From: Teredinibacter purpureus
GTDB lineage: Bacteria; Pseudomonadota; Gammaproteobacteria; Pseudomonadales; Cellvibrionaceae
Length of the DNA: 64,000 bases
Assembly: GCF_014217335.1 (NCBI RefSeq)
Contig: NZ_CP060092.1
Span: 1,939,501 to 2,003,500 of the forward strand
Direction: 5' to 3'
In this document: positions 1 through 64,000 of the stretch, one piece after another
Layout: each line of letters opens with the position of its first letter
Numbering within the stretch: the first letter of the stretch is position 1
The notes under the pieces: generated by a model
Told to the model about the DNA's origin: nothing
Database searches by the model: none
The model's input: only the letters and a program-made list of their open reading frames with translations
Program-made: the position numbers and the translations under genes

Positions 1-1688
<1,688 letters not shown>

Positions 1689-1711
1689 TCTAGAGCTGAC
1701 TTCATGATAGT

Positions 1712-1744
1712 AAGGAGGGGGAGTATTACTCCCCCTCCTTTTTT
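1712..1744 (+). terminator. Rho-independent terminator after groEL
   Basis: The arms AAGGAGGGGGAGT and ACTCCCCCTCCTT pair perfectly over 13 bases with a three-base loop, followed by a run of T. It separates the groESL transcript from the small heat-shock genes. Confidence 0.9.
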
Positions 1745-1803
1745 AATATAAAAGCTAGTTTTAATCGCGAGTTAAAAAATAAATAAATTTTATAAGAAAG
1801 ACT

Positions 1804-1833
1804 ATTGAAAGTTGTTTGGTAGGCCCTAGATAT
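1804..1833 (+). promoter_or_regulatory. Candidate sigma-32 heat-shock promoter for ibpA
   Basis: TTGAAA at 1805-1810 and CCCTAGATAT starting at 1824 are separated by 13 bases. This resembles the sigma-32 consensus (CTTGAAA, 11-16 bases, CCCCATnT). It lies just after the groEL terminator and about 85 bases before the ibpA start, which is where a separate heat-shock promoter would be needed. It is a match by eye only. Confidence 0.5.
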
Positions 1834-1917
1834 AGTCGTGTGAGAGGTTGTCCGTTTGGAAACCGAATCACCTTTGATTGTTTTTTATTTTATATTGCTT
1901 CTAACGGAGGATATACC

Positions 1918-2397
1918 ATGAACGCAATTGATTTAACTCCACTCTATCGCAGCAGTGTCGGCTTTGATCGTTTAGGTTCATTCATCAATCATGCATTGAC
2001 TGCTGAATCCACTACCAGTGGATACCCTCCCTACAATATCGAAGTGCTTGATGAGAATCGCTATGCCATTACGCTGGCCGTAGCAGGATTTTCTCAAGAG
2101 GAGCTGGATATTCAGGTTGAAAAAGGCGTGTTGTCTGTAGCAGGTAATAGAGCTACTAAAGATGAGCGCCAATATCTCTATCAAGGCATTGCTAATCGTA
2201 CGTTTGAGCGAAAGTTCAATCTTGCTGATTATGTTGAAGTAACCGGTGCTGATCTTTCTAATGGCCTGTTGACCATAAGCCTGAAGAAAGAAATTCCCGA
2301 AGCGATGAAGCCAAAAAACATAGCCATCAATCAAGGTGGGAATGTTCTGGAACATAGCGCTGAGGAGAAAAGCACTAAAGGCAATAAGGCTGCATAG
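1918..2397 (+). CDS. ibpA: Small heat-shock protein, IbpA type
   Basis: Cytoplasmic ATP-independent holdase that binds aggregating proteins. The 159-residue product resembles E. coli IbpA: it opens with DLTPLYRSSVGFDRL, has YPPYNIE at the start of the alpha-crystallin domain (about residues 38-135), the YLYQGIANRTFERKF block, and the GLLTISLKKEIPE strand. The ATG at 1918 is chosen because GGAGG sits seven bases upstream and family similarity starts there; the frame is open further upstream but encodes nothing recognisable. The tail is Lys/Glu rich and lacks an obvious I-x-I motif. It is followed by a second, different Hsp20 gene. Confidence 0.93.
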   Translation: MNAIDLTPLYRSSVGFDRLGSFINHALTAESTTSGYPPYNIEVLDENRYAITLAVAGFSQEELDIQVEKGVLSVAGNRATKDERQYLYQGIANRTFERKFNLADYVEVTGADLSNGLLTISLKKEIPEAMKPKNIAINQGGNVLEHSAEEKSTKGNKAA

Positions 2398-2404
2398 CGA
2401 TATT

Positions 2405-2428
2405 GAGGGTGTACGTATGTGCGCCCTC
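2405..2428 (+). terminator. Hairpin between the two hsp20 genes (weak terminator or attenuator)
   Basis: GAGGG and CCCTC arms with further partial pairing (TGTA/TGCG region) form a hairpin just after the ibpA stop. A short T-rich stretch follows several bases later. It is weaker than the other hairpins in this cluster and may only reduce read-through. Confidence 0.35.
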
Positions 2429-2477
2429 CTCTTAACCTTTTTAAGCGTTTTTCAACCTGATTTGTTGGAGGTGTCTC

Positions 2478-3095
2478 ATGGATATTGAAAAATTAAAACC
2501 TTGGAATTGGTTTAAGCATGAAGATGATTCTGCTCACCAAATTCCAGTATCGAAAAACGATGCTCTTGGTGAAAGTTCATCAGAGACTAAGAAACTTGAC
2601 ACCCCGCAACATCAGGCAGTGGGTTCTTTAATGCAGTTGCATAATGAAATGGACCGCCTGTTTGATGACGTGTGGCGCTCATTTGGCATGTTCTCGGGCT
2701 CAAGAGTTGCGCGACCAACATCGATATTTAATAACAGCCTGTTTGATCATTCCATCTTGGGTGATTATAGAGCGAAGCTGGATGTATCAGGCAGTAAAAA
2801 AGAGTATGAGGTATCGATCGATCTGCCTGGACTGGCAGAAGACGATATTCAGATTGAGCTGAATGGCAACACACTGGTTATTAAAGGACAGAAGGAGGAA
2901 AAAAACGAAAGTAAAGATAAACAGTACTATCGTGTAGAACGCAGTGTAGGATCTTTTCAACGTACTTTGTCATTACCTGAAGACGCTGATCGAAATGATA
3001 TTTCAGCCAATATGAAAAATGGTTTATTGGTTGTCCATATTCCAAGAAAAGCATTGCCGAAAGACGATGTAAAACGTATTTCGATTTCATCGTAA
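2478..3095 (+). CDS. Small heat-shock protein, long Hsp20 class
   Basis: A 205-residue Hsp20-family holdase. An N-terminal region of about 95 residues contains an amphipathic LHNEMDRLFDDVWRSFGMF helix, as in class-A type bacterial Hsp20. The alpha-crystallin domain covers about residues 98-200: YRAKLDVSGSKKEYEVSIDLPG, then GNTLVIKGQKEE, YRVERSVGSFQRTLSLPEDA and NGLLVVHIPRK. The start ATG follows TTGGAGG at good spacing. It differs from the IbpA-type gene just upstream, so the two are not a recent tandem duplication. It probably shares the ibpA promoter. Confidence 0.92.
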   Translation: MDIEKLKPWNWFKHEDDSAHQIPVSKNDALGESSSETKKLDTPQHQAVGSLMQLHNEMDRLFDDVWRSFGMFSGSRVARPTSIFNNSLFDHSILGDYRAKLDVSGSKKEYEVSIDLPGLAEDDIQIELNGNTLVIKGQKEEKNESKDKQYYRVERSVGSFQRTLSLPEDADRNDISANMKNGLLVVHIPRKALPKDDVKRISISS

Positions 3096-3101
3096 ATTCT
3101 C

Positions 3102-3127
3102 GGAGGCGGTTTATGCCGCCTCCTTTT
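3102..3127 (+). terminator. Terminator-like hairpin after the second hsp20
   Basis: GGAGGCGG and CCGCCTCC pair over eight bases around a six-base loop and are followed by TTTT. Placed 33 bases before the degP start, it should limit read-through into degP. Confidence 0.7.
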
Positions 3128-3159
3128 CACAGGTAAAAATAAGAAGAGGAGAAGAAACC

Positions 3160-4524
3160 ATGCTTCAGAGAACATATCTCACATTTGTTTTTCTGGCAAT
3201 GCTTGTTATTGGTCAGGCTCAGGCGGCATTGCCGAATGTGATGAATGATGGCAGGCCATTCCCATCATTGGCGCCAATGATCAAAGATGTTCATCCGGCA
3301 GTGGTGAATATCTCGACATTTTCAACACAGCAATACAGCAACAACCCCTTATTAAACGACCCTTTCTTTAGGCATTTCTTTAATATTCCTGATCAGCGCC
3401 AGTTTCAACAACAGCCGAAAAAGCGCCAGCAAAGTGCTGGTTCGGGTGTGGTGGTGAATGCGGACGATGGAGTCGTAATGACTAATTATCATGTAATCAA
3501 GGGCGCTGATGAGGTTCGAGTTTCGTTAGCCGATGGACGAAGTTATGAGGCAAAGGTGTTGGGTGAAGATGCCGAGCTTGATATCGCGATACTGAAAATA
3601 AAAGCCGATGACCTGGTTGAAGTAAAGATTGCAGATTCCGACGTTTTGGAAGTGGGTGACTTTGTCGTGGCGATCGGTAACCCTTTTGGCCTGGGACAAA
3701 CCGTGACAACAGGTGTGGTGAGTGCTCTTGGAAGAACGGGCTTGGGCATTGAAGGTTATGAAAACTTTATTCAAACCGATGCCTCTATCAATCCGGGAAA
3801 CTCAGGTGGTGCTTTGGTGAACCTTGCGGGTGAACTCATAGGGGTCAATACGGCAATTATTGCGCCCTCAGGAGGTAATGTAGGGATCGGCTTTGCCATT
3901 CCGGCGAATATGGCAAAAGCCAGTATGGAACAGATTATTGAGCATGGCGAAGTCAAAAGAGGTCAGCTCGGTATTGGTATTCAAGATATTACCCCGGACT
4001 TACGTAAAGCCTTTGACATGGAAAATGGTCAAGGTGGTGTTTTGGTAACGAATGTTATGGAAAATTCTTCAGCTGAAGACGCCGGTTTGAAGTCTGGCGA
4101 TGTGATTATCGCTGTTGATGGGAAGGAAACGACGTCTACAGGGCAGCTTCGTAGCAGGATAGGCACGAGAAAAATTGGCGATAAAGTGACTGTAACACTC
4201 ATTCGTGACGGTGACGAAAAACGTATTAAGGTTAAGGTTGGCAAACCGAGCACTTTAGCCAGCTTGAACGACAAGTTCCATGACTTGCTTGATGGCGTGC
4301 AGTTTGAAAATGACTCAAAAGGGAGTGGCGTTCGAGTTACCAGTGTCTCCCCTAACTCAAATGCGGCCTATAGTGGCCTGCGACCTGGGGACGTTATCGT
4401 CGCTGCAAACAAGCGCCGAGTTTATGATCTTGATTCACTGGAGAAGGCCCTTTCCAGAAATAAGGCGTCAGTGCTCTTGCAAATCAACAGAGGGGGCGGC
4501 TCGTTCTTTGTGGTCATTCGATAG
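3160..4524 (+). CDS. degP: Periplasmic serine protease/chaperone of the DegP (HtrA/Do) family
   Basis: Degrades or refolds misfolded envelope proteins in the periplasm. The 454-residue precursor starts with a signal peptide (residues 1-22, ending GQAQA). The trypsin-like domain carries the triad His111 (NYHVIKG), Asp141 (ELDIAIL) and Ser215 (NPGNSGG). Two PDZ domains follow at about residues 255-355 and 370-454, the second being somewhat short. A Gln-rich LA-loop region lies at residues 56-92. An AGGAG-type ribosome site precedes the ATG. Clustering with Hsp20 genes recalls transmissible heat-resistance loci, which also carry degP, but the gene content here is different. Confidence 0.93.
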   Translation: MLQRTYLTFVFLAMLVIGQAQAALPNVMNDGRPFPSLAPMIKDVHPAVVNISTFSTQQYSNNPLLNDPFFRHFFNIPDQRQFQQQPKKRQQSAGSGVVVNADDGVVMTNYHVIKGADEVRVSLADGRSYEAKVLGEDAELDIAILKIKADDLVEVKIADSDVLEVGDFVVAIGNPFGLGQTVTTGVVSALGRTGLGIEGYENFIQTDASINPGNSGGALVNLAGELIGVNTAIIAPSGGNVGIGFAIPANMAKASMEQIIEHGEVKRGQLGIGIQDITPDLRKAFDMENGQGGVLVTNVMENSSAEDAGLKSGDVIIAVDGKETTSTGQLRSRIGTRKIGDKVTVTLIRDGDEKRIKVKVGKPSTLASLNDKFHDLLDGVQFENDSKGSGVRVTSVSPNSNAAYSGLRPGDVIVAANKRRVYDLDSLEKALSRNKASVLLQINRGGGSFFVVIR

Positions 4525-4527
4525 AAA

Positions 4528-4553
4528 AGTGCCAGCCTCTGGGCTGGCGCTAG
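4528..4553 (+). terminator. Hairpin after degP
   Basis: AGTGCCAGCC and GGCTGGCGCT form a stem with a short loop and one wobble pair. There is no clear T run after it, so it may be an mRNA-stabilising or partial termination hairpin rather than a full terminator. Confidence 0.45.
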
Positions 4554-4601
4554 TCAATCAACTGTATTGAAAGGTAGTGAAGTATTGATAGGAGGTGAAC
4601 T

Positions 4602-5216
4602 GTGACTAACAGCATAAAGTTAAAAATCTTAAGCGCTTGTGTTGCTCTTTGTCTTATAATTATTGCGGGACTTGGTTACAGCACATGGACGCTACACGAT
4701 AAAGTGAACCAGTTAGAAAATACGCATGCATCGACTTATAATCCTGCTGCGCCTTTGATTTCTCCGGTACCAAAAAGTGATAAACACTGGAATGGTATTT
4801 GGGATGACTTTAATTCCATGCCCAGAGACTTCTCGCAAATGGATAAGTGGATGGGTGACATGATGAATAAAATGAGATCGGGCCGTTCAATGTTTCAACA
4901 GCCTGGATATGACATGTTAGACCAATCGTCAACGATTGAGATTGAGGAGAATGAGCATGAATATAGAGTTATTATTGAAATGTTTGAAGGTGAAGAAGTT
5001 GAACTGAATACAGAAATTTCTGACGGTGTTCTTTCCGTATCAGGAAGAGTAAAGAACAGCGCGTCAGATAAAGGGGCAAGCCTGTTTTCTCAGTCACAAT
5101 TCCTGAGCGAATTTTCAAGGACATTTGTTCTTGATGAACCCATTGATCAAGCAGGGATGGAAGTGGTTAACGAAAAAGGGAAAACGATTGTGGTCGTTCC
5201 GAAGGTTGTTAGCTAA
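4602..5216 (+). CDS. Membrane-anchored Hsp20-like protein, predicted periplasmic
   Basis: The 204-residue protein starts at GTG with AGGAGG six bases upstream. Residues 6-31 are one hydrophobic segment preceded by lysines and not followed by a clear signal-peptidase site, so it should be a signal anchor with the rest in the periplasm. A short coiled segment and a Met-rich region (residues 75-105) follow. Residues 110-204 read as a divergent alpha-crystallin domain: ENEHEYRVIIEM, then DGVLSVSGRV, a FSRTFVLDEPID block and KGKTIVVVPKV at the end. Standard Hsp20 proteins are cytoplasmic and soluble. Gene order right after degP suggests that it holds unfolded envelope proteins for the protease. 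The domain call rests on pattern only. Confidence 0.75.
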   Translation: MTNSIKLKILSACVALCLIIIAGLGYSTWTLHDKVNQLENTHASTYNPAAPLISPVPKSDKHWNGIWDDFNSMPRDFSQMDKWMGDMMNKMRSGRSMFQQPGYDMLDQSSTIEIEENEHEYRVIIEMFEGEEVELNTEISDGVLSVSGRVKNSASDKGASLFSQSQFLSEFSRTFVLDEPIDQAGMEVVNEKGKTIVVVPKVVS

Positions 5217-5380
5217 ACGAGAAGGTAGTTGGCTGAGCGAGAAGGATGGGCTCTTAAAGCGGGCGCTGAGTGATGATGACATAGCGATGATATGGCAACG
5301 ATTAATAGCAGAGTCGTCTAGATGACTCCTATCGTCAAACGATATCGTACTATCCAACTTGAGATTTGGGAGGTGGTTTT

Positions 5381-6231
5381 ATGTGTGCAGATTACGCAAT
5401 CATGGAAGAAATAATCGATGTGGGGGAGCATGCATTTTCTTTGCGAGAGATAAGCCAAATCGCCAACGATGAAAACATCCTCGCACGTTACGAGAAAAAC
5501 TATCCAAATGAGCTATATTCAATGATTATGATGTCATTGACCCAAAAAAAAATAAGGAGAATGAGTCCCGGCAATTGTGGGTTAGTATCATCAAGCACAG
5601 GCAATGTTTAAACGAGCGACTGGAAAGAGATGTTGGAATATCGGTCGCATCACTGGATTATCTAACAAATATCAAAGGATACTTGGAAGAGCCTAAGATT
5701 ATTGAGGACAAAAAAAGTAAACTATTTTCAGAAATCGCATTGACTGATGATTTAACGGGGCTTTATATTCGTGAGGTTTTCGACGTAACACTTAACAGGG
5801 AAGTTGAGAGAGCGAAGAGAAATCATCAGGCATTAAGTTTAGTTTTTATTGATATTGATAATTTTAAGCAAATTAATGATCGAAATGGACATCTTGCTGG
5901 TGATGAGGTTTTGAGAAAGGTTGCTAATTGTATTGAGTCATCAGTAAGAGAAATGGATTTGCCTGCCCGATATGGTGGCGATGAAATCGCCGTGATTATG
6001 CCTAATACTGCCATTGAAGATGCCAAAGAAGTTTGTGATAGAATTCGAAAAAATGTTCAGACATCAATATTCGAGTCTGGCGTTCAGGTGACTATAAGCG
6101 TGGGTCTAAGTTTATACGATACTGCGATGAAAAATTTGGAGGAATTTATCGACGCTGCTGACTCTGCGCTTTACAAAGCAAAAGAAACTGGTAAGAATAA
6201 TGTGTATCATGAAAACGCTAGGCTTTCCTGA
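5381..6231 (+). CDS. Diguanylate cyclase (GGDEF) with a frameshift at an A9 run
   Basis: Would make cyclic di-GMP. The reading frame opens at ATG 5381 behind GGGAGG and runs to a run of nine A (5551-5560 region); the intact GGDEF part lies in the -1 frame to TGA at 6231. Adding one A, or a -1 slip, joins them into one protein of about 283 residues. The catalytic domain (last 165 residues) has DDLTGLYIREVF, FIDIDNFKQINDRNGHLAGD, the active-site RYGGDEI, and an RxxD inhibitory site five residues before GGDEI. The N-terminal part of about 110 residues is helical and unrecognised. It may be a pseudogene, a slippage-expressed gene or a sequencing error. If the first frame is read alone, the product ends at 5611 and lacks the catalytic domain. 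Confidence 0.75.
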
Positions 6232-6754
6232 TCTTTTTACACCTGATCTTAGTTCTTTGCTCACTCCACAGCCTAGGCGGATCTACCGCCAGATCAAATA
6301 AGGTCACGGTCGGTGGCAATTGGTCGTCAAGAATGGCCTCGACGATATCTGGCGCTAGTGTAGTCAGGTTAACCATTCGGCTGACGTAGCTGTTGTCGAC
6401 GCCTTCTTTCTCTGCAATTTCCCTTAGGGATTTAGCTTGGCCGGTTTCCAGCATGGCGAGCCAGCAATGGCCGCGTGCCAGAGCTAGCTGCAGTGGTGTT
6501 GGATCAGTATCCCATGGCCTGGGCTCATGGGAGGAACCATCAGGTAGAGTGATAAGTTGTCGGCCGCTTCGGCGTTTTAAATTGATAGGCACCGAAATAC
6601 TGAGTTGGCCATTACTGGCTTCAACAACGCTTGAGTCACCTGACTGACTCATTTCAATTTTAAAGCCGCTACCTTTGTTGTTCACCCCATCCTTGGGGTT
6701 CACCGCTTCGCGGCCCGCAGAGCGGTCCAAATTATTTCCAGAAGAATTTGTCAT
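6218..6754 (-). CDS. ParB-like helix-turn-helix protein associated with the recombinase remnant
   Basis: A 178-residue protein of unproven function. Residues 58-72 contain an arginine-rich LKRRSGRQLITLP segment; residues 85-155 resemble the ParB/KorB helix-turn-helix region (LREIAEKEGVDNSYVSRMVN followed by LAPDIVEAILD). No ParB nuclease/CTPase signature is visible. Its start overlaps the recombinase stop (ATGA), so the two were co-expressed. Small proteins of this kind often accompany large serine recombinases on mobile elements. Its 3' end overlaps the diguanylate cyclase gene convergently by 14 bases, suggesting that an old element junction lies here. Confidence 0.6.
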   Translation of the reverse strand: MTNSSGNNLDRSAGREAVNPKDGVNNKGSGFKIEMSQSGDSSVVEASNGQLSISVPINLKRRSGRQLITLPDGSSHEPRPWDTDPTPLQLALARGHCWLAMLETGQAKSLREIAEKEGVDNSYVSRMVNLTTLAPDIVEAILDDQLPPTVTLFDLAVDPPRLWSEQRTKIRCKKIRKA

Positions 6755-7182
6755 GCGACCTCCTGTTTGGCTGAGTCAGTAATTTCTAAGGCGAGTCGTT
6801 CTATACCATTTTCCCAAAGGCGAATATCAATATTGTCTGGCTTGACGATGATTTTTTCGATCATCAATTTAATGATGCGAGATTGCTCATCAGGGAATAA
6901 TTGCTCCCAAACGTTATCGATCTTGTTAAGCGCGACGGTAACTTGGGCTTCATCAATATCGTGGTGTTTCTCCTGTACGATAGATGCAACCTGTTGCGTA
7001 ACGGGCGGTGCTTTGAGAATACCTCTGATTTGTTCAACAACAGCCGATTCTAGTTCGGCTGCAGGGATTCTAGGCAAGCCTGATGCGCCAGAATATTCCT
7101 TAGTATCGCGAGTGCTGATGTAGTAGCGATACCGTCGGCCACTCTTTTTCTTAGTTGAACTCCAAGTTGTCAGCGCTCGGCC
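6751..7182 (-). pseudogene. Large serine recombinase, C-terminal remnant
   Basis: What remains corresponds to the end of the zinc-ribbon region (SGRRYRYYIS) and the C-terminal coiled-coil/tail of large serine integrases. The first visible residues directly abut the end of the IS3 element; the catalytic N-terminal domain with its serine is absent from both sides of the insertion, so it was lost and not just split. It was probably the integrase or resolvase of the element that delivered neighbouring genes. The reading frame can be extended a few codons into the IS. Confidence 0.7.
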
Positions 7183-7239
7183 TGTTCTGGTCAAGTAAAA
7201 CCGGACACCTATTTTTTATAAATTCCCTGCTAACGCGCT

Positions 7240-8118
7240 TCACTTGTTGGCTGCAGAATCGAAGTGTCGAACCTGCTCTGTTCGAGCAGAACCGACTCTT
7301 CCATTTTGCAGCACATACTTGGATTCTTCGTATTTTATTGGCGATAAATCTTCATTCGCCGAATGCAAACGATGTACATTGTAGTAGCGCATATATTTGC
7401 CCACGTCAGTCTTCATGTGCGCTCTTGTCGGCTGCGCAATCTTAAATATCCAATCGTGTTTAAGGCTTCCGAAGAAGCGTTCAACAACCGCATTATCCCA
7501 ACAGGCACCAACGTCTCCCATACTCGCCCGCATATCGTAAGCCGCTAGAAGTTTTCGATAGCGCTTACGGGTATATTGTGAGCCTCTATCGCTATGAAAA
7601 ACTAAGCCTTTAGGCGGCTGTCTTAGGTTGTAGGCCTTTATCAGGGCCTTGCTCACTAAATTAGTTGTCATGCGCTTATCAATGTACCAACCAACAATTC
7701 GACGCGAGTACAAATCCATAACAATCGCCAAATACATCCAACCTTCGCCGGTCTTCAGGTAAGTGACATCGCCCGCCCAAATTTGATCCGGCCCCACTGG
7801 GTTAAAATTCTGATTCAGCAAGTTGTCGGCTACGGCATCCGAGGTTTTGCGTTTAGTTGTCACTTTATAGGCGGTTCGCTGAGTGACCCTTAAGCCAAGC
7901 TTGCGCATCAAGTTACGAACCCGATAACGACCAATCTGAAAGCCTTCTTCGCGTAATTTCTTCATCATCTCGCGACTACCCAGGCTATTGCGACTCTGCT
8001 CGAAAAGCCACTTCATCCTACGGTGTAGGTGCAAGGTATCGCTTGTTATCACTGTGCCTGGGCGCTTAAGCCAATCGTAATAGGACGTTTTCCCAACGCC
8101 CATCACGCGACACAACAT
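7240..8118 (-). CDS. IS3-family transposase OrfB (DDE catalytic part)
   Basis: Integrase-fold domain that catalyses strand transfer when fused to OrfA. The stretch contains the DDE residues in usual contexts: WAGDVTYLKT, VFHSDRGSQYT and DNAVVERFFGSLKHD with the E placed 35 residues after the second D, the D,D(35)E pattern. The HTH_21-type N-terminus (CRVMGVGKTSYYDW) is present. The frame is open upstream of the listed ATG to the orfA stop, consistent with expression as an OrfAB fusion by -1 frameshifting, as is known for the family. No inactivating change is visible. Confidence 0.92.
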   Translation of the reverse strand: MLCRVMGVGKTSYYDWLKRPGTVITSDTLHLHRRMKWLFEQSRNSLGSREMMKKLREEGFQIGRYRVRNLMRKLGLRVTQRTAYKVTTKRKTSDAVADNLLNQNFNPVGPDQIWAGDVTYLKTGEGWMYLAIVMDLYSRRIVGWYIDKRMTTNLVSKALIKAYNLRQPPKGLVFHSDRGSQYTRKRYRKLLAAYDMRASMGDVGACWDNAVVERFFGSLKHDWIFKIAQPTRAHMKTDVGKYMRYYNVHRLHSANEDLSPIKYEESKYVLQNGRVGSARTEQVRHFDSAANK

Positions 8119-8162
8119 AACTACAGGAAAGCGAGGTGATTCAGTCTGAATGAAATCGTACT

Positions 8163-8453
8163 TTACTTCATTTCTTTCGCAAAGAAGGCGCTGGCCTTTT
8201 TTAAAATCTCTTTCTCCATGCGCAGCTCTTTGTTTTCCTTGCGCAAGCGCTTAAGCTCGACTCTCTCATCCTCGGCCAGCACTTCACCTGCCTCACTAGA
8301 CTCCACCTTTTCTTTCCATTTGTAGAGCATGTTGGTTGCGATACCCAACGATTTAGCGGCCTCAGGAACGGAATAGCCTTGTTCTCGAACAAGCGCAACG
8401 GCCTCTTCCTTAAACTCTTTCGGGTACTGCTTGTAAGTACGCTTCTGACTCAT
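8163..8453 (-). CDS. IS3-family transposase OrfA (HTH and leucine zipper)
   Basis: A 96-residue DNA-binding part of the transposase. It opens KRTYKQYPKEFKEEAVALV, the common HTH_8 start, and has a coiled coil (LKRLRKENKELRMEKEILKKA) that mediates multimerisation. The last codons, GCG AAA GAA ATG AAG before TAA, lie where OrfA and OrfB frames meet; slipping back by one base joins the family-typical AFFAK region to OrfB. It is intact. Confidence 0.92.
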   Translation of the reverse strand: MSQKRTYKQYPKEFKEEAVALVREQGYSVPEAAKSLGIATNMLYKWKEKVESSEAGEVLAEDERVELKRLRKENKELRMEKEILKKASAFFAKEMK

Positions 8454-8543
8454 AATGACACCTTAATTGTTGACTAATATTGTCTCTCATTAAAGTGTCC
8501 GGTGCTATTAGACCACTACAAATAACTTCCTTTTAAATGCAGG

Positions 8544-9398
8544 TTACAAACCTAAAAACCATTCAGGATCCACGGTTACCTTTTCAACAAGTTCCGTTTT
8601 TACCCCTAGTGCCAGTTCTTTTAGTTTATCTGCGAGTTGGTCACCATCCACTAAATCAATTGGGGCTGCGCCATCTCGGTTGGCTTCTTCAATCGCTGAT
8701 TTAGTAAAGCTACCGGTTGTAATAAACATGCCTCGGTCGGCTCGGCCAACGGTGGCACCTCTGAAATCACGAATTTCTGGTGACCCAACAGAACCTTTGT
8801 ACTTTTTACATTGAAAGCAAATGTGAAAGCTCATTAAGCCGTTGATCCGAGCAATACCTTTGCCATCAATACCGCCATCGCCGGTTCGGCCGGTAACCTC
8901 AACATGCACAAAACCTGACTCACGTAACATACGTTGAGTAAGTCGTTCAAACGCATCTGGGCTCATTTCTTCTATCAAAATATGATGAAGGTGCTCTCGC
9001 CATGCGAGTGTTTCTTCAGGTGACTCATCAATGGCTGTAGCTGGGTCAGTCGGGTCCTCGGAACCTTTGCTTGTCTTTTTATCTAAAGAGCGCACGTAGC
9101 TGACTATTTCCCGGCTATCAATCTCTTTTGACTGTCTTGCCTTATCTGTTAGCGCCCAAACACCACGCGCTGAGTTTTCTAAATATCCTGCTTTTTTAAG
9201 ATAAGTGCGTGCCCAGGCCAAGCGATAGCCGATTTCTGTCTGGCTGCTTTTCTCAGGATTGTGTAAAGCGGCCAGCGTATCTTCGTCAAACTTTTCTAGC
9301 TCGATAACTTCTTCGTACATTTCATCAATGCTGGCTGAGCCACCAAGATTTACCAGCGCTTTCATCAGCGGCAACATAAGTTGATCAAACGTGACCAT
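8544..9398 (-). CDS. mrr: Mrr-type restriction endonuclease
   Basis: A 284-residue protein with an Mrr N-terminal winged-helix domain (about 1-95) and an Mrr catalytic domain (about 140-270). The PD-(D/E)xK-type nuclease residues are seen as Asp174 in GDGGIDGKG and Gln-Cys-Lys at 196-198 (FQCKKYKG); Mrr enzymes use the QxK variant. Family members cut methylated foreign DNA. The start lies inside the end of mcrC (14-base overlap), so it is the last gene of the defence operon. McrBC loci usually end with mcrC, so this extra nuclease is notable. Confidence 0.88.
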   Translation of the reverse strand: MVTFDQLMLPLMKALVNLGGSASIDEMYEEVIELEKFDEDTLAALHNPEKSSQTEIGYRLAWARTYLKKAGYLENSARGVWALTDKARQSKEIDSREIVSYVRSLDKKTSKGSEDPTDPATAIDESPEETLAWREHLHHILIEEMSPDAFERLTQRMLRESGFVHVEVTGRTGDGGIDGKGIARINGLMSFHICFQCKKYKGSVGSPEIRDFRGATVGRADRGMFITTGSFTKSAIEEANRDGAAPIDLVDGDQLADKLKELALGVKTELVEKVTVDPEWFLGL

Positions 9399-10527
9399 TT
9401 GTTTCTCCTATAAAAACTAATTCAAGAAGCAGCAATAAGCGCTCTCTAATAGACGATGCCGTTTCTCCCAAATTAACAGTGCAAAACCATATTGGATGCC
9501 CTTGTATGGTAACAACCTCGTCGAGCTCTTTGTCCACCGTGGGGTGCAATAACATACCTATGCTTGATAGCGTGTTAGCGGAGCTAGGCACCTCCTGGCT
9601 ACGAAGGTAGGTATACATTTGGTATATGTATCCGCTTCGAAGTGTTTCTTCTCGATGCCAGCCTTTAGTGGTGACTGAGTTGAATTTTGTGTCGATAACT
9701 AGCCTACATCCAGTGTCGCGTTGATCGATAATAATATCTGTTTTCATGCTTGGCATAATGGCATCAATGCCTGCTGTTTTTTTTGTTACCTGCCAATTGA
9801 ATTGCCTCCCAGCCAAAACACGCCATTGAGCTTTTTCAAGCGTGACTGAGTAAAATCCCGCAATAGCTTTCTCGAATAACTTCCTGAGCCAAGTAACTTC
9901 TTTATCAGGTAAGGCTAGATGATGTTGACCGATAAACTCTGTAGGTAGCGCTAACGAAAATGCTAGGTCTGCTGCAGCAATCATTTTTTGATCTTCTGCA
10001 TCATGACGACCAAAGCGTTCACTTTTTCCGTTATAGCCGGATGGCTTGCCTTTGCTTACCCCTAAACGCTCTAAATTCATGACCAAAGCTTTGCAGCGTC
10101 GAACGAGACCAGCCTTCTTTACAAGTTTACTGAGCTGCTCGAGCGCTGCTCGAACATAACGATTTCTGGGAGTATCGACCGATAGCTCTTCAAAACGACA
10201 ACAAATCTTGCCCTTATCAAGTAACCGATGACGTTCGGTATATAAAGAATCAATGCGACCTCGAACTCGGCCAACAATTGCGACCTTGTTTTCATAGCCA
10301 AAACTTAGATTTCTAGCTAAGCGATGCTCGACTTGATGGCATAAAATTTCAGCGACCAAGTCTGCAATGTCTTCGGGGTTATCTTCAACAGCAATTTTAG
10401 CTGAGCCCAACTGGCGATATAGGTCAGAAGCGTAAAGCATTAAAAGCCAAAGATTTCTGACAGGTATTTTTCCGATGGAACGAGTCTCATCTTCTGAGTA
10501 CGCTGTTTGAGTGGCCCAAGCGCTCAT
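9385..10527 (-). CDS. mcrC: McrC-type nuclease subunit of a type IV restriction system
   Basis: Partner of the McrB-like GTPase/ATPase in cutting modified DNA. The protein of about 380 residues has the McrBC 5-methylcytosine restriction system component layout: an N-terminal RNLWLLMLYASDLY region, a middle helical part, and a C-terminal nuclease core with Asp265 (MKTDIIID) and the DTK motif at 280-282 (LVIDTKFN). The nuclease therefore looks active. The ATG overlaps the mcrB stop by one base (TGATG). An in-frame TTG one codon earlier is possible. Confidence 0.87.
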   Translation of the reverse strand: MSAWATQTAYSEDETRSIGKIPVRNLWLLMLYASDLYRQLGSAKIAVEDNPEDIADLVAEILCHQVEHRLARNLSFGYENKVAIVGRVRGRIDSLYTERHRLLDKGKICCRFEELSVDTPRNRYVRAALEQLSKLVKKAGLVRRCKALVMNLERLGVSKGKPSGYNGKSERFGRHDAEDQKMIAAADLAFSLALPTEFIGQHHLALPDKEVTWLRKLFEKAIAGFYSVTLEKAQWRVLAGRQFNWQVTKKTAGIDAIMPSMKTDIIIDQRDTGCRLVIDTKFNSVTTKGWHREETLRSGYIYQMYTYLRSQEVPSSANTLSSIGMLLHPTVDKELDEVVTIQGHPIWFCTVNLGETASSIRERLLLLLELVFIGETNGHV

Positions 10528-12977
10528 CAAATACCTACAACCAGAGCGTCTTGTGCTTTACGTGAACGTTCTAAATCGTCAAACCAATATTCGTCTAGTA
10601 ATGGCCCTATTTCAGTTTGAACAACACTCTTATACCACTTTTCGGCATCTTTAATCGTGTTGCTAAAAGCAGGAGTGACATAGCTGTGGCCAACCTTAAA
10701 TTGAGCGCCGAGGTTTCTGTCTTTCTCAATATCATTGTTTAGCGCCAAGAGGCGAGTTTCAATCTCTTCTAACAACGTCATTGAAATACCTGCCTTTGCA
10801 TGAACCCATTGTCGCCAAGGCTCACCAAATATTGGCTTTAAGTCAATGAAAGCAAATCGTCGACGCAATGCGAGATCAACCAATGCAAGAGAGCGATCAG
10901 CGACATTCATTGTGCCAATGACGTACAAGTTATCAGGTACAAACACACGCTCACTTTCATTTCGGCGATAGCTTAGCTCTAAGGCTTCAGTTGGAGTTCG
11001 TTTGTCAGCTTCAAGTAAGGTCAGCATTTCACCGAAAATTTGTGCTGGATTGCCTCTGTTTATTTCTTCAATGACTACAACATGTTTAGTCTTAGCGTCT
11101 TTTTTCGCTTCATTAATCATTTCTAAAAACGGACCATCAGCCAATGTTAACTTTCCATCACCCGATGGCCGCCAACCGCGAACAAAGTCCTCATATGACA
11201 AGTTTGGGTGAAATTGAACTGCCCGTAATTTGCTATCATTCCTTTGGCCCATCAGCGCAAATGCTAATCGTTTCGCAAGCCAAGTTTTTCCCGTTCCAGG
11301 AGGTCCTTGCAAAATAAGGTTTTTCTTGGTGCGAAGTCGTTCTAAAATCTCACCTAAGGACTCTCTGTCGATAAAGCACCCGTCAGTGATAATGTCATCC
11401 AGTTGATAAGGTTCAATGGGCGCTGCGGTTACTTCAGACTCTCCCTCATCATCTGCAGTTTCATCAACAAAATCCGGATCTGTTGCATTTGGATGAGCTG
11501 AAGTATCGCCATCTTTATATAGCCAAGCCGCGAGCGAAAGTTCAGGAAACGAATGCACAGGGTAGGCTTCTTCCTGAAATCGTAACTCCAATTCATCCAG
11601 TACTTTCAGGTAATCCTTTGAACTACAGCGTCGCTTAGGGCCATTTTTGCCGATATCAATACCTAGCTTTTTAGTGATGTAAAGCTGAGACTGACCGTCA
11701 AGAGTTAAATAATTCCATGGGCGGATCCAATATAGCGCCATAGTCAAGTTCCAGCCGACGCCATATTGACTGGTTACTTGGTCATAAGCAGAGCTGAATT
11801 CACTGCGAGCATCAGAGTTGTCGCTATCTGAAAACTGCAAAGCGATATCAAAGAAGCTCCATAACGATTCTATATCTGTAGTCTGGCGCTTATCTTCAAA
11901 CCCAAAAAACCATGATTTTTGGTTGTTTAAAATGGGGATACCCTCGAAAGAGTTGGGCACACCCTCGGTGACACCTAAATAATCAGCAAGGTCTTTGGCA
12001 ATGGCCTTGCGGTTTTCATCCGTTATACCTCGGTTAAATAATCCTATGACAGTAAATGGACAAATATCATCTAACTGTTTGTCTTTAATATACGAAAGAT
12101 CAAATTTATCGGCGAGCTGGATGACAAATGAAATAAGTTCTTGGCGCTTATCCTTGTAGGTGATGAGCTTGTCGGCGACAGCTTCATAAAACTGAGTCCA
12201 TTTAAATCGTTGCTTATCTATTGGCGTATCACCGAATCGTTCCTTCCAATAGGGGGCATTACGGAATCGGTCAACATCTTGAGGCTTGCTATTGAATGTG
12301 AAATTAACCAGACCTTCAGTCATCCACTCGTCGGGGGATACTCGCCAGATTGTGCTTCGATTGGTATAAAAATACCATTCTTTAACAGGCTCCTGTCTCG
12401 GTTCCCAGTCAACATCAACGAAGCGACCATCGCCATGATTTTTGGTGACGACCCCAATAGCTTTAATGCCCATAACCGAAACGGATTGCTCTTTGTTGTC
12501 AAAAGATAGGTTTCGCTTACGAACATAAGAGGACTTAATAGCAATTTTGTCACCTGGCTGCATTGAACGAACAACATCAAGGTATTTGTCTTTATAGCCA
12601 TTTTGCCAAACGCCTTCTGCCAAGAATCGATCGGTTTGGTCTTCGCTGCCTTTCCCGTAAGACGCACCAACGAACCAGTACGATTTAGGGGGGGCAGTGG
12701 TTGTGTCCGCCTTAGCTAATATTTCAGAAAGTACTTCATCCGATATCGGTAGCTGATGTTTATCAAGCACTGATCTGAGGCGCAACTTGAGCTCAGCGGT
12801 GGTATTGCTCTTAACATTCCAGTCAGTGTACTTTTTTGTTTCAGTAACGATATTTGTTAGCTGTTCAATTACGTCATTGAGTTTATCTTGCTCGATGCTT
12901 ATTTTTTTAGTCTCTACAAGTGACGACACAAACTTTTTTAAGTCACTTTCTGAATTACTAATTGATTCATTAATCAT
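10527..12977 (-). CDS. mcrB: McrB-like AAA+ motor with N-terminal EVE-like reader domain
   Basis: Motor and recognition subunit of a type IV restriction system. Of 816 residues, about 98-225 resemble an EVE/PUA-like modified-base reader (SYWFVGASYGKG, PGDKIAIKSSYVRK, EWYFYTNRSTIWRV); this assignment is inferred from pattern. Residues 230-500 are helical and unassigned, with an acidic linker at 497-516. The AAA+ domain has Walker A GPPGTGKT (558-565), Walker B VVVIEEINR (633-641) and the McrB-type signature MNVADRS (690-696). E. coli McrB has GxxGVGKT and NTADRS. The start is 46 bases after the hsdR stop, the largest gap within the operon. Confidence 0.87.
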   Translation of the reverse strand: MINESISNSESDLKKFVSSLVETKKISIEQDKLNDVIEQLTNIVTETKKYTDWNVKSNTTAELKLRLRSVLDKHQLPISDEVLSEILAKADTTTAPPKSYWFVGASYGKGSEDQTDRFLAEGVWQNGYKDKYLDVVRSMQPGDKIAIKSSYVRKRNLSFDNKEQSVSVMGIKAIGVVTKNHGDGRFVDVDWEPRQEPVKEWYFYTNRSTIWRVSPDEWMTEGLVNFTFNSKPQDVDRFRNAPYWKERFGDTPIDKQRFKWTQFYEAVADKLITYKDKRQELISFVIQLADKFDLSYIKDKQLDDICPFTVIGLFNRGITDENRKAIAKDLADYLGVTEGVPNSFEGIPILNNQKSWFFGFEDKRQTTDIESLWSFFDIALQFSDSDNSDARSEFSSAYDQVTSQYGVGWNLTMALYWIRPWNYLTLDGQSQLYITKKLGIDIGKNGPKRRCSSKDYLKVLDELELRFQEEAYPVHSFPELSLAAWLYKDGDTSAHPNATDPDFVDETADDEGESEVTAAPIEPYQLDDIITDGCFIDRESLGEILERLRTKKNLILQGPPGTGKTWLAKRLAFALMGQRNDSKLRAVQFHPNLSYEDFVRGWRPSGDGKLTLADGPFLEMINEAKKDAKTKHVVVIEEINRGNPAQIFGEMLTLLEADKRTPTEALELSYRRNESERVFVPDNLYVIGTMNVADRSLALVDLALRRRFAFIDLKPIFGEPWRQWVHAKAGISMTLLEEIETRLLALNNDIEKDRNLGAQFKVGHSYVTPAFSNTIKDAEKWYKSVVQTEIGPLLDEYWFDDLERSRKAQDALVVGI

Positions 12978-13023
12978 TTTTAAACGCCCCTAGATTCCAA
13001 ACTGAAGTCCATCATTTATTGTT

Positions 13024-16000
13024 TTACTTCGTCCATGAGTTGGACAGGGTTTCGGCTTGCTTTAAAATAAGCTCCACCGCTTCAGCCGCTTTGTCTGGCG
13101 GGTACTTCCAACGCTGCAATGTTCGTCTAACCAATATTTTTAGTTTCGCTCGAACACTATCTCTTACTTGCCAATCAACAGTAGTGGACCGTCTAAGCTT
13201 TTCGGTAATCTCAACGGCGATTTGCTTAAGAATGTCATCGCCTAATTCCCTTACTGCGCTTTCGTTGTTGGCTAACGCATCATAAAAGGCAACTTCATCG
13301 GGGTTTAGCCCAAGCTCAGCTTCGCGTTCCATTTCGGCCTGGAACTCTTTAGCCATTTGAATCAGCTCTTCAATAACCTGCGCCGTTTCAATAGCGCGGT
13401 TATTGTATTTTCGTAGCGTTTCTTGCAGTCGGTCAGAAAATTTCTTTTCTTGCACAACGTTGTTTCGCTTCTTAGCTTTGATGTCGTCTTTTAACAGTTT
13501 CTCCAAAAGCTCAACGGCCAAGTTTCGATGTGGCATTTGTCGAACGTCTTCTAAAAATTCATCCGATAGCAGTCCAATATTTGGCTTGTCTAATCCGCAA
13601 AGCGCAAATACATCGGCTACGGCCTCAGCAACAACGGCATTATCAAGAATTTGCTTTAAGGCAGAATTTTTCTCTTCCTGAGTACGCTTTCTATCAACAG
13701 AAGTGAATTTTGATATCGCTGCTTTAATCGCTGAATAAAACGCTATTTCTTTTCTTAAGGCTTTTGCTTCATCCAATGTGCTGCAGAGCGAGTAAGCTTT
13801 ACTGGCGGCTAGCACTAAATCGAGAAAGCGTTTCTTGCCATCGCTTAATCCAAGCACATAGTTGGCAGCAGGCACTAAAATCTTATGGGCTTCATTTTCA
13901 AAGCCAGAGATGTCGATACCATCGCCCTGTGGGGTTTTGGCAAACATCCCCCGTAATGCATCCAATTTCTCAAGAAAAATAGCAAAAGCCTCTTCTGCTT
14001 GTAATGCGGGTTCGCCTTTTCCGTTAGAGTCTGTATAGGTTTTTAATGCCTGCTTTAATTCATTAGCAATACCTATGTAGTCAACCACTAGGCCGCCAGG
14101 TTTGTTTTTAAATACCCGGTTCACGCGCGCGATAGCCTGCATCAGGTTATGGCCCTTCATAGGTTTATCAACGTACATAGTGTTACAGCAAGGCGCATCA
14201 AAACCTGTTAGCCACATATCGCGCACAATCACGAGCTTAAGCGGGTCGTTTATGTCTTTAAAACGAGTTTCTAATCGTTTTTTAGTTTTCTTGTTGTAGA
14301 TGTGAGGCTGCAACAATGGCTTGTCCGATGCCGAGCCAGTCATGACTATTTTAATCGCGCCTTTTTCAGGGTCGGCGGCTGTGTCTAATGGAGCGCCATG
14401 CCATTCTGGGCGCAAGGCGACTATTTCGTTGTATAAATGTGCGCAAATATCTCGGCTCATACCCACAATCATGGCTTTGCCATCCATGGTGGCATTGCGT
14501 GTTTCAAAGTGGTCGACTAGATCTTTAGCTACTTGCGTCAAACGAGGCGTTGCGCCTACGAGCTTTTCTAGTCGGCTCCATTCCCCTTTGGTTTTTTCAC
14601 GGTTAGAGAGATCCTCTTCGTCTTCAACCACCTCGTCGACTTCATCAGACAATGCGGATATTTCATCGTGGTTCAAATCTAATTTAGCAAGGCGAGACTC
14701 GTAGTAAATGGGCACAGTGGCACCGTCATCTACGGCATCCTGAATGTCATAGATGGAAACATAGCCGCCAAACACCGCGCGCGTATCCTTGTCTTCTTGC
14801 GAGATAGGCGTGCCGGTAAAGCCAATAAAGGAAGCAAAGGGTAACGCGTCTCGCATATGTTTGGCGTAACCAAACTTATAATGGCCATCAGCAGTCAACG
14901 TAGCTTTCAAACCATATTGGCTTCGATGTGCTTCGTCGGAAATCACCACCAAGTTGTGCCGATTATTTAATATGGGGTGATGCGATTCTTCCTTGCCATT
15001 TTCATCTTTGATCAGAGCAAACTTCTGTACTGTTGTGAATATGATGCCCCCCGATTCCCGCTCAGCAAGCAATTGGCGAAGCGTATCTCGATCATTGGCC
15101 TGCACTGGTGTTTGCTTTAACAGCTCTACGGCATTCGAGAAGGTAGCAAATAGCTGTCCATCAAGGTCGTTGCGGTCGGTTACCACAATCAGTGTTGGGT
15201 TGTTCATTGCGGGTTGCTGCAAGAGCTTACCGGCGTAGCAGCACATTGAAATACTTTTACCGCTGCCCTGGGTATGCCAAACCACACCGGCTTTTTTACT
15301 GCCGGGTATCACTTCATCGCCATAGCTCGCGCGTTTTTCACCAACGGTATTGGTTTCTAGCTCTTGTGAGGCTACCACGGTGGCTTTAACGGCTTCGCGC
15401 ACTGCATGAAACTGGTGGTAACCTGCTATTTTCTTAATAATGAGCTCGCCATCGGTTTCAAATAGTACAAAGAAACGGATGTAATCGAGAAATAATTCCC
15501 GATCAAAAAAGCCACGCACCATGGTTTCTAGCTGCCACTCTAGCAATGGCTTATCGTCTTCATCTTTAATCGTACGCCAAGGCATAAAACGTTCTTGGTT
15601 GGCGGTAAGCGACCCTACGCGTGCGGTGTATCCATCACTGACGACGAGTGCTTCGTTAAAAACAAATAGGTCCGAAACTTCATCTTTGTAGGTTTGTAGT
15701 TGATTAAACGCATCCCAAATATCAGCATTTTCATCGCTGGGGCTTTTTAATTCGAGTACGGCAAACGGCAGGCCGTTGATAAAGCAAATGACATCTGGGC
15801 GGCGTGGTTGTTTGGTGCCCGTTATCGTAAATTGATTAGCCGCAACAAAGTGATTGTTTTCCATCCGTTCAAAGTCAACAAGGAAGGCATGATCGCTGAC
15901 TATTTCAGAACCCGCTGAGGGCTCTTGATCCGCTGAAGGCTCGCCACCATCATCATCCAACTTAAATTCAACAGCAACGCCCTCAAGCAGTAAGCGATGA

Positions 16001-16269
16001 AAGGCTCGGTTATTAGTAACAAGGTCGAGGCTTTCAGGTTTACTAATTTTACTCAATACTTGTTCAAAGCAGTTTTCCAGCACTTGTGCGGGTAAGTGCG
16101 GGTTGATCTTCTCAAATACTTGCCGCAAGTCATTTTCTAAAATCGTCTGAGCATAGTCGCGGCGCTTTGGGTTTGAACCGTCAGGTGCGATATCAGGACC
16201 ATGCAATACATCCCAGCCACCTTCGCGAAACCAATCTAAACAGAGGTTTTCTAATTGTTCTTCATTCAT
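13024..16269 (-). CDS. hsdR: Type I restriction enzyme, restriction subunit HsdR
   Basis: Translocase-nuclease subunit that pumps and cuts unmodified DNA. Of 1081 residues, the N-terminal nuclease domain has Asp159 and ELK at 173-175; the superfamily-2 helicase has Walker A TQGSGKS (333-339), DEAH (445-448), a FTGTP motif III and the late motifs around TGFDAP and QAIARVNR. The C-terminal helical domain binds HsdM. Residues 105-126 hold an Asp/Gly/Ser/Glu-rich insert with an internal repeat. The start overlaps the rhuM stop as ATGA. Confidence 0.96.
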
Positions 16270-17312
16270 CGTTCATCTCCGCTTTTCTTAGCCAAGCGTT
16301 TTTTAATCTCACGGTCAAAGTCTGATTCAATCTTTTGCTGTTTGTTGAATTGCTCATACTCCTCATGGGCTTTTTGCTCAGCCTGCTTGCGTGAAATATT
16401 GCCGTAACCGTCTAAAATATTGTATTCATTAAAGGCCAAAAATTTATTCACGCTTTCGCTAAAGCCTTCCATGGTAAAGGCATTTCGTCGCTCGATAATG
16501 CCTTCTATGTAGTCAAAAAATGCACCTACGGCACGTTCCAGCTTCTTAATATCGGCTTCGCTTAAATAGTTTTTGGCAATAACGGTGTCTGACTTTAAAA
16601 CACGGCCTGCTGGGGCGTTTTTATAAGTGCTCATACCCATTAACGGTTTGCTGGCATCGGCGTGGTTAGCAATCATTTCTGCAGCGGTGTGGCCAGTAAT
16701 GGCAAAGTGAAACTTATCTTGCACATGGGCATAAAACAGGCGCGTGGTTTCCGACTTTGGGTCGTAATCCATACTGCACTCGGCAAAAATATCGGTGATC
16801 TGTTGGTAAACACGCCGCTCGCTGGCGCGTATGGAGCGCACGCGTTCCAGTAGCTCTTTAAAGTAGTCTTTACCAAAGTATTGACCGTTTTTTAGGCGCT
16901 CATCATCCATGGCAAAGCCTTTGATGATGTACTCTTTGATTAAGGCCGTCGCCCAAATGCGAAATTGGGTGGCTTGCGCCGAGTTTACGCGATAACCCAC
17001 CGAGATTGCCGCGTCTAGGTTGTAGTATTTGGTCTGGTAGGTTTTGCCGTCGTCGGCAGTTGTTTCCAAAATGGAAATAACTGAATATTCGACTAACTCG
17101 TTGCTTTCAAAGATGTTTTTTAGGTGTTTAGAGATCCCCGGCACACCGACTCCAAACAATTCCGCCATACGCTTTTGGGTGAGCCACAGGGTCTCGTTAT
17201 TGAGCAATACCTCCACTTTTACTTCGCCGCTGGGGGCGGTGTAAAGCAAAAACTCGGTGCTTTGGTCTTGTAGGCTAAGGGCATTATTGGGTTTTAGGGG
17301 TTTATCGCTCAT
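16266..17312 (-). CDS. rhuM: RhuM family protein in the restriction operon
   Basis: A 348-residue member of the RhuM family, named after a Salmonella pathogenicity-island gene; its biochemical role is not known. Recognisable parts are the N-terminal [16 protein letters not shown] helix-turn-helix-like block, the [16 protein letters not shown] segment, the [16 protein letters not shown] block, and a C-terminal Glu/Lys-rich coiled coil. It overlaps fic and hsdR by 4 bases each. RhuM genes are repeatedly found next to type I hsd genes, which points to a defence-related or regulatory role. Confidence 0.88.
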
Positions 17313-18304
17313 ACATTGCTCACTACTTCCCAGTGGCCGGTTTTGTCCGAACCGCTTCGGGTTAATTTTCCCGCTTGTTGCAGCTTTGTAATGGCGCGCC
17401 CAATGGTGCGAAGGTCTTTGCCCAGATTGTCGGCCATTTGTTGGCGTGTTATCTGTGGGTTTTGTTGAATTAACGCCAGTATTGCCTCGGGGGTTTTAAG
17501 GGCGGCGCTATTTTCGGGAGAATTTACAGGGGCGTTTACAGGGGCGTTTACAGGGGCGTTTTTGGACAAGGTCTGAGAGATAACCGATAACATAAAATGA
17601 ATAAAAGGCGTACTTTGCGCTTGTTCGTCGGCCTGCTCTAGGGCCTGATAATACTGGTGTTGGCTATCTTTTATAACGCTTTCCAAGGGCAAGGCGAGAA
17701 ATAAGGGATGCCATTTTGACAAAATCAGCGTTTGCCACAAGCGGCCCATGCGCCCGTTGCCATCGGTAAAGGGGTGGATGAACTCAAATTCGTAGTGAAA
17801 CACGCAGCTGTTAATCAAAGGGTGGTGGCTTGATTGCTGTAGCCACCCCATCAAATCGGCCATCAATCCGGATACTTGATGCGCAGGCGGGGCGACATGG
17901 TGCACTGTTTTACCCTTGTGTATGCCCACGGCTTTATTGCGGAATTGACCCGCGTTTACGAGTATATCCGACATCATTAAGGCATGAGCTTGCAATAAAT
18001 CGTCTGTACCTTCTGGGCTTAACTGTGGCAAGGCCTCATACGCTTTAATGGCCCCTTGCACTTCGGCCAATTCACGGGCGCTGCCCATCACCGGCTGCCC
18101 ATCGACAATGGCGGTGATCTGTTCTTCTGTCAGTGTATTGCCTTCAATGGCCAGAGTGCCGGTAATGGTTTTAATGCGGTTTTGCTTGCGCAGCTGGGGT
18201 GAGGCATCAAATGCGCGGGCGTTGAGCATCCCCACCTGCTCGCTGATGGTCGCCACCAGATTGAGAATATCTGCGGTGATCGTAAAAGGTGGGGTATAGC
18301 TCAT
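17309..18304 (-). CDS. Fic family protein (predicted AMP-transferase) with winged helix
   Basis: Probably transfers AMP or another nucleotide moiety to a target protein. Of 331 residues, the Fic core has the complete catalytic motif HPFTDGNGRMGR at 177-188, and an upstream TLAIEG at 50-55 fits the (S/T)xxxE(G/N) inhibitory helix, so the enzyme should be self-inhibited (class II). A linker of about residues 248-262 has the tetrapeptide APVN repeated three times, encoded by a 12-base tandem repeat. A C-terminal winged helix (about 270-325) suggests DNA binding. It overlaps hsdS and rhuM by 4 bases each. The target is unknown. Confidence 0.9.
   Translation of the reverse strand: MSYTPPFTITADILNLVATISEQVGMLNARAFDASPQLRKQNRIKTITGTLAIEGNTLTEEQITAIVDGQPVMGSARELAEVQGAIKAYEALPQLSPEGTDDLLQAHALMMSDILVNAGQFRNKAVGIHKGKTVHHVAPPAHQVSGLMADLMGWLQQSSHHPLINSCVFHYEFEFIHPFTDGNGRMGRLWQTLILSKWHPLFLALPLESVIKDSQHQYYQALEQADEQAQSTPFIHFMLSVISQTLSKNAPVNAPVNAPVNSPENSAALKTPEAILALIQQNPQITRQQMADNLGKDLRTIGRAITKLQQAGKLTRSGSDKTGHWEVVSNV
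17526..17561 (+). repeat. 12-base tandem repeat, three perfect copies, within fic
   Basis: The unit ACAGGGGCGTTT occurs three times head to tail and encodes the Asn-Ala-Pro-Val linker repeat on the minus strand. Copy changes would keep the reading frame. A degenerate partial copy precedes it. Confidence 0.9.
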
Positions 18305-19779
18305 GCGTTGGCCTCACTGGTTTCCTCATTTAAGGTTGAGAGGTCGATTTCGCCGGAGAGGAGCTTGGGTAGGAGAGTGTTCCTTAACTCTTGCAAATAT
18401 GTCTTTTCACTATTTAAATTCATAATAAATGGATAAAAGCTTTTGGTCTTTTTTGAAAATTTTTCTCTTAGATCTTTTGGTGGCAGTGAGAACGGAAATT
18501 TCATTATGGCATCTTTATCACCACGGGGCATTTTTGCCCCTTTGGACGTTGTCATCATGTACTCAAAAAAACGGTCTTGGTAAACAAGGTTATAGACAAA
18601 TTCGGTTTCTTTTTTTTCTAGGCTAGAGAACCCTAGAACATCAGCTGAACGCCCCCCATTAAAAGTCGCTAACCATATTTTTTTGAAATAGGGTCTAATA
18701 TTAGAAATTAAAATATCGCATTTATGAAATGCTGGAACTGTGTTTACTGTCGGTAGGTTGGATGCTGAGGTAATTCCCTTTCTATTCTCAAGCATATTTT
18801 CAGTTGATATGTAATGATCTAAATCCAGAGAAGAAACTTGTATTCGCTCTGAAGTAAATTGCAATACATCTTGTAGAGTTCCTTTTTCCCATCCCTCCGG
18901 TATCTCCCCAAGCTCAGACTCCTGCATCCTTGATGGAAACAAAGCGGCGGTTTGGGCGAGTTGTTGGTAGGTTGCTCCCGGCATCCGGCCTCCTGCGACA
19001 TTTGCATCTCCTTCGGCAGCGGCTCCTTGCGCTGCTCTACCTCCTGCATCCATGCAGTCGTGTGCGTCACGGTCTAGGTTGCTTTGTTTAAGCTCGGCTA
19101 ATGCTTCAAGGCTAAGTGAGGAAATAACACTCATGGCGGCGAGTTCGGCCTCTTCGGCACTGCCGCCCGATTCCAGTACGGCTATTTTGGCTTTGACGGG
19201 ATCGAAATCGACAAACCAGCTTTTGAATATGGCTTGGGCGATGGCTTCTAGGGTTTGGTTTGTTTGGGTGTTTAGTTGGGTTTTGTTTGCCAAATTTGAC
19301 AGAACTTTCGCAATACGCTCCTCGTGATATGGGAGCCTTGGTATATTCAAAGCCTTTAGAACTGGAATCCGTACGTTACTCACAGTAGACCCTGTACCTT
19401 CATTCCATGAAATCTGATGCTGAACAAATGGCGACTGTAGCGCCCAGAATAAATACTCCCCACAAATCTCTGATTTTGGCCTAAGTAATACCTGTCGTTG
19501 ACCAAGGCAACATTGGATACCTTCAGGAATAAGACAAACCTCTCCCATTGGTGCTTCTCTGGTAAAAATAATATCGCCCGCTTGCGGTTTGGCTCGTTTT
19601 ATTCTACTTAAATAACCCTCTTTATTTGTAAAGCTTGGAGTACTAAGACTCAAAGTACCATTTTTAATATTCTGATTTCTAGTAACAATATAGCCTTCAT
19701 CCGTCCATTTAGGCGTTGAATGAGGGCAATCTATTATCAACTCACACATAGACTCTAACGTGACGGTACTAGCACTCAT
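18301..19779 (-). CDS. hsdS: Type I restriction enzyme, specificity subunit HsdS
   Basis: Recognises the bipartite target sequence for HsdM and HsdR. The 492-residue protein has two target recognition domains (about 1-190 and 300-490), each followed by a conserved helical segment; the first ends TLEAIAQAIFKSWFVDFDPVKAK-like text and the second LLPKLLSGEID. Between them, residues about 235-273 form an Ala/Gly/Asp-rich insert unlike normal spacers, related in sequence to an insert in hsdM. The ATG at 19779 is chosen because it overlaps the hsdM stop by 11 bases; the longer frame adds 19 basic residues translated out of hsdM. Confidence 0.92.
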   Translation of the reverse strand: MSASTVTLESMCELIIDCPHSTPKWTDEGYIVTRNQNIKNGTLSLSTPSFTNKEGYLSRIKRAKPQAGDIIFTREAPMGEVCLIPEGIQCCLGQRQVLLRPKSEICGEYLFWALQSPFVQHQISWNEGTGSTVSNVRIPVLKALNIPRLPYHEERIAKVLSNLANKTQLNTQTNQTLEAIAQAIFKSWFVDFDPVKAKIAVLESGGSAEEAELAAMSVISSLSLEALAELKQSNLDRDAHDCMDAGGRAAQGAAAEGDANVAGGRMPGATYQQLAQTAALFPSRMQESELGEIPEGWEKGTLQDVLQFTSERIQVSSLDLDHYISTENMLENRKGITSASNLPTVNTVPAFHKCDILISNIRPYFKKIWLATFNGGRSADVLGFSSLEKKETEFVYNLVYQDRFFEYMMTTSKGAKMPRGDKDAIMKFPFSLPPKDLREKFSKKTKSFYPFIMNLNSEKTYLQELRNTLLPKLLSGEIDLSTLNEETSEANA

Positions 19780-21610
19780 AGCCAATCCCCGCCAAGTTCT
19801 CCTTAATCGCTTTCTCCAATGTGTCTGATTCTTCAAATTGCGCTTTCAACAAGGCTGTGAGTCGTTGCATTTTTTCTGGAAAGGCTTCTCCATCGTCTTC
19901 TACATCGGCCGCACCTACATAACGACCGGGGGTTAGTACAAAGTCGTGTTTTTCCATCGACACTCCCGGTTTCCTGCCTCCCGTGTCACTAGCGCGTCCT
20001 TGCGCGTCGTCGTCAAATATCGGTACGCTGGCGCAGAAACCTTTCTCGTCTTGATAGCCGTCACCTTGCTGCCACGCATGAAAGGTGTTGGTGATGGTGG
20101 CGATGTCGTCGGTGGTGAAGTCGCGCAGTACTCGGTCTTTCATAAAGCCTAGGTTACGGGCGTCAATAAAGAGTGTTTGTCCGCGTCTGTCGCGTTTTTC
20201 TGAATTCCCGCTCTGGCTCCCATGCTCTGCCTGTGCACCCGTGCCGCGCTTGTTCTTAGTCAAAAACCAAATACACGCAGGGATTTGGGTGTTGGTAAAC
20301 AGTTGGCCGGGCAATGCCACCATGCATTCCACTAAATCGGCTTGTATTAAGGCTTTGCGAATTTGACCTTCGTTGTTGGTGTTGGAGCTCATGGAGCCAT
20401 TGGCCAGTAACAGGGCCATGGAGCCGTTGTCGTTGAGGTGGTGCAGCATGTGCTGTATCCAACCGTAGTTGGCGTTGCCTTGGGGAGGTGTGCCGTACTT
20501 CCAGCGCACGTCGCCTTCTAATTTGGCGTGCCACCAGTCTTTGATATTAAACGGCGGGTTGGCCATAACAAAGTCGGCGCGTAGGTCGGGGTGTTGGTCG
20601 TCTAAAAAGGTGTCGGCGTTTTTTTTGCCAAAGTTAAAGTCGATGCCGCGAATGGCCATGTTCATGGCGGCCAGCTTCCAGGTGGTGGGGTTGCTCTCTT
20701 GGCCGTAGACGGAGATATGTTTTTTTTGTTCGGCGGCGTTGTAGTGTTTTTCGTCTTCGTGGGCTTCGATGAATTTATCGTTACTCACAAAAAAACCACC
20801 GGCGCCCATGGCGGGGTCGTAGACGCGGCCTTGGTAGGGTTGCAGCATTTCTACAATTAATGTAACGATGCTTTTAGGGGTGTAATATTGGCCGCCCTGT
20901 TTGCCTTCGGCGAGGGCGAACTGGCCTAAAAAGTATTCGTACACATGACCGAGTATGTCTTTGCTGTGTAGGTCGAGTTTTTGGCCCTTGTATTCGGGGT
21001 TGCGAAAGCTGGTGTCGGAGAATTTGTTGATGAGCTCGGTAAGCGTGCTGTTGTCCACTTCAAAGCGGGTGATTCTTGGCAGTACGCCTTTGAGTTTTGG
21101 GTTGGCGAGTTTGTCATCGACTTTGTAGGTTTCGATTTGTTCTAGGGCGTTATCGACTAACCAATTAATTGAGCGCAGTTTAGCGTCAATACCGCTGGCG
21201 TCTTGCCACAATACGCTACCTATAGCCAGTGCGGCGCTTTCTTTAATAAAGCTCCATCGGGCCTGTTTGGGCACCCAAAATACATTCTCGGAGACGTAGT
21301 ATTCATTTTGTTCCATCTCCTCATTAACGGCTTGTTGGTAGGCTTCGTCGCTGTCGTAGTCTTCCCTTGGCATGTAGTAGATATTGTCTTCGCCATTGGC
21401 TGCGGGGGCAGCTTCGGTAAACAGCTTGCGCAAGTCAGTTTGGCGCTCGTCGAAGGCGTCGGACACGTATTTTAAAAAGATCAAGCCCAGTACAACGTGT
21501 TTGTAGTTGGCGGCGTCTAGGTTGTTGCGTAGTTTGTCGGCGGCTTTCCAGAGTTTATCGTCCAGCTCTTTTAAAAATTGTTGTTCGGCGTTGTTCATGC
21601 TTTTACTCAT
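19769..21610 (-). CDS. hsdM: Type I restriction enzyme, DNA methyltransferase HsdM
   Basis: N6-adenine methyltransferase subunit that protects host DNA. Of 613 residues, an N-terminal HsdM_N helical domain (about 10-170) precedes the catalytic domain with the SAM-binding motif DPAMGAGG (265-272) and catalytic NPPF (351-354). Two Gly/Asp/Ser-rich segments, about 456-475 and 530-552, interrupt otherwise conserved text (between TKNKRG and LFIDARNLGFM, and before HDFVLTPGRYVG); they look like extra inserts. It starts 20 bases after the WYL regulator stop, so both share a transcript. Confidence 0.96.
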   Translation of the reverse strand: MSKSMNNAEQQFLKELDDKLWKAADKLRNNLDAANYKHVVLGLIFLKYVSDAFDERQTDLRKLFTEAAPAANGEDNIYYMPREDYDSDEAYQQAVNEEMEQNEYYVSENVFWVPKQARWSFIKESAALAIGSVLWQDASGIDAKLRSINWLVDNALEQIETYKVDDKLANPKLKGVLPRITRFEVDNSTLTELINKFSDTSFRNPEYKGQKLDLHSKDILGHVYEYFLGQFALAEGKQGGQYYTPKSIVTLIVEMLQPYQGRVYDPAMGAGGFFVSNDKFIEAHEDEKHYNAAEQKKHISVYGQESNPTTWKLAAMNMAIRGIDFNFGKKNADTFLDDQHPDLRADFVMANPPFNIKDWWHAKLEGDVRWKYGTPPQGNANYGWIQHMLHHLNDNGSMALLLANGSMSSNTNNEGQIRKALIQADLVECMVALPGQLFTNTQIPACIWFLTKNKRGTGAQAEHGSQSGNSEKRDRRGQTLFIDARNLGFMKDRVLRDFTTDDIATITNTFHAWQQGDGYQDEKGFCASVPIFDDDAQGRASDTGGRKPGVSMEKHDFVLTPGRYVGAADVEDDGEAFPEKMQRLTALLKAQFEESDTLEKAIKENLAGIGYEC

Positions 21611-21630
21611 GTTCGGGATCTCTTAAATTC

Positions 21631-22596
21631 TTAACATTCGGTGTTGTAACCAGGGGCGATAGCTAAATTATCGACCCCGTACAGTGTTTGTTGGTTCTTG
21701 AGCCAGAGGTGATTTTCTGGCCCATCTAATTGATGTTCTTTTGAGCAATCCACATTCCAGCGACGTAAAACATAGCCCGCTACAGCTGCGCGAACTTGCA
21801 GCGCCAGCATCACACCATCCTCGCCTCTATCTTGATCTAAGTCATCTTTCGCTGGCTGCATGTCGTACTCAAATGCGATGGTTTCTGGATGCGTTAATCG
21901 AGGGTGCGGCACAATGTGTAAATCAACAATACGATTCCATTGATTATCGGCAGCCTTGGTTTGCGCTTCTGGAATCGCTTCATCGATAAGTTGTGGTGCT
22001 TCAATACGGTTAACAACAAAATCAGCAAAGCGATCACGAGCTCTGTCGTAACCTCTAACATGCCAACGCAGGCCGTTATCAATCAATGCGAAAGGCACAA
22101 TTTCGCGCTCGTTTGAACCGCTGGATAGTGAGCGGTACTTGATTTTCAAAGCTTGGCTGTTGTGTATGGCTCGGGTGATATGAGCTAATGTTTGTATGTT
22201 TGGGTAGTTAAGCTGTGTTGGTGCTTCGCAGGTGACGATGGATTTTTGAGTGCCTACAAAGTCATCACCAAAGCCATGCAGTAGCGCTGCTAATGTTTGG
22301 CTGCATGAATACTCAAAGAGTGGCGAAAAACCATCTCGCTGAATATAGGTTTTAGCTTTGGTGTCGTATTCGATGTTTTTGGAGGCGAGCTCTTTATATA
22401 AAGAAAGGTCTCGTGAGGCGGCTGCTTCCTTAATGCCAAAACGTGATACCAGATCAGTGCGGTTAACCGAGCCTAGAAAGTAGAGCTTGAAGTCTATATG
22501 GAATAGACGCTCCCTTTGGGCTTGGCTAACTTTCTCTAACTGCGCTCTAGGCAGTGCTAGCTGATCCTGTTTATTGTTGTTAGCAGTGGGCGACAT
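21631..22596 (-). CDS. WYL-domain transcriptional regulator, probable operon controller
   Basis: A 321-residue regulator with an N-terminal winged helix (about 25-85), a WYL domain (about 135-205, with LRWHVRGYD at 176-184) and a C-terminal extension (WCX). This architecture matches the BrxR/CapW-type regulators that repress phage-defence operons; the WYL pocket is thought to sense a nucleic-acid-like ligand. As the first gene of the nine-gene operon it most likely represses its own promoter, in the 270 bases upstream. The start ATG is the first of a long frame; a shorter start is possible. Confidence 0.85.
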   Translation of the reverse strand: MSPTANNNKQDQLALPRAQLEKVSQAQRERLFHIDFKLYFLGSVNRTDLVSRFGIKEAAASRDLSLYKELASKNIEYDTKAKTYIQRDGFSPLFEYSCSQTLAALLHGFGDDFVGTQKSIVTCEAPTQLNYPNIQTLAHITRAIHNSQALKIKYRSLSSGSNEREIVPFALIDNGLRWHVRGYDRARDRFADFVVNRIEAPQLIDEAIPEAQTKAADNQWNRIVDLHIVPHPRLTHPETIAFEYDMQPAKDDLDQDRGEDGVMLALQVRAAVAGYVLRRWNVDCSKEHQLDGPENHLWLKNQQTLYGVDNLAIAPGYNTEC

Positions 22597-23007
22597 TCGA
22601 TTCCCTGTTTAGTGGCAATATTTGTGATCTCTTGATGCTGAGCCTTTTATAGAGTGTGCAAAGCCATTAATAACACTTGATAGTTACATGCGACTGATTA
22701 GTAGTCTGTATTTGTAAATGATAATGTAGTGCGTGTCAATATGATGACCACATCTGTTTTGATGGTTATTTGTTGATTCCTTTCGCCCAACTAATTAACC
22801 CAACAAACCTTTTGATTGGTCCGATAATAAACTACTGATTTTAAAGGGTTCTCTGTTCTCTGGTCATGGTTGGGGCCTGAGGGATGGGGAGAGGGAGAGA
22901 GAGTATTCGGCAATTCAGAGAACATTTGCCTTGGATAGTTTGAGATTAAGAAGGGCTAGAAGTCCGTAAAGCCTTGCGGCATAAGGCCTGTAGCGTGGGT
23001 CTCAGGC
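22597..23007. other. Intergenic region between the defence operon and ssrA
   Basis: No credible gene is seen. The half next to the WYL gene should contain the operon promoter; an imperfect palindrome with GACT and AGTC ends at about 22689-22703 (around GATTAGTA) is a weak operator candidate. The half next to ssrA contains a purine-rich GGGAGAGGGAGAGAGAG stretch. If an island boundary lies at ssrA, its attachment remnant would be expected here, but no second copy of the tmRNA 3' end was found. Confidence 0.5.
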
Positions 23008-23044
23008 AATAAAAAACCCCAACCCTTTCAGGTTGAGGTTTTGG
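23008..23044 (-). terminator. Terminator of ssrA
   Basis: Read on the minus strand, AACCTCAACC and GGGTTGGGGTT form the arms of a hairpin with a short loop, followed by TTTTTT. It lies three bases beyond the tmRNA 3' end. Confidence 0.8.
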
Positions 23045-23046
23045 TT

Positions 23047-23439
23047 TGGTGGAGGCGGGGGGATTTGAACCCCCGTCCGTCAGCTCTCTCTCCGCGGCTC
23101 TACATGCTTAGTTTCCGTCAATTGGTTTTAACTCCTCTACAGCCCGGCGGGCAGGACGTAGTGAGCGAGTTCGCTTAAGGTTTCGCAATGTTGTCACGAT
23201 CAAAACAACGCAGCTATCCAGTTCTATATGACAGTCAGTAGCGCGATACTGGCACCTTGCTAAAGACCGCTAGCGGCGAACCACTAGTTGGTGTTTTACA
23301 AGCTACTTACGCAGCGAGTTGAGCACCGTAGTTGTCATCATTGGCAACTGTAAGATTGCAGCTTTGGATTAACGTGATTGGCTACCATCACGACATGCAC
23401 CTTGGGCTTTGATACCGGCGTCGAATCCTAATCGCCCCC
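23047..23439 (-). ncRNA. ssrA: Transfer-messenger RNA (tmRNA)
   Basis: Rescues ribosomes stalled on broken mRNA together with SmpB. The 5' end GGGGGCGATTAGGATTCGAC is typical, and its first seven bases pair with CGCCTCC just before the ACCA 3' end (one G-U pair) to form the alanine-type acceptor stem. The tag reading frame (23307-23345) encodes ANDDNYGAQLAA and ends TAA. The T-arm reads GTTCAAATCC. The adjacent smpB gene, on the same strand upstream, supports the call. The 5' leader carries a hairpin (CGAGTT arms). Confidence 0.97.
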
Positions 23440-23468
23440 GGAAACTCGCTTTCACGAGTTAGCTAAGC

Positions 23469-23474
23469 AGTATA
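23469..23474 (-). promoter_or_regulatory. Probable -10 box of the ssrA promoter
   Basis: TATACT on the minus strand lies 30 bases upstream of the mature tmRNA 5' end; a short hairpin between them would be removed by 5' processing. No convincing -35 box was recognised. Confidence 0.35.
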
Positions 23475-23528
23475 ACTGATTATGGCGAGTGTATGTAGCG
23501 ATTACGTATCTGGCGGGGAGTGTGTTGC

Positions 23529-23999
23529 TTATGGGTTTTGCATGATGCGTTGTTTTTGTTTGTTCCAATCGCGCTCTTTTTCAGTTTGGCGTTTATCGTG
23601 TTGCTGCTTGCCTTTTGCAATGGCAATTTCACACTTTACCAAGTGTTGTTTCCAGTACATGGCAGTGGCGACGATGGTGTGGCCTTTCTGGGTGGTGGCT
23701 TCGTACAGTTTGGTGAGCTCTTTGCGGTGCATAAGCAATTTGCGCGAGCGTGTTGGGTCTGTTACGAAGTGGGTAGAGGCTTGGGGAAGTGGCTGGATTT
23801 GGGCGCCTTGGAGCCATGCTTCGCCTTTGTGAAAGTTGACGTAGCTTTCGGTGAGTTGCCCGTGCCCTGCGCGCAAGGCTTTTACTTCCCAGCCGGATAA
23901 GGCAATGCCTGCCTCAAAGCGATCTTCAATGAAGTAGTCGTGTCGGGCTCGGCGATTTTGCGCAATGGTATTACTGCTTGTTTTTTTCTTTTTGGCCAT
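23529..23999 (-). CDS. smpB: SsrA-binding protein SmpB
   Basis: Binds tmRNA and delivers it to stalled ribosomes. The 156-residue protein has the standard blocks: an N-terminal lysine-rich start, [25 protein letters not shown] near residue 40, and a C-terminal basic tail ([18 protein letters not shown]) that sits in the mRNA channel. It is transcribed in the same direction as ssrA and lies upstream of it, the usual arrangement. Confidence 0.97.
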
Positions 24000-24141
24000 A
24001 GCCGCGGATTATAGGGGCTGGATGGCAATGTCGCTAGCACAATCGCGATAGCGGTGTATTCGAGCCTTAACTTTAATGGGTGTTTACCGCTACAATCAGC
24101 GACTTTAGTGAATCCGATAATAATTTCCTCTGGGGGGAGTA

Positions 24142-25476
24142 ATGGATCAACGAAAGATGCATGGCGTGTGGGCTAACCGCTGGACGTTTATTCTCGCGGC
24201 CACAGGCTCTGCCGTGGGGTTGGGTAATATTTGGAAGTTTCCGTATATTGCCGGCGAGAACGGCGGCGGTGCTTTTGTGCTGGTGTATTTGATTTGTATT
24301 GCGATTGTGGGTATTCCGGTGATGATGGCCGAAGTGCTGATTGGTCGACGTGGGCGGATGAGCCCCATTAATGCAATGCGCTATGTTACGAAAGAGGCGG
24401 GTTTGCATGGTAGCTGGACGGCTATCGGTTGGATGGGTGTGCTCGCAGGCCTAATGATTATGTCCTTTTACAGTGTGGTAGCAGGATGGGCGCTTAATTA
24501 TATTTTTACGACCGGTTCTGGCACTTTTAGCGGTGTAAACGGTGAGCAAGCGGGTGAACTGTTTGGTGGTTTGCTGGGTGATAAAGGCGGCCAAGTACTG
24601 TGGCACAGTGCGTTTGTCTTGCTGACGCTTGGCGTGGTTGCGGCAGGTGTGACTAAAGGTTTGGGCATGGTTGCGCGGGTGCTCATGCCGTTCTTGTTTG
24701 TTGTTCTGATTATTTTGTTGGCTTATGGCTTTATAAAGGGCGATTTCGCGGCAGCCTTTCAGTTTTTGTTCGATTTCAAATTCGATAAATTGAGCTGGTC
24801 TGGTGTGCGTATTGCGCTTGGGCATGCCTTTTTTACCCTTAGTTTGGGGATGGGCGCGATTATGGCGTATGGCGCGTACATGCCACGGCATGCGAGTTTA
24901 GGGCGTACGATTATTACAGTGGGCGTACTTGATACGGTTGTTGCGCTGGTAGCGGGCTTGGCTATTTTCCCTATTGTATTTGCGACGGATGGCTTGGTTC
25001 CTTCAGAAGGGCCTGGGCTAATGTTTGTTAGTTTGCCTGTAGCTTTTGGAAATATGCCGGGCGGCCAAGTGTTTGGTACGTTATTTTTCTTGTTGGTGTC
25101 GGTAGCTGCGTGGAGTTCGGCGGTATCGTTAATTGAGCCGGGTGTTGCGTGGTTAGCCGAGACAAAGCGGTTTAATCGCGTTGCGTCTACGGTGTTGTTG
25201 ACATCTGTGGCTTGGCTGGGCGGTATTGCGTGTATTTATAACGGGGCTATATTTGATGCGCTCGATTTCCTAACCTCACAAATTATGTTGCCCTTGGGCG
25301 GCTTATTTATCGCAATTTTTGTGGGTTGGTTAATGCGCCGGGCTATTGTATGTTCTGAAATGGACGCAGAGGGCCATCCCTTGTTTGATATTTGGTTGTT
25401 TGTTGTGCGTTACGTTTCACCGGCATTAATCGCGTTTATCATGATAGCGAGCCTCTACGATAAGCTTGTAAATTAA
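24142..25476 (+). CDS. Sodium-dependent transporter of the SNF/NSS family
   Basis: Inner-membrane Na+-coupled symporter, probably for an amino acid or similar solute. The 444-residue protein has the NSS signature in TM1, GSAVGLGNIWKFPY at about residues 20-33, where the helix unwinds around the substrate and sodium sites, followed by NGGGAFVLVYL. It has about 11 hydrophobic segments, like other bacterial members. A GGGGAG ribosome site precedes ATG. It ends in TAATG with ratA, so the two are coupled, although functionally unrelated as far as known. The substrate cannot be read from sequence. Confidence 0.92.
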   Translation: MDQRKMHGVWANRWTFILAATGSAVGLGNIWKFPYIAGENGGGAFVLVYLICIAIVGIPVMMAEVLIGRRGRMSPINAMRYVTKEAGLHGSWTAIGWMGVLAGLMIMSFYSVVAGWALNYIFTTGSGTFSGVNGEQAGELFGGLLGDKGGQVLWHSAFVLLTLGVVAAGVTKGLGMVARVLMPFLFVVLIILLAYGFIKGDFAAAFQFLFDFKFDKLSWSGVRIALGHAFFTLSLGMGAIMAYGAYMPRHASLGRTIITVGVLDTVVALVAGLAIFPIVFATDGLVPSEGPGLMFVSLPVAFGNMPGGQVFGTLFFLLVSVAAWSSAVSLIEPGVAWLAETKRFNRVASTVLLTSVAWLGGIACIYNGAIFDALDFLTSQIMLPLGGLFIAIFVGWLMRRAIVCSEMDAEGHPLFDIWLFVVRYVSPALIAFIMIASLYDKLVN

Positions 25477-25913
25477 TGGCGAAGCGTATTGAGCGTTCGG
25501 CGTTGGTGATGTTTAGCGCGGAACAAATGTTTGCGTTGGTCAATGATTTTGAGGCCTACCCTGAGTTTATGTCTGGCTGCGTGGGCGCAGAGCTGTTGGC
25601 GCGTGGCGAGAATTGGTTGGAGGCGCGTTTAGATTTAGAGATGGCGGGTATCCGGCAGTCTTTTGTTACGCATAACACGCTGCACGCCCCAGACTCTATG
25701 CATTTGCGCTTAGTCGACGGGCCATTTAAGTCGTTGGAGGGGCAGTGGGACTTTCAGCCTCTCTCGGAAGAGGCTTGTAAGGTAAGTTTCTGGATTGAGT
25801 TTGAGTTTTCCAATAGACTCGTCGCCCTTGCTGCGGGCAAGTTGTTTGAGCATGCAGCTTCTGAGCAGGTTACTGCGTTGTGTAATCGCGCTAAGCATAT
25901 TTATTCATCGTGA
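25476..25913 (+). CDS. ratA: RatA-like START/Coq10 domain protein
   Basis: A 145-residue polyketide-cyclase/START-fold protein. E. coli RatA blocks ribosome subunit association; relatives (Coq10) bind ubiquinone. Recognisable parts are RSALVMFSAEQMFALVNDFEAYPEFMSGC-type N-terminal text and a C-terminal LFEHAASEQVTALCNRAKHIY helix. The ATG overlaps the transporter stop by one base, and rnfH follows, as in the ratA-ratB pair of many gammaproteobacteria near smpB. Confidence 0.92.
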   Translation: MAKRIERSALVMFSAEQMFALVNDFEAYPEFMSGCVGAELLARGENWLEARLDLEMAGIRQSFVTHNTLHAPDSMHLRLVDGPFKSLEGQWDFQPLSEEACKVSFWIEFEFSNRLVALAAGKLFEHAASEQVTALCNRAKHIYSS

Positions 25914-25971
25914 TAGTGCGTTGTTTTGCCGGCTATTTCGATACTTATATGGCATTTAGGTAATACAGATA

Positions 25972-26292
25972 ATGAGCGATATTGAGCCTATTCGTGTGGA
26001 AGTAGCCTTTGCGTTACCCGATAAGCAGAAAATTGTGGAGTTGTTGGTTGCGCCGGGTACTACGGCGTTAATTGCAGTAGAAAAGTCGCGGATTAGCGAT
26101 TTTTTTGCTGATTTAGATCTGGCCGCAGCAAAAATGGGTATTTTTGGGCAGGCATTGGGTACAAAAGGCCTGAAACAGCCCAGCGAGCATATTTTGCAAG
26201 AGGGGGATCGGGTAGAAATATACCGTCCGTTGATTGCCGACCCTAAAGAGGTTCGCAGAAGGCGAGCAGAGAAAAATAAAAAGGAAGCGTAA
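25972..26292 (+). CDS. rnfH: RnfH/RatB family ubiquitin-like protein
   Basis: A 106-residue UPF0125 protein with a beta-grasp fold. It shows the family blocks IRVEVAFALPDKQ near the start, GIFGQ in the middle and LQEGDRVEIYRPLIADPKEVRRRRAE at the end. Its function is unclear. The gene lies next to ratA, the conserved context. The stop codon lies inside a terminator hairpin. Confidence 0.93.
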   Translation: MSDIEPIRVEVAFALPDKQKIVELLVAPGTTALIAVEKSRISDFFADLDLAAAKMGIFGQALGTKGLKQPSEHILQEGDRVEIYRPLIADPKEVRRRRAEKNKKEA

Positions 26293-26306
26293 GTACGCTT
26301 CCTTTT
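26279..26306. terminator. Terminator overlapping the rnfH stop, between convergent genes
   Basis: AAAAGGAAGCGT and ACGCTTCCTTTT pair over 12 bases around AAGT. A and T runs flank both sides, so it can act on both strands (rnfH and bamE). Confidence 0.85.
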
Positions 26307-26339
26307 GGGTATGCTTCGTCTAAGAGCGGGGCGTGCTTG

Positions 26340-26789
26340 TTAGGTGGCGGGGGTGCTTTCTACCGGTAAAGGCGCGCCTTCGGCGTTTATATCTACTGGT
26401 GTGTCATCTTCGTCGCCAGCAGTGTCCTCTGGCTTTTCAATGGGTTTCGGCTTACGTTTCTTTTTGTAGTCGCCTTCCCAGCGCTCTAGCAGGCCGTTTT
26501 CAAAATACACGGTGAAGTGATATTCACTCAGCTGGTCTTCTCCACGAATCATGGTGAAGTAGTAATCCCAGCGATCTGCATTGAAAGTATCGGCGATGAG
26601 TGGGTTCCCCATTAGGAAGCGGACTTGCTCGGGAGTCATGCCGACTTCGAGTTGCTCGACCTTTTCGGCGTCTATATGGTTGCCTTGCTGGATATATATG
26701 CGATAAACCCAAGGAAACTGCAGACGAGAACAGCCAGTTGCGGCAAAAAGCACTACGATCAAAAGTACAGTCTTTAAAACAAATTGCAT
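26340..26789 (-). CDS. bamE: Outer-membrane assembly lipoprotein BamE (SmpA)
   Basis: Small lipoprotein of the BAM complex that inserts beta-barrel proteins in the outer membrane. The start at 26789 is chosen because it gives a signal peptide ending in a lipobox (FAATGC, Cys20); the frame is open for 18 more codons upstream without sense. The SmpA/OmlA domain covers VEQLEVGMTPEQVRFLMGNP and WDYYF...HFTVYFENGLLERWEG. A C-terminal tail of about 45 residues, rich in Pro, Glu and Asp, is longer than in E. coli BamE. It is divergent from fur, the usual arrangement. Confidence 0.92.
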   Translation of the reverse strand: MQFVLKTVLLIVVLFAATGCSRLQFPWVYRIYIQQGNHIDAEKVEQLEVGMTPEQVRFLMGNPLIADTFNADRWDYYFTMIRGEDQLSEYHFTVYFENGLLERWEGDYKKKRKPKPIEKPEDTAGDEDDTPVDINAEGAPLPVESTPAT

Positions 26790-26868
26790 GAGGGGGTTTC
26801 CGAAAATCTGTTGGCCGAGGATAATACCCGATCTGTTTATCACCTGAGAAGCCTAAAGGAGCATCTAA

Positions 26869-27279
26869 ATGGCAGTAGAAAACCAAGAATTGCGCAAAGC
26901 AGGCCTAAAGGTCACGCTGCCGAGAGTTAAGATCTTACAAATCCTAGAAAATTCCGTGGATCGTCATCTAAGTGCAGAAGATGTTTATAAGCTGCTTTTA
27001 GAGGCGGGGGAAGATGTAGGCTTAGCAACAGTTTACCGTGTATTGACCCAGTTTGAGAGCGCCGGTTTGGTCGAGCGCCATAATTTTGATGGTGGCCATT
27101 CTGTATTTGAGTTAGATAGAGGTGATCATCATGATCATATGGTGTGTATCGAAACCGGTAAGGTCATAGAATTTCATAACGAAAAAATTGAGCAATTACA
27201 AAATGAAATTGCAGCAGCCCACGGCTACGAGATTACTGGCCATAGCTTGGTGTTGTATGTGAAGCCCTTAAAAAGCTAG
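26869..27279 (+). CDS. fur: Ferric uptake regulator Fur
   Basis: Iron-responsive repressor. The 136-residue protein has the N-terminal winged helix (LRKAGLKVTLPRVKILQIL, ATVYRVLTQFESAGLV) and the metal-binding HHDHMVC region. In E. coli Fur a CxxC pair binds structural zinc here; this protein has Cys-Ile-Glu-Thr, so the second cysteine is missing, much as in pseudomonad Fur. It is divergent from bamE. Confidence 0.96.
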   Translation: MAVENQELRKAGLKVTLPRVKILQILENSVDRHLSAEDVYKLLLEAGEDVGLATVYRVLTQFESAGLVERHNFDGGHSVFELDRGDHHDHMVCIETGKVIEFHNEKIEQLQNEIAAAHGYEITGHSLVLYVKPLKS

Positions 27280-27298
27280 GTGATGTTTAGCGGTTAAG

Positions 27299-27324
27299 GC
27301 AGGTTACAGTGTGATGTAACCTGC
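27299..27324. terminator. Hairpin between convergent fur and recN
   Basis: GCAGGTTACA and TGTAACCTGC pair perfectly over 10 bases around a six-base loop. No T run follows directly, so termination strength is uncertain. Confidence 0.5.
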
Positions 27325-27397
27325 AGCTGTGCGTTATTTGAGCGCTTGTTAAAATCTTACTTTTCTTTCTTCTTTATATTATGTGTAGTTTCAGCTC

Positions 27398-29059
27398 TCA
27401 GCCTGTTGCTGTCAGCATTTCTTTCGCGTGGGCCAAGGAGTTTTTCGAGTCTACGTCTCCGCCCATCATTCGGGCTATTTCGGTGATTCGCTCTTGTTTG
27501 GAAAGCATTTTCATTGAGGAGATTGCGCCCAATTTTTTGTCCGTTTGTTTGCTCACAACCAAATGTTGGTGGCCTTTGCTGGCGACTTGAGCAAGGTGGG
27601 TAACGCAGAGTACCTGTGCGTTTTTGCCGAGCTCACGCAGTAGTTGGCCAACTTCATTGCCCGTTGTGCCACCTATGCCCACGTCCACTTCGTCAAAGAC
27701 TAGGGAGGGGATGGTGGATGTTTGAGCTGTTACCACTTGAATGGCAAGGCTTACCCGAGACAGCTCTCCTCCCGATGCGACTTTGGATAAAGGCTTGGCA
27801 GGTTGGCCAGGGTTAGTGCTAATCAATAGTTCTACAGCTTCGCTGCCTCCAGCTGTAGGGGAGGTTGTTTGATGCAACGCGATGCTGAGTTTCGCGTGGT
27901 TCATAGCCAGCTGGGCGAGTTTGTCGTTTACTGCTTTGGCGAGTCGAGCACTCGCGAATTGACGTTGATCGCTGAGTTCAGTTGCGAGTTGTTGGTAAAT
28001 TGTTAGGGCTTCTGCTCGTTGCGCTTCTAGAGATTCGATTTGATCGTCACCGCTTTGTAGCCCGCTAAGTTCGGCCGCTAATTCACGGTGCAATTGTTCT
28101 AGTTTTTCGGCCGGAATGCGGTGTTTGCGTGCGATTTCATAAATTGCGGTTAGCCGCAGCTCAACGTCTCCCAGCCGAGATTCATCTTGTTCGTGGCCGT
28201 CTAGAAAATGATCCAGTTCCGATTGCGCTTCTTGCAAATGAATAAGGGCGTTGTTTAGGAGTGATTCGGCTTCATGTAGTTTCTGAGGTTTATCTTGGAG
28301 GGTACTGAGTAAATGTAGCGCATTATTAAGGCGGTCTTGGATACCTTCGTCATCGCCGCATAGGCTGACAACATGTTGGCAATTGCCGTTAATGGTTTCG
28401 GCGTTTGCGAGGGTTCGCTGTTCTTGTTCTAGCTGGGCAAGCTCGTTTTCTTGTAAGGCAAGCTGGTTTAGTTCTTCTACTTGGTAATGTAGGAGTTGAA
28501 AGCGTGCATTCAAATCCTCGTTTTGTGTTTTGAGACTCTCGAGTTGGTAATTCACGCAGTGCCACGAATGAAACGTTTCTTTAACTTGCTTGGCTAGAGG
28601 CTTTAAGCCGCCAAAAGCGTCGAGTAAACGCTGGTGTGAGCGGCAATTGAGCAGTGATTGATGCTCATGCTGGCTATGAATATCGATAAGCATTTCGCCC
28701 AGCGTGCGCAGCTGGTTGAGAGTGACGGTTTGCCCATTAATAAACGCTCTGGAGCGGCCCTCGGCCGTAATAACGCGGCGTAGAATACAGTCGTCACCGT
28801 CGGTGAGCTCATGTTCTTCTAGCCATTTTTGTGCGAATTTAAGGTTGGATATATCAAAGCTGGCGTGAATGTCCGCCTTGCTGCAACCAGGACGGACCTT
28901 GTCTGCATCGGTACGATCGCCAAGCGCAAGGCCTAGGGCGTCGAGCGTAATTGATTTTCCCGCGCCGGTTTCACCGGTGATGGTGGTTAGCCCGCGGCTT
29001 AACTCAAGGTCTAGGTGGTCTACCAGGGTGAAGTCTGTGATATGCAAATGCGTTAACAC
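27398..29059 (-). CDS. recN: DNA repair protein RecN
   Basis: SMC-like ATPase acting at double-strand breaks. The 553-residue protein has Walker A GETGAGKS at about residues 29-36, a long central coiled coil (about 150-360), the signature VASGGELSRVSLAIQ, and Walker B SLVFDEVDVGIGG. Two LexA boxes upstream show SOS control, as known for recN of other bacteria. It is divergent from grpE. Confidence 0.96.
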   Translation of the reverse strand: MLTHLHITDFTLVDHLDLELSRGLTTITGETGAGKSITLDALGLALGDRTDADKVRPGCSKADIHASFDISNLKFAQKWLEEHELTDGDDCILRRVITAEGRSRAFINGQTVTLNQLRTLGEMLIDIHSQHEHQSLLNCRSHQRLLDAFGGLKPLAKQVKETFHSWHCVNYQLESLKTQNEDLNARFQLLHYQVEELNQLALQENELAQLEQEQRTLANAETINGNCQHVVSLCGDDEGIQDRLNNALHLLSTLQDKPQKLHEAESLLNNALIHLQEAQSELDHFLDGHEQDESRLGDVELRLTAIYEIARKHRIPAEKLEQLHRELAAELSGLQSGDDQIESLEAQRAEALTIYQQLATELSDQRQFASARLAKAVNDKLAQLAMNHAKLSIALHQTTSPTAGGSEAVELLISTNPGQPAKPLSKVASGGELSRVSLAIQVVTAQTSTIPSLVFDEVDVGIGGTTGNEVGQLLRELGKNAQVLCVTHLAQVASKGHQHLVVSKQTDKKLGAISSMKMLSKQERITEIARMMGGDVDSKNSLAHAKEMLTATG

Positions 29060-29107
29060 GGCGGGCTCCTTGGTGTTGTTAGGGCGGGTTCGCGGAAAAC
29101 CTAAAAG

Positions 29108-29123
29108 GTGTTTTTATGTACAG
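29108..29123 (-). promoter_or_regulatory. LexA box 1 upstream of recN
   Basis: On the minus strand it reads CTG, ten bases (TACATAAAAA), CAC, close to the LexA consensus CTG-N10-CAG with an AT-rich centre. It is the box nearest the recN start, about 50 bases upstream. Confidence 0.6.
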
Positions 29124-29132
29124 TGTTTTGAC

Positions 29133-29148
29133 ATGTGTATTTATACAG
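29133..29148 (-). promoter_or_regulatory. LexA box 2 upstream of recN
   Basis: On the minus strand it reads CTG TATAAATACA CAT, nearly the full SOS consensus CTGTATATATATACAG. It lies 25 bases from the first box. Tandem boxes are known at E. coli recN and give tight repression. Confidence 0.75.
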
Positions 29149-29298
29149 TATTTCTGGGTTATGTGGCAACACTTTTAATCTTGGCCTGAGCGGTTCAAAT
29201 TTTGGGCTTGAATGTGCTTTGAGTGGCCCCATATTGCTCACAGCTGAATTGCGAATTGCGAATAGCGTTATGAGTTGAACGATGAGTTGGAGATACAT

Positions 29299-29886
29299 GT
29301 GAGTAATCAGGATCAACCCGAAAACAACACGACTGAAGAGCTGGTTGACGATCAGGTCAGTCAAGAACCCACGGCCGATGCTGCAGAAGCTGTTGATAAC
29401 AGCGAAGCACCAACAAGCGATGAATTAGCTGCTCGAATAGAACAGCTGGAAGCTGAGTTAGCCGAAGCGAAAGAGCAAGCGCTTCGCGCGGCAGCGGATG
29501 CACAGAATGTGCGTCGTAGAGCCGAGCTTGATGTAGAGAAGGCGCATAAGTACGCACTGGAAAAGTTTGTAAGCGATATGTTGCCGGTTGCCGACAATAT
29601 GATGCGCTCTATCGAAGCCGCTGCGGCCGAAGGCGCCGATATGGCCTCGGTTACAGAGGGCGTAGAGCTGACAGTGAAATCGTTAATGGATGCGCTTAAG
29701 CGACATAACGTGGAGCAAGTGCACCCAGAGGGTGAGCCTTTCAATCCCGAGTTTCATCAGGCAATGACCGCCGTACCGTCTCCGGATGTTGAGCCTAATA
29801 CGGTTGTCAACGTCTACCAGAGCGGTTACACCTTAAATGGGCGTTTAGTGCGTCCTGCGATGGTTGTGGTCTCTAAGGCTGAATAA
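29299..29886 (+). CDS. grpE: Nucleotide exchange factor GrpE
   Basis: Releases ADP from DnaK. The 195-residue product starts at GTG 29299, chosen because GGAG lies six bases upstream; an earlier in-frame TTG has no ribosome site. An acidic Asn/Glu-rich N-terminus leads to a long coiled coil ([20 protein letters not shown]) and the C-terminal beta domain with MVEV-type text seen here as [13 protein letters not shown] and [18 protein letters not shown]. It is upstream of dnaK and dnaJ. Confidence 0.96.
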
Positions 29887-29913
29887 AAAATACACATAAT
29901 ATTGGGCCTGTCC

Positions 29914-29940
29914 CTTGAATATCGGTGGATAGAACCAATA
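29914..29940 (+). promoter_or_regulatory. Candidate sigma-32 promoter for dnaK
   Basis: CTTGAAT and CCAATA are separated by 14 bases, about 100 bases upstream of dnaK. The first element matches the sigma-32 -35 box well; the second matches CCCCAT only partly. Confidence 0.35.
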
Positions 29941-30040
29941 TTGGACATCAAGCAATGCACTGGCGTATTGCCGGTTAAGCGCAAAATTTTTGCAGGTCGA
30001 GTTTATTCGTCCTGCCAGTATTAAAGATTGGAGATGATCA

Positions 30041-31975
30041 ATGGGCAAAATTATTGGTATTGACTTAGGGACTACTAACTCCTGTGTGTCGGTTTTGGAG
30101 AATGGTAAACCTAAAGTAATCGAAAACGGCGAAGGCGATCGTACAACGCCGTCTATTGTTGCTTTCACAGACGACAATGAAATTTTGGTAGGCCAGAGCG
30201 CTAAGCGTCAGGCCGTTACTAATCCACAAAACACATTGTTTGCGGTTAAGCGCTTGATCGGTCGTAAGTTTAAAGATGATGTTGTACAAAAAGACATCAA
30301 AATGGTGCCTTATAAGATTGTTGGCGCCGATAACGGCGATGCTTGGGTGGAAGTGAAGGGCGATAAAAAAGCACCGCCTCAAATTTCAGCTGAAGTCTTG
30401 AAGAAGATGAAAAAGACCGCCGAAGATTATTTGGGCGAGAGTGTTACGGAAGCGGTTATTACTGTTCCAGCGTATTTTAACGATTCGCAGCGCCAAGCAA
30501 CGAAAGATGCAGGTAAAATTGCTGGTCTAGAAGTTAAGCGTATTATTAACGAGCCAACGGCGGCAGCACTTGCGTACGGCATGGACAAAGCCAAAGGCGA
30601 CCATACGGTTGCGGTCTTCGATTTAGGTGGTGGTACTTTCGATATTTCTATTATTGAAATTGCCGACGTTGATGGCGAACACCAGTTTGAAGTGTTGTCT
30701 ACCAATGGTGATACCTTCTTGGGCGGCGAAGATTTCGATTTGCGCTTAATTGAGTATTTGGCTGAAGAGTTTAAGGCCGCTAACGGTATCGATTTGCACA
30801 GTGATCCTTTAGCTTTACAGCGTTTAAAAGAAGCGGCAGAAAAAGCAAAAATCGAACTCAGCTCTAGCCAGCAAACCGAAGTTAACTTGCCTTACATTAC
30901 CGCTGACGCAACAGGGCCTAAGCACTTGGTCGTTAAATTGTCTCGTGCGAAATTAGAATCTTTGGTTGAAGAATTAGTAACGCGCTCTTTAGAGCCTGTT
31001 AAGCAAGCGATAAAAGATGCTGATATAGCCGTTGGTGATATCGACGATATTATTTTGGTGGGCGGGCAAACCCGTATGCCAATGGTTCAGCAAAAAGTGG
31101 CAGAGTTCTTCGGTAAAGAGCCACGTAAAGATGTAAACCCTGATGAAGCGGTTGCAATGGGCGCAGCTATTCAAGGTGCAGTATTGTCGGGTGATGTTAA
31201 AGATGTATTGTTGTTAGATGTATCGCCTTTAACGTTGGGTATTGAGACTATGGGTGGTGTAGCTACCGCCTTAATCGAAAAGAACACAACTATCCCTACA
31301 AAGAAATCACAGGTATTTTCTACTGCAGAAGACAATCAAACCGCTGTAACGATTCATGTTGTTCAGGGTGAGCGTAAGCAAGCATCACAGAATAAATCGT
31401 TAGGTCGTTTTGACTTGGCAGACATCCCACCCGCACCTCGCGGCGTGCCTCAGGTTGAGGTAACGTTCGATATCGATGCAAACGGTATTTTGAATGTATC
31501 GGCGAAAGATAAGGCTACGGGCAAAGAGCAGTCGATTATTATTAAGGCGTCTTCTGGTTTAAGCGATGATGAAATCGATCAAATGGTACAAGATGCTGAA
31601 GCCAATGCTGAAGCTGATCGCCAGTTCGAAGAAGTTGTTTCTGCTCGTAATACCTTAGAAGGTTTGGCTCATGCGACGAAGAAAACTTTAGAGGAAGCTG
31701 GCGATAAAGCAACCGATGAAGAAAAAGCCGCTATAGAAGAGGCCATTAAGGAAGCGGAAGTTGCGGCAAAAGGCGAAGATAAAGAGGCAATGGAAGCGGC
31801 AACGAAAAAGCTAACTGATGCCTCGGGATCATTGGCACAAAAACTTTATGCAGAGCAAGCGGCACAAGCGGGGCCAGAAGGTGCAGCGCCTGGTGGCGAC
31901 GCGGGCCAAGAGCAGCCTGCTGAAGAAGGTGTTGTTGACGCAGAGTTTGAAGAAGTAAAAGACGAAAACAAATAA
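30041..31975 (+). CDS. dnaK: Molecular chaperone DnaK (Hsp70)
   Basis: Central ATP-dependent chaperone. The 644-residue protein has the phosphate-binding start [11 protein letters not shown], the [11 protein letters not shown] loop, the linker [15 protein letters not shown], a substrate-binding domain and a helical lid, and ends in the exposed EEV-containing acidic tail. It is full length. The ribosome site TGGAGATGATC precedes ATG. Confidence 0.98.
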
Positions 31976-32006
31976 GTTACGTTTTTAATCTTTCAAACTT
32001 TCCGAG

Positions 32007-32031
32007 AAGCGCGGGGTTTATGCCCGCGCTT
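32007..32031 (+). terminator. Hairpin between dnaK and dnaJ
   Basis: AAGCGCGGG and CCCGCGCTT pair over nine bases around a seven-base loop. It is followed by TGTTGTGTTT instead of a clean T run, so it probably gives partial termination, lowering dnaJ relative to dnaK. Confidence 0.55.
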
Positions 32032-32102
32032 GTTGTGTTTAAAGGCGCCGTAAAAAAGCAGCGCAGACAACCATTATTAGTAAACGAAGAAGTTAAGCCC
32101 CT

Positions 32103-33233
32103 ATGTCAAAACGCGATTATTACGAGGTACTTGGTGTTGCTCAAGATGCCTCAGGACCCGAGCTGAAAAAAGCCTACCGTAAAGTGGCTATGAAGCATCA
32201 CCCCGACCGTAACGAAGGCAATAAAGATTCGGAAGAAAAATTTAAAGAAGCCTCCGAAGCTTATGAGGTGCTTTCTGACCAGCAAAAACGCGGCGCTTAC
32301 GATCAATACGGCCATGCTGGCGTAGATGGTCAAGCGGGAATGGGCGGTGGCGGCGAAGGTTTCGGGAATTTCTCCGACGTTTTTGGCGATGTTTTTGGCG
32401 ATATATTTGGCGGCAGTGGTGGAAGAGGCGGGCGCGGTGGCGTTGCTCGCGGGTCAGATTTACGTTATACCTTAGACTTATCTCTTGAAGACGCTGTTCG
32501 GGGCACCACGGTTAAAATTAGAGTGCCTACCTTAGTGGGCTGTGGTACTTGCGGCGGCAACGGTGCGAAGCCAGGCTCTAGCCCTATTACGTGTAATACT
32601 TGTGGTGGGCATGGCCAAGTGCGAATGCAGCAGGGGTTTTTCTCTGTGCAGCAAACGTGCCCTACATGCCGTGGTAAAGGTCAGTCTATTTCAGACCCTT
32701 GTAACAGTTGTCACGGGCAAGGGCGTGTAGAAGAAACGAAAACACTTTCGGTTAAGGTGCCTGCGGGTGTCGATACTGGCGATAGAATTCGCTTGGCCGG
32801 TGAAGGTGAGGCTGGTGCAGAGGGTGGTCCATCAGGCGATTTGTATGTGCAAATGTCGGTTAAAGATCATGAAATATTTCAGCGCGACGGCAAAAACTTA
32901 TACTGTGAAGTGCCTATTAGTATGTTTGATGCGTGTTTAGGTGGCGAAATAGAAGTGCCTACACTAGATGGGCGCGTTAAGTTGAAAGTTCCGGCTGAAA
33001 CTCAAACAGGAAAGCTGTTCCGTTTGCGAGGCAAAGGCGTTTCACCTATTCGTGGTGGTACTGCGGGCGACTTGCTGTGTCGTGTTATTTTGGAAACGCC
33101 GGTTAATCTCAGTGGTAAGCAAAAAGACTTACTCGAAGAGCTTCGAACGTCATTTCAAGGTAAAAAGCACTCGCCCAAACAGCACGGCTGGTTTGATGGA
33201 ATGAAAAGTTTTTTTGGCGATATGAAAATGTAG
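32103..33233 (+). CDS. dnaJ: Co-chaperone DnaJ (Hsp40)
   Basis: Stimulates DnaK ATPase and presents substrates. The 376-residue protein has the J domain with HPD (in KHHPDRNEG), a Gly/Phe-rich region (about 75-120), four CxxCxGxG zinc repeats ([32 protein letters not shown]), and the C-terminal peptide-binding domains. It is a class I, full-length DnaJ. Confidence 0.98.
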
Positions 33234-34339
<1,106 letters not shown>

Positions 34340-34418
34340 TTGCTTGAAGCGTGAATGTCTCTGAAAAATGAGCGTGAAGGGGTCAGTATTAGCGGGTTTA
34401 ACGTAAGAAGAGAGGCGT

Positions 34419-35216
34419 ATGAAATCGTTAGCGGGTATAGGGTTTGTGTTGTTAAGCCTGTTGTCGGGTATAGTTTTTGCGGAAGAGGATTATCCGTTTG
34501 AATGGCCCCGTCAGGCAAAAGCCGCTGTGGTGCTAACGTATGACGATACGCTTAATTCTCATCTAGATATAGCCGCGCCCCAGCTTGTTAAAGCAGGGTT
34601 AACGGGTACTTTTTATATTAGCGGCGGTCGCGGCGATATTCAGGGGCGTATGAGTGAGTGGCGAGCGCTGGCTGCGGGGGGGCATGAATTAGGTAATCAT
34701 ACGTTGTATCACCCTTGCCGGAAATCAATGCCGGGCCGGGAGTGGGTGTCTGCGCATTTGGATATGGATATCTACACGGTTGAACAATACGCTGCTGAAT
34801 TGAATGTGACCAATAGCTTGTTGCAGGCTATTGATGGTGAGGCGCGTCGCACATTCGCCTATACCTGTGGCGACGAAACTGTTGTTAATAACGCAAGCGT
34901 TGTTGAGGTGATTAAGCCTCTTGTTATCGCGGCGAGAGCGGTCACACCGGATGGGTTCAATGATCCTCGTGCTATGGATTTCTATCACATTCACTCGGTT
35001 GACGTTGCAGGTAAAACCGGCGAAGAGCTCATTGCTTTGGCTGAGCAGGCAAAAGTTAGCAATCGTTTAATGGTTTATTTGTTTCATGGCGTGGGGGCCG
35101 ATTACCTTAGTGTCGAGTCTAAAGCCCACCAGGCTTTAGTGAGTTATCTATCGTCTCATAACGACGATTATTGGGTGACAACGTTAAAAGATGCCGTGGA
35201 CTATCTTCGCCCGTAA
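34419..35216 (+). CDS. Secreted polysaccharide deacetylase (NodB domain)
   Basis: Predicted carbohydrate esterase family 4 enzyme acting outside the inner membrane. The 265-residue precursor has a signal peptide ending GIVFAEE (about residue 21). The NodB domain shows the catalytic/metal pair in VVLTYDDTLNSH, the zinc histidines in GHELGNHTLYHPC, and a late YLFHGVG block. It is inserted between dapB and carA, which are neighbours in pseudomonads. The substrate is not known; xylan, chitin oligomers and peptidoglycan are possible. Confidence 0.87.
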   Translation: MKSLAGIGFVLLSLLSGIVFAEEDYPFEWPRQAKAAVVLTYDDTLNSHLDIAAPQLVKAGLTGTFYISGGRGDIQGRMSEWRALAAGGHELGNHTLYHPCRKSMPGREWVSAHLDMDIYTVEQYAAELNVTNSLLQAIDGEARRTFAYTCGDETVVNNASVVEVIKPLVIAARAVTPDGFNDPRAMDFYHIHSVDVAGKTGEELIALAEQAKVSNRLMVYLFHGVGADYLSVESKAHQALVSYLSSHNDDYWVTTLKDAVDYLRP

Positions 35217-35600
35217 GAGGGGGGGTAGGTATTCGGTGGCCAAAACCATGAGGTTTTGGCAAACTCAATCTGTTCCAAACCCACCGAGATATTCCGTCGT
35301 TTTCCCTAGGCTTTTCATGGACAGACGCAATCTGTTTGCAGTAGAATCCGGCCTCAGATCAGGCGCATACCGCCTGGCTTGGTTTTGACGCCAAAATTGG
35401 CGCAAATCAGGTTCTAGATTCGTCAAGAAACGAGGTTCGTTGGCAATAGTCCCTGCCTCGTTTTTTTGCACAAGCCGCACGTAACTTTCTGCTATCTTTT
35501 AGGCTGATAGCCTGAACGACATATTCAAAATATGACTTGAATATGCTCTTTCGTGCGGCTTGTCGACAGCATTTCAGCATATTCCGTGGAGGAGATTCTT
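35217..35600 (+). other. Structured leader/intergenic region upstream of carA
   Basis: It contains several hairpins: CCAAAACC/GGTTTTGG near 35241, CGCCAA/TTGGCG near 35391, a terminator (35428-35467), and then a nested structure. In that structure the 12-base perfect arms ACAAGCCGCACG (35470-35481) and CGTGCGGCTTGT (35552-35563) enclose hairpin AGGCT/AGCCT (35501-35513) and hairpin ATATTCAA/TTGAATAT (35521-35544). Together they form a three-way junction ending 37 bases before the carA start. Confidence 0.7.
35428..35467 (+). terminator. Terminator or attenuator before carA
   Basis: AAACGAGG pairs with CCTCGTTT across a 20-base loop and runs into seven T. It either ends the deacetylase transcript or attenuates carAB transcription, depending on where the carA promoter lies, which was not identified. 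Confidence 0.65.
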
Positions 35601-36782
35601 TTGGCATTGGTGCAGGCGACAGAGGTTCAGGACTTGGGGCAATTAATTGGCGCGGGTCGCCGGCCAGCGATATTGGTGCTGGAAGATGGCAGTGTTTTTA
35701 AAGGGATATCCATAGGGGCCGAAGGGCAATCTGTGGGTGAGGTGGTCTTTAATACCGCCATCACGGGTTATCAGGAAATTTTAACTGACCCCTCTTATGC
35801 CCGTCAGATTATCACGCTTACCTATCCCCATATCGGGAATACAGGCACCAACAGCGAAGACGAAGAGTGTGGCTCCATTTGGGCGACAGGACTGGTTATT
35901 CGCGATCTACCCTTCGTCTCCAGTAGTTTTCGTGACGAACAATCCTTAGATGAGTATCTAAAAGCTAAAAACATTCTCGGTATCGCTAACATTGACACGC
36001 GCAGGCTTACACGTATTTTGCGTGATAAGGGTGCGCAGAATGGCTGTATTATGGCGGGCGACGTAGACGAGACGAGCGCGTTGGCTGCTGCGCAAGGTTT
36101 TAGTGGCCTACAAGGGTTGGATTTAGCAAAAGAAGTCACAACGTCGACGATTCAGTCTTGGGCTGACGGTAGTTGGTCTTTGGGGAGCGGCTTTGGTGGG
36201 CTGCCTGAAGGCAAGCGCTACAAGGTCGTTGCTTATGATTTTGGCGCTAAACGCAATATCCTCAGAATGTTGGTCGATCGTGGCTGCGAGCTTACCGTTG
36301 TGCCAGCCCAAACCTCTGCCGAAGATGTGTTGGCTATGAAGCCAGATGGCGTTTTCCTCTCCAACGGCCCCGGTGACCCCGAACCTTGCGACTACGCGAT
36401 AACGGCTATTAAAACGTTGCTCGAGGCAAATATGCCTTTATTTGGTATTTGCCTTGGTCATCAGTTACTGGCGTTAGCCAGTGGCGCTAAAACGGTGAAA
36501 ATGAAGTTTGGTCATCACGGCGGCAATCACCCTGTTCAGAATTTGAAGACGGGAGAGGTATTGATTACGAGCCAGAATCACGGTTTTGCCGCGGACGAAG
36601 CCAGCTTGCCCGATTGTTTAGTGGCCACACATAAATCGTTGTTTGATAGCTCTCTACAAGGTATTCACCGCACGGATAAGCCAGCTTTCAGCTTTCAGGG
36701 GCACCCTGAGGCGAGCCCTGGCCCGCATGATGCGGCCGAACTATTCGACCACTTTATTGAGTTAATGGACGCAGCTAAGTAG
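35601..36782 (+). CDS. carA: Carbamoyl-phosphate synthase small subunit CarA
   Basis: Glutamine amidotransferase subunit supplying ammonia for carbamoyl phosphate (arginine and pyrimidine synthesis). It starts at TTG 35601, with GGAGGAG seven bases upstream; the frame is open further upstream but inside the structured leader. The product is 393 residues, with about 20 residues before the usual [14 protein letters not shown] start. The class I amidotransferase domain has nucleophile Cys in [10 protein letters not shown] and the [11 protein letters not shown] block. Confidence 0.95.
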
Positions 36783-36869
36783 TGCTGCCATCCTTGCTGC
36801 GAATGCAGTAACCCCCTTGCCCGCGTATAAGACGCAAAGTAAAGACATTAGCTAGGTAATAGAACTCCA

Positions 36870-39800
36870 ATGCCAAAACGTACAGACATTAAAAGTATCT
36901 TGATTATCGGCGCTGGCCCTATCGTAATCGGGCAGGCCTGTGAATTTGACTACTCCGGCGCTCAAGCGTGTAAAGCGCTGCGTGAAGAAGGTTATCGTGT
37001 GATATTGGTGAACTCCAATCCGGCGACGATTATGACAGACCCTTCTATGGCTGATGCGACTTATATCGAGCCTATTACTTGGGAAACGGTCGAGAAAATT
37101 ATTGAAAAAGAGCGTCCGGATGCATTGTTGCCCACTATGGGTGGGCAGACAGCATTAAACTGTGCGCTGGCGTTGCATGATAAGGGTGTACTTGATAAAT
37201 ACGGCGTAGAGTTAATTGGCGCAAAACAAGACGCTATCGATAAGGCCGAAGACAGAAACCGATTCGACCAAGCCATGAAAAAGATTGGGTTGGAATGTGC
37301 GCGGGCAAAAATTGTTCACACAATGGCTGAAGCCAATGAAGTGCCGAAAGAGTTTGGCTTTCCCGTTATTATTCGGCCGTCTTTTACCATGGGTGGTTCC
37401 GGTGGCGGTATTGCTTATAACTGGGAAGAGTTCGAAGAAATTTGTACGCGTGGCTTAGACCTGTCGCCAACCAACGAGTTATTGATCGATGAATCTTTGC
37501 TGGGTTGGAAAGAATATGAAATGGAAGTTGTGCGCGATAAAAACGACAACTGCATTATTGTTTGTTCTATCGAAAACTTTGACCCCATGGGTGTGCATAC
37601 TGGTGATTCTATTACCGTAGCGCCTGCGCAAACGTTGACCGATAAAGAATACCAAATAATGCGTAATGCCTCGATTGCGGTATTGCGTGAAATTGGCGTT
37701 GAAACGGGTGGGTCTAACGTACAGTTTGCCGTTAACCCGGATGATGGCCGGTTAGTGGTTATTGAAATGAACCCGCGAGTTTCGCGTTCTTCTGCGTTAG
37801 CGTCGAAAGCCACTGGCTTCCCTATTGCAAAAGTTGCGGCAAAGTTAGCGGTGGGTTATACGCTTGATGAATTGCAGAATGATATTACCGGCGGCGCAAC
37901 GCCCGCATCGTTCGAACCCTCCATTGATTACGTTGTAACCAAAATTCCACGCTTTACGTTTGAAAAGTTTGGCGATGCCGATGCGCGTTTAACTACGCAA
38001 ATGAAATCGGTAGGTGAAGTGATGGCGATTGGCCGAACGTTCCAAGAGTCACTTCAAAAAGCATTGCGTGGTTTGGAGGTTGGGTCGGCTGGTTTTGAGC
38101 CAAAAATAGACCTTGAAACTGACGATGCTATCGGCACAATACGACGTGATCTTGCAACGCCGGGCGCGGAGCGTATTTGGTACGTGGGCGATGCTTTTCG
38201 TATCGGGATGAGCGTAGAAGAAATCTTTGACCAGTCAAAAATTGACCCTTGGTTTTTGGCGCAAATAAAAGATTTGATCGACACGGAGCAGGCCTTGGCT
38301 TCAACGCCATTGTCCGAAATCGACGCCAATATAATGTTCCAGTTAAAGCGTAAAGGCTTTTCAGATAAGCGTTTAAGTGATTTGCTGGCGGTAAGTGAAA
38401 AAACCGTTCGCGACCATAGGCATAAGCTTGATATTCACCCCGTGTATAAACGTGTTGATACCTGCGCTGCAGAATTTTCGACGGACACCGCCTACATGTA
38501 CTCAACCTATGAGGAGGAGTGTGAAGCGCAGCCCTCTAGTCGAGAGAAAATCATGGTGTTGGGTGGCGGCCCTAACCGAATAGGGCAAGGTATTGAATTT
38601 GATTACTGTTGTGTTCACGCCTCTTTAGCTGCGCGTGAAAATGGTTATGAAACCATTATGGTGAACTGTAATCCTGAAACTGTTTCTACGGATTACGACA
38701 CCTCAGATCGATTGTATTTTGAGCCTGTCACACTCGAAGACGTGCTTGAAATTGTCCATAAAGAAAAGCCAAAAGGCGTTATTGTTCAGTTTGGTGGCCA
38801 AACACCGCTTAAGTTGGCAAACGATCTGGCGGCAGAGGGAGTACCTATTATTGGTACTAGCCCAGAAGCTATCGATCGCGCGGAAGATCGCGAACGCTTC
38901 CAGCAAATGATTCAGCGTTTAGGCTTGCTCCAGCCCGATAATGCTATTGTGCGTTCAACAGAAGAAGCGTTGGCTGTGGCCGGTACGGTTGGGTACCCGT
39001 TAGTGGTTCGCCCGTCATACGTACTGGGTGGTAGAGCAATGGAAATTGTGTACACGCAAAATGAACTGCGCACTTATATGAAGGAGGCTGTTCAGGCGTC
39101 GGACGATTCCCCTGTATTGTTGGATCACTTTTTAAATAATGCGATTGAAGTTGATATTGACGCTGTTTCCGATGGTGATGCTGTTGTGATTGGTGCAATT
39201 ATGCAGCATATCGAGCAGTGCGGCGTGCACTCCGGTGATTCGGCGTGTTCATTGCCCCCGTACTCACTGCCAGAAGATGTGCAAGACGAAATGCGCGAGC
39301 AGGTTAGAAAAATGGCACGTGAATTAGGCGTTATTGGCCTGATGAACGTACAGCTGGCCTATCAAGACGGCAAAATATATGTGATTGAGGTGAATCCTCG
39401 TGGTTCGCGCACAGTGCCTTTTGTGTCCAAGTGTATTGGTACATCCTTAGCAAAAGTGGCGGCATTGTGCCAAGCGGGTATGACGCTTGCGGAGCAAGGC
39501 TTCACAAAAGAAATTATTCCTGACTACTACAGTGTTAAAGAAGCGGTATTCCCGTTTAATAAATTCCCTGCTGTCGATCCTATTCTGGGGCCAGAAATGA
39601 AGTCGACAGGCGAAGTAATGGGTATTGGCGATACGTTTGCTGAGGCGTTTGCAAAGGCGCAGTTAGGTAGTGGCTCGGCTCTTCCCGAAGGTGGTACGGC
39701 TTTTATTAGTGTGCGCGATGTCGATAAAGAAGGTGCCGTGATAGTGGGTAAAGAGTTAGCCGACATGGGGTTTGAGCTTGTAGCGACAGAGGGTACTGCG

Positions 39801-40091
39801 AAAGTTTTAGAGGCGGCAGGCTTGAAGGTAATGCAAGTGAATAAGGTGAATGAAGGGCGCCCGCATATTGTAGACATGATTAAAAATCGCGATGTACACC
39901 TTATTATCAATACAACAGAAGGTAAAAAAGCGATTAAAGACTCTGCGTCTATTCGTCGTAGTGCAGAAAGTAATCACGTTTATTATACGACAACGCTAGC
40001 GGCTGCGAATGCACTCTGTATGGCATTGCGGTTCGGTAAGCCACTGGATGTGCGTCGTTTACAAGACTTACATAAACGTATAACTGGTTAA
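36870..40091 (+). CDS. carB: Carbamoyl-phosphate synthase large subunit CarB
   Basis: Synthesises carbamoyl phosphate from bicarbonate, ammonia and two ATP. The 1073-residue protein has two homologous ATP-grasp halves (starting [22 protein letters not shown] and [20 protein letters not shown]), an oligomerisation region between them, and a C-terminal MGS-like allosteric domain. It is full length and follows carA by 87 bases. Confidence 0.98.
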
Positions 40092-40116
40092 TGAAACATA
40101 AGGGCGATTGAAACTA

Positions 40117-40593
40117 ATGCAAAAATACCCTATGACAGTCGAAGGTGAAAAAGCCCTTCGAGACGAGTTGGAGCAGCTTAAAAAGGTTGATCGTCCTCGC
40201 ATTGTTGCGGCTATTGCTGAAGCGCGCGAGCATGGCGATTTGAAGGAAAATGCCGAATATCATGCTGCGCGTGAGCAGCAAGGTTTTTGTGAAGGTCGCG
40301 TTCAAGATATTGAAGGCAAGCTTTCAACGGCGGTTATAATCGATATCATGTCGATGCCTCCGTCCGGCAAAGTTATTTTTGGTACAACAGTGAAGCTGAT
40401 AAACGTTGAAACCGACGAAGAAATAGCCTACAAAATTGTGGGGCAAGACGAGGCGAATGTGAAGATCAATAAAATTTCAGTGACATCGCCTATCGCTAGA
40501 GCGCTCATAGGGAAAGAGGTGGGTGATGTTGCGGTGGTTAAGGCACCTGGTGGTGATGTTGAATACGAGATTGACGATGTGTTACATATCTAA
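40117..40593 (+). CDS. greA: Transcription elongation factor GreA
   Basis: Rescues backtracked RNA polymerase by stimulating transcript cleavage. The 158-residue product starts at ATG 40117, matching the family start MQKYPMT; an upstream in-frame TTG would add three residues. The coiled coil with the acidic tip motif ([16 protein letters not shown]) and the C-terminal FKBP-like domain are complete. It follows carB closely, the usual order. Confidence 0.97.
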
Positions 40594-40615
40594 ATATGTA
40601 AAAGCATCGTAGAGC

Positions 40616-40660
40616 CCGCCCATAAAAAAACGGACATCGAGTCCGTTTTTTTATGGGCGG
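40616..40660. terminator. Bidirectional terminator between greA and the lipoprotein gene
   Basis: CCGCCCATAAAAAAACGGAC and its perfect complement pair around a five-base loop, giving a 20-base stem with A and T runs built in. It can serve both convergent genes. Confidence 0.9.
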
Positions 40661-40681
40661 CAATTGGGCACTATCTTGCGG

Positions 40682-41101
40682 TCACCACCGCAAGATAGTA
40701 TCTGGAAACTGGGTTCTGTCAATATTGGTCGCTAGATCGTTGCATTCTCCTCGCAGTAGAGGCGAGTGCCCGAACAAGTTTTTATCTAAAAGCCAGTAAC
40801 CTTCTTTGCAATACCCTGTTTCGGCTATTTTCATATTGGCTTGAGCAACAAGTATTGATTCGGTTCGCCTAGTGCTTCTCTCCGACGTAGGCGCGTTTGG
40901 GGCGCCGTTTCTGCGCCGTGTATTTCTAGTGTCGATAGTTCTTAGCTCTGTCTCAAGGGGTAATAATTGTATTTGGAAGTGCTTTAACCCGCTTGACGTT
41001 ATGCGTGTAGTGAACTGGGTTTCAGAATTCTTGGGTGGTTTTGTCGAGCTGCATCCGCAAAAAAACAGTATGGCAAGTGCGTAAAAAAAGTAACGTGTCA
41101 T
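40682..41101 (-). CDS. Small lipoprotein coupled to the two-component genes, unknown function
   Basis: A 139-residue protein with a lipoprotein signal (ALAILFFCGC, Cys17). The mature part has an Arg/Thr-rich stretch (about 58-80) and four more cysteines or so are absent except in ETGYCKEGYW and LLRGECND, which could pair as a disulphide. No family was recognised. The start overlaps the response-regulator stop (TAATG), so it is translated from the same mRNA as the envelope-stress type regulators and may be a sensor accessory or target. Confidence 0.75.
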   Translation of the reverse strand: MTRYFFYALAILFFCGCSSTKPPKNSETQFTTRITSSGLKHFQIQLLPLETELRTIDTRNTRRRNGAPNAPTSERSTRRTESILVAQANMKIAETGYCKEGYWLLDKNLFGHSPLLRGECNDLATNIDRTQFPDTILRW

Positions 41102-41787
41102 TATTGTGTGGGCTCGTATTTGTATCCAGCGCCGTATACCGAATGGATAACCTCTTGGTCTGCGGCGAGTTCTTGGAGTTTTTTGCGTAATTTTTTAACA
41201 TGGCTGTCGACAGTGCGGTTACTTACAACACGATAGTCGCTGTAGATGTTATCCATAATAAATTGCCGAGAAAAAATTTTTCCTGGTGAATCGTACAGTA
41301 ATTTAAACAGGCTGAATTCAATGGTTGTGAGTTCGGTGGTTTGGCCCTTGATGGTAACGTGGTGGCTGTCTTGGTGCAATTCGATGAGTGCCGTTGGTTG
41401 TGAAGGAAGAGTTCTACGTAACACAGCTTTTACTCGTGCGACGATTTCTTTTGGGCTAAACGGCTTACAGATGTAATCATCGGCCCCTAGCTCAAGGCCA
41501 AGTAAACGATCAATTTCTTCTACTTTGGCTGTTACCATAATGATAGGTGTTTGTGCCCACGCGGGCTTGTCGCGTAGCTCTCGGCATAAGCTTAGGCCAT
41601 CTTTTTCTGGGAGCATTATATCCAGTAATATTAAGGTGGGTCGGTTGTTTTCGAGCCATGGCATTACCTCACCACCATTATGGATAAGATGGCAGGTGTA
41701 GTCCGCCGCTAACAGGTAGTCTCGAATGAGTTGAGCTAGATCTGGTTCATCTTCAACAATTAGAATTAAGGGGCGTGTGTTGGACAT
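41101..41787 (-). CDS. baeR: Response regulator, OmpR family, BaeR-like
   Basis: DNA-binding partner of the kinase encoded upstream. The 228-residue protein has a receiver domain with phosphate acceptor Asp in LILLDIMLPEKDG, followed by EIDRLLGLELGADDYICKPFSP, text very close to E. coli BaeR. The winged-helix output domain covers about residues 130-228. It lies 12 bases after the kinase gene. Confidence 0.92.
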   Translation of the reverse strand: MSNTRPLILIVEDEPDLAQLIRDYLLAADYTCHLIHNGGEVMPWLENNRPTLILLDIMLPEKDGLSLCRELRDKPAWAQTPIIMVTAKVEEIDRLLGLELGADDYICKPFSPKEIVARVKAVLRRTLPSQPTALIELHQDSHHVTIKGQTTELTTIEFSLFKLLYDSPGKIFSRQFIMDNIYSDYRVVSNRTVDSHVKKLRKKLQELAADQEVIHSVYGAGYKYEPTQ

Positions 41788-41799
41788 GAGGCGTATTCC

Positions 41800-43215
41800 T
41801 TAGTTCATTGGTAGCGTAATACTGATTTTCAGCCCGCCAAGAGTGGATGGCGACGCGTTTATTGTGCCCTCGTGCGCTTCAACTATATTTTTACAAATAC
41901 TGAGCCCCAAGCCTGCACCGCCAAGTGCTCGGTTGCGAGATTTTTCTAGCCTGAATAGTCTGTCAAAAATCTTATCTAAGGCTTCGGCAGGAACGGAGGG
42001 CGCGCTGTCCTCAAGCGTTAGAATTATCGAATGCTCAGTTTGTGCTGCGCTTAGCTGAATTTTGCCCGGAGCGTCGGTATAGCGTGCACTATTTTCAATG
42101 AGGTTATCCAGTAATTGCTGTAAGCGCTTTTCATCTGCAAACAGACGAGTTTTTTCGTTAAGCTGGTTGCGAATGGTTAGCGATAGCTTTTCTTGAGCTA
42201 ATTTTTGTTGGTAATCGAGGGCTACATTCGCAACGATTTTTTGTAGGCGTAAAGGCTCTTTGGTGTAGGTCATAGCACCTAAATCGGATAGGGATAATTC
42301 GTAGAGATCATTGATGAGGCTGCTAACAGCATCAACTTTATTGTTGAGTAGGTGCAGGTTTTCGGTGGTCGTTGGCCTAATACCGTCTAGCATGGCCTCT
42401 ATCTGTGCTTTGATAACCGCAAGGGGAGTGCGCATTTCGTGTGAAATATCCGCTACCCATTGTTTTCGAGTGCTTTCGTTGAGGTTCAGGGTGCGTGCTA
42501 ACTCGTTAAAGTTTTGGCAAAGCAGCCCTAGCTCATCCGCCGTATTGCGCTCTAGACGCACAGTATAATCGCCTGCGATGATTTGGCGGGCGCCGCGAGA
42601 AAGCTCGCTTAGGGGGTTAACGAGCCAGCGGGAGACGAGCATGGCGACAACAAACGAACCCGCGAAAATGGCAATGCTCAGCAAAGCGAAAGCTTTCAAT
42701 TGTTGGTTGACGAATAGGCGGTCGACTGAGCGCATGAAGTCTTTTGGTTTTATGTAGCCAATATACCCAATTAATTGTTCGTTAAAATAGAGCGCTCGCC
42801 ATGAATATTCGGCATTTTTAAAGTAATTACCGACAATAATTTGCTTGTTATTGTCGGTAAGGATCAGCTGGTCAATAAAGGCGCGTTCATGGGCTTTAAC
42901 ACTGGGGTGCAGAGGCGGCTCGTTATTGTTAACCGCTTGTCTTTGCTGTTGTTCGATAAATTCTCTAAAGGTTTGATAGCGTAGCCGACGCCAAAGGCGT
43001 TTATCGTTCTTAAGCGGCGCAAGGGACATTTCCTTCGAATAGATCTCGGTAATCGTATTTTCGAGAAATTGCAGCCGGTCGATGGCCTGTTGTGTGACGT
43101 AATCAAGAAAACCTTGCCGAACACTGGCGTGATTCAGCAGCAGCATTGCAGAAGTGCTGAGCAGCAGAGTGAGGAGAAACGTAAGCCAGAGCTTGAATTT
43201 AATGCTTTTTATCAT
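41800..43215 (-). CDS. baeS: Sensor histidine kinase, BaeS-like
   Basis: Inner-membrane envelope-stress type kinase. Of 471 residues, TM1 is about 9-28 and TM2 about 170-192, with a periplasmic sensor between them. A HAMP linker (about 193-245) precedes the phosphorylation site His in VADISHEMRTPLAVIKAQIE and the ATPase boxes (N box around NLIENSARYTD, G box GGAGLGLSICKN). The text around the His is close to BaeS. In E. coli BaeSR controls multidrug efflux and spheroplast protein genes; here the third gene is a lipoprotein instead. Confidence 0.92.
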   Translation of the reverse strand: MIKSIKFKLWLTFLLTLLLSTSAMLLLNHASVRQGFLDYVTQQAIDRLQFLENTITEIYSKEMSLAPLKNDKRLWRRLRYQTFREFIEQQQRQAVNNNEPPLHPSVKAHERAFIDQLILTDNNKQIIVGNYFKNAEYSWRALYFNEQLIGYIGYIKPKDFMRSVDRLFVNQQLKAFALLSIAIFAGSFVVAMLVSRWLVNPLSELSRGARQIIAGDYTVRLERNTADELGLLCQNFNELARTLNLNESTRKQWVADISHEMRTPLAVIKAQIEAMLDGIRPTTTENLHLLNNKVDAVSSLINDLYELSLSDLGAMTYTKEPLRLQKIVANVALDYQQKLAQEKLSLTIRNQLNEKTRLFADEKRLQQLLDNLIENSARYTDAPGKIQLSAAQTEHSIILTLEDSAPSVPAEALDKIFDRLFRLEKSRNRALGGAGLGLSICKNIVEAHEGTINASPSTLGGLKISITLPMN

Positions 43216-43319
43216 GGGAAGACGCCTGAATGGGCAGTATTGCCAAGACCCCTTGCAACCGCAAGCGGCAAATTCAAGCTTCCTTTATATTTGCATTTTT
43301 GAATACGGCGCTTAGAAGT

Positions 43320-43619
43320 TTAGCGAATATTCGATTTCTTTGGGTGAGGCTTTTTCGCGGCCCGAAAGAAAAGTGCAACTTTACCTATTTCTTGGATGGT
43401 CTGCGCAGAGCATTTAGCGCTTATCTCAGCAATGGCAGCTTTGCGGGCTTCACGATCAATAATTGAGACTTTAACTTTAATTAATTCATGGTCTTCAAGT
43501 GCTCGATCAATTTCGGCAAGCACGTTTTCGGTGAGGCCTTTACCGGCGATGGTGACAACGGGGTTTAGATCGTGGCCAATGGTTCGGTATTGCTTAACTT
43601 TATCGTTGGATAGGCTCAT
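43320..43619 (-). CDS. yhbY: Ribosome assembly RNA-binding protein YhbY
   Basis: CRM-domain protein bound to pre-50S particles. Start 43619 gives the family start MSLSNDKVKQYRTIGHDLNPVV and a 99-residue product; the frame continues upstream but without family similarity. The GKGLTENVLAEIDRALEDHELIKVK block is the CRM core with its G-x-x-G-type loop. It is divergent from rlmE, the common arrangement in gammaproteobacteria. Confidence 0.95.
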   Translation of the reverse strand: MSLSNDKVKQYRTIGHDLNPVVTIAGKGLTENVLAEIDRALEDHELIKVKVSIIDREARKAAIAEISAKCSAQTIQEIGKVALFFRAAKKPHPKKSNIR

Positions 43620-43920
43620 GATGGAACTCGCTACAGAGAGGTTAAATCGGGGGCGACATTGTACAGGGTTATGGCCGAGAAGCGCGACTATAGGCGCCTG
43701 CACTGCGTTTTATTTAGTGCGGAACAAGAAAACGAGCAGGTTGGGCTGGTGGATTGCGTGCCATATTTGTATCGCGGTAGTATGAAGCGGCTTGTAAAGC
43801 TTGTTCAAAGCTTCCCTATACTCTTAGAATGCGCGCCCTAGTTGTGATTGCAATCCGCCTGGGGCTATGTGTTGCAAGCTAATGGTGTAGGCCAATGGAA
43901 CAAGATAATAGAGTGAACTC
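43620..43920. other. Divergent promoter region between yhbY and rlmE
   Basis: It must hold both promoters, but no strong box was recognised by eye. A 60-codon open frame on the + strand (43659-43841) has no ribosome site and no recognisable content and is not called a gene. Confidence 0.5.
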
Positions 43921-44541
43921 ATGTCCAGATCGAAAAGTAGTAATCGTTGGTTAGATGAGCATTTCAGGGATCAATATGTGTTAGCGTCCCAAAAAGATGG
44001 TTATCGCTCACGGGCTAGCTACAAGTTAGTTGAGCTAAACAAAAAAGATCGCTTGTTTAAGCGCGGCATGACAGTAGTCGATTTAGGTTCTGCGCCCGGA
44101 GGCTGGTCGCAGGTTGCCGCTCAGGCAGCAGGCGATACAGGCATTGTTTTGGCCTCCGATATTTTACCTATGGACTCCATAGCGGGTGTTACCTTTATTC
44201 AGGGTGATTTTACGGAAGAGAGCGTGCTTAATGAATTGTTGGCCGCAATGGGAGAAAAACGCGCAGATCTTGTAATTTCTGATATGGCCCCCAACATGAG
44301 TGGTATTGCGGCGGTTGATCAACCAAAAGCGATGTATTTGGTTGAGCTGGCGCTTGATATGGCGATTCAAATACTGAGCCCCGGTGGCAACTTTGTCAGC
44401 AAAGTCTTTCAGGGTGAAGGGTTCGATGATTTTCTACTTAATTGTCGCGCGCACTTTAATTCCGTTGTTACCCGCAAGCCCGATGCTTCTAGAGCGAGAT
44501 CTCGAGAAGTCTATTTGGTGGCGAAGGGCTTTAAAGGCTAG
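43921..44541 (+). CDS. rlmE: 23S rRNA 2'-O-ribose methyltransferase RlmE (FtsJ/RrmJ)
   Basis: Heat-shock methyltransferase that modifies U2552 in 23S rRNA. The 206-residue protein has the start [30 protein letters not shown] in its usual form, the SAM motif [14 protein letters not shown], and catalytic DMAPNMSG. It precedes ftsH, the conserved order. Confidence 0.97.
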
Positions 44542-44623
44542 ACTGCGGGTATTACTCGGATATAGCGAATTTGCAAGTCCCTATTGAATTTCAGTTGGGA
44601 CGGACTAATCAGGAGAAGCAGCC

Positions 44624-46531
44624 TTGAATGACATGGCTAAAAACCTCGTACTTTGGCTTGTAATAGCCGCTGTACTTTTTACCGTTTTCCAAAACTTTAA
44701 TGAAACCGCGCCTCGCGATGAAATGACGTACTCTGAGTTTATGCTCGAAGTGCAGGACGATCGCGTAAGTGAAGTCATTATTGAGGGGCAGATGATTCGA
44801 GGCATTCGCCTAGATAACACCTCTTTTTTGGTTGTAATGCCAGAAATCCTTGACTTGAAATTGATGGATACCCTATTGGACCATCGAGTTAAGGTAAAAG
44901 GCGCTGTTCCCGAAAAGGCTAGCCTATTAGAGCAACTCTTGGTTGCGAGCTTTCCTATTTTGTTGTTTATAGCTGTATTTGTGTTTTTTATGCGGCAAAT
45001 GCAGGGTGGTTCTGGTGGCCGCGGGGGCCCTATGAGTTTTGCGAAAAGTAAAGCTCGGCTGCTAGGCGAAGATCAGGTCAAAACAACGTTTGCAGATGTG
45101 GCAGGTGTTGATGAAGCCAAAGAAGATGTGCAAGAGCTTGTTGAATTCTTACGAGACCCTTCTCGCTTTCAGCGCTTGGGTGGGCGAATTCCTCGTGGCG
45201 TATTAATGGCAGGCCCTCCAGGTACCGGTAAAACGTTACTGGCAAAAGCAATTGCTGGCGAAGCGAAAGTGCCTTTCTTTTCAATTTCAGGTTCAGATTT
45301 TGTTGAAATGTTTGTCGGTGTCGGTGCCTCTCGCGTGCGAGATATGTTCGAGCAAGCGAAGAAGCAGGCCCCTTGCATTATCTTTATCGATGAAATTGAC
45401 GCCGTTGGCCGGCATCGTGGTGGCGGTCATGGCGGTGGCCATGATGAACGCGAGCAAACGCTGAACCAGCTGCTTGTCGAGATGGACGGTTTTGAGGGTA
45501 ATGAAGGCGTTATTGTGATTGCCGCAACTAACCGCCCAGACGTACTGGATAAGGCCTTGTTGCGCCCCGGTCGATTTGACCGACAGGTGTTTGTAGGGTT
45601 ACCGGATATCCGCGGTCGTGAGCAAATTTTAAAAGTTCATATGCGAAAAGTGCCTATGGACGATCAGGTGCAAGCGTCGATATTAGCGCGTGGTACGCCC
45701 GGGTTTTCCGGCGCCGACTTGGCAAACTTGATAAACGAAGCCGCATTATTTGCTGCGCGTGCGAATAAACGTTTGGTGACGATGGAAGAGTTTGAAAATG
45801 CGCGCGATAAGATTTTAATGGGCGCAGAGCGCAAGTCCATGGTGATGAGCGAAAAGGAAAAAGAAAATACCGCCTACCACGAAGCGGGTCACGCAATTGT
45901 TGGGCGCCTAGTGCCTGAGCACGATCCCGTGCATAAGGTTAGTATCATTCCGCGGGGTAGAGCGTTAGGCGTTACCCAGTTCTTGCCGGAAGAGGATAAA
46001 TACAGTAGCAGTAAGCGTTCATTGGAGTCTCGATTGTGTGCCTTGTTTGGCGGTCGTATTGCTGAAGAAATGACCTTGGGTTTAGATGGCGTTACAACAG
46101 GTGCATCTAATGATATTGAGCGTGCAACTGAAATTGCACGGAATATGGTAACCAAGTGGGGGCTATCGGAAAAGTTGGGCCCGCTTCACTACGGCGAGGA
46201 TGAAGGCGCATACCCTGGCACGGGCTCCCCTCAGTATTCTGGTGAAACGTCCAGTGTCATTGATGCAGAGGTTCGCCGGATTGTGGATGAGACTTATGTT
46301 GAGGCTAAAAAGGTACTCGAAGATAATCGCGATATTCTTGACGCAATGAAAGATGCGTTGATGGAGTACGAAACGATCGATGCCGATCAGGTTGACGACT
46401 TAATGGCGCGCCGTAAAGTGCGCCCGCCACGTGATTGGCATGATACCGGTGCTGGTGGCGATGGGTCTGGCGGTTCTGATGCTCGTTCTTCTGACAGCCC
46501 GTCTGTGGGTGACCCTGCTAACCAGCATTAA
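44624..46531 (+). CDS. ftsH: ATP-dependent zinc metalloprotease FtsH
   Basis: Membrane-anchored AAA+ protease that degrades unneeded membrane and regulatory proteins such as sigma-32 and LpxC. The TTG at 44624 is preferred because AGGAG lies eight bases upstream; the ATG three codons later is too far from it. Of 635 residues, two TM helices (about 7-25 and 105-125) precede the AAA+ domain with GPPGTGKT and the SRH region, then the zinc site HEAGH (in [12 protein letters not shown]). The C-terminus is Gly/Ser rich. Confidence 0.97.
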
Positions 46532-46635
46532 TGCTAGGCGCCGCCACATGCTTCAGTGTGGCGGCGTTTCTTTTTTTGGCTGAAAAGCCTGTCTATTATT
46601 TCACGGGAAAAAGCGTTAGCGCTCTCACATTTATC

Positions 46636-47520
46636 ATGCTTCTTCATTGTGGTTCCCGTTCTATCGATTTGTCTTCCCCTAAAGTGATGGGTGTTTTAAA
46701 TGTAACGCCAGATTCTTTTTTTGATGGCGGTAAGCATTACGCCGCATCAGGGGGTGAGTCGCGCCTCTTGATTGATCACGCCGTGAAAGCGGCTGAAGCG
46801 ATGGTCTTGGCTGGCGCGGCATTTATCGACGTTGGCGGTGAGTCCACGCGGCCAGGCGCGGCCGATGTAAGTGCTCAGCAGGAAGCCGATAGAGTGCTGC
46901 CTGTGGTGGAGGCTTTGGCGAGTCGTGTAGATGCTGTTGTTTCGGTTGATACGTCAACAGCCTTGGTCATGGTCGAGGCATGCCGTCTTGGCGCGGGCTT
47001 GCTTAACGATGTGCGTGCGCTTGAGCGCGAGGGCGCGTTGGCTGCAGCAATAACAACAGGGTTACCTATTTGTTTGATGCATATGCAAGGTAATCCCGCC
47101 ACAATGCAGGATAATCCCGCTTACATTGATGTCGTGGGCGACGTTAGTCAATATTTGGCCGCGCGTATAGCGCTGGTGGTAGACACTGCGTCTGAGTTAG
47201 GTATGGTGCCGCCTCAGCTGGTGTTAGATCCTGGGTTCGGATTTGGTAAAACAGATAATCATAATATTGCTCTTCTTAATGGGTTGACCGAGCTTTCGGC
47301 GCTGCGGCTCCCATTGTTAGTAGGGCTTTCGCGTAAATCGATGCTGGGGCGGCTGCTGGGGCGACCGCCGAGTGAGCGATTGGCTGGGAGTTTGGCGTTG
47401 GCACTTATCGCGGCGCAAAATGGCGCAAATATTATTCGGGTGCACGATGTGCCCGAAACAATGGATGTAATAACACTACTACAACAGGTCAAGAATGGGG
47501 GACACCATAGTGGCGCGTAA
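46636..47520 (+). CDS. folP: Dihydropteroate synthase FolP
   Basis: Joins p-aminobenzoate to the pterin in folate synthesis; target of sulphonamides. Start 46636 gives 294 residues and the family start just before [17 protein letters not shown]. The frame also opens at ATG 46531, overlapping the ftsH stop (TAATG), which would add 35 hydrophobic residues; which start is used is uncertain. The [10 protein letters not shown] and DPGFGFGKT blocks are intact. Confidence 0.93.
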
Positions 47521-48853
47521 ATATTTTGGTACAGATGGGATTCGGGGCAAGGTTGGCGAAGGTGTGATTACCCCGCAGTTTTTTTTACAGCTCGGCTGGG
47601 CCGTAGGAAAGGTACTTGCAGAACAGAAAGATCATACGGGCAATGGCACCGTCTTGATCGGTAAAGATACGCGTATTTCTGGCTATATGTTCGAGTCTGC
47701 GCTGGAGGCCGGGTTGATAGCGGCAGGCGTCGATGTGGGGCTGCTAGGCCCAATGCCAACGCCCGCCATCGCATACTTGACTCGAACGTTTCAGGCGAGT
47801 GCGGGGATTGTTATTAGTGCATCCCATAACCCTTATGGGGATAATGGTATCAAGCTGTTTAACACTCAGGGAACAAAGTTGGCCGATGAAGTGGAGCTGG
47901 CTATAGAGGCTCAAATTGATAAGCCGATGACAACTGCGTCAAAGCTGGGTAAGGCACGGCGTATACCCGATGCAGAAGGTCGGTATATCGAATTTTGTAA
48001 AGGAACGCTGCCTTGGGGCTTTAGCTTGGCGGGGCTTACTATTGTGCTTGACTGCGCTAACGGCGCTACCTACGCCATTGCCCCAAAAGTAATGGAGGAG
48101 CTTGGTGCGAACGTCATTGTGATTGGTAATGAGCCCGATGGATTGAATATCAACCTGAATTGCGGCTCTACAAAAATGAATCAGTTGCAAAAACAGGTGC
48201 TGGAATCTCATGCTGACTTGGGAATAGCGTTTGATGGTGACGGCGATAGAGTTATGTTTGTCGACGATCGCGGTGAAATATTGGATGGCGATCAATTGAT
48301 CTACATTATTGCCGCGTACCGAAAATTGCGGGGTGAGGGGTGTAATGGTGTCGTTGGCACGCTTATGAGTAATTTCGGTTTTGAGAAAGGCCTTGAGAGC
48401 TTAGAGATTCCTTTTGTTCGGGCGAAAGTCGGTGATCGCTATGTGATCGAAGCGATGAACAATAATAACTGGAGCATTGGAGGGGAGTCCTCTGGCCACA
48501 TCGTTTGCGCTGACGTGACGACAACTGGCGATGGTGTTATTGCCGCGTTGCAGGTACTGAAGGCGCTTATGGCTGAACAGCAAAGCCTGTATGACCTGAA
48601 ACAGAGAATGCAAAAAATGCCACAGGTGATGGTTAATGTACCGGTGAATAATCGCATAGATGTTGACGCTGACCCCGTGGTTCAGTCTGCCATAGCGGAT
48701 GCTGAAATACGCATGGAAGGTAATGGGCGGGTGCTTTTGCGGCCATCCGGTACTGAGCCTGTAATTAGGGTAATGGTTGAAGGGCAGCAGCATAGTTTGG
48801 TGTCAGAGATTGCTCACGAATTAGCCGAGATCGTTGGTAAAGCGGTTTCGTAA
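47510..48853 (+). CDS. glmM: Phosphoglucosamine mutase GlmM
   Basis: Converts glucosamine-6-P to glucosamine-1-P for UDP-GlcNAc. The GTG at 47510 is chosen because GGGGGA lies eight bases upstream and the family begins [12 protein letters not shown]; it overlaps folP by 11 bases. The 447-residue protein has the phosphoserine loop [13 protein letters not shown] and the metal loop DGDGDRVMF, so it is active by sequence. Confidence 0.97.
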
Positions 48854-48998
48854 AGATTTTCATTGTTCTGGCGTTGTAACCCGCGGCAATCTCCGCTACT
48901 ATTTGCGCCCGTTTTGTTGGGCTCGCGCGGTAATGTTTTGCGGGTAACCATGCAAGCCAGAAATTTGCATCAAAAACCAGAAATAAAGGTAGATCCTT

Positions 48999-49739
48999 AT
49001 GCGTCGAAAGATCGTCATTGGTAACTGGAAAATGAATGGCAGTGTTAGTGCCAATCAAGAATTGCTGGCTAGCCTAACAGAGCAGTGGGGCGGTGTTCAT
49101 CAGTCGGAAATGGCTGTGTGTCCCCCTTATCCGTATTTAGCTGCGGCGGCTGTACAGCTAGAAAAATCGAATATTGGCTTGGGTGCCCAAGATCTGAGCG
49201 TTCAAGAAAGCGGAGCCTATACGGGCGAAGTTTCCGGTAGCATGTTGGTCGATAGTGGTTGCCAGTATGTATTGGTAGGTCATTCGGAGCGTCGTGAGTA
49301 TCATAGCGAATCCTCCGAATTGGTCGCAGAGAAGTTTGAAGTAGCCATCGGTAAGGGTTTGATTCCCGTACTGTGTGTTGGTGAAACGCTTGCTGACCGT
49401 GAAGATAATAAAACCTTTGACGTTATAGGTAAGCAGTTGCTGGCCGTTGTTGAGCGTTGCGGGTTGTCGAATGTGGCTAAAGGTATTATTGCTTATGAAC
49501 CCGTTTGGGCGATTGGTACAGGCAAGACAGCTACACCGCAAATGGCTCAGGATGTTCATTCCTATATCCGAGAGGTGTTAGGGCCTGAGGGAGATCAAAT
49601 GCGCATTTTGTATGGCGGTAGTGTTAAACCCGATTCTGCAGAAGGTTTGTTTGCTCAAAAAGATATTGATGGTGCATTGGTGGGCGGTGCTGCGCTTAAT
49701 GCCAACGACTTTGTTGCGATTTGTCGCGCTGCAGAGTAA
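48999..49739 (+). CDS. tpiA: Triose-phosphate isomerase TpiA
   Basis: Interconverts dihydroxyacetone phosphate and glyceraldehyde-3-phosphate. The 246-residue TIM barrel has Lys in GNWKMNG, catalytic His in VGHSERR, catalytic Glu in AYEPVWAIGTGKTA and the phosphate loop YGGSVKPDS. It is part of the glmM-tpiA-secG order. Confidence 0.98.
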   Translation: MRRKIVIGNWKMNGSVSANQELLASLTEQWGGVHQSEMAVCPPYPYLAAAAVQLEKSNIGLGAQDLSVQESGAYTGEVSGSMLVDSGCQYVLVGHSERREYHSESSELVAEKFEVAIGKGLIPVLCVGETLADREDNKTFDVIGKQLLAVVERCGLSNVAKGIIAYEPVWAIGTGKTATPQMAQDVHSYIREVLGPEGDQMRILYGGSVKPDSAEGLFAQKDIDGALVGGAALNANDFVAICRAAE

Positions 49740-49757
49740 CAAAATTAGAGAATAAAA

Positions 49758-50138
49758 ATGGAAAACATCATACTTTTGGTTCACCTGTTAACAGCTTTGG
49801 CGATCATTGTGCTTATCATGCTTCAGCAGGGTAAGGGCGCAGAGATGGGCGCATCTTTCGGTGCTGGCGCCTCGCAAACGTTGTTTGGTTCGGACGGCTC
49901 TGGTAATTTCTTTTCTCGCATGACCGCAATTTTTGCTACCGTGTTTTTTGTTACAAGCTTTGCTTTGGCTGTAATTGCGAAAGAAAAAACTGAAGTTAAC
50001 GATGATTTTGCGCTTCCCGAGTTGGAGCAGTTGGAGATTCCTACCGTTAGCGAGTCTGATGTGCCGGGCGAAGTCCCGTCGTTGGGTGCGGGTGCAGAAG
50101 GTGCAGGTGATGATGTTCCGCAGGTGCCGGTAAATTAA
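49758..50138 (+). CDS. secG: Preprotein translocase subunit SecG
   Basis: Small inner-membrane subunit of SecYEG. The 126-residue protein has two TM helices (about 2-22 and 50-72) around the conserved QQGKGAEMGASFGAGASQTLFG loop. The C-terminal tail is acidic and Gly/Pro rich and could be dispensable. Confidence 0.95.
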   Translation: MENIILLVHLLTALAIIVLIMLQQGKGAEMGASFGAGASQTLFGSDGSGNFFSRMTAIFATVFFVTSFALAVIAKEKTEVNDDFALPELEQLEIPTVSESDVPGEVPSLGAGAEGAGDDVPQVPVN

Positions 50139-50233
50139 TAATCTGTGAAGGTTGCGCGGTTACGTTAGTATAGCGCGCTATACGGCTTGGGCTCCTCTCC
50201 CAGTGCTGTTTAGGTTGAAACGTTTGTAAATAT

Positions 50234-50318
50234 GCCCAAGTGGTGGAATTGGTAGACACGCTATCTTGAGGGGGTAGTGGCGTAAGCCGTGCCGGTTCAA
50301 GTCCGGCCTTGGGCACCA
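50234..50318 (+). tRNA. tRNA-Leu (anticodon GAG)
   Basis: An 85-base type II tRNA. The acceptor stem GCCCAAG pairs with CTTGGGC before ACCA, encoded in the gene. The D-arm has GGAATTGGTAGACA, the anticodon stem CTATC/GGTAG holds loop TTGAGGG, a variable arm follows, and the T-arm has GGTTCAAGTCC. Confidence 0.95.
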
Positions 50319-50428
50319 TTTTTATGAGTGAAAACCGGTAATGTTGCGGGTTTTTACTTTCGGGTTTGTGTTTTTGCGGGAAGTTTTCGGCGTAGAAAAT
50401 AGTATTTTGGAAACAATCAATTTACTGC

Positions 50429-50457
50429 TTGACGCACCATATGCCTCCCCCTATAAT
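50429..50457 (+). promoter_or_regulatory. Sigma-70 promoter of the tRNA-fMet/rimP-nusA-infB transcript
   Basis: TTGACG and TATAAT are separated by 17 bases, an almost perfect promoter. The bases after it (GCGCCCCC) form a GC-rich discriminator typical of stable-RNA promoters under stringent control. Confidence 0.85.
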
Positions 50458-50464
50458 GCGCCCC

Positions 50465-50499
50465 CTCTGCTGCTAAGGTATATCGATAGCAAGGCAGAG
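50465..50499 (+). other. Leader hairpin upstream of tRNA-fMet
   Basis: CTCTGC and TGCTA on one side pair with TAGCA and GCAGAG on the other with a two-base bulge. It begins right at the predicted transcription start of the promoter and may protect the 5' end or mark a processing site. Confidence 0.5.
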
Positions 50500-50619
50500 A
50501 GACTGATACAGTCTAATGGCTTGAAGAGTTTAAGTTGTTGGTTGTAAAGCTGGAAGGGCAACGCTTTCATGCTTGAATCGCTTGGTAAGCAAGTCGGTTG
50601 TCGGTAGTAGTTGTTCTGG

Positions 50620-50696
<77 letters not shown>

Positions 50697-50864
50697 ATTA
50701 TTTAATAAGTGAGATGTTGGTGGTTTTTTAAATCCCATAATTACATTTTGCTTTAAGTGTATCGGAAGCGCCCGTTAGCTCAAGCGTTTTAAATGATCAC
50801 TTATATTCAAGGCTTGGGTCGCTTAGTGTGCCAAGCTGGCAGATGAAAGTCTGCATTCGAGAGG

Positions 50865-50884
50865 CCCCACTTTGGGGTTTTTTC
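50865..50884 (+). terminator. Terminator after tRNA-fMet
   Basis: CCCCA/TGGGG form a short stem with a three-base loop followed by six T. Confidence 0.7.
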
Positions 50885-50979
50885 GTATCTGGCGTCAGGG
50901 CATTGTTTTTAGGTGTTGCCTTGAGTTGGATAGGCTAAAATATTGCCGATGTGTTGGCTGCACGTTGGTTGTCGTATAG

Positions 50980-51001
50980 ATGGGCTTAGCGCCCATTTTT
51001 T
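50980..51001 (+). terminator. Second terminator (attenuator) before rimP
   Basis: ATGGGC and GCCCAT pair around a five-base loop and are followed by six T. It lies about 60 bases upstream of rimP. Confidence 0.7.
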
Positions 51002-51063
51002 GTTTGTGATTTAGGGTTCTAAGTCACAGCCATCTTTTTATGCTTGACGGAGAATAGAGTCGC

Positions 51064-51522
51064 TTGGCAGGTAAACAATCGCAACTTGAAGAATTACTTG
51101 CACCAGTTATTGAATCGCTGGGTTGCGACCTATGGGGTCTTGAGTATTTCGCACAGGGTAAGAAGTCGATGCTGCGTGTCTTTATTGACCGCAAGCCTGA
51201 CGGGGTATTGGTTGAAGACTGCGAAAGAGTCAGTCGTCAAATCAGTAGTGTAATGGATGTGGAAGACCCGATTACTGGAGAGTACACCCTAGAAGTTTCT
51301 TCTCCCGGCATGGACCGACCATTGTTCAAGTTGGAACAGTATCTTGATTACGTTGGCGAGAAGTTATCAGTAAAACTGAGAACCGGCTTCGACGGGCGCA
51401 AAAAATTCACAGGCCTTTTAAAAGGCATCGAAAATGACGAAATTGTACTTGAGGTTGATGCCGAAGAGTATTTACTTCCGTATGAGCTCGTCGATAAGGC
51501 GAGCGTCATTCCTCGCTTTTAA
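51064..51522 (+). CDS. rimP: Ribosome maturation factor RimP
   Basis: Helps assemble the 30S subunit. The 152-residue protein starts at TTG 51064, with CGGAG about ten bases upstream; no better start is visible. It has the blocks LGCDLWGLEYF, LRVFIDRKPDGVLVEDCERVSR, and EVSSPGMDRPL. First protein gene of the rimP-nusA-infB operon. Confidence 0.95.
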   Translation: MAGKQSQLEELLAPVIESLGCDLWGLEYFAQGKKSMLRVFIDRKPDGVLVEDCERVSRQISSVMDVEDPITGEYTLEVSSPGMDRPLFKLEQYLDYVGEKLSVKLRTGFDGRKKFTGLLKGIENDEIVLEVDAEEYLLPYELVDKASVIPRF

Positions 51523-51585
51523 AAACAGTTGACATTATTTGCAAACTAAGCGGTTTTCCGAATTTAAGGATTCAGAGGCAACTCG

Positions 51586-53076
51586 ATGAAAAAAGAAATA
51601 TTGTTGGTCGCAGACGCAGTTTCCAACGAGAAAGGTGTTGATCAAGGTGTTATTTTTGAAGCCTTGGAGCTAGCACTTGCTACGGCCACTAAAAAACGTT
51701 ACGACGAAGATTCTGATATTCACGTTACGATTGATCGTAAAACAGGTGATTATGAGACGGTTCGTCGTTGGTTGGTTGTGGATGACGACACCTTGGCGGA
51801 ATTGGGCACCCAGTTCACCACGGAAGAAGCTCTCGAGAAAGACACCAATTTGCAGATTGGCGACGTATACCAAGAAGTCATAGAAAACGTAGAATTTGGG
51901 CGCATTGCAGCCCAAACAGCTAAGCAAGTTATTGTTCAAAAGGTGCGTGAAGCCGAGCGCGCTCAGATCGTTGATTTATATCGTGACCGAGTAGGCGAGC
52001 TAATTTCTGGTTCGGTTAAAAAAGTAACGCGCGACAACATAATTGTTGATCTTGGTAGTAATGCTGAAGCGTTGCTGCCTCGCGAAGAACTTGTTGGTCG
52101 CGAAGTGTTTCGTATGAATGATCGAATTCGCGCATTGCTTGTAGAGGTTCGTCCCGAAGTGAGAGGGCCTCAGTTATTTTTGAGCCGCGCCTGTTCTCAG
52201 ATGCTGGTAGAGCTTTTCAAAATTGAAGTTCCTGAAATATCGGAAGAAGTGATTTCGTTAAAGGCTGCAGCACGCGACCCTGGTTCGCGCGCGAAAATTG
52301 CTGTTTCAACGAACGATGGTCGTATTGATCCTGTGGGTGCCTGTGTAGGCATGCGGGGTTCTCGAGTTCAGGCGGTTTCAAATGAACTGGGTAATGAACG
52401 CATCGATATTATTCTTTGGGATGATAACCCCGCGCAATTTGTCGTGAACGCTATGGCTCCTGCAGAAATCGAATCTATTGTTGTTGACGAAGAAGCCAAT
52501 TCCATGGATTTGGCTGTTGGAGAAGATAACTTAGCTCAGGCGATTGGTCGAGGCGGTCAGAATGTTCGGCTCGCATCAGAACTGTCGGGCTGGGATATCA
52601 ACGTCATGAGCGTTGAACAGTGGAACGAGAAACAAGAAAAAGAAGCGGGTAGTTCGAAAGATGTCTTTATGGACGCTTTGGATATCGATGAAGACGTTGC
52701 CGACGTTCTTGTCGATGAAGGTTTTACTACGCTAGAAGAGGTTGCATACGTACCTCTAGAAGAGTTTCTTGCGATAGATGGTTTTGATGAAGATATCGCA
52801 AATGAATTGCGTAGCCGAGCAAAAGATGCCTTGATAACTCAAGCGCTTGCCAGTGAGGAAGAAACTGCAGGGCAAGAACCGGCCGAAGATTTGTTGGCAA
52901 TGGAAGGCATGGATGAAGGGCTCGCGAACACTTTAGCTGCTCGTGGCGTTATCACCATGGAAGATTTGGCAGAGCAAGCTGTTGACGAATTAATGGAAAT
53001 TCACGGCATGGATGAAAAGCGTGCAGCCGCTTTAATTATGAAAGCGCGCGAACCTTGGTTTGCAGACGAAAACTAA
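51586..53076 (+). CDS. nusA: Transcription termination/antitermination factor NusA
   Basis: Binds RNA polymerase and nascent RNA. The 496-residue protein has the N-terminal polymerase-binding domain (1-130), S1 (about 135-200), two KH domains (about 230-345, with [21 protein letters not shown]), and two C-terminal acidic helix-hairpin-helix repeats, the typical layout of gammaproteobacteria. Confidence 0.98.
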
Positions 53077-53139
53077 GTCTAGCAATCCAAACACGCATCA
53101 AGAATATTGAACGAATTTAACGGGAACTGAGACAAATTT

Positions 53140-55869
53140 ATGGCTGAAGTAACTGTAAGTGAACTCGCCAAGTCTGTAGGGGCTTCTGTCGATCGCATAC
53201 TGGCCCAAATGAAGCAGGCCGGCTTATCACACCAGAATTCAGACGAGATGGTGTCCGACGAAGAGAAGCAAACGTTGCTGGCTTTTTTAAAGTCCAGCCA
53301 CGGTGAATCCGCGGATGCGCCTAAGAAAATCACCTTAAAACGTAAAACCACAACGACGTTAAAAACTGGATCTGGCGCTTCGCGCAAAACGGTTAACGTT
53401 GAAGTTCGTAAAAAGCGAACGTATGTGAAACGTGAAGAGGCTTCTGAGGACGACGCCGATACAGGCGATCAGTCCATCTCAGAAACTGAGAGCATTGTGC
53501 CTGAAACCGGTACAGCCGAATTAACAGTTGATGCTGTACCTGTAGTGGAGACTGTAGAGCCTGTTGTTGAAGCTGACATTGAGCCTGCTGAAGAAGTGGC
53601 AGCTGCAGAGGTTGAGCCGGAGGCTCCGCCTGTGGTTGAAGTGATTCGGCCTTCGTATACCGATGATGCAGAAATGTTGCGCCAAAAAGCCGCTCAAGCT
53701 CGTCGTAAGGCTGAGCAAGATGCCGTCGAAGCTAAGAAACTCGCGCAGGAAAAACGTAAAGCTGAGCAAGTAGCTGCGGCAAAACCGGCTGCAGCTCCAG
53801 CGAATATACCAGCAGCTCCCGCATCAGTTGATGAGCGTAGTAAGCATGGTCATCCGAAGAAGCTGAAAACTAAAGCTGAAATTGAAGTTGACGAAGAAGA
53901 AGCGAAAAAGCACAACAAGAAAGCGGGTAAAGCCGTTAAGAAAGTTGCTGCTCCGAAAAAAGCTGCTTCTGCGTTGGACTATGTGGAAGATAAAGAAGAA
54001 ATTGAAGAGGTTATTCATTCGCCGAAGAAGCGTCGAATGGGTGGCTCATCAGGTTCGCGTCCTGTTATTAAGGTGAAAAATCAGCATGGCTTTAAGAAGC
54101 CAACCAGTAAAATCACCTATGACGTTGAAATTCCTGAAGAAATTAGTGTGTCTGACCTCGCTCAGCGCATGAATGTTAAAGCCGGTGAAGTGGTTAAGCA
54201 GTTGATGAAACTGGGCACTATGGCCACGATCAATCAGTTGATTGATCAGGACACCGCGCAATTGGTAGTAGAAGAGCTGGGCCACAAAGTTGTACTGGTA
54301 AGCGGCGATGCCGTTGAAGTTAAGCTTCGCGAGCAAGTGGCTACTGATGACGGTGCAGTAATGGTCGATCGTGCACCTGTTGTGACGGTGATGGGCCATG
54401 TCGATCACGGTAAAACTTCGTTACTTGATTACATTCGGGAGTCTAAAGTCGCTTCTGGCGAAGCCGGTGGTATTACGCAGCATATCGGTGCCTATCGAGT
54501 GAGAACTAGTCATGGTGAGCTCGCATTTTTAGATACCCCTGGGCACGCAGCATTTACGGCTATGCGAGCGCGTGGAGCTCAATGTACCGACGTGGTAATT
54601 CTTGTTGTAGCGGCAGATGATGGCGTAATGCCTCAAACAGAAGAAGCTGTTCAGCACGCTCGAGCAGCGGGTGTACCGCTGGTTGTTGCCATTAATAAAA
54701 TGGATAAAGAAGCCGCCGATCCAGAGCGAGTCAAAAACGAACTTTCAGCGAAAGACGTTATACCCGATGATTGGGGTGGTGATACTCAGTTTATCCCTGT
54801 CTCTGCTCATACAGGAGAGGGCGTCGAAGCATTGTTGGAGGCTGTTGCCTTACAGGCAGAGCTGCTTGAGCTTAAAGCGCCTTCAGATGTTCCTGCTCGC
54901 GGTGTTGTGATTGAATCTAGAATGGATAAAGGTCGCGGTGTTGTAGCGACGGTTCTTGTCCAAGGCGGCATGTTAAGCGGCGGAGATATTTTGCTGGCTG
55001 GACAAAGCTTTGGCCGTGTTCGTGCTATGACGAATGAGTTCGGTGTGAAGATCACCGAAGCAGGCCCCTCTACGCCGGTTGAGTTGTTAGGATTAGATTC
55101 TCCTCCAGAAGCGGGCGATGAATTTTTAGTTGTTCCTGATGAGCGCAAAGCGCGCGAAGTTGCTCAGTTCCGTGCAGAGAAAGAGCGTGGCGAAAAGCTG
55201 CAACGCCAACAAGCTGCGAAGCTAGAAAATATGTTTGCAGGTATGGGCAGCGACGAGAAAAAAATATTACCAGTTGTGCTTAAGACCGATGTGCGCGGTT
55301 CATTAGAAGCCATTCAGGCTGCGTTGATCGATATGGGTAACGAGGAAGTTCAGGTTACCTTGGTTGGCGGTGGTGTTGGCGGAATTACTGAAAATGACGT
55401 AAACCTAGCGCTTACCTCAGGTGCGATTATTGTGGGCTTTAACGTACGAGCGGATGCTTCTGCGCGTAAGCTGGCCGAGTCCGAATCAGCTGAAATTCGG
55501 TACTACAGTATTATTTACCAATTGATCGATGAGGTTAAATCAGCCTTGTCAGGCATGCTTGACCCCGAGCGTGTTGAAGAGATTGTCGGTATCGCAGATG
55601 TGCGCGACGTTTTCCGTTCACCAAAGTTTGGTCAAGTGGCCGGTTGTATGGTTACGGAAGGTTCGGTTCAGCGTAATAAGCCTATCCGCGTTTTGCGTGA
55701 AAATGTTGTTATTTTTGAAGGTGAGCTTGAATCGTTACGTCGCTTTAAAGACGATGTTAGTGAAGTTCGCAACGGTACAGAGTGTGGTATCGGGGTGAAA
55801 AACTACGATGTGAAAGTCGGCGATCAAATCGAAGTCTTCGATGTTAAAGAGGTAGCGAGAGAGCTGTAA
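53140..55869 (+). CDS. infB: Translation initiation factor IF-2
   Basis: GTPase that brings fMet-tRNA to the 30S subunit. Of 909 residues, the N-terminal part (about 1-310) is Ala/Glu/Lys rich with an IF2_N start ([22 protein letters not shown]), followed by the G domain with [22 protein letters not shown] and NKMDK, then domains II, III and the tRNA-binding domain IV. Internal starts for shorter forms are likely but not marked. Confidence 0.98.
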
Positions 55870-55899
55870 TGCTTTCTCAACTCTTCGAGAAATACTGAA

Positions 55900-56295
55900 A
55901 TGCCAAGAGAATTTAAACGCTCCGATCGAGTAGCTGATGCGCTTCAGCGTAGCCTCGCGAATTTTATTCGTACGGAAATACGTGACCCACGCGTAGGAAT
56001 GGTCAATGTTAATTCGGTTTCTGTGAATCGAGACATGGCTAACGCAAAGGTTTACGTTACCGTTGTTGGTGCTGAAACGGACGAAGAAGCTGAAGCGTCG
56101 GTTGCCATTTTAAATAAAGCGTCCGGTTATTTACGTAACTTGATTGCGAAAGATTTAATGCTTCGAATGACGCCAAAGTTACAGTTTTTTTACGATTTTA
56201 CCGCTGTACATGGTCAGCAGTTATCGAGCCTTATCGATCAAGCGGTTGCAGAAGATAACGCGCATCACTCTGATGATAGTGGTAAAGAGGAATAA
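55900..56295 (+). CDS. rbfA: Ribosome-binding factor A
   Basis: KH-fold 30S maturation factor. The 131-residue protein starts PREFKRSDRVADALQRSLANF, has REIRDPRVG-type text (RTEIRDPRVGMVNVNSV), and ends LRMTPKLQFFYDFTAVHG plus an acidic tail. Overlap of function with cold adaptation is known for the family. Confidence 0.96.
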   Translation: MPREFKRSDRVADALQRSLANFIRTEIRDPRVGMVNVNSVSVNRDMANAKVYVTVVGAETDEEAEASVAILNKASGYLRNLIAKDLMLRMTPKLQFFYDFTAVHGQQLSSLIDQAVAEDNAHHSDDSGKEE

Positions 56296-56298
56296 ATT

Positions 56299-57240
56299 TT
56301 GGGGCGTAGACGTAGATTTGGTCGTCCTATTAGCGGGGTTCTTGTAGTCGATAAGCCCGCTGGCGTTACCTCTAACGATGTTGTTCAACGCGCAAAGCGG
56401 TTGTTTTATGCCAATAAAGCGGGCCACACCGGTGCGCTTGACCCTCTTGCTACGGGTGTTTTGCCTCTTTGTTTTGGGGAAGCCACCAAGTTTTCTCAGT
56501 ACCTCCTAGACTCTGATAAAGGCTATATCAGTACGTATCGATTTGGCTTACAGACGGATACTGCCGATGCAGACGGCCAAGTGATAGCCGAGGTTGATGC
56601 AAGCAAGTTAACAGCTAAAGCCGTTGAGAAAGCAATCGCTCACTATCGTGGCGATATCAAACAAATCCCACCTATGTATTCTGCTCTGAAGCGCAATGGC
56701 CAGCCTTTATATAAATTGGCACGCGAAGGTATAGAGGTTGAGCGCGAAGCTCGCCCCGTCACTATTTATAATTTCGAGCTTCTTGATTTTCGCCCAGGCC
56801 AATACGCCGAGGCGGATGTGCGCGTGGAATGCAGTAAAGGTACTTATATTCGAAGTTTAGCGGAAGATATCGGGCGGGATCTGGGCGTCGGTGCCCATGT
56901 TCAATCGTTACGACGTATTCAGGCTGGTCCGTTTATGGAAGCTCAGGTGTTAAACCTTGATGATATTGAAGCTGAGCGTGGCGATGACCGCGCCGAAACG
57001 CTGGATCATCACCTGCTTCCAACAGACGCGCCAGTGGCCGAAATGCCCGCCTTGACGCTTGATGAGCACAGTGGCTTCTATTTTTTGCGAGGTCAAGCGG
57101 TTATCAATAACGAAGTCTACCAGTTGGGAGACGAAGGTGATAAAGTGCGCGTCTTCCAGTCAACTGGTGAATTTTTAGGCGTTGGCGAAATTACAGATGA
57201 TAGCCGAGTGGCACCAAGCCGCTTGGTGGCTCAGCCCTAG
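56299..57240 (+). CDS. truB: tRNA pseudouridine-55 synthase TruB
   Basis: Makes pseudouridine 55 in the T-loop of tRNAs. The 313-residue protein starts at TTG 56299, four bases after the rbfA stop. It has the catalytic Asp in GHTGALDPLATGVLP, the ISGVLVVDKPAGVTSNDVV start, and a C-terminal PUA-like domain. Confidence 0.95.
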   Translation: MGRRRRFGRPISGVLVVDKPAGVTSNDVVQRAKRLFYANKAGHTGALDPLATGVLPLCFGEATKFSQYLLDSDKGYISTYRFGLQTDTADADGQVIAEVDASKLTAKAVEKAIAHYRGDIKQIPPMYSALKRNGQPLYKLAREGIEVEREARPVTIYNFELLDFRPGQYAEADVRVECSKGTYIRSLAEDIGRDLGVGAHVQSLRRIQAGPFMEAQVLNLDDIEAERGDDRAETLDHHLLPTDAPVAEMPALTLDEHSGFYFLRGQAVINNEVYQLGDEGDKVRVFQSTGEFLGVGEITDDSRVAPSRLVAQP

Positions 57241-57407
57241 GGTTGGGGCCTATTCCTCAATGAGAGGGAAGGTGACAAAAGAGTTGCTTTAAACGGCAAA
57301 CCGACCTACCTGTAAATATGCACGGGGCAGGCCGGAACTACGCTGTATTACTCGTGAAAACGGCGAATACAGATTCGGCATATTGATAAAAAAATGAGGA
57401 GTTTCTC

Positions 57408-57677
57408 ATGGCACTAAGTGCTCTAGAAAAAGACGCAATCGTAAAAGAACATCAAACCTCTGAGACCGATACTGGTTCTCCAGAAGTTCAGGTTGCATTG
57501 CTAACCGCTAATATTAATAAATTGCAGGGTCACTTTGCTGACCACAAGCAAGACCACCACTCACGTCGTGGTTTAATCCGTATGGTTAACCAGCGTCGTA
57601 AGTTGTTGGATTACCTGAAAGGTAAGAATGTTAGTCGTTATGCAAGTTTGATCCAGAAGTTGGGTCTACGCCGTTAA
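57408..57677 (+). CDS. rpsO: 30S ribosomal protein S15
   Basis: Primary 16S rRNA-binding protein. The 89-residue protein is full length and has the conserved [21 protein letters not shown] and [22 protein letters not shown] blocks. A strong GAGGAG site precedes it. It is followed by a terminator and then pnp, as in E. coli. Confidence 0.98.
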
Positions 57678-57691
57678 GCGGTGATGTACCT

Positions 57692-57718
57692 AAGTGCCCG
57701 CCTTGTGCGGGCACTTTT
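57692..57718 (+). terminator. Terminator between rpsO and pnp
   Basis: AAGTGCCCGC and GCGGGCACTT pair perfectly over ten bases around a five-base loop and end in TTTT. Confidence 0.85.
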
Positions 57719-57909
57719 ACTTTCTGCTCTTTGGTTTCTTTGTCTTACTCTGCTACGAAAAAGAATTTATTTATTTTCCCGTGGTCTGAATTCTACGTTG
57801 TTACGGGGTGATGGATGAATGCGAAACCTTCGGATAGCGAACGGTTTTGAATTTGAAGGTAATTGAAAAATAAAGCGCAATGGGGCGCTTCAAACATTAA
57901 GGATAAGTA

Positions 57910-60027
57910 ATGAATCCGGTAATTAAAAAATTCCAATATGGTAAAGATACTGTCACTCTCGAAACGGGCCGCATTGCTCGTCAAGCGACAGGTGCTGTTA
58001 TGGTGAGCATGGGTGAAACCCGTGTTTTGTGTACAGTTGTTGGTGCAAGAGAAGCGAAAGCAGGTCAAGACTTCTTCCCGCTCTCTGTTCATTATCAAGA
58101 AAAAGCCTATTCTGCGGGCAAAATTCCTGGCGGGTTCTTTAAGCGAGAAGGTCGTCCATCTGAGAAAGAAACACTGACTTCTCGGTTAATCGATCGACCT
58201 ATTCGTCCTTTATTCCCGAACGGGTATATGTGTGAAGTACAGGTTGTTTGTACTGTTATTGCGGCCGAGAAAGCCGTTGACCCAGATATTGCCGCTATGA
58301 TCGGTACGTCTGCAGCATTGGCGATATCAGGTATACCCTTTAACGGCCCTATAGGCGCTGCTCGCGTGGGATACACCCAGAGCGAAGGCTATATTCTTAA
58401 CCCAGAGTACGCGGCATTAGCGGATTCTGAGTTGGACATGGTTGTTGCGGGTACTCGTGACGCGGTACTCATGGTTGAATCTGAAGCCAATGAGTTGCCA
58501 GAAGATATTATGTTGGGTGCCGTACTGTATGCCCATCAAGAGTTGCAAGCGGTTGTTCATGCGGTTGATGAGCTGGTACGTGATGCCGGTAAAGAACGTT
58601 GGGAATGGTCAGCACCGGCTGTCAATGAAGAGCTTCAAGCTGCTGTATTGCGTGGCTTCGAGGATTCTATCGGCGTTGCTTACCGCATTATTGATAAACA
58701 AAAACGTTACAACCGTTTAAGTGAACTGCGTACACAAGCGATTGCTGAGCTTGTAACCGCAGATTCTGACGTTAAAGCTGATGACGTACAAAAGCTATTT
58801 GCAAAGATTGAAAAGCAGATTGTACGTAGCCGTGTTGTGGCTGGAGAGCCTCGCATTGATGGTCGTGACAGTAAAACTGTTCGCGGCCTTCAGGTAGAAG
58901 TTGGCGTATTACCTAAAGTACACGGTTCTGCATTATTTACGCGGGGTGAAACCCAAGCTTTGGTAGTTGCTACCTTAGGTTCCGCGCGAGATGCACAAAT
59001 CATTGATGCCCTTGAAGGTGAGCGTAAAGATAACTTTATGCTGCATTACAACTTCCCTCCTTACTCAGTAGGTGAATGTGGCCGTATGGGCGGCACCGGG
59101 CGTCGGGAAGTTGGTCATGGCCGATTGGCTCGCCGTGGTGTTGCTGCGATGTTACCTTCGTCGGATGATTTCCCGTACACGATGCGTGTGGTTAGTGAGA
59201 TTACAGAATCAAATGGTTCAAGCTCAATGGCTTCCGTGTGTGGTACGAGTTTGGCATTGATGGACGCGGGTGTACCGTTGAAGGCGCCTGTTGCCGGTAT
59301 CGCTATGGGTTTGGTTAAAGAAGAAAACGGTTATGCCGTATTAACCGATATCTTGGGCGATGAAGATCACCTTGGCGATATGGACTTTAAAGTAGCTGGT
59401 ACTACCGATGGTATTACTGCGTTACAGATGGATATCAAAATTGAAGGCATTACCGAAGAAATTATGGAGACAGCGTTAGAGCAAGCTATGCACGCGCGTT
59501 TACATATTCTTGCTGAAATGAATGCTGTGATTGCAACGCCACGTTCGAAGTTGTCGGACAACGCACCTCAATACCACACGATGAAAATTGATCCCGATAA
59601 AATTCGCGATATCATCGGTAAAGGTGGCGCTACCATACGCTCAATTACCGAAGAGACCGGCGCAACTATCGATATTGATGATGATGGCACGGTGAAGATT
59701 TACGGTGATGACGGCGATAGTCTTGCGGGCGCGATCACTCGCATCGAAGAGATTACAGCAGAAGCAGAAATCGGTGCTACTTATCAAGGTAAAGTTGTAC
59801 GTATTGTTGATTTCGGCGCGTTCGTGAACTTCTTGCCAGGCAAAGATGGTTTGGTCCACATTTCTCAAATCGCTCATGAGCGAGTGCAGAATGTGACAGA
59901 TTATCTGAGTGAAGGTCAAGACGTAGATGTTAAATGTTTGGATATTGATCAGCGCGGTCGTATTAAGCTTTCTATCAAAGAGTTGTTGCCTAAGCCTGAA
60001 GTAGAAACTGGATCTGACGACGCTTAA
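57910..60027 (+). CDS. pnp: Polyribonucleotide nucleotidyltransferase (PNPase)
   Basis: 3'-5' phosphorolytic RNase of the degradosome. The 705-residue protein has two RNase PH domains (about 1-210 and 310-540), the second with the active-site [18 protein letters not shown] block, a KH domain (around [18 protein letters not shown]) and an S1 domain ([23 protein letters not shown]). It has a 232-base leader after rpsO. Confidence 0.98.
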
Positions 60028-60053
60028 TACGTTAAGCTTCATCTGCTAAAACA

Positions 60054-60076
60054 AGCCCGCAACTGCGGGCTTTTTT
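60054..60076 (+). terminator. Terminator after pnp
   Basis: AGCCCGC and GCGGGCT pair around AACT and are followed by six T. Confidence 0.88.
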
Positions 60077-60104
60077 CTGTTCATTTAAAAAGGTTTACAG
60101 CGTA

Positions 60105-60908
60105 GTGTCTCGATTGTTTTGTGCGTTTTTTTTATGTCTCCTGCTGCCTGCGGTGCAAGCAGAGGATTTGCCGAAGGTTGAATTGGGTATTGGTTTTGCG
60201 GCACAGCACTTGCGCGATTATAGGGGCGCGGATGAGAGCCAGACTCAGGCCCTTCCCTTCCCTATTCTTATTTATCGTGGTGATCGCTTTCAGGCTGATA
60301 AAGACGGTATTCGAGGTCTCTTTTTAGAAGGTGAGGGTTGGGAATTGAATTTTAGTGCTGAAGCGGCGCTAAATGGTGGAAGTGACGAAAATACTGTGCG
60401 TGCGGGCATGGAATCACTTGATTCGGCCGTTGAGTTTGGCCCGTCGTTAAATTTTAATCTCACCGGTGAGGATTTCGATCACGGGTGGTCGCTGCGACTA
60501 CCCTTAAGGGCCGTATTTGCGGTTGATCTCACGGATAAGAATATTGAGCCTATAGGTTTCAATGCAAACCCCAAAATAACCTACCGTAAGCCCGCACTAT
60601 GGCGTGGCTGGAACAGTAAGGTAGATCTGGGTCTTCTCTGGGGCTCGGACGACTACCACGACTATTATTATAGTGTTGCACCCGCCATGGTTACGGCAGA
60701 GCGCACGGCCTATGATGCGGCAGCCGGTTACAGTGGTAGCTATTTCAAATTTAGTTTAAAGAAACGTAGGGGCCAATTGTGGTATGGCTGGAACCTTCGC
60801 TATGATAATCTCAGTGCAGCTGTGTTCGACGATAGTCCGTTAGCCGTAACACCGCATTATTTTTCAACAACGTTAGCAGTAGGTTGGTTCTTTTGGTCAA
60901 GCGACTAA
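60105..60908 (+). CDS. MipA/OmpV family outer-membrane protein
   Basis: A 267-residue predicted beta-barrel. It starts at GTG and has a signal peptide (about residues 1-19, ending PAVQAED). The mature part alternates aromatic strands, has LPFPILIYRGDRFQADKDGIRG near the start (family typical), and ends in a hydrophobic strand (ALAVGWFFWSSD region). MipA relatives scaffold murein enzymes or act as porins; the actual role here is unknown. Confidence 0.85.
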   Translation: MSRLFCAFFLCLLLPAVQAEDLPKVELGIGFAAQHLRDYRGADESQTQALPFPILIYRGDRFQADKDGIRGLFLEGEGWELNFSAEAALNGGSDENTVRAGMESLDSAVEFGPSLNFNLTGEDFDHGWSLRLPLRAVFAVDLTDKNIEPIGFNANPKITYRKPALWRGWNSKVDLGLLWGSDDYHDYYYSVAPAMVTAERTAYDAAAGYSGSYFKFSLKKRRGQLWYGWNLRYDNLSAAVFDDSPLAVTPHYFSTTLAVGWFFWSSD

Positions 60909-60917
60909 GGTGTTGTG

Positions 60918-61607
60918 ATGAAATTCAGTGAGTCAGAAGTTCGTGTGCTAGGTGTATTAATAGAAAAAGCGGTTACAACACCCGATCAATACCCGTTGTC
61001 GCTCAATGCTTTAACAACGGGCTGTAATCAAAAAACAAATCGAGAGCCTGTGGTTGAATATTCCGATACCCAAACGCAATCGATTATTGACGAGCTGATA
61101 AAGAAAAGTCTCGTAAGTGAAATGCGCTTGGGTGGACGAGTTCCGAAATATCAGCATCGATTTTGCAATACTGAATTTGGTGAATATCATTTTAATGCCC
61201 AAGAGCTTGGCGTGATTTGTGTGTTGTTTTTGCGAGGCGCACAAACGCCGGGAGAGCTTCGAACAAGAACAAATAGACTGTGTACCTTTAGTGATGTAAC
61301 TGAGGTTGAGCAGATTTTGTCTGGCCTTATTAACCGTGATGGGCTTCCCTACGTTAAGCAGTTGCCAAGAGAGGCAGGGCGTCGCGATAGCCGGTATCGT
61401 CACTTGTTTTTGGAATCAGATACCATCGACGATACCCCTCTCAAGGGTGCAGCGAGAACGTCTGGCGCGGCGGTTGTAGATGTGCCGGCGACGGCAGTAG
61501 AAGATGTTGCAGCAGACACTCTATTGGATCGGATAGAAATGTTAGAGCTGACGGTCGAAGAGCTACAGCAACAAATTATATCGCTGCAGCGTAACGTTAA
61601 AGATTAA
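60918..61607 (+). CDS. yceH: YceH family protein (DUF480)
   Basis: A 229-residue protein with two winged-helix repeats. It shows the family signature VRVLGVLIEKAVTTPDQYPLSLNALTTGCNQKTNREPV and LRGAQTPGELRTR, then a C-terminal coiled coil. Its function is unknown. ATG 60918 is preferred over the GTG one codon earlier. Confidence 0.92.
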   Translation: MKFSESEVRVLGVLIEKAVTTPDQYPLSLNALTTGCNQKTNREPVVEYSDTQTQSIIDELIKKSLVSEMRLGGRVPKYQHRFCNTEFGEYHFNAQELGVICVLFLRGAQTPGELRTRTNRLCTFSDVTEVEQILSGLINRDGLPYVKQLPREAGRRDSRYRHLFLESDTIDDTPLKGAARTSGAAVVDVPATAVEDVAADTLLDRIEMLELTVEELQQQIISLQRNVKD

Positions 61608-61650
61608 GCTCGACGCTCATTGCCGTATGCTCGCGTGAGCCTTTTAACGA

Positions 61651-61935
61651 TTACTGAGCAATACTTTTCTTGAATGTTTTTAAATAGTTAATAATATCCA
61701 AAGATTCATACATCCACTGTACTTTCCCATTGCCATGCTCTATACGTAAAGCTGGCACTTGTGTTTTACCACCTTGCGAGCGAAGTAACTGGCGCGCGTC
61801 ATAGTCGCTAGCAACGTTAGCTCCACCAATTTTTATTTGCATGGTATCCAACGCACGGTAAACCCGCATGCAGTAGCCACATGTTGGGCTGTGATAAAGT
61901 GTGAGATGGTCGAACGGTTGATTGCTGGCTGTCAT
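61651..61935 (-). CDS. Glutaredoxin-like protein
   Basis: A 94-residue thioredoxin-fold protein. The active site CGYC lies at residues 19-22 in LYHSPTCGYCMRVYRAL; the conserved cis-proline occurs in TQVPALRI. The family contains glutathione-S-transferase N-terminal-like and glutaredoxin-like members. It faces yceH convergently. Confidence 0.88.
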   Translation of the reverse strand: MTASNQPFDHLTLYHSPTCGYCMRVYRALDTMQIKIGGANVASDYDARQLLRSQGGKTQVPALRIEHGNGKVQWMYESLDIINYLKTFKKSIAQ

Positions 61936-62030
61936 AAAACTCTCCGATAACGTGGCGCTTAATGCATTATATCCTTAGATGTAAATCCGTTACACTGCGA
62001 AGCTTCCTAAACGTTTGATAAGAATAATTT

Positions 62031-64000
62031 ATGAGCTTTCGATATCGAGATAGTGCGCTTTCTACGGATGAAAGAGTACGTGATCTTTTGCCGCGTATGA
62101 CGCTAGAAGAAAAAGTCGGTCAAATGATCCAATTGGCGGCACTAGAGGGGGACCACGAAAATTTTCTCCAGCGTTACCATATTGGTTCCTATCTACATGC
62201 CGTAGGCGATGATGTTACTCGATTACAGGCGTTAAATGAAAAACGCTCTAGGCTCAATATTCCACTCATTTTTGGTATCGACGCGATTCATGGTCACTGT
62301 TTAGAGGATGACACCACGGTTTTTCCGGTGCAGTTAGCGTTGGCCTGTACGTGGAACAAGGATTTACTCACCGAGGTGGGTAAAATAACGGCAAATGAGG
62401 CGAGGGCGAGCAACCTTCATTGGACCTTCTCGCCAGTGCTGTGCATCGGGCGTGACCCACGTTGGGGAAGAACCAGTGAAACCTTTGGGGAAGACCCAAC
62501 GTTAATTGCGCTCTTGGCTGATGCACTGGCTACTGGCTATCAGACGGCGGAGTACCCGTTAGCGGCTTGTGCGAAACATTACGCCGCCTACGGGGAAACC
62601 TCGGGAGGGCGTGATTCATCCGATGCTCATATTTCCGAGCGTGAAATGCGAAACGTGTTTTTGCCGCCCTTTGAGCGTGTTGCAAAAAACGGCTGTAAAA
62701 CGTTTATGGCGGGTTATCAGTCCCTTAATGGTATTCCCTGCTCAGCGAATACGTGGTTGATGAATACCGTACTTAGGGAGGAATGGCAATACGAGGGGGT
62801 TGTGGTAACAGACTGGAATAATTGCGGGCAAATGTTAACGCTTCAAAAAGCCGCGCGATCAATGGAAGAGGCAGTTGCACTATGCTTAGATGCGAGCAAC
62901 GATATATTTATGTCCACGCCAGAGGTTTATGATATTACGCTGGCATTGGTACGAGAAGGACGAGTTTCCGAAGCGCGAATCGACGAAAGTGTTGAGCGTA
63001 TTTTAAGGTTGAAATTTGATTTGGGGTTGTTTGATCAAGCTAAAAACCCGAATCGACAGCAGTTACTCTCCGATACGGCTCGTTGGGAAACGTCTCTCGA
63101 GGCGGCGCAACAATCACTTACCCTAGTTAAAAATTCCGGTGTATTACCTCTCTCGCAAACGCCTAGAAAAATAATGTTGGTGGGTGATAATGCGGATAAC
63201 GTATTAAATCAATTAGGTGATTGGTCGTTCATCCCGGGCATGGCGGCGTATACCGATACAAAAACTCATCGGGCAGATACTGTAACGTTAAAAGCCGCTC
63301 TAGAGGCAGCGAGTGCCGAGCATGAGTGTGAAATACAGTTTTTTGGTGACGATTATTGCGGGCCTTTTTGCGAGAACCCCGTAGCGCAATCATTTATTCA
63401 GCAAGCCGCATCGGCAGATTTAATTATTTTTTGTGCCGGTGATGCACTTAAACAATATGGTGAGTTTCACGATAGAGCAGATCTAGAATTACCGGGCAAT
63501 CAAAATACAATTTTTGACGCGTTGTATCAAACCAAAACGCCCATTGTCAGCGTTATGGTCATGAGTAAGCCTCATTGCATTAATGCCGTCGTCGAAAAAT
63601 CGAGTGCGGTTATTATTGCTTTTAATCCTGGGGCTAAAGGCGGTACAGCGCTTACGCAATGCCTGTTTGGGGAATTAAATCCGTCTGGTCGATTACCGAT
63701 CAGTTTTCCTCGCCACGTTGGGCAATTACCGGTTTATTACAATCAGGCTCCCGGTTGGCATGCTGCTATCTCTCCCCATTACGATGGTATTTCTCGGTAT
63801 ATTGATTTACCTGAATCACCATTGCTGGCATTTGGAGAAGGGCTAAATTACAGCGTTATTCAATACGGTGAGGCGTCTTTATCTTGCGCGCACGTCACGG
63901 CGAAAGCACCTGCAACCTTAACGTTAGAGTTGAGGAATTCTAGCGAGCGCGATGCGGTTGAAATTGTTCAGTTATATTGCAGTTTGTGTATTCCTGGTGT
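62031..64000 (+). CDS. Glycoside hydrolase family 3 (beta-glucosidase-like), partial at window end
   Basis: Open from ATG 62031 to the last base (656 codons, no stop). The N-terminal barrel domain has MTLEEKVGQMIQLA, GIDAIHGH, RDPRWGRTSETFGEDP, AKHYAAYGETSGGRD and nucleophile Asp in VVVTDWNN; the C-terminal domain begins about residue 350 (VKNSGVLPL) and has SGRLPISFPRHVGQLPVYYNQ. A fibronectin-III-like region starts near the end. No signal peptide is seen, so it is probably cytoplasmic and splits imported oligosaccharides. Confidence 0.93.
   Translation, partial: MSFRYRDSALSTDERVRDLLPRMTLEEKVGQMIQLAALEGDHENFLQRYHIGSYLHAVGDDVTRLQALNEKRSRLNIPLIFGIDAIHGHCLEDDTTVFPVQLALACTWNKDLLTEVGKITANEARASNLHWTFSPVLCIGRDPRWGRTSETFGEDPTLIALLADALATGYQTAEYPLAACAKHYAAYGETSGGRDSSDAHISEREMRNVFLPPFERVAKNGCKTFMAGYQSLNGIPCSANTWLMNTVLREEWQYEGVVVTDWNNCGQMLTLQKAARSMEEAVALCLDASNDIFMSTPEVYDITLALVREGRVSEARIDESVERILRLKFDLGLFDQAKNPNRQQLLSDTARWETSLEAAQQSLTLVKNSGVLPLSQTPRKIMLVGDNADNVLNQLGDWSFIPGMAAYTDTKTHRADTVTLKAALEAASAEHECEIQFFGDDYCGPFCENPVAQSFIQQAASADLIIFCAGDALKQYGEFHDRADLELPGNQNTIFDALYQTKTPIVSVMVMSKPHCINAVVEKSSAVIIAFNPGAKGGTALTQCLFGELNPSGRLPISFPRHVGQLPVYYNQAPGWHAAISPHYDGISRYIDLPESPLLAFGEGLNYSVIQYGEASLSCAHVTAKAPATLTLELRNSSERDAVEIVQLYCSLCIPG

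Follow-up and report, generated by a model that had tools for sequence, protein, structure and literature searches.

Does a run of nine genes for type I restriction-modification (RM), type IV restriction and accessory proteins form one defence unit, and could any feature tie its type I enzyme to its type IV partner? Both questions are raised by the minus-strand locus at 22596-8544 of the window, by which we mean the whole 64,000-nt stretch of DNA analysed here. An ORF check in the window found nine uninterrupted ORFs on this strand, with no internal stops, in the 5' to 3' order BrxR-family WYL regulator-hsdM-hsdS-fic-rhuM-hsdR-mcrB-mcrC-mrr. The span, the single strand and the gene names proposed in an earlier sequence-only reading are borne out by these ORFs and by their Pfam and NCBIfam identities.

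Gene content and genomic setting

The first gene (21631..22596; all features given here are on the minus strand) encodes a WYL-domain regulator of the BrxR family (Pfam WYL, E 2.1e-13), with matches to PDB 7qfz (E 3e-88), CapW 7tb6 (3e-30) and BrxR 7t8k (5e-20). It is homologous to BrxR along residues 19-318 and is encoded 5' of the defence operon, of which it is probably a repressor. The type I gene set is complete and consists of hsdM (methyltransferase, 19769..21610; N6_Mtase E 4.5e-100, HsdM_N, NPPF motif), hsdS (specificity subunit, 18301..19779; Methylase_S, PADLOC Specificity_I E 1.1e-99) and hsdR (restriction and motor subunit, 13024..16269; HSDR_N, SWI2_SNF2, T1RH-like_C; NCBIfam hsdR 596.5 bits, cut-off 284.55), the last with motor and nuclease motifs. 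From these genes and motifs, a type I RM system capable of methylation and cleavage is predicted. The longest hsdS ORF starts at a TTG at 19836; the ATG at 19779 was adopted as its start.

Between hsdS and hsdR lies a slot with two cargo genes, namely fic (17309..18304; Fic E 9.2e-22, PADLOC SoFic E 1.7e-48) and rhuM (16266..17312; Virulence_RhuM E 1.5e-101). The Fic protein carries HPFTDGNGRMGR and a TLAIEG motif, the latter of which we take to be of the inhibitory type, and a motif scan of the RhuM protein found no HPxxDGN Fic motif.

As in type IV McrBC systems, an AAA+ GTPase with an NxxD motif is paired with a PD-(D/E)xK nuclease. The mcrB gene (10527..12977) encodes a long form of 816 aa (AAA_5; GPPGTGKT and NVADRS motifs) that matches McrB structures, e.g., 6hz4 (E 4.3e-89, search with the A1 profile), and scores under the NCBIfam McrB equivalog cut-off (250.8 vs 637 bits). 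McrC (9385..10530; PF10117 E 2.5e-18, DIII..IDTK motif) scores over its own NCBIfam cut-off (384 vs 338 bits). The Pfam results for the whole McrB protein contain no EVE-type match that would mark a modified-base reader; residues ~98-235 may resemble an EVE domain. The last gene encodes an Mrr-like nuclease (8544..9398; Mrr_N and Mrr_cat, Mrr_cat E 3.5e-32) that is 85-88% identical to its counterparts in loci L011, L013 and L081. A pattern search found catalytic motifs in HsdR, HsdM, McrB, McrC, Mrr and Fic.

It is very probable, judging from these genes, that a BrxR-type regulator heads an operon comprising type I RM, exchangeable fic/rhuM cargo and an McrBC-Mrr type IV module. The domains and the 7qfz match agree with the sequence-only reading, in which type I RM, McrBC, Mrr, Fic and RhuM were placed under one likely repressor.

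Comparison with same-genus genomes places the nine genes within a ~33-kb block at the 3' end of ssrA (tmRNA, 23047..23439; Rfam E 2.7e-68), and the locus is best explained as a composite restriction cassette inside an island adjoining this gene. A search for a perfect att repeat at the opposite end of this island found none.

Junctions and transcription

Six of the eight junctions overlap, in line with the overlaps of 1-14 bases reported earlier for most of them: hsdM-hsdS by 11 bases (with the hsdS ATG at 19779), hsdS-fic, fic-rhuM and rhuM-hsdR by 4 bases each, mcrB-mcrC by 4 bases with a TTG start at 10530 or by 1 base with the ATG directly after it, and mcrC-mrr by 14 bases. The remaining two are gaps of 20 bases (WYL-hsdM) and 46 bases (hsdR-mcrB). 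A promoter scan returned fewer sigma-70-like sites than shuffled sequence (12 vs a shuffle mean of 21.3); on the minus strand the candidates are weak, scoring 9 of 12, and number three (22867, 10762 and 9756), none of which falls in the hsdR-mcrB gap. A single transcript for all nine genes is plausible.

Conservation of the gene set

We surveyed relatives of hsdR using six peptide patterns from one HsdR and kept the best 80 of 461, which correspond to 79 loci and, given this query and choice, represent close HsdRs. In none of the 79 loci was the full nine-gene set seen, including the 53 that extend 6 kb or more upstream and 5 kb or more downstream of hsdR; 15 hold less than 3 kb downstream, and gene absences are therefore partly due to cut contigs. 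We accordingly reject conservation of the nine genes as one unit, and in this respect the sequence-only reading was overstated. Of the 64 loci whose downstream sequence reaches 3 kb or more, 5 have mcrB immediately 3' of hsdR, and two of these five genes are broken.

The slot between hsdS and hsdR is filled in 67 of 71 loci. Among its 112 ORFs, called mechanically at a length of at least 90 aa, the census counted RhuM 14 times, Fic 13, DUF4268 11, Abi_2 9, FRG 9 and SIR2_2 8; RhuM and Fic can share one ORF. Fic and RhuM are the commonest but exchangeable cargo of this variable slot.

An HsdR-like tail on McrB

The C-terminal tail of HsdR (~residues 1004-1077; 13039..13260) is strongly conserved among 78 HsdR relatives, and residues 22-92 of McrB (12702..12914) resemble it. 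This part of McrB matches PF11867 at 31.8 bits against a gathering cut-off of 26.8 (E 1.3e-7 with the whole protein, the match being confined to the final fifth of the profile, positions 256-325 of 329), and the isolated fragment does so at E 1.8e-9. In hhalign the McrB N-terminus pairs with HsdR tails at a probability of 91.5; with full HsdR the value is 73.6, the matching region being columns 978-1045 of 1062. McrB residues 15-92 are also matched, at 29-39% identity, by seven long frames of 1075-1140 aa that we regard as HsdR. PF11867 is matched by 15 of 40 chosen McrB relatives, and the tail is also present in McrBs otherwise only ~68-78% identical to that of the window.

The likeness is distant. 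To the HsdR of its own operon the McrB tail is 27% identical (BLASTP E 0.002), at which level we reject a recent hsdR duplication as its source. A model built solely from the tails of close HsdRs matched McrBs at only E 0.01-0.05, the window McrB not being among its matches at E 0.1; another tail model included McrB tails among its seed sequences. A good tail match is lacking in four McrBs whose N-termini are long, and a protein search with McrB region 1-98 was too narrow, returning nine proteins, all near-identical to the window McrB. An apparent HsdR-McrB read-through fusion in L011 and L013 was rejected, as the tblastn match crosses two stops and L011 has two ORFs 15 bases apart. Viral contigs gave 19 McrB pattern matches, none of them a relative. 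The HsdR-tail-like domain looks like an apparently unreported feature of McrB; the sequence-only reading overlooked it, along with the SXT/R391 counterpart described below.

Could the tail be an accident, in which an hsdR 3' remnant was fused ahead of mcrB and has since been neutral? Raw material for such an event exists: five fetched loci contain tail-only frames of 84-119 aa that we interpret as remnants of the hsdR 3' end, the hsdM-tail chimera P0231 resembles a deletion product, and three of the seven long-form loci (L014, L130 and L131) have a broken mcrB. Nevertheless, we consider this origin highly improbable, since dN/dS in the tail is far below 1 (~0.11 for the intact genes of L081 and L123; 0.06-0.08 for two pairs with L130, which carry less weight as a broken gene is involved) and the tail is kept in the divergent McrBs.

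Linkage of the long-form McrB to hsdR

The long form of mcrB lies directly behind hsdR in seven of seven loci (the window, L014, L081, L122, L123, L130 and L131), although the three broken genes leave only four intact long forms with context. The sequence-only reading had named independent occurrence of the hsd and mcrBC-mrr parts in most relatives, with separate promoters, as the finding that would speak against it. The outcome is mixed: hsd genes usually occur without mcrBC, but the long mcrB keeps its place behind hsdR and no separate promoter was seen.

In genome scans with McrB, from which the own genome and the hsdR-based loci were excluded, HsdR adjoined 4 of 4 long forms compared with an HsdR match in 1 of 16 fetched non-long loci (Fisher p 0.001, the fair value; adding the own genome to the long forms would lower it to 0.0003). 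In two of these four (G730, G536) the mcrB gene is broken. The non-long set was drawn from 17 McrB genomes at E <= 1e-40 (G241 left out), and three of its loci have less than 4 kb upstream (L129, L145, L152). It includes an HsdR match at 30% (G026) and weak hsdM-like matches of 23-25% (L126, L128, L150). In G071, a weaker match, an HsdR-like tail and a non-long McrB lie on one contig within about 2 kb; counting it as linked gives p 0.0025, other weaker scan matches being outside the contrast.

Short-form, tail-less McrBs also stand behind hsdR in R997, L011 and L013, and the tail is therefore unnecessary for co-location. This arrangement favours a reading, also that of the sequence-only account, in which independent systems are stacked, the type I enzyme cutting unmodified DNA and McrBC with Mrr cutting modified DNA, with only promoter and regulator shared and the tail having no coupling role. 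Co-encoded RM and McrBC are already known, and tailed and tail-less forms interleave in the McrB tree, where the start may have been called wrongly in some of the short forms (P0045 starts at the core; P0010 is on a 2.6-kb contig). Against stacking stand the low dN/dS of the tail, the position of the long form behind hsdR in all seven loci and the presence of this tail in FRG and Abi_C-like proteins. We hold stacking to be a real possibility, though short of probable.

The tail on other proteins and a possible docking function

The HsdR-like tail is found at the C-termini of FRG proteins, presumably ADP-ribosyltransferase-like, in five loci. Tail relatives number 111; FRG fusions make up 108 of them, and one more, P0224, is Abi_C-like. 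Every FRG locus was selected through its hsdR, so that the type I setting of these loci cannot count as independent support. Further tail fusions were sought in 274 genomes, beyond the McrBs of G000 and G730: none of the six short or tail-only frames fetched is a fusion, L185 being an internally deleted HsdR and the other five short frames read as hsdR remnants (frames of G571, G602, G503 and G660 were left out of this follow-up).

A stand-alone DUF3387 gene, a family that we take to be PF11867, occurs in Synechococcus, as might be expected if the tail were a general helical element for nucleic-acid binding, oligomerisation or regulation rather than a methyltransferase dock. Other McrBs of the group bear PF17726, PF14338 (Mrr_N) or PF12102 in addition to the core, and in L148 one frame shows an Mrr_N-like stretch ahead of the McrB core; the tail may thus occupy the place of a DNA-reading domain. 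In EcoR124I, moreover, the C-terminal helical domain also affects ATPase activity, translocation and cleavage (PMC5248579, in the text available). All seven McrB carriers with context adjoin hsdR, which argues against a general element, and we think this alternative unlikely.

Contact between the HsdR C-terminal domain and the methyltransferase is worded as "proposed" and "assumed" in the available text of PMC5248579. Combining this proposed contact with the likeness of the tails, the linkage to hsdR and the tail on FRG and Abi_C-like proteins, we tentatively suggest, at less than even probability, that McrB docks onto the type I methyltransferase via its HsdR-like N-terminal tail. The tail would bind the same HsdM2S core as HsdR, and the methyltransferase would place either motor on DNA, HsdR cutting unmethylated sites or McrBC driven by GTP. 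A single machine would then combine HsdS, which chooses the sequence, with McrB, which would sense base modification. For the cassette and McrB docking taken as a whole, our best explanation, we see about an even chance.

More speculatively, and less probably than not, the HsdR tail may be a portable docking tag, N-terminal on McrBC and C-terminal on FRG and Abi_C-like proteins, by which a methyltransferase hub would recruit these effectors in competition with HsdR or after it. One HsdS would then address restriction and abortive responses alike. If the tail docks, type I RM would be an addressable platform beyond a restriction enzyme, which could help explain the variety of effectors between hsdS and hsdR, and the docking would constitute a physical link between type I and type IV enzymes of which we found no description in the literature searched; the idea lends itself to a simple binding test. 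Without docking, the locus would still be a clearly delimited variant of a defence cassette that is already known.

Comparison with known systems

The closest counterpart is hotspot 5 of the SXT/R391 ICE R997 (L116), which likewise has WYL-hsdM-hsdS-[cargo]-hsdR-mcrB-mcrC-mrr on one strand, with similar content in ICE-TET. Identity to the window is 85% for hsdR, 75% for mcrC and 85% for mrr, and lower for WYL (50%) and hsdM (64%). R997 differs in having BstXI as cargo instead of fic-rhuM, a short hsdS (234 aa) and a short-form McrB of 732 aa without the HsdR-like tail. Its cassette is on an ICE, whereas that of the window is at ssrA; SXT/R391 ICEs integrate at prfC (PMC6743048, in the part available).

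The PADLOC candidate PDC-S15 comprises FRG proteins; the last third of one model matches HsdR 949-1074 and McrB 7-90, and the remainder of that model matches the FRG protein of L081, the tail there being at the C-terminus of an FRG protein and not on McrB. The immigration control region of E. coli K-12 has another gene order and is not known to carry fic or rhuM or to form one operon. It likewise clusters EcoKI hsdRMS, mcrBC and mrr (PMC3874165, available text), and its McrB has DUF3578 as specificity domain (PMC7641849, available text). The K-12-like McrBC branch of Bell et al. 2024 shares the NxxD GTPase and frequent unidirectional type I RM neighbours (PMC11090510); the available part of that paper, which defers the branch to a later one, does not mention an HsdR-like McrB domain. 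Because of the R997 gene order and the published association of type I RM with McrBC, a composite operon of this kind is not new.

The regulator of the window is likewise of a familiar kind. Over the homologous residues it corresponds to BrxR/CapW regulators, operator binding and repression being only predicted here. In the available text of PMC9122601, 7qfz is named as a BrxR, and the 210 BrxR-associated systems include 37 type IV and 34 type I enzymes.

The composite operon and its conservation

Nine open frames follow one another on the minus strand between 22596 and 8544, in the order WYL regulator, hsdM, hsdS, fic, rhuM, hsdR, mcrB, mcrC and mrr, with junctions of +20, -11, -4, -4, -4, +46, -4 (or -1) and -14. 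Pfam bears out the gene names of the sequence-only reading, as do PADLOC and NCBIfam wherever they match (of the nine proteins, WYL, RhuM and Mrr go unmatched in NCBIfam, and McrC in PADLOC), and a motif search found the catalysis motifs present. A promoter scan returned fewer sites than in shuffled sequence, and no minus-strand site in the hsdR-mcrB gap. By homology search the WYL protein belongs to the BrxR family, whose E. fergusonii member is described as a repressor and whose homologues are described beside various systems, including enzymes of types I and IV (PMC9122601). A tandem 12-base repeat lies within fic (17511-17558) and encodes repeated APVN residues.

The nine genes do not form a fixed unit: when the 79 loci with the closest HsdRs, some of them cut by contig ends, were searched with the nine operon proteins (E 1e-5), none held all nine. 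WYL matches stand ahead of hsdM in 11 of the 79, and only three have full-length matches to mcrB, mcrC and mrr together. Of the 64 loci that extend 3 kb or more beyond hsdR, five have mcrB directly after it, namely L081 (a Cycloclasticus MAG), L011 (Colwellia), L013 (Alteromonas) and, as broken copies, L004 and L014. At 13163-13181 of L011 and L013, hsdR and a short mcrB share a reading frame, with two stops within 18 bases between them. The interval from hsdS to hsdR is a cargo slot, holding at least one ORF in 67 of 71 loci. Since RhuM (14) and Fic (13) are the two commonest Pfam families among its 112 ORFs, the fic-rhuM pair found here is ordinary cargo. A second HsdR-like frame with a methyltransferase lies elsewhere in this genome (G000 C1:2545065-2549490).

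An HsdR-like tail on McrB

The McrB of this operon begins with a stretch resembling the end of HsdR. Pfam places T1RH-like_C, the HsdR C-terminal domain, at McrB residues 23-92 (profile 256-325 of 329; E 1.3e-7, or 1.8e-9 with the McrB fragment alone). With hhalign, a McrB N-terminal profile of 16 sequences matched HsdR tails at a probability of 91.5 and full-length HsdR at 73.6, the aligned columns (978-1045 of 1062) being the extreme C-terminus, and in a genome scan with McrB seven long frames, taken as HsdR, were matched through its first 92 residues only. A small tail alignment has in common a DW pair (DF in the database protein P0053), an alanine eight residues on (in L063 a serine) and, further along, a proline. 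The McrB tail is only 27% identical to that of the HsdR encoded beside it, and a model built from close HsdR tails alone scored McrB poorly; the domain is either old or derived from another HsdR subfamily.

For the closest intact long-form pair (L081/L123), the tail shows a dN of 0.04 and a dS of 0.35. In two pairs that include the broken L130, dN is 0.07 against a dS of 1.09, and 0.09 against 1.14. The rest of McrB evolves more slowly than the tail. The Pfam tail model matches 15 of 40 chosen McrB relatives, and tail-bearing and tail-less relatives interleave in the McrB tree. One short form, P0029, retains the first residues of the long form, as an in-frame loss of the tail would leave them. 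In precomputed Pfam assignments, the core shared by the group is accompanied in other McrBs by PF17726, PF14338 or PF12102, and the tail may therefore hold the position of a target-finding domain. P0030, P0041 and P0055 have cores near those of other members and quite different N-termini of ~95 residues, as if this domain had been exchanged by recombination, perhaps to suit different partners.

Linkage to hsdR and tails on slot proteins

In all seven loci with context (the window, L014, L081, L122, L123, L130 and L131), long-form mcrB lies directly behind hsdR. The window, L081, L122 and L123 have an unbroken copy of the gene, and the copies in L014, L130 and L131 are broken. Four of the seven (L122, L123, L130, L131) were found by McrB scans in which hsdR was not used. 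An HsdR match fell within the stretch in only one of 16 fetched non-long forms from these scans and a further search, three of which have <4 kb upstream, against 4/4 long forms with our own genome left out (Fisher p 0.001; p 0.0025 if G071, a genome with a weaker match, is counted as linked). L123 matches the operon's proteins at 87% identity in HsdR and 76% in McrB but at 42% in HsdM, as if HsdR and McrB had travelled together.

The tail is not confined to McrB. FRG-domain proteins ending in it are encoded between hsdS and hsdR in L005, L012, L016, L063 and L073, loci selected by their hsdR (Pfam E 2.7e-14 in L005 and 1.1e-14 in L016; an HsdR-only model also picks it up). From 153 candidates of comparable length, a database search with one FRG tail recovered 111 proteins. 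For 108 of them FRG and PF11867 are both listed; the other three are P0224 (Abi_C and PF11867), P0217 (PF11867 alone) and P0231 (a chimera with N6_Mtase). In P0224 the tail scores E 2.2e-13 and Abi_C 21.7 bits, under the cut-off of 24. The slots of L081 and L122 hold FRG and Abi_C proteins without a tail (in L122 at 8381-9067, of Abi_C type), and there McrB bears it. P0224 looks like the L122 protein extended by an HsdR-like tail.

In EcoR124I, the helical domain at the C-terminus of HsdR has been proposed to contact the methyltransferase, with an assumed role in assembly, and also influences translocation, cleavage and ATPase activity (PMC5248579). By analogy, we propose that McrB might dock onto HsdM2S through its tail, using the same device as HsdR. 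Simple stacking of the systems, with no contact between them, is a serious rival to docking. In the accessible portions of the open-licence literature we found no description of McrB or FRG proteins with a tail of the HsdR kind; since Pfam and one JGI product name record the architectures, the domains are already on file, and their meaning seems to have gone undiscussed.

Genomic setting

The operon lies just downstream of the end of ssrA (23047). In four of five fetched same-genus genomes, the DNA close behind ssrA is the counterpart of DNA ~33 kb further on in this genome, below ~1929.5 kb (the window spans 1939.5-2003.5 kb), adjoining a 197-aa tyrosine-integrase frame (L207 3721-4314, minus strand; ~1928.7-1929.3 kb). 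From these displaced flanks we infer that a block of ~33 kb was inserted at ssrA; a search for a perfect terminal repeat of the block found none. In one of the four (L205), the counterpart of this integrase stretch, 95% identical, starts directly at the ssrA end. The block also contains an IS3-type element; consecutive genes for a chaperonin, three Hsp20-family proteins and a trypsin-PDZ protease (57-5216, plus strand), which resemble a stress-tolerance cargo cluster; and a serine-recombinase Zn-ribbon remnant beside a gene that matches a phage 'recombinase' PHROG (6218-7194, minus strand). Relatives of the latter pair (69-76% identity) stand behind ssrA in the fifth same-genus genome (L203), where the recombinase frame has 473 aa.

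Comparison with known systems

SXT/R391 ICEs carry a hotspot 5 described as a type I RM system (PMC5561048), and the contents listed for ICE-TET include WYL, an N-6 methylase, S, BstXI, an AAA protein and McrC (PMC6743048). According to a review, ICEVchInd6, which encodes several RM systems, confers phage resistance, and resistance from these ICEs also extends to E. coli (PMC12409358). The K-12-like McrBC branch is described as often adjoining type I RM in the same direction (Bell et al. 2024, PMC11090510). In the hotspot 5 cassette of ICE R997 the order is WYL-hsdM-hsdS-BstXI-hsdR-mcrB-mcrC-mrr, with BstXI where our operon has fic-rhuM, and its HsdR and Mrr are 85% identical to ours. Given this cassette and the published association of McrBC with type I RM, the composite operon as such is of a kind already known.
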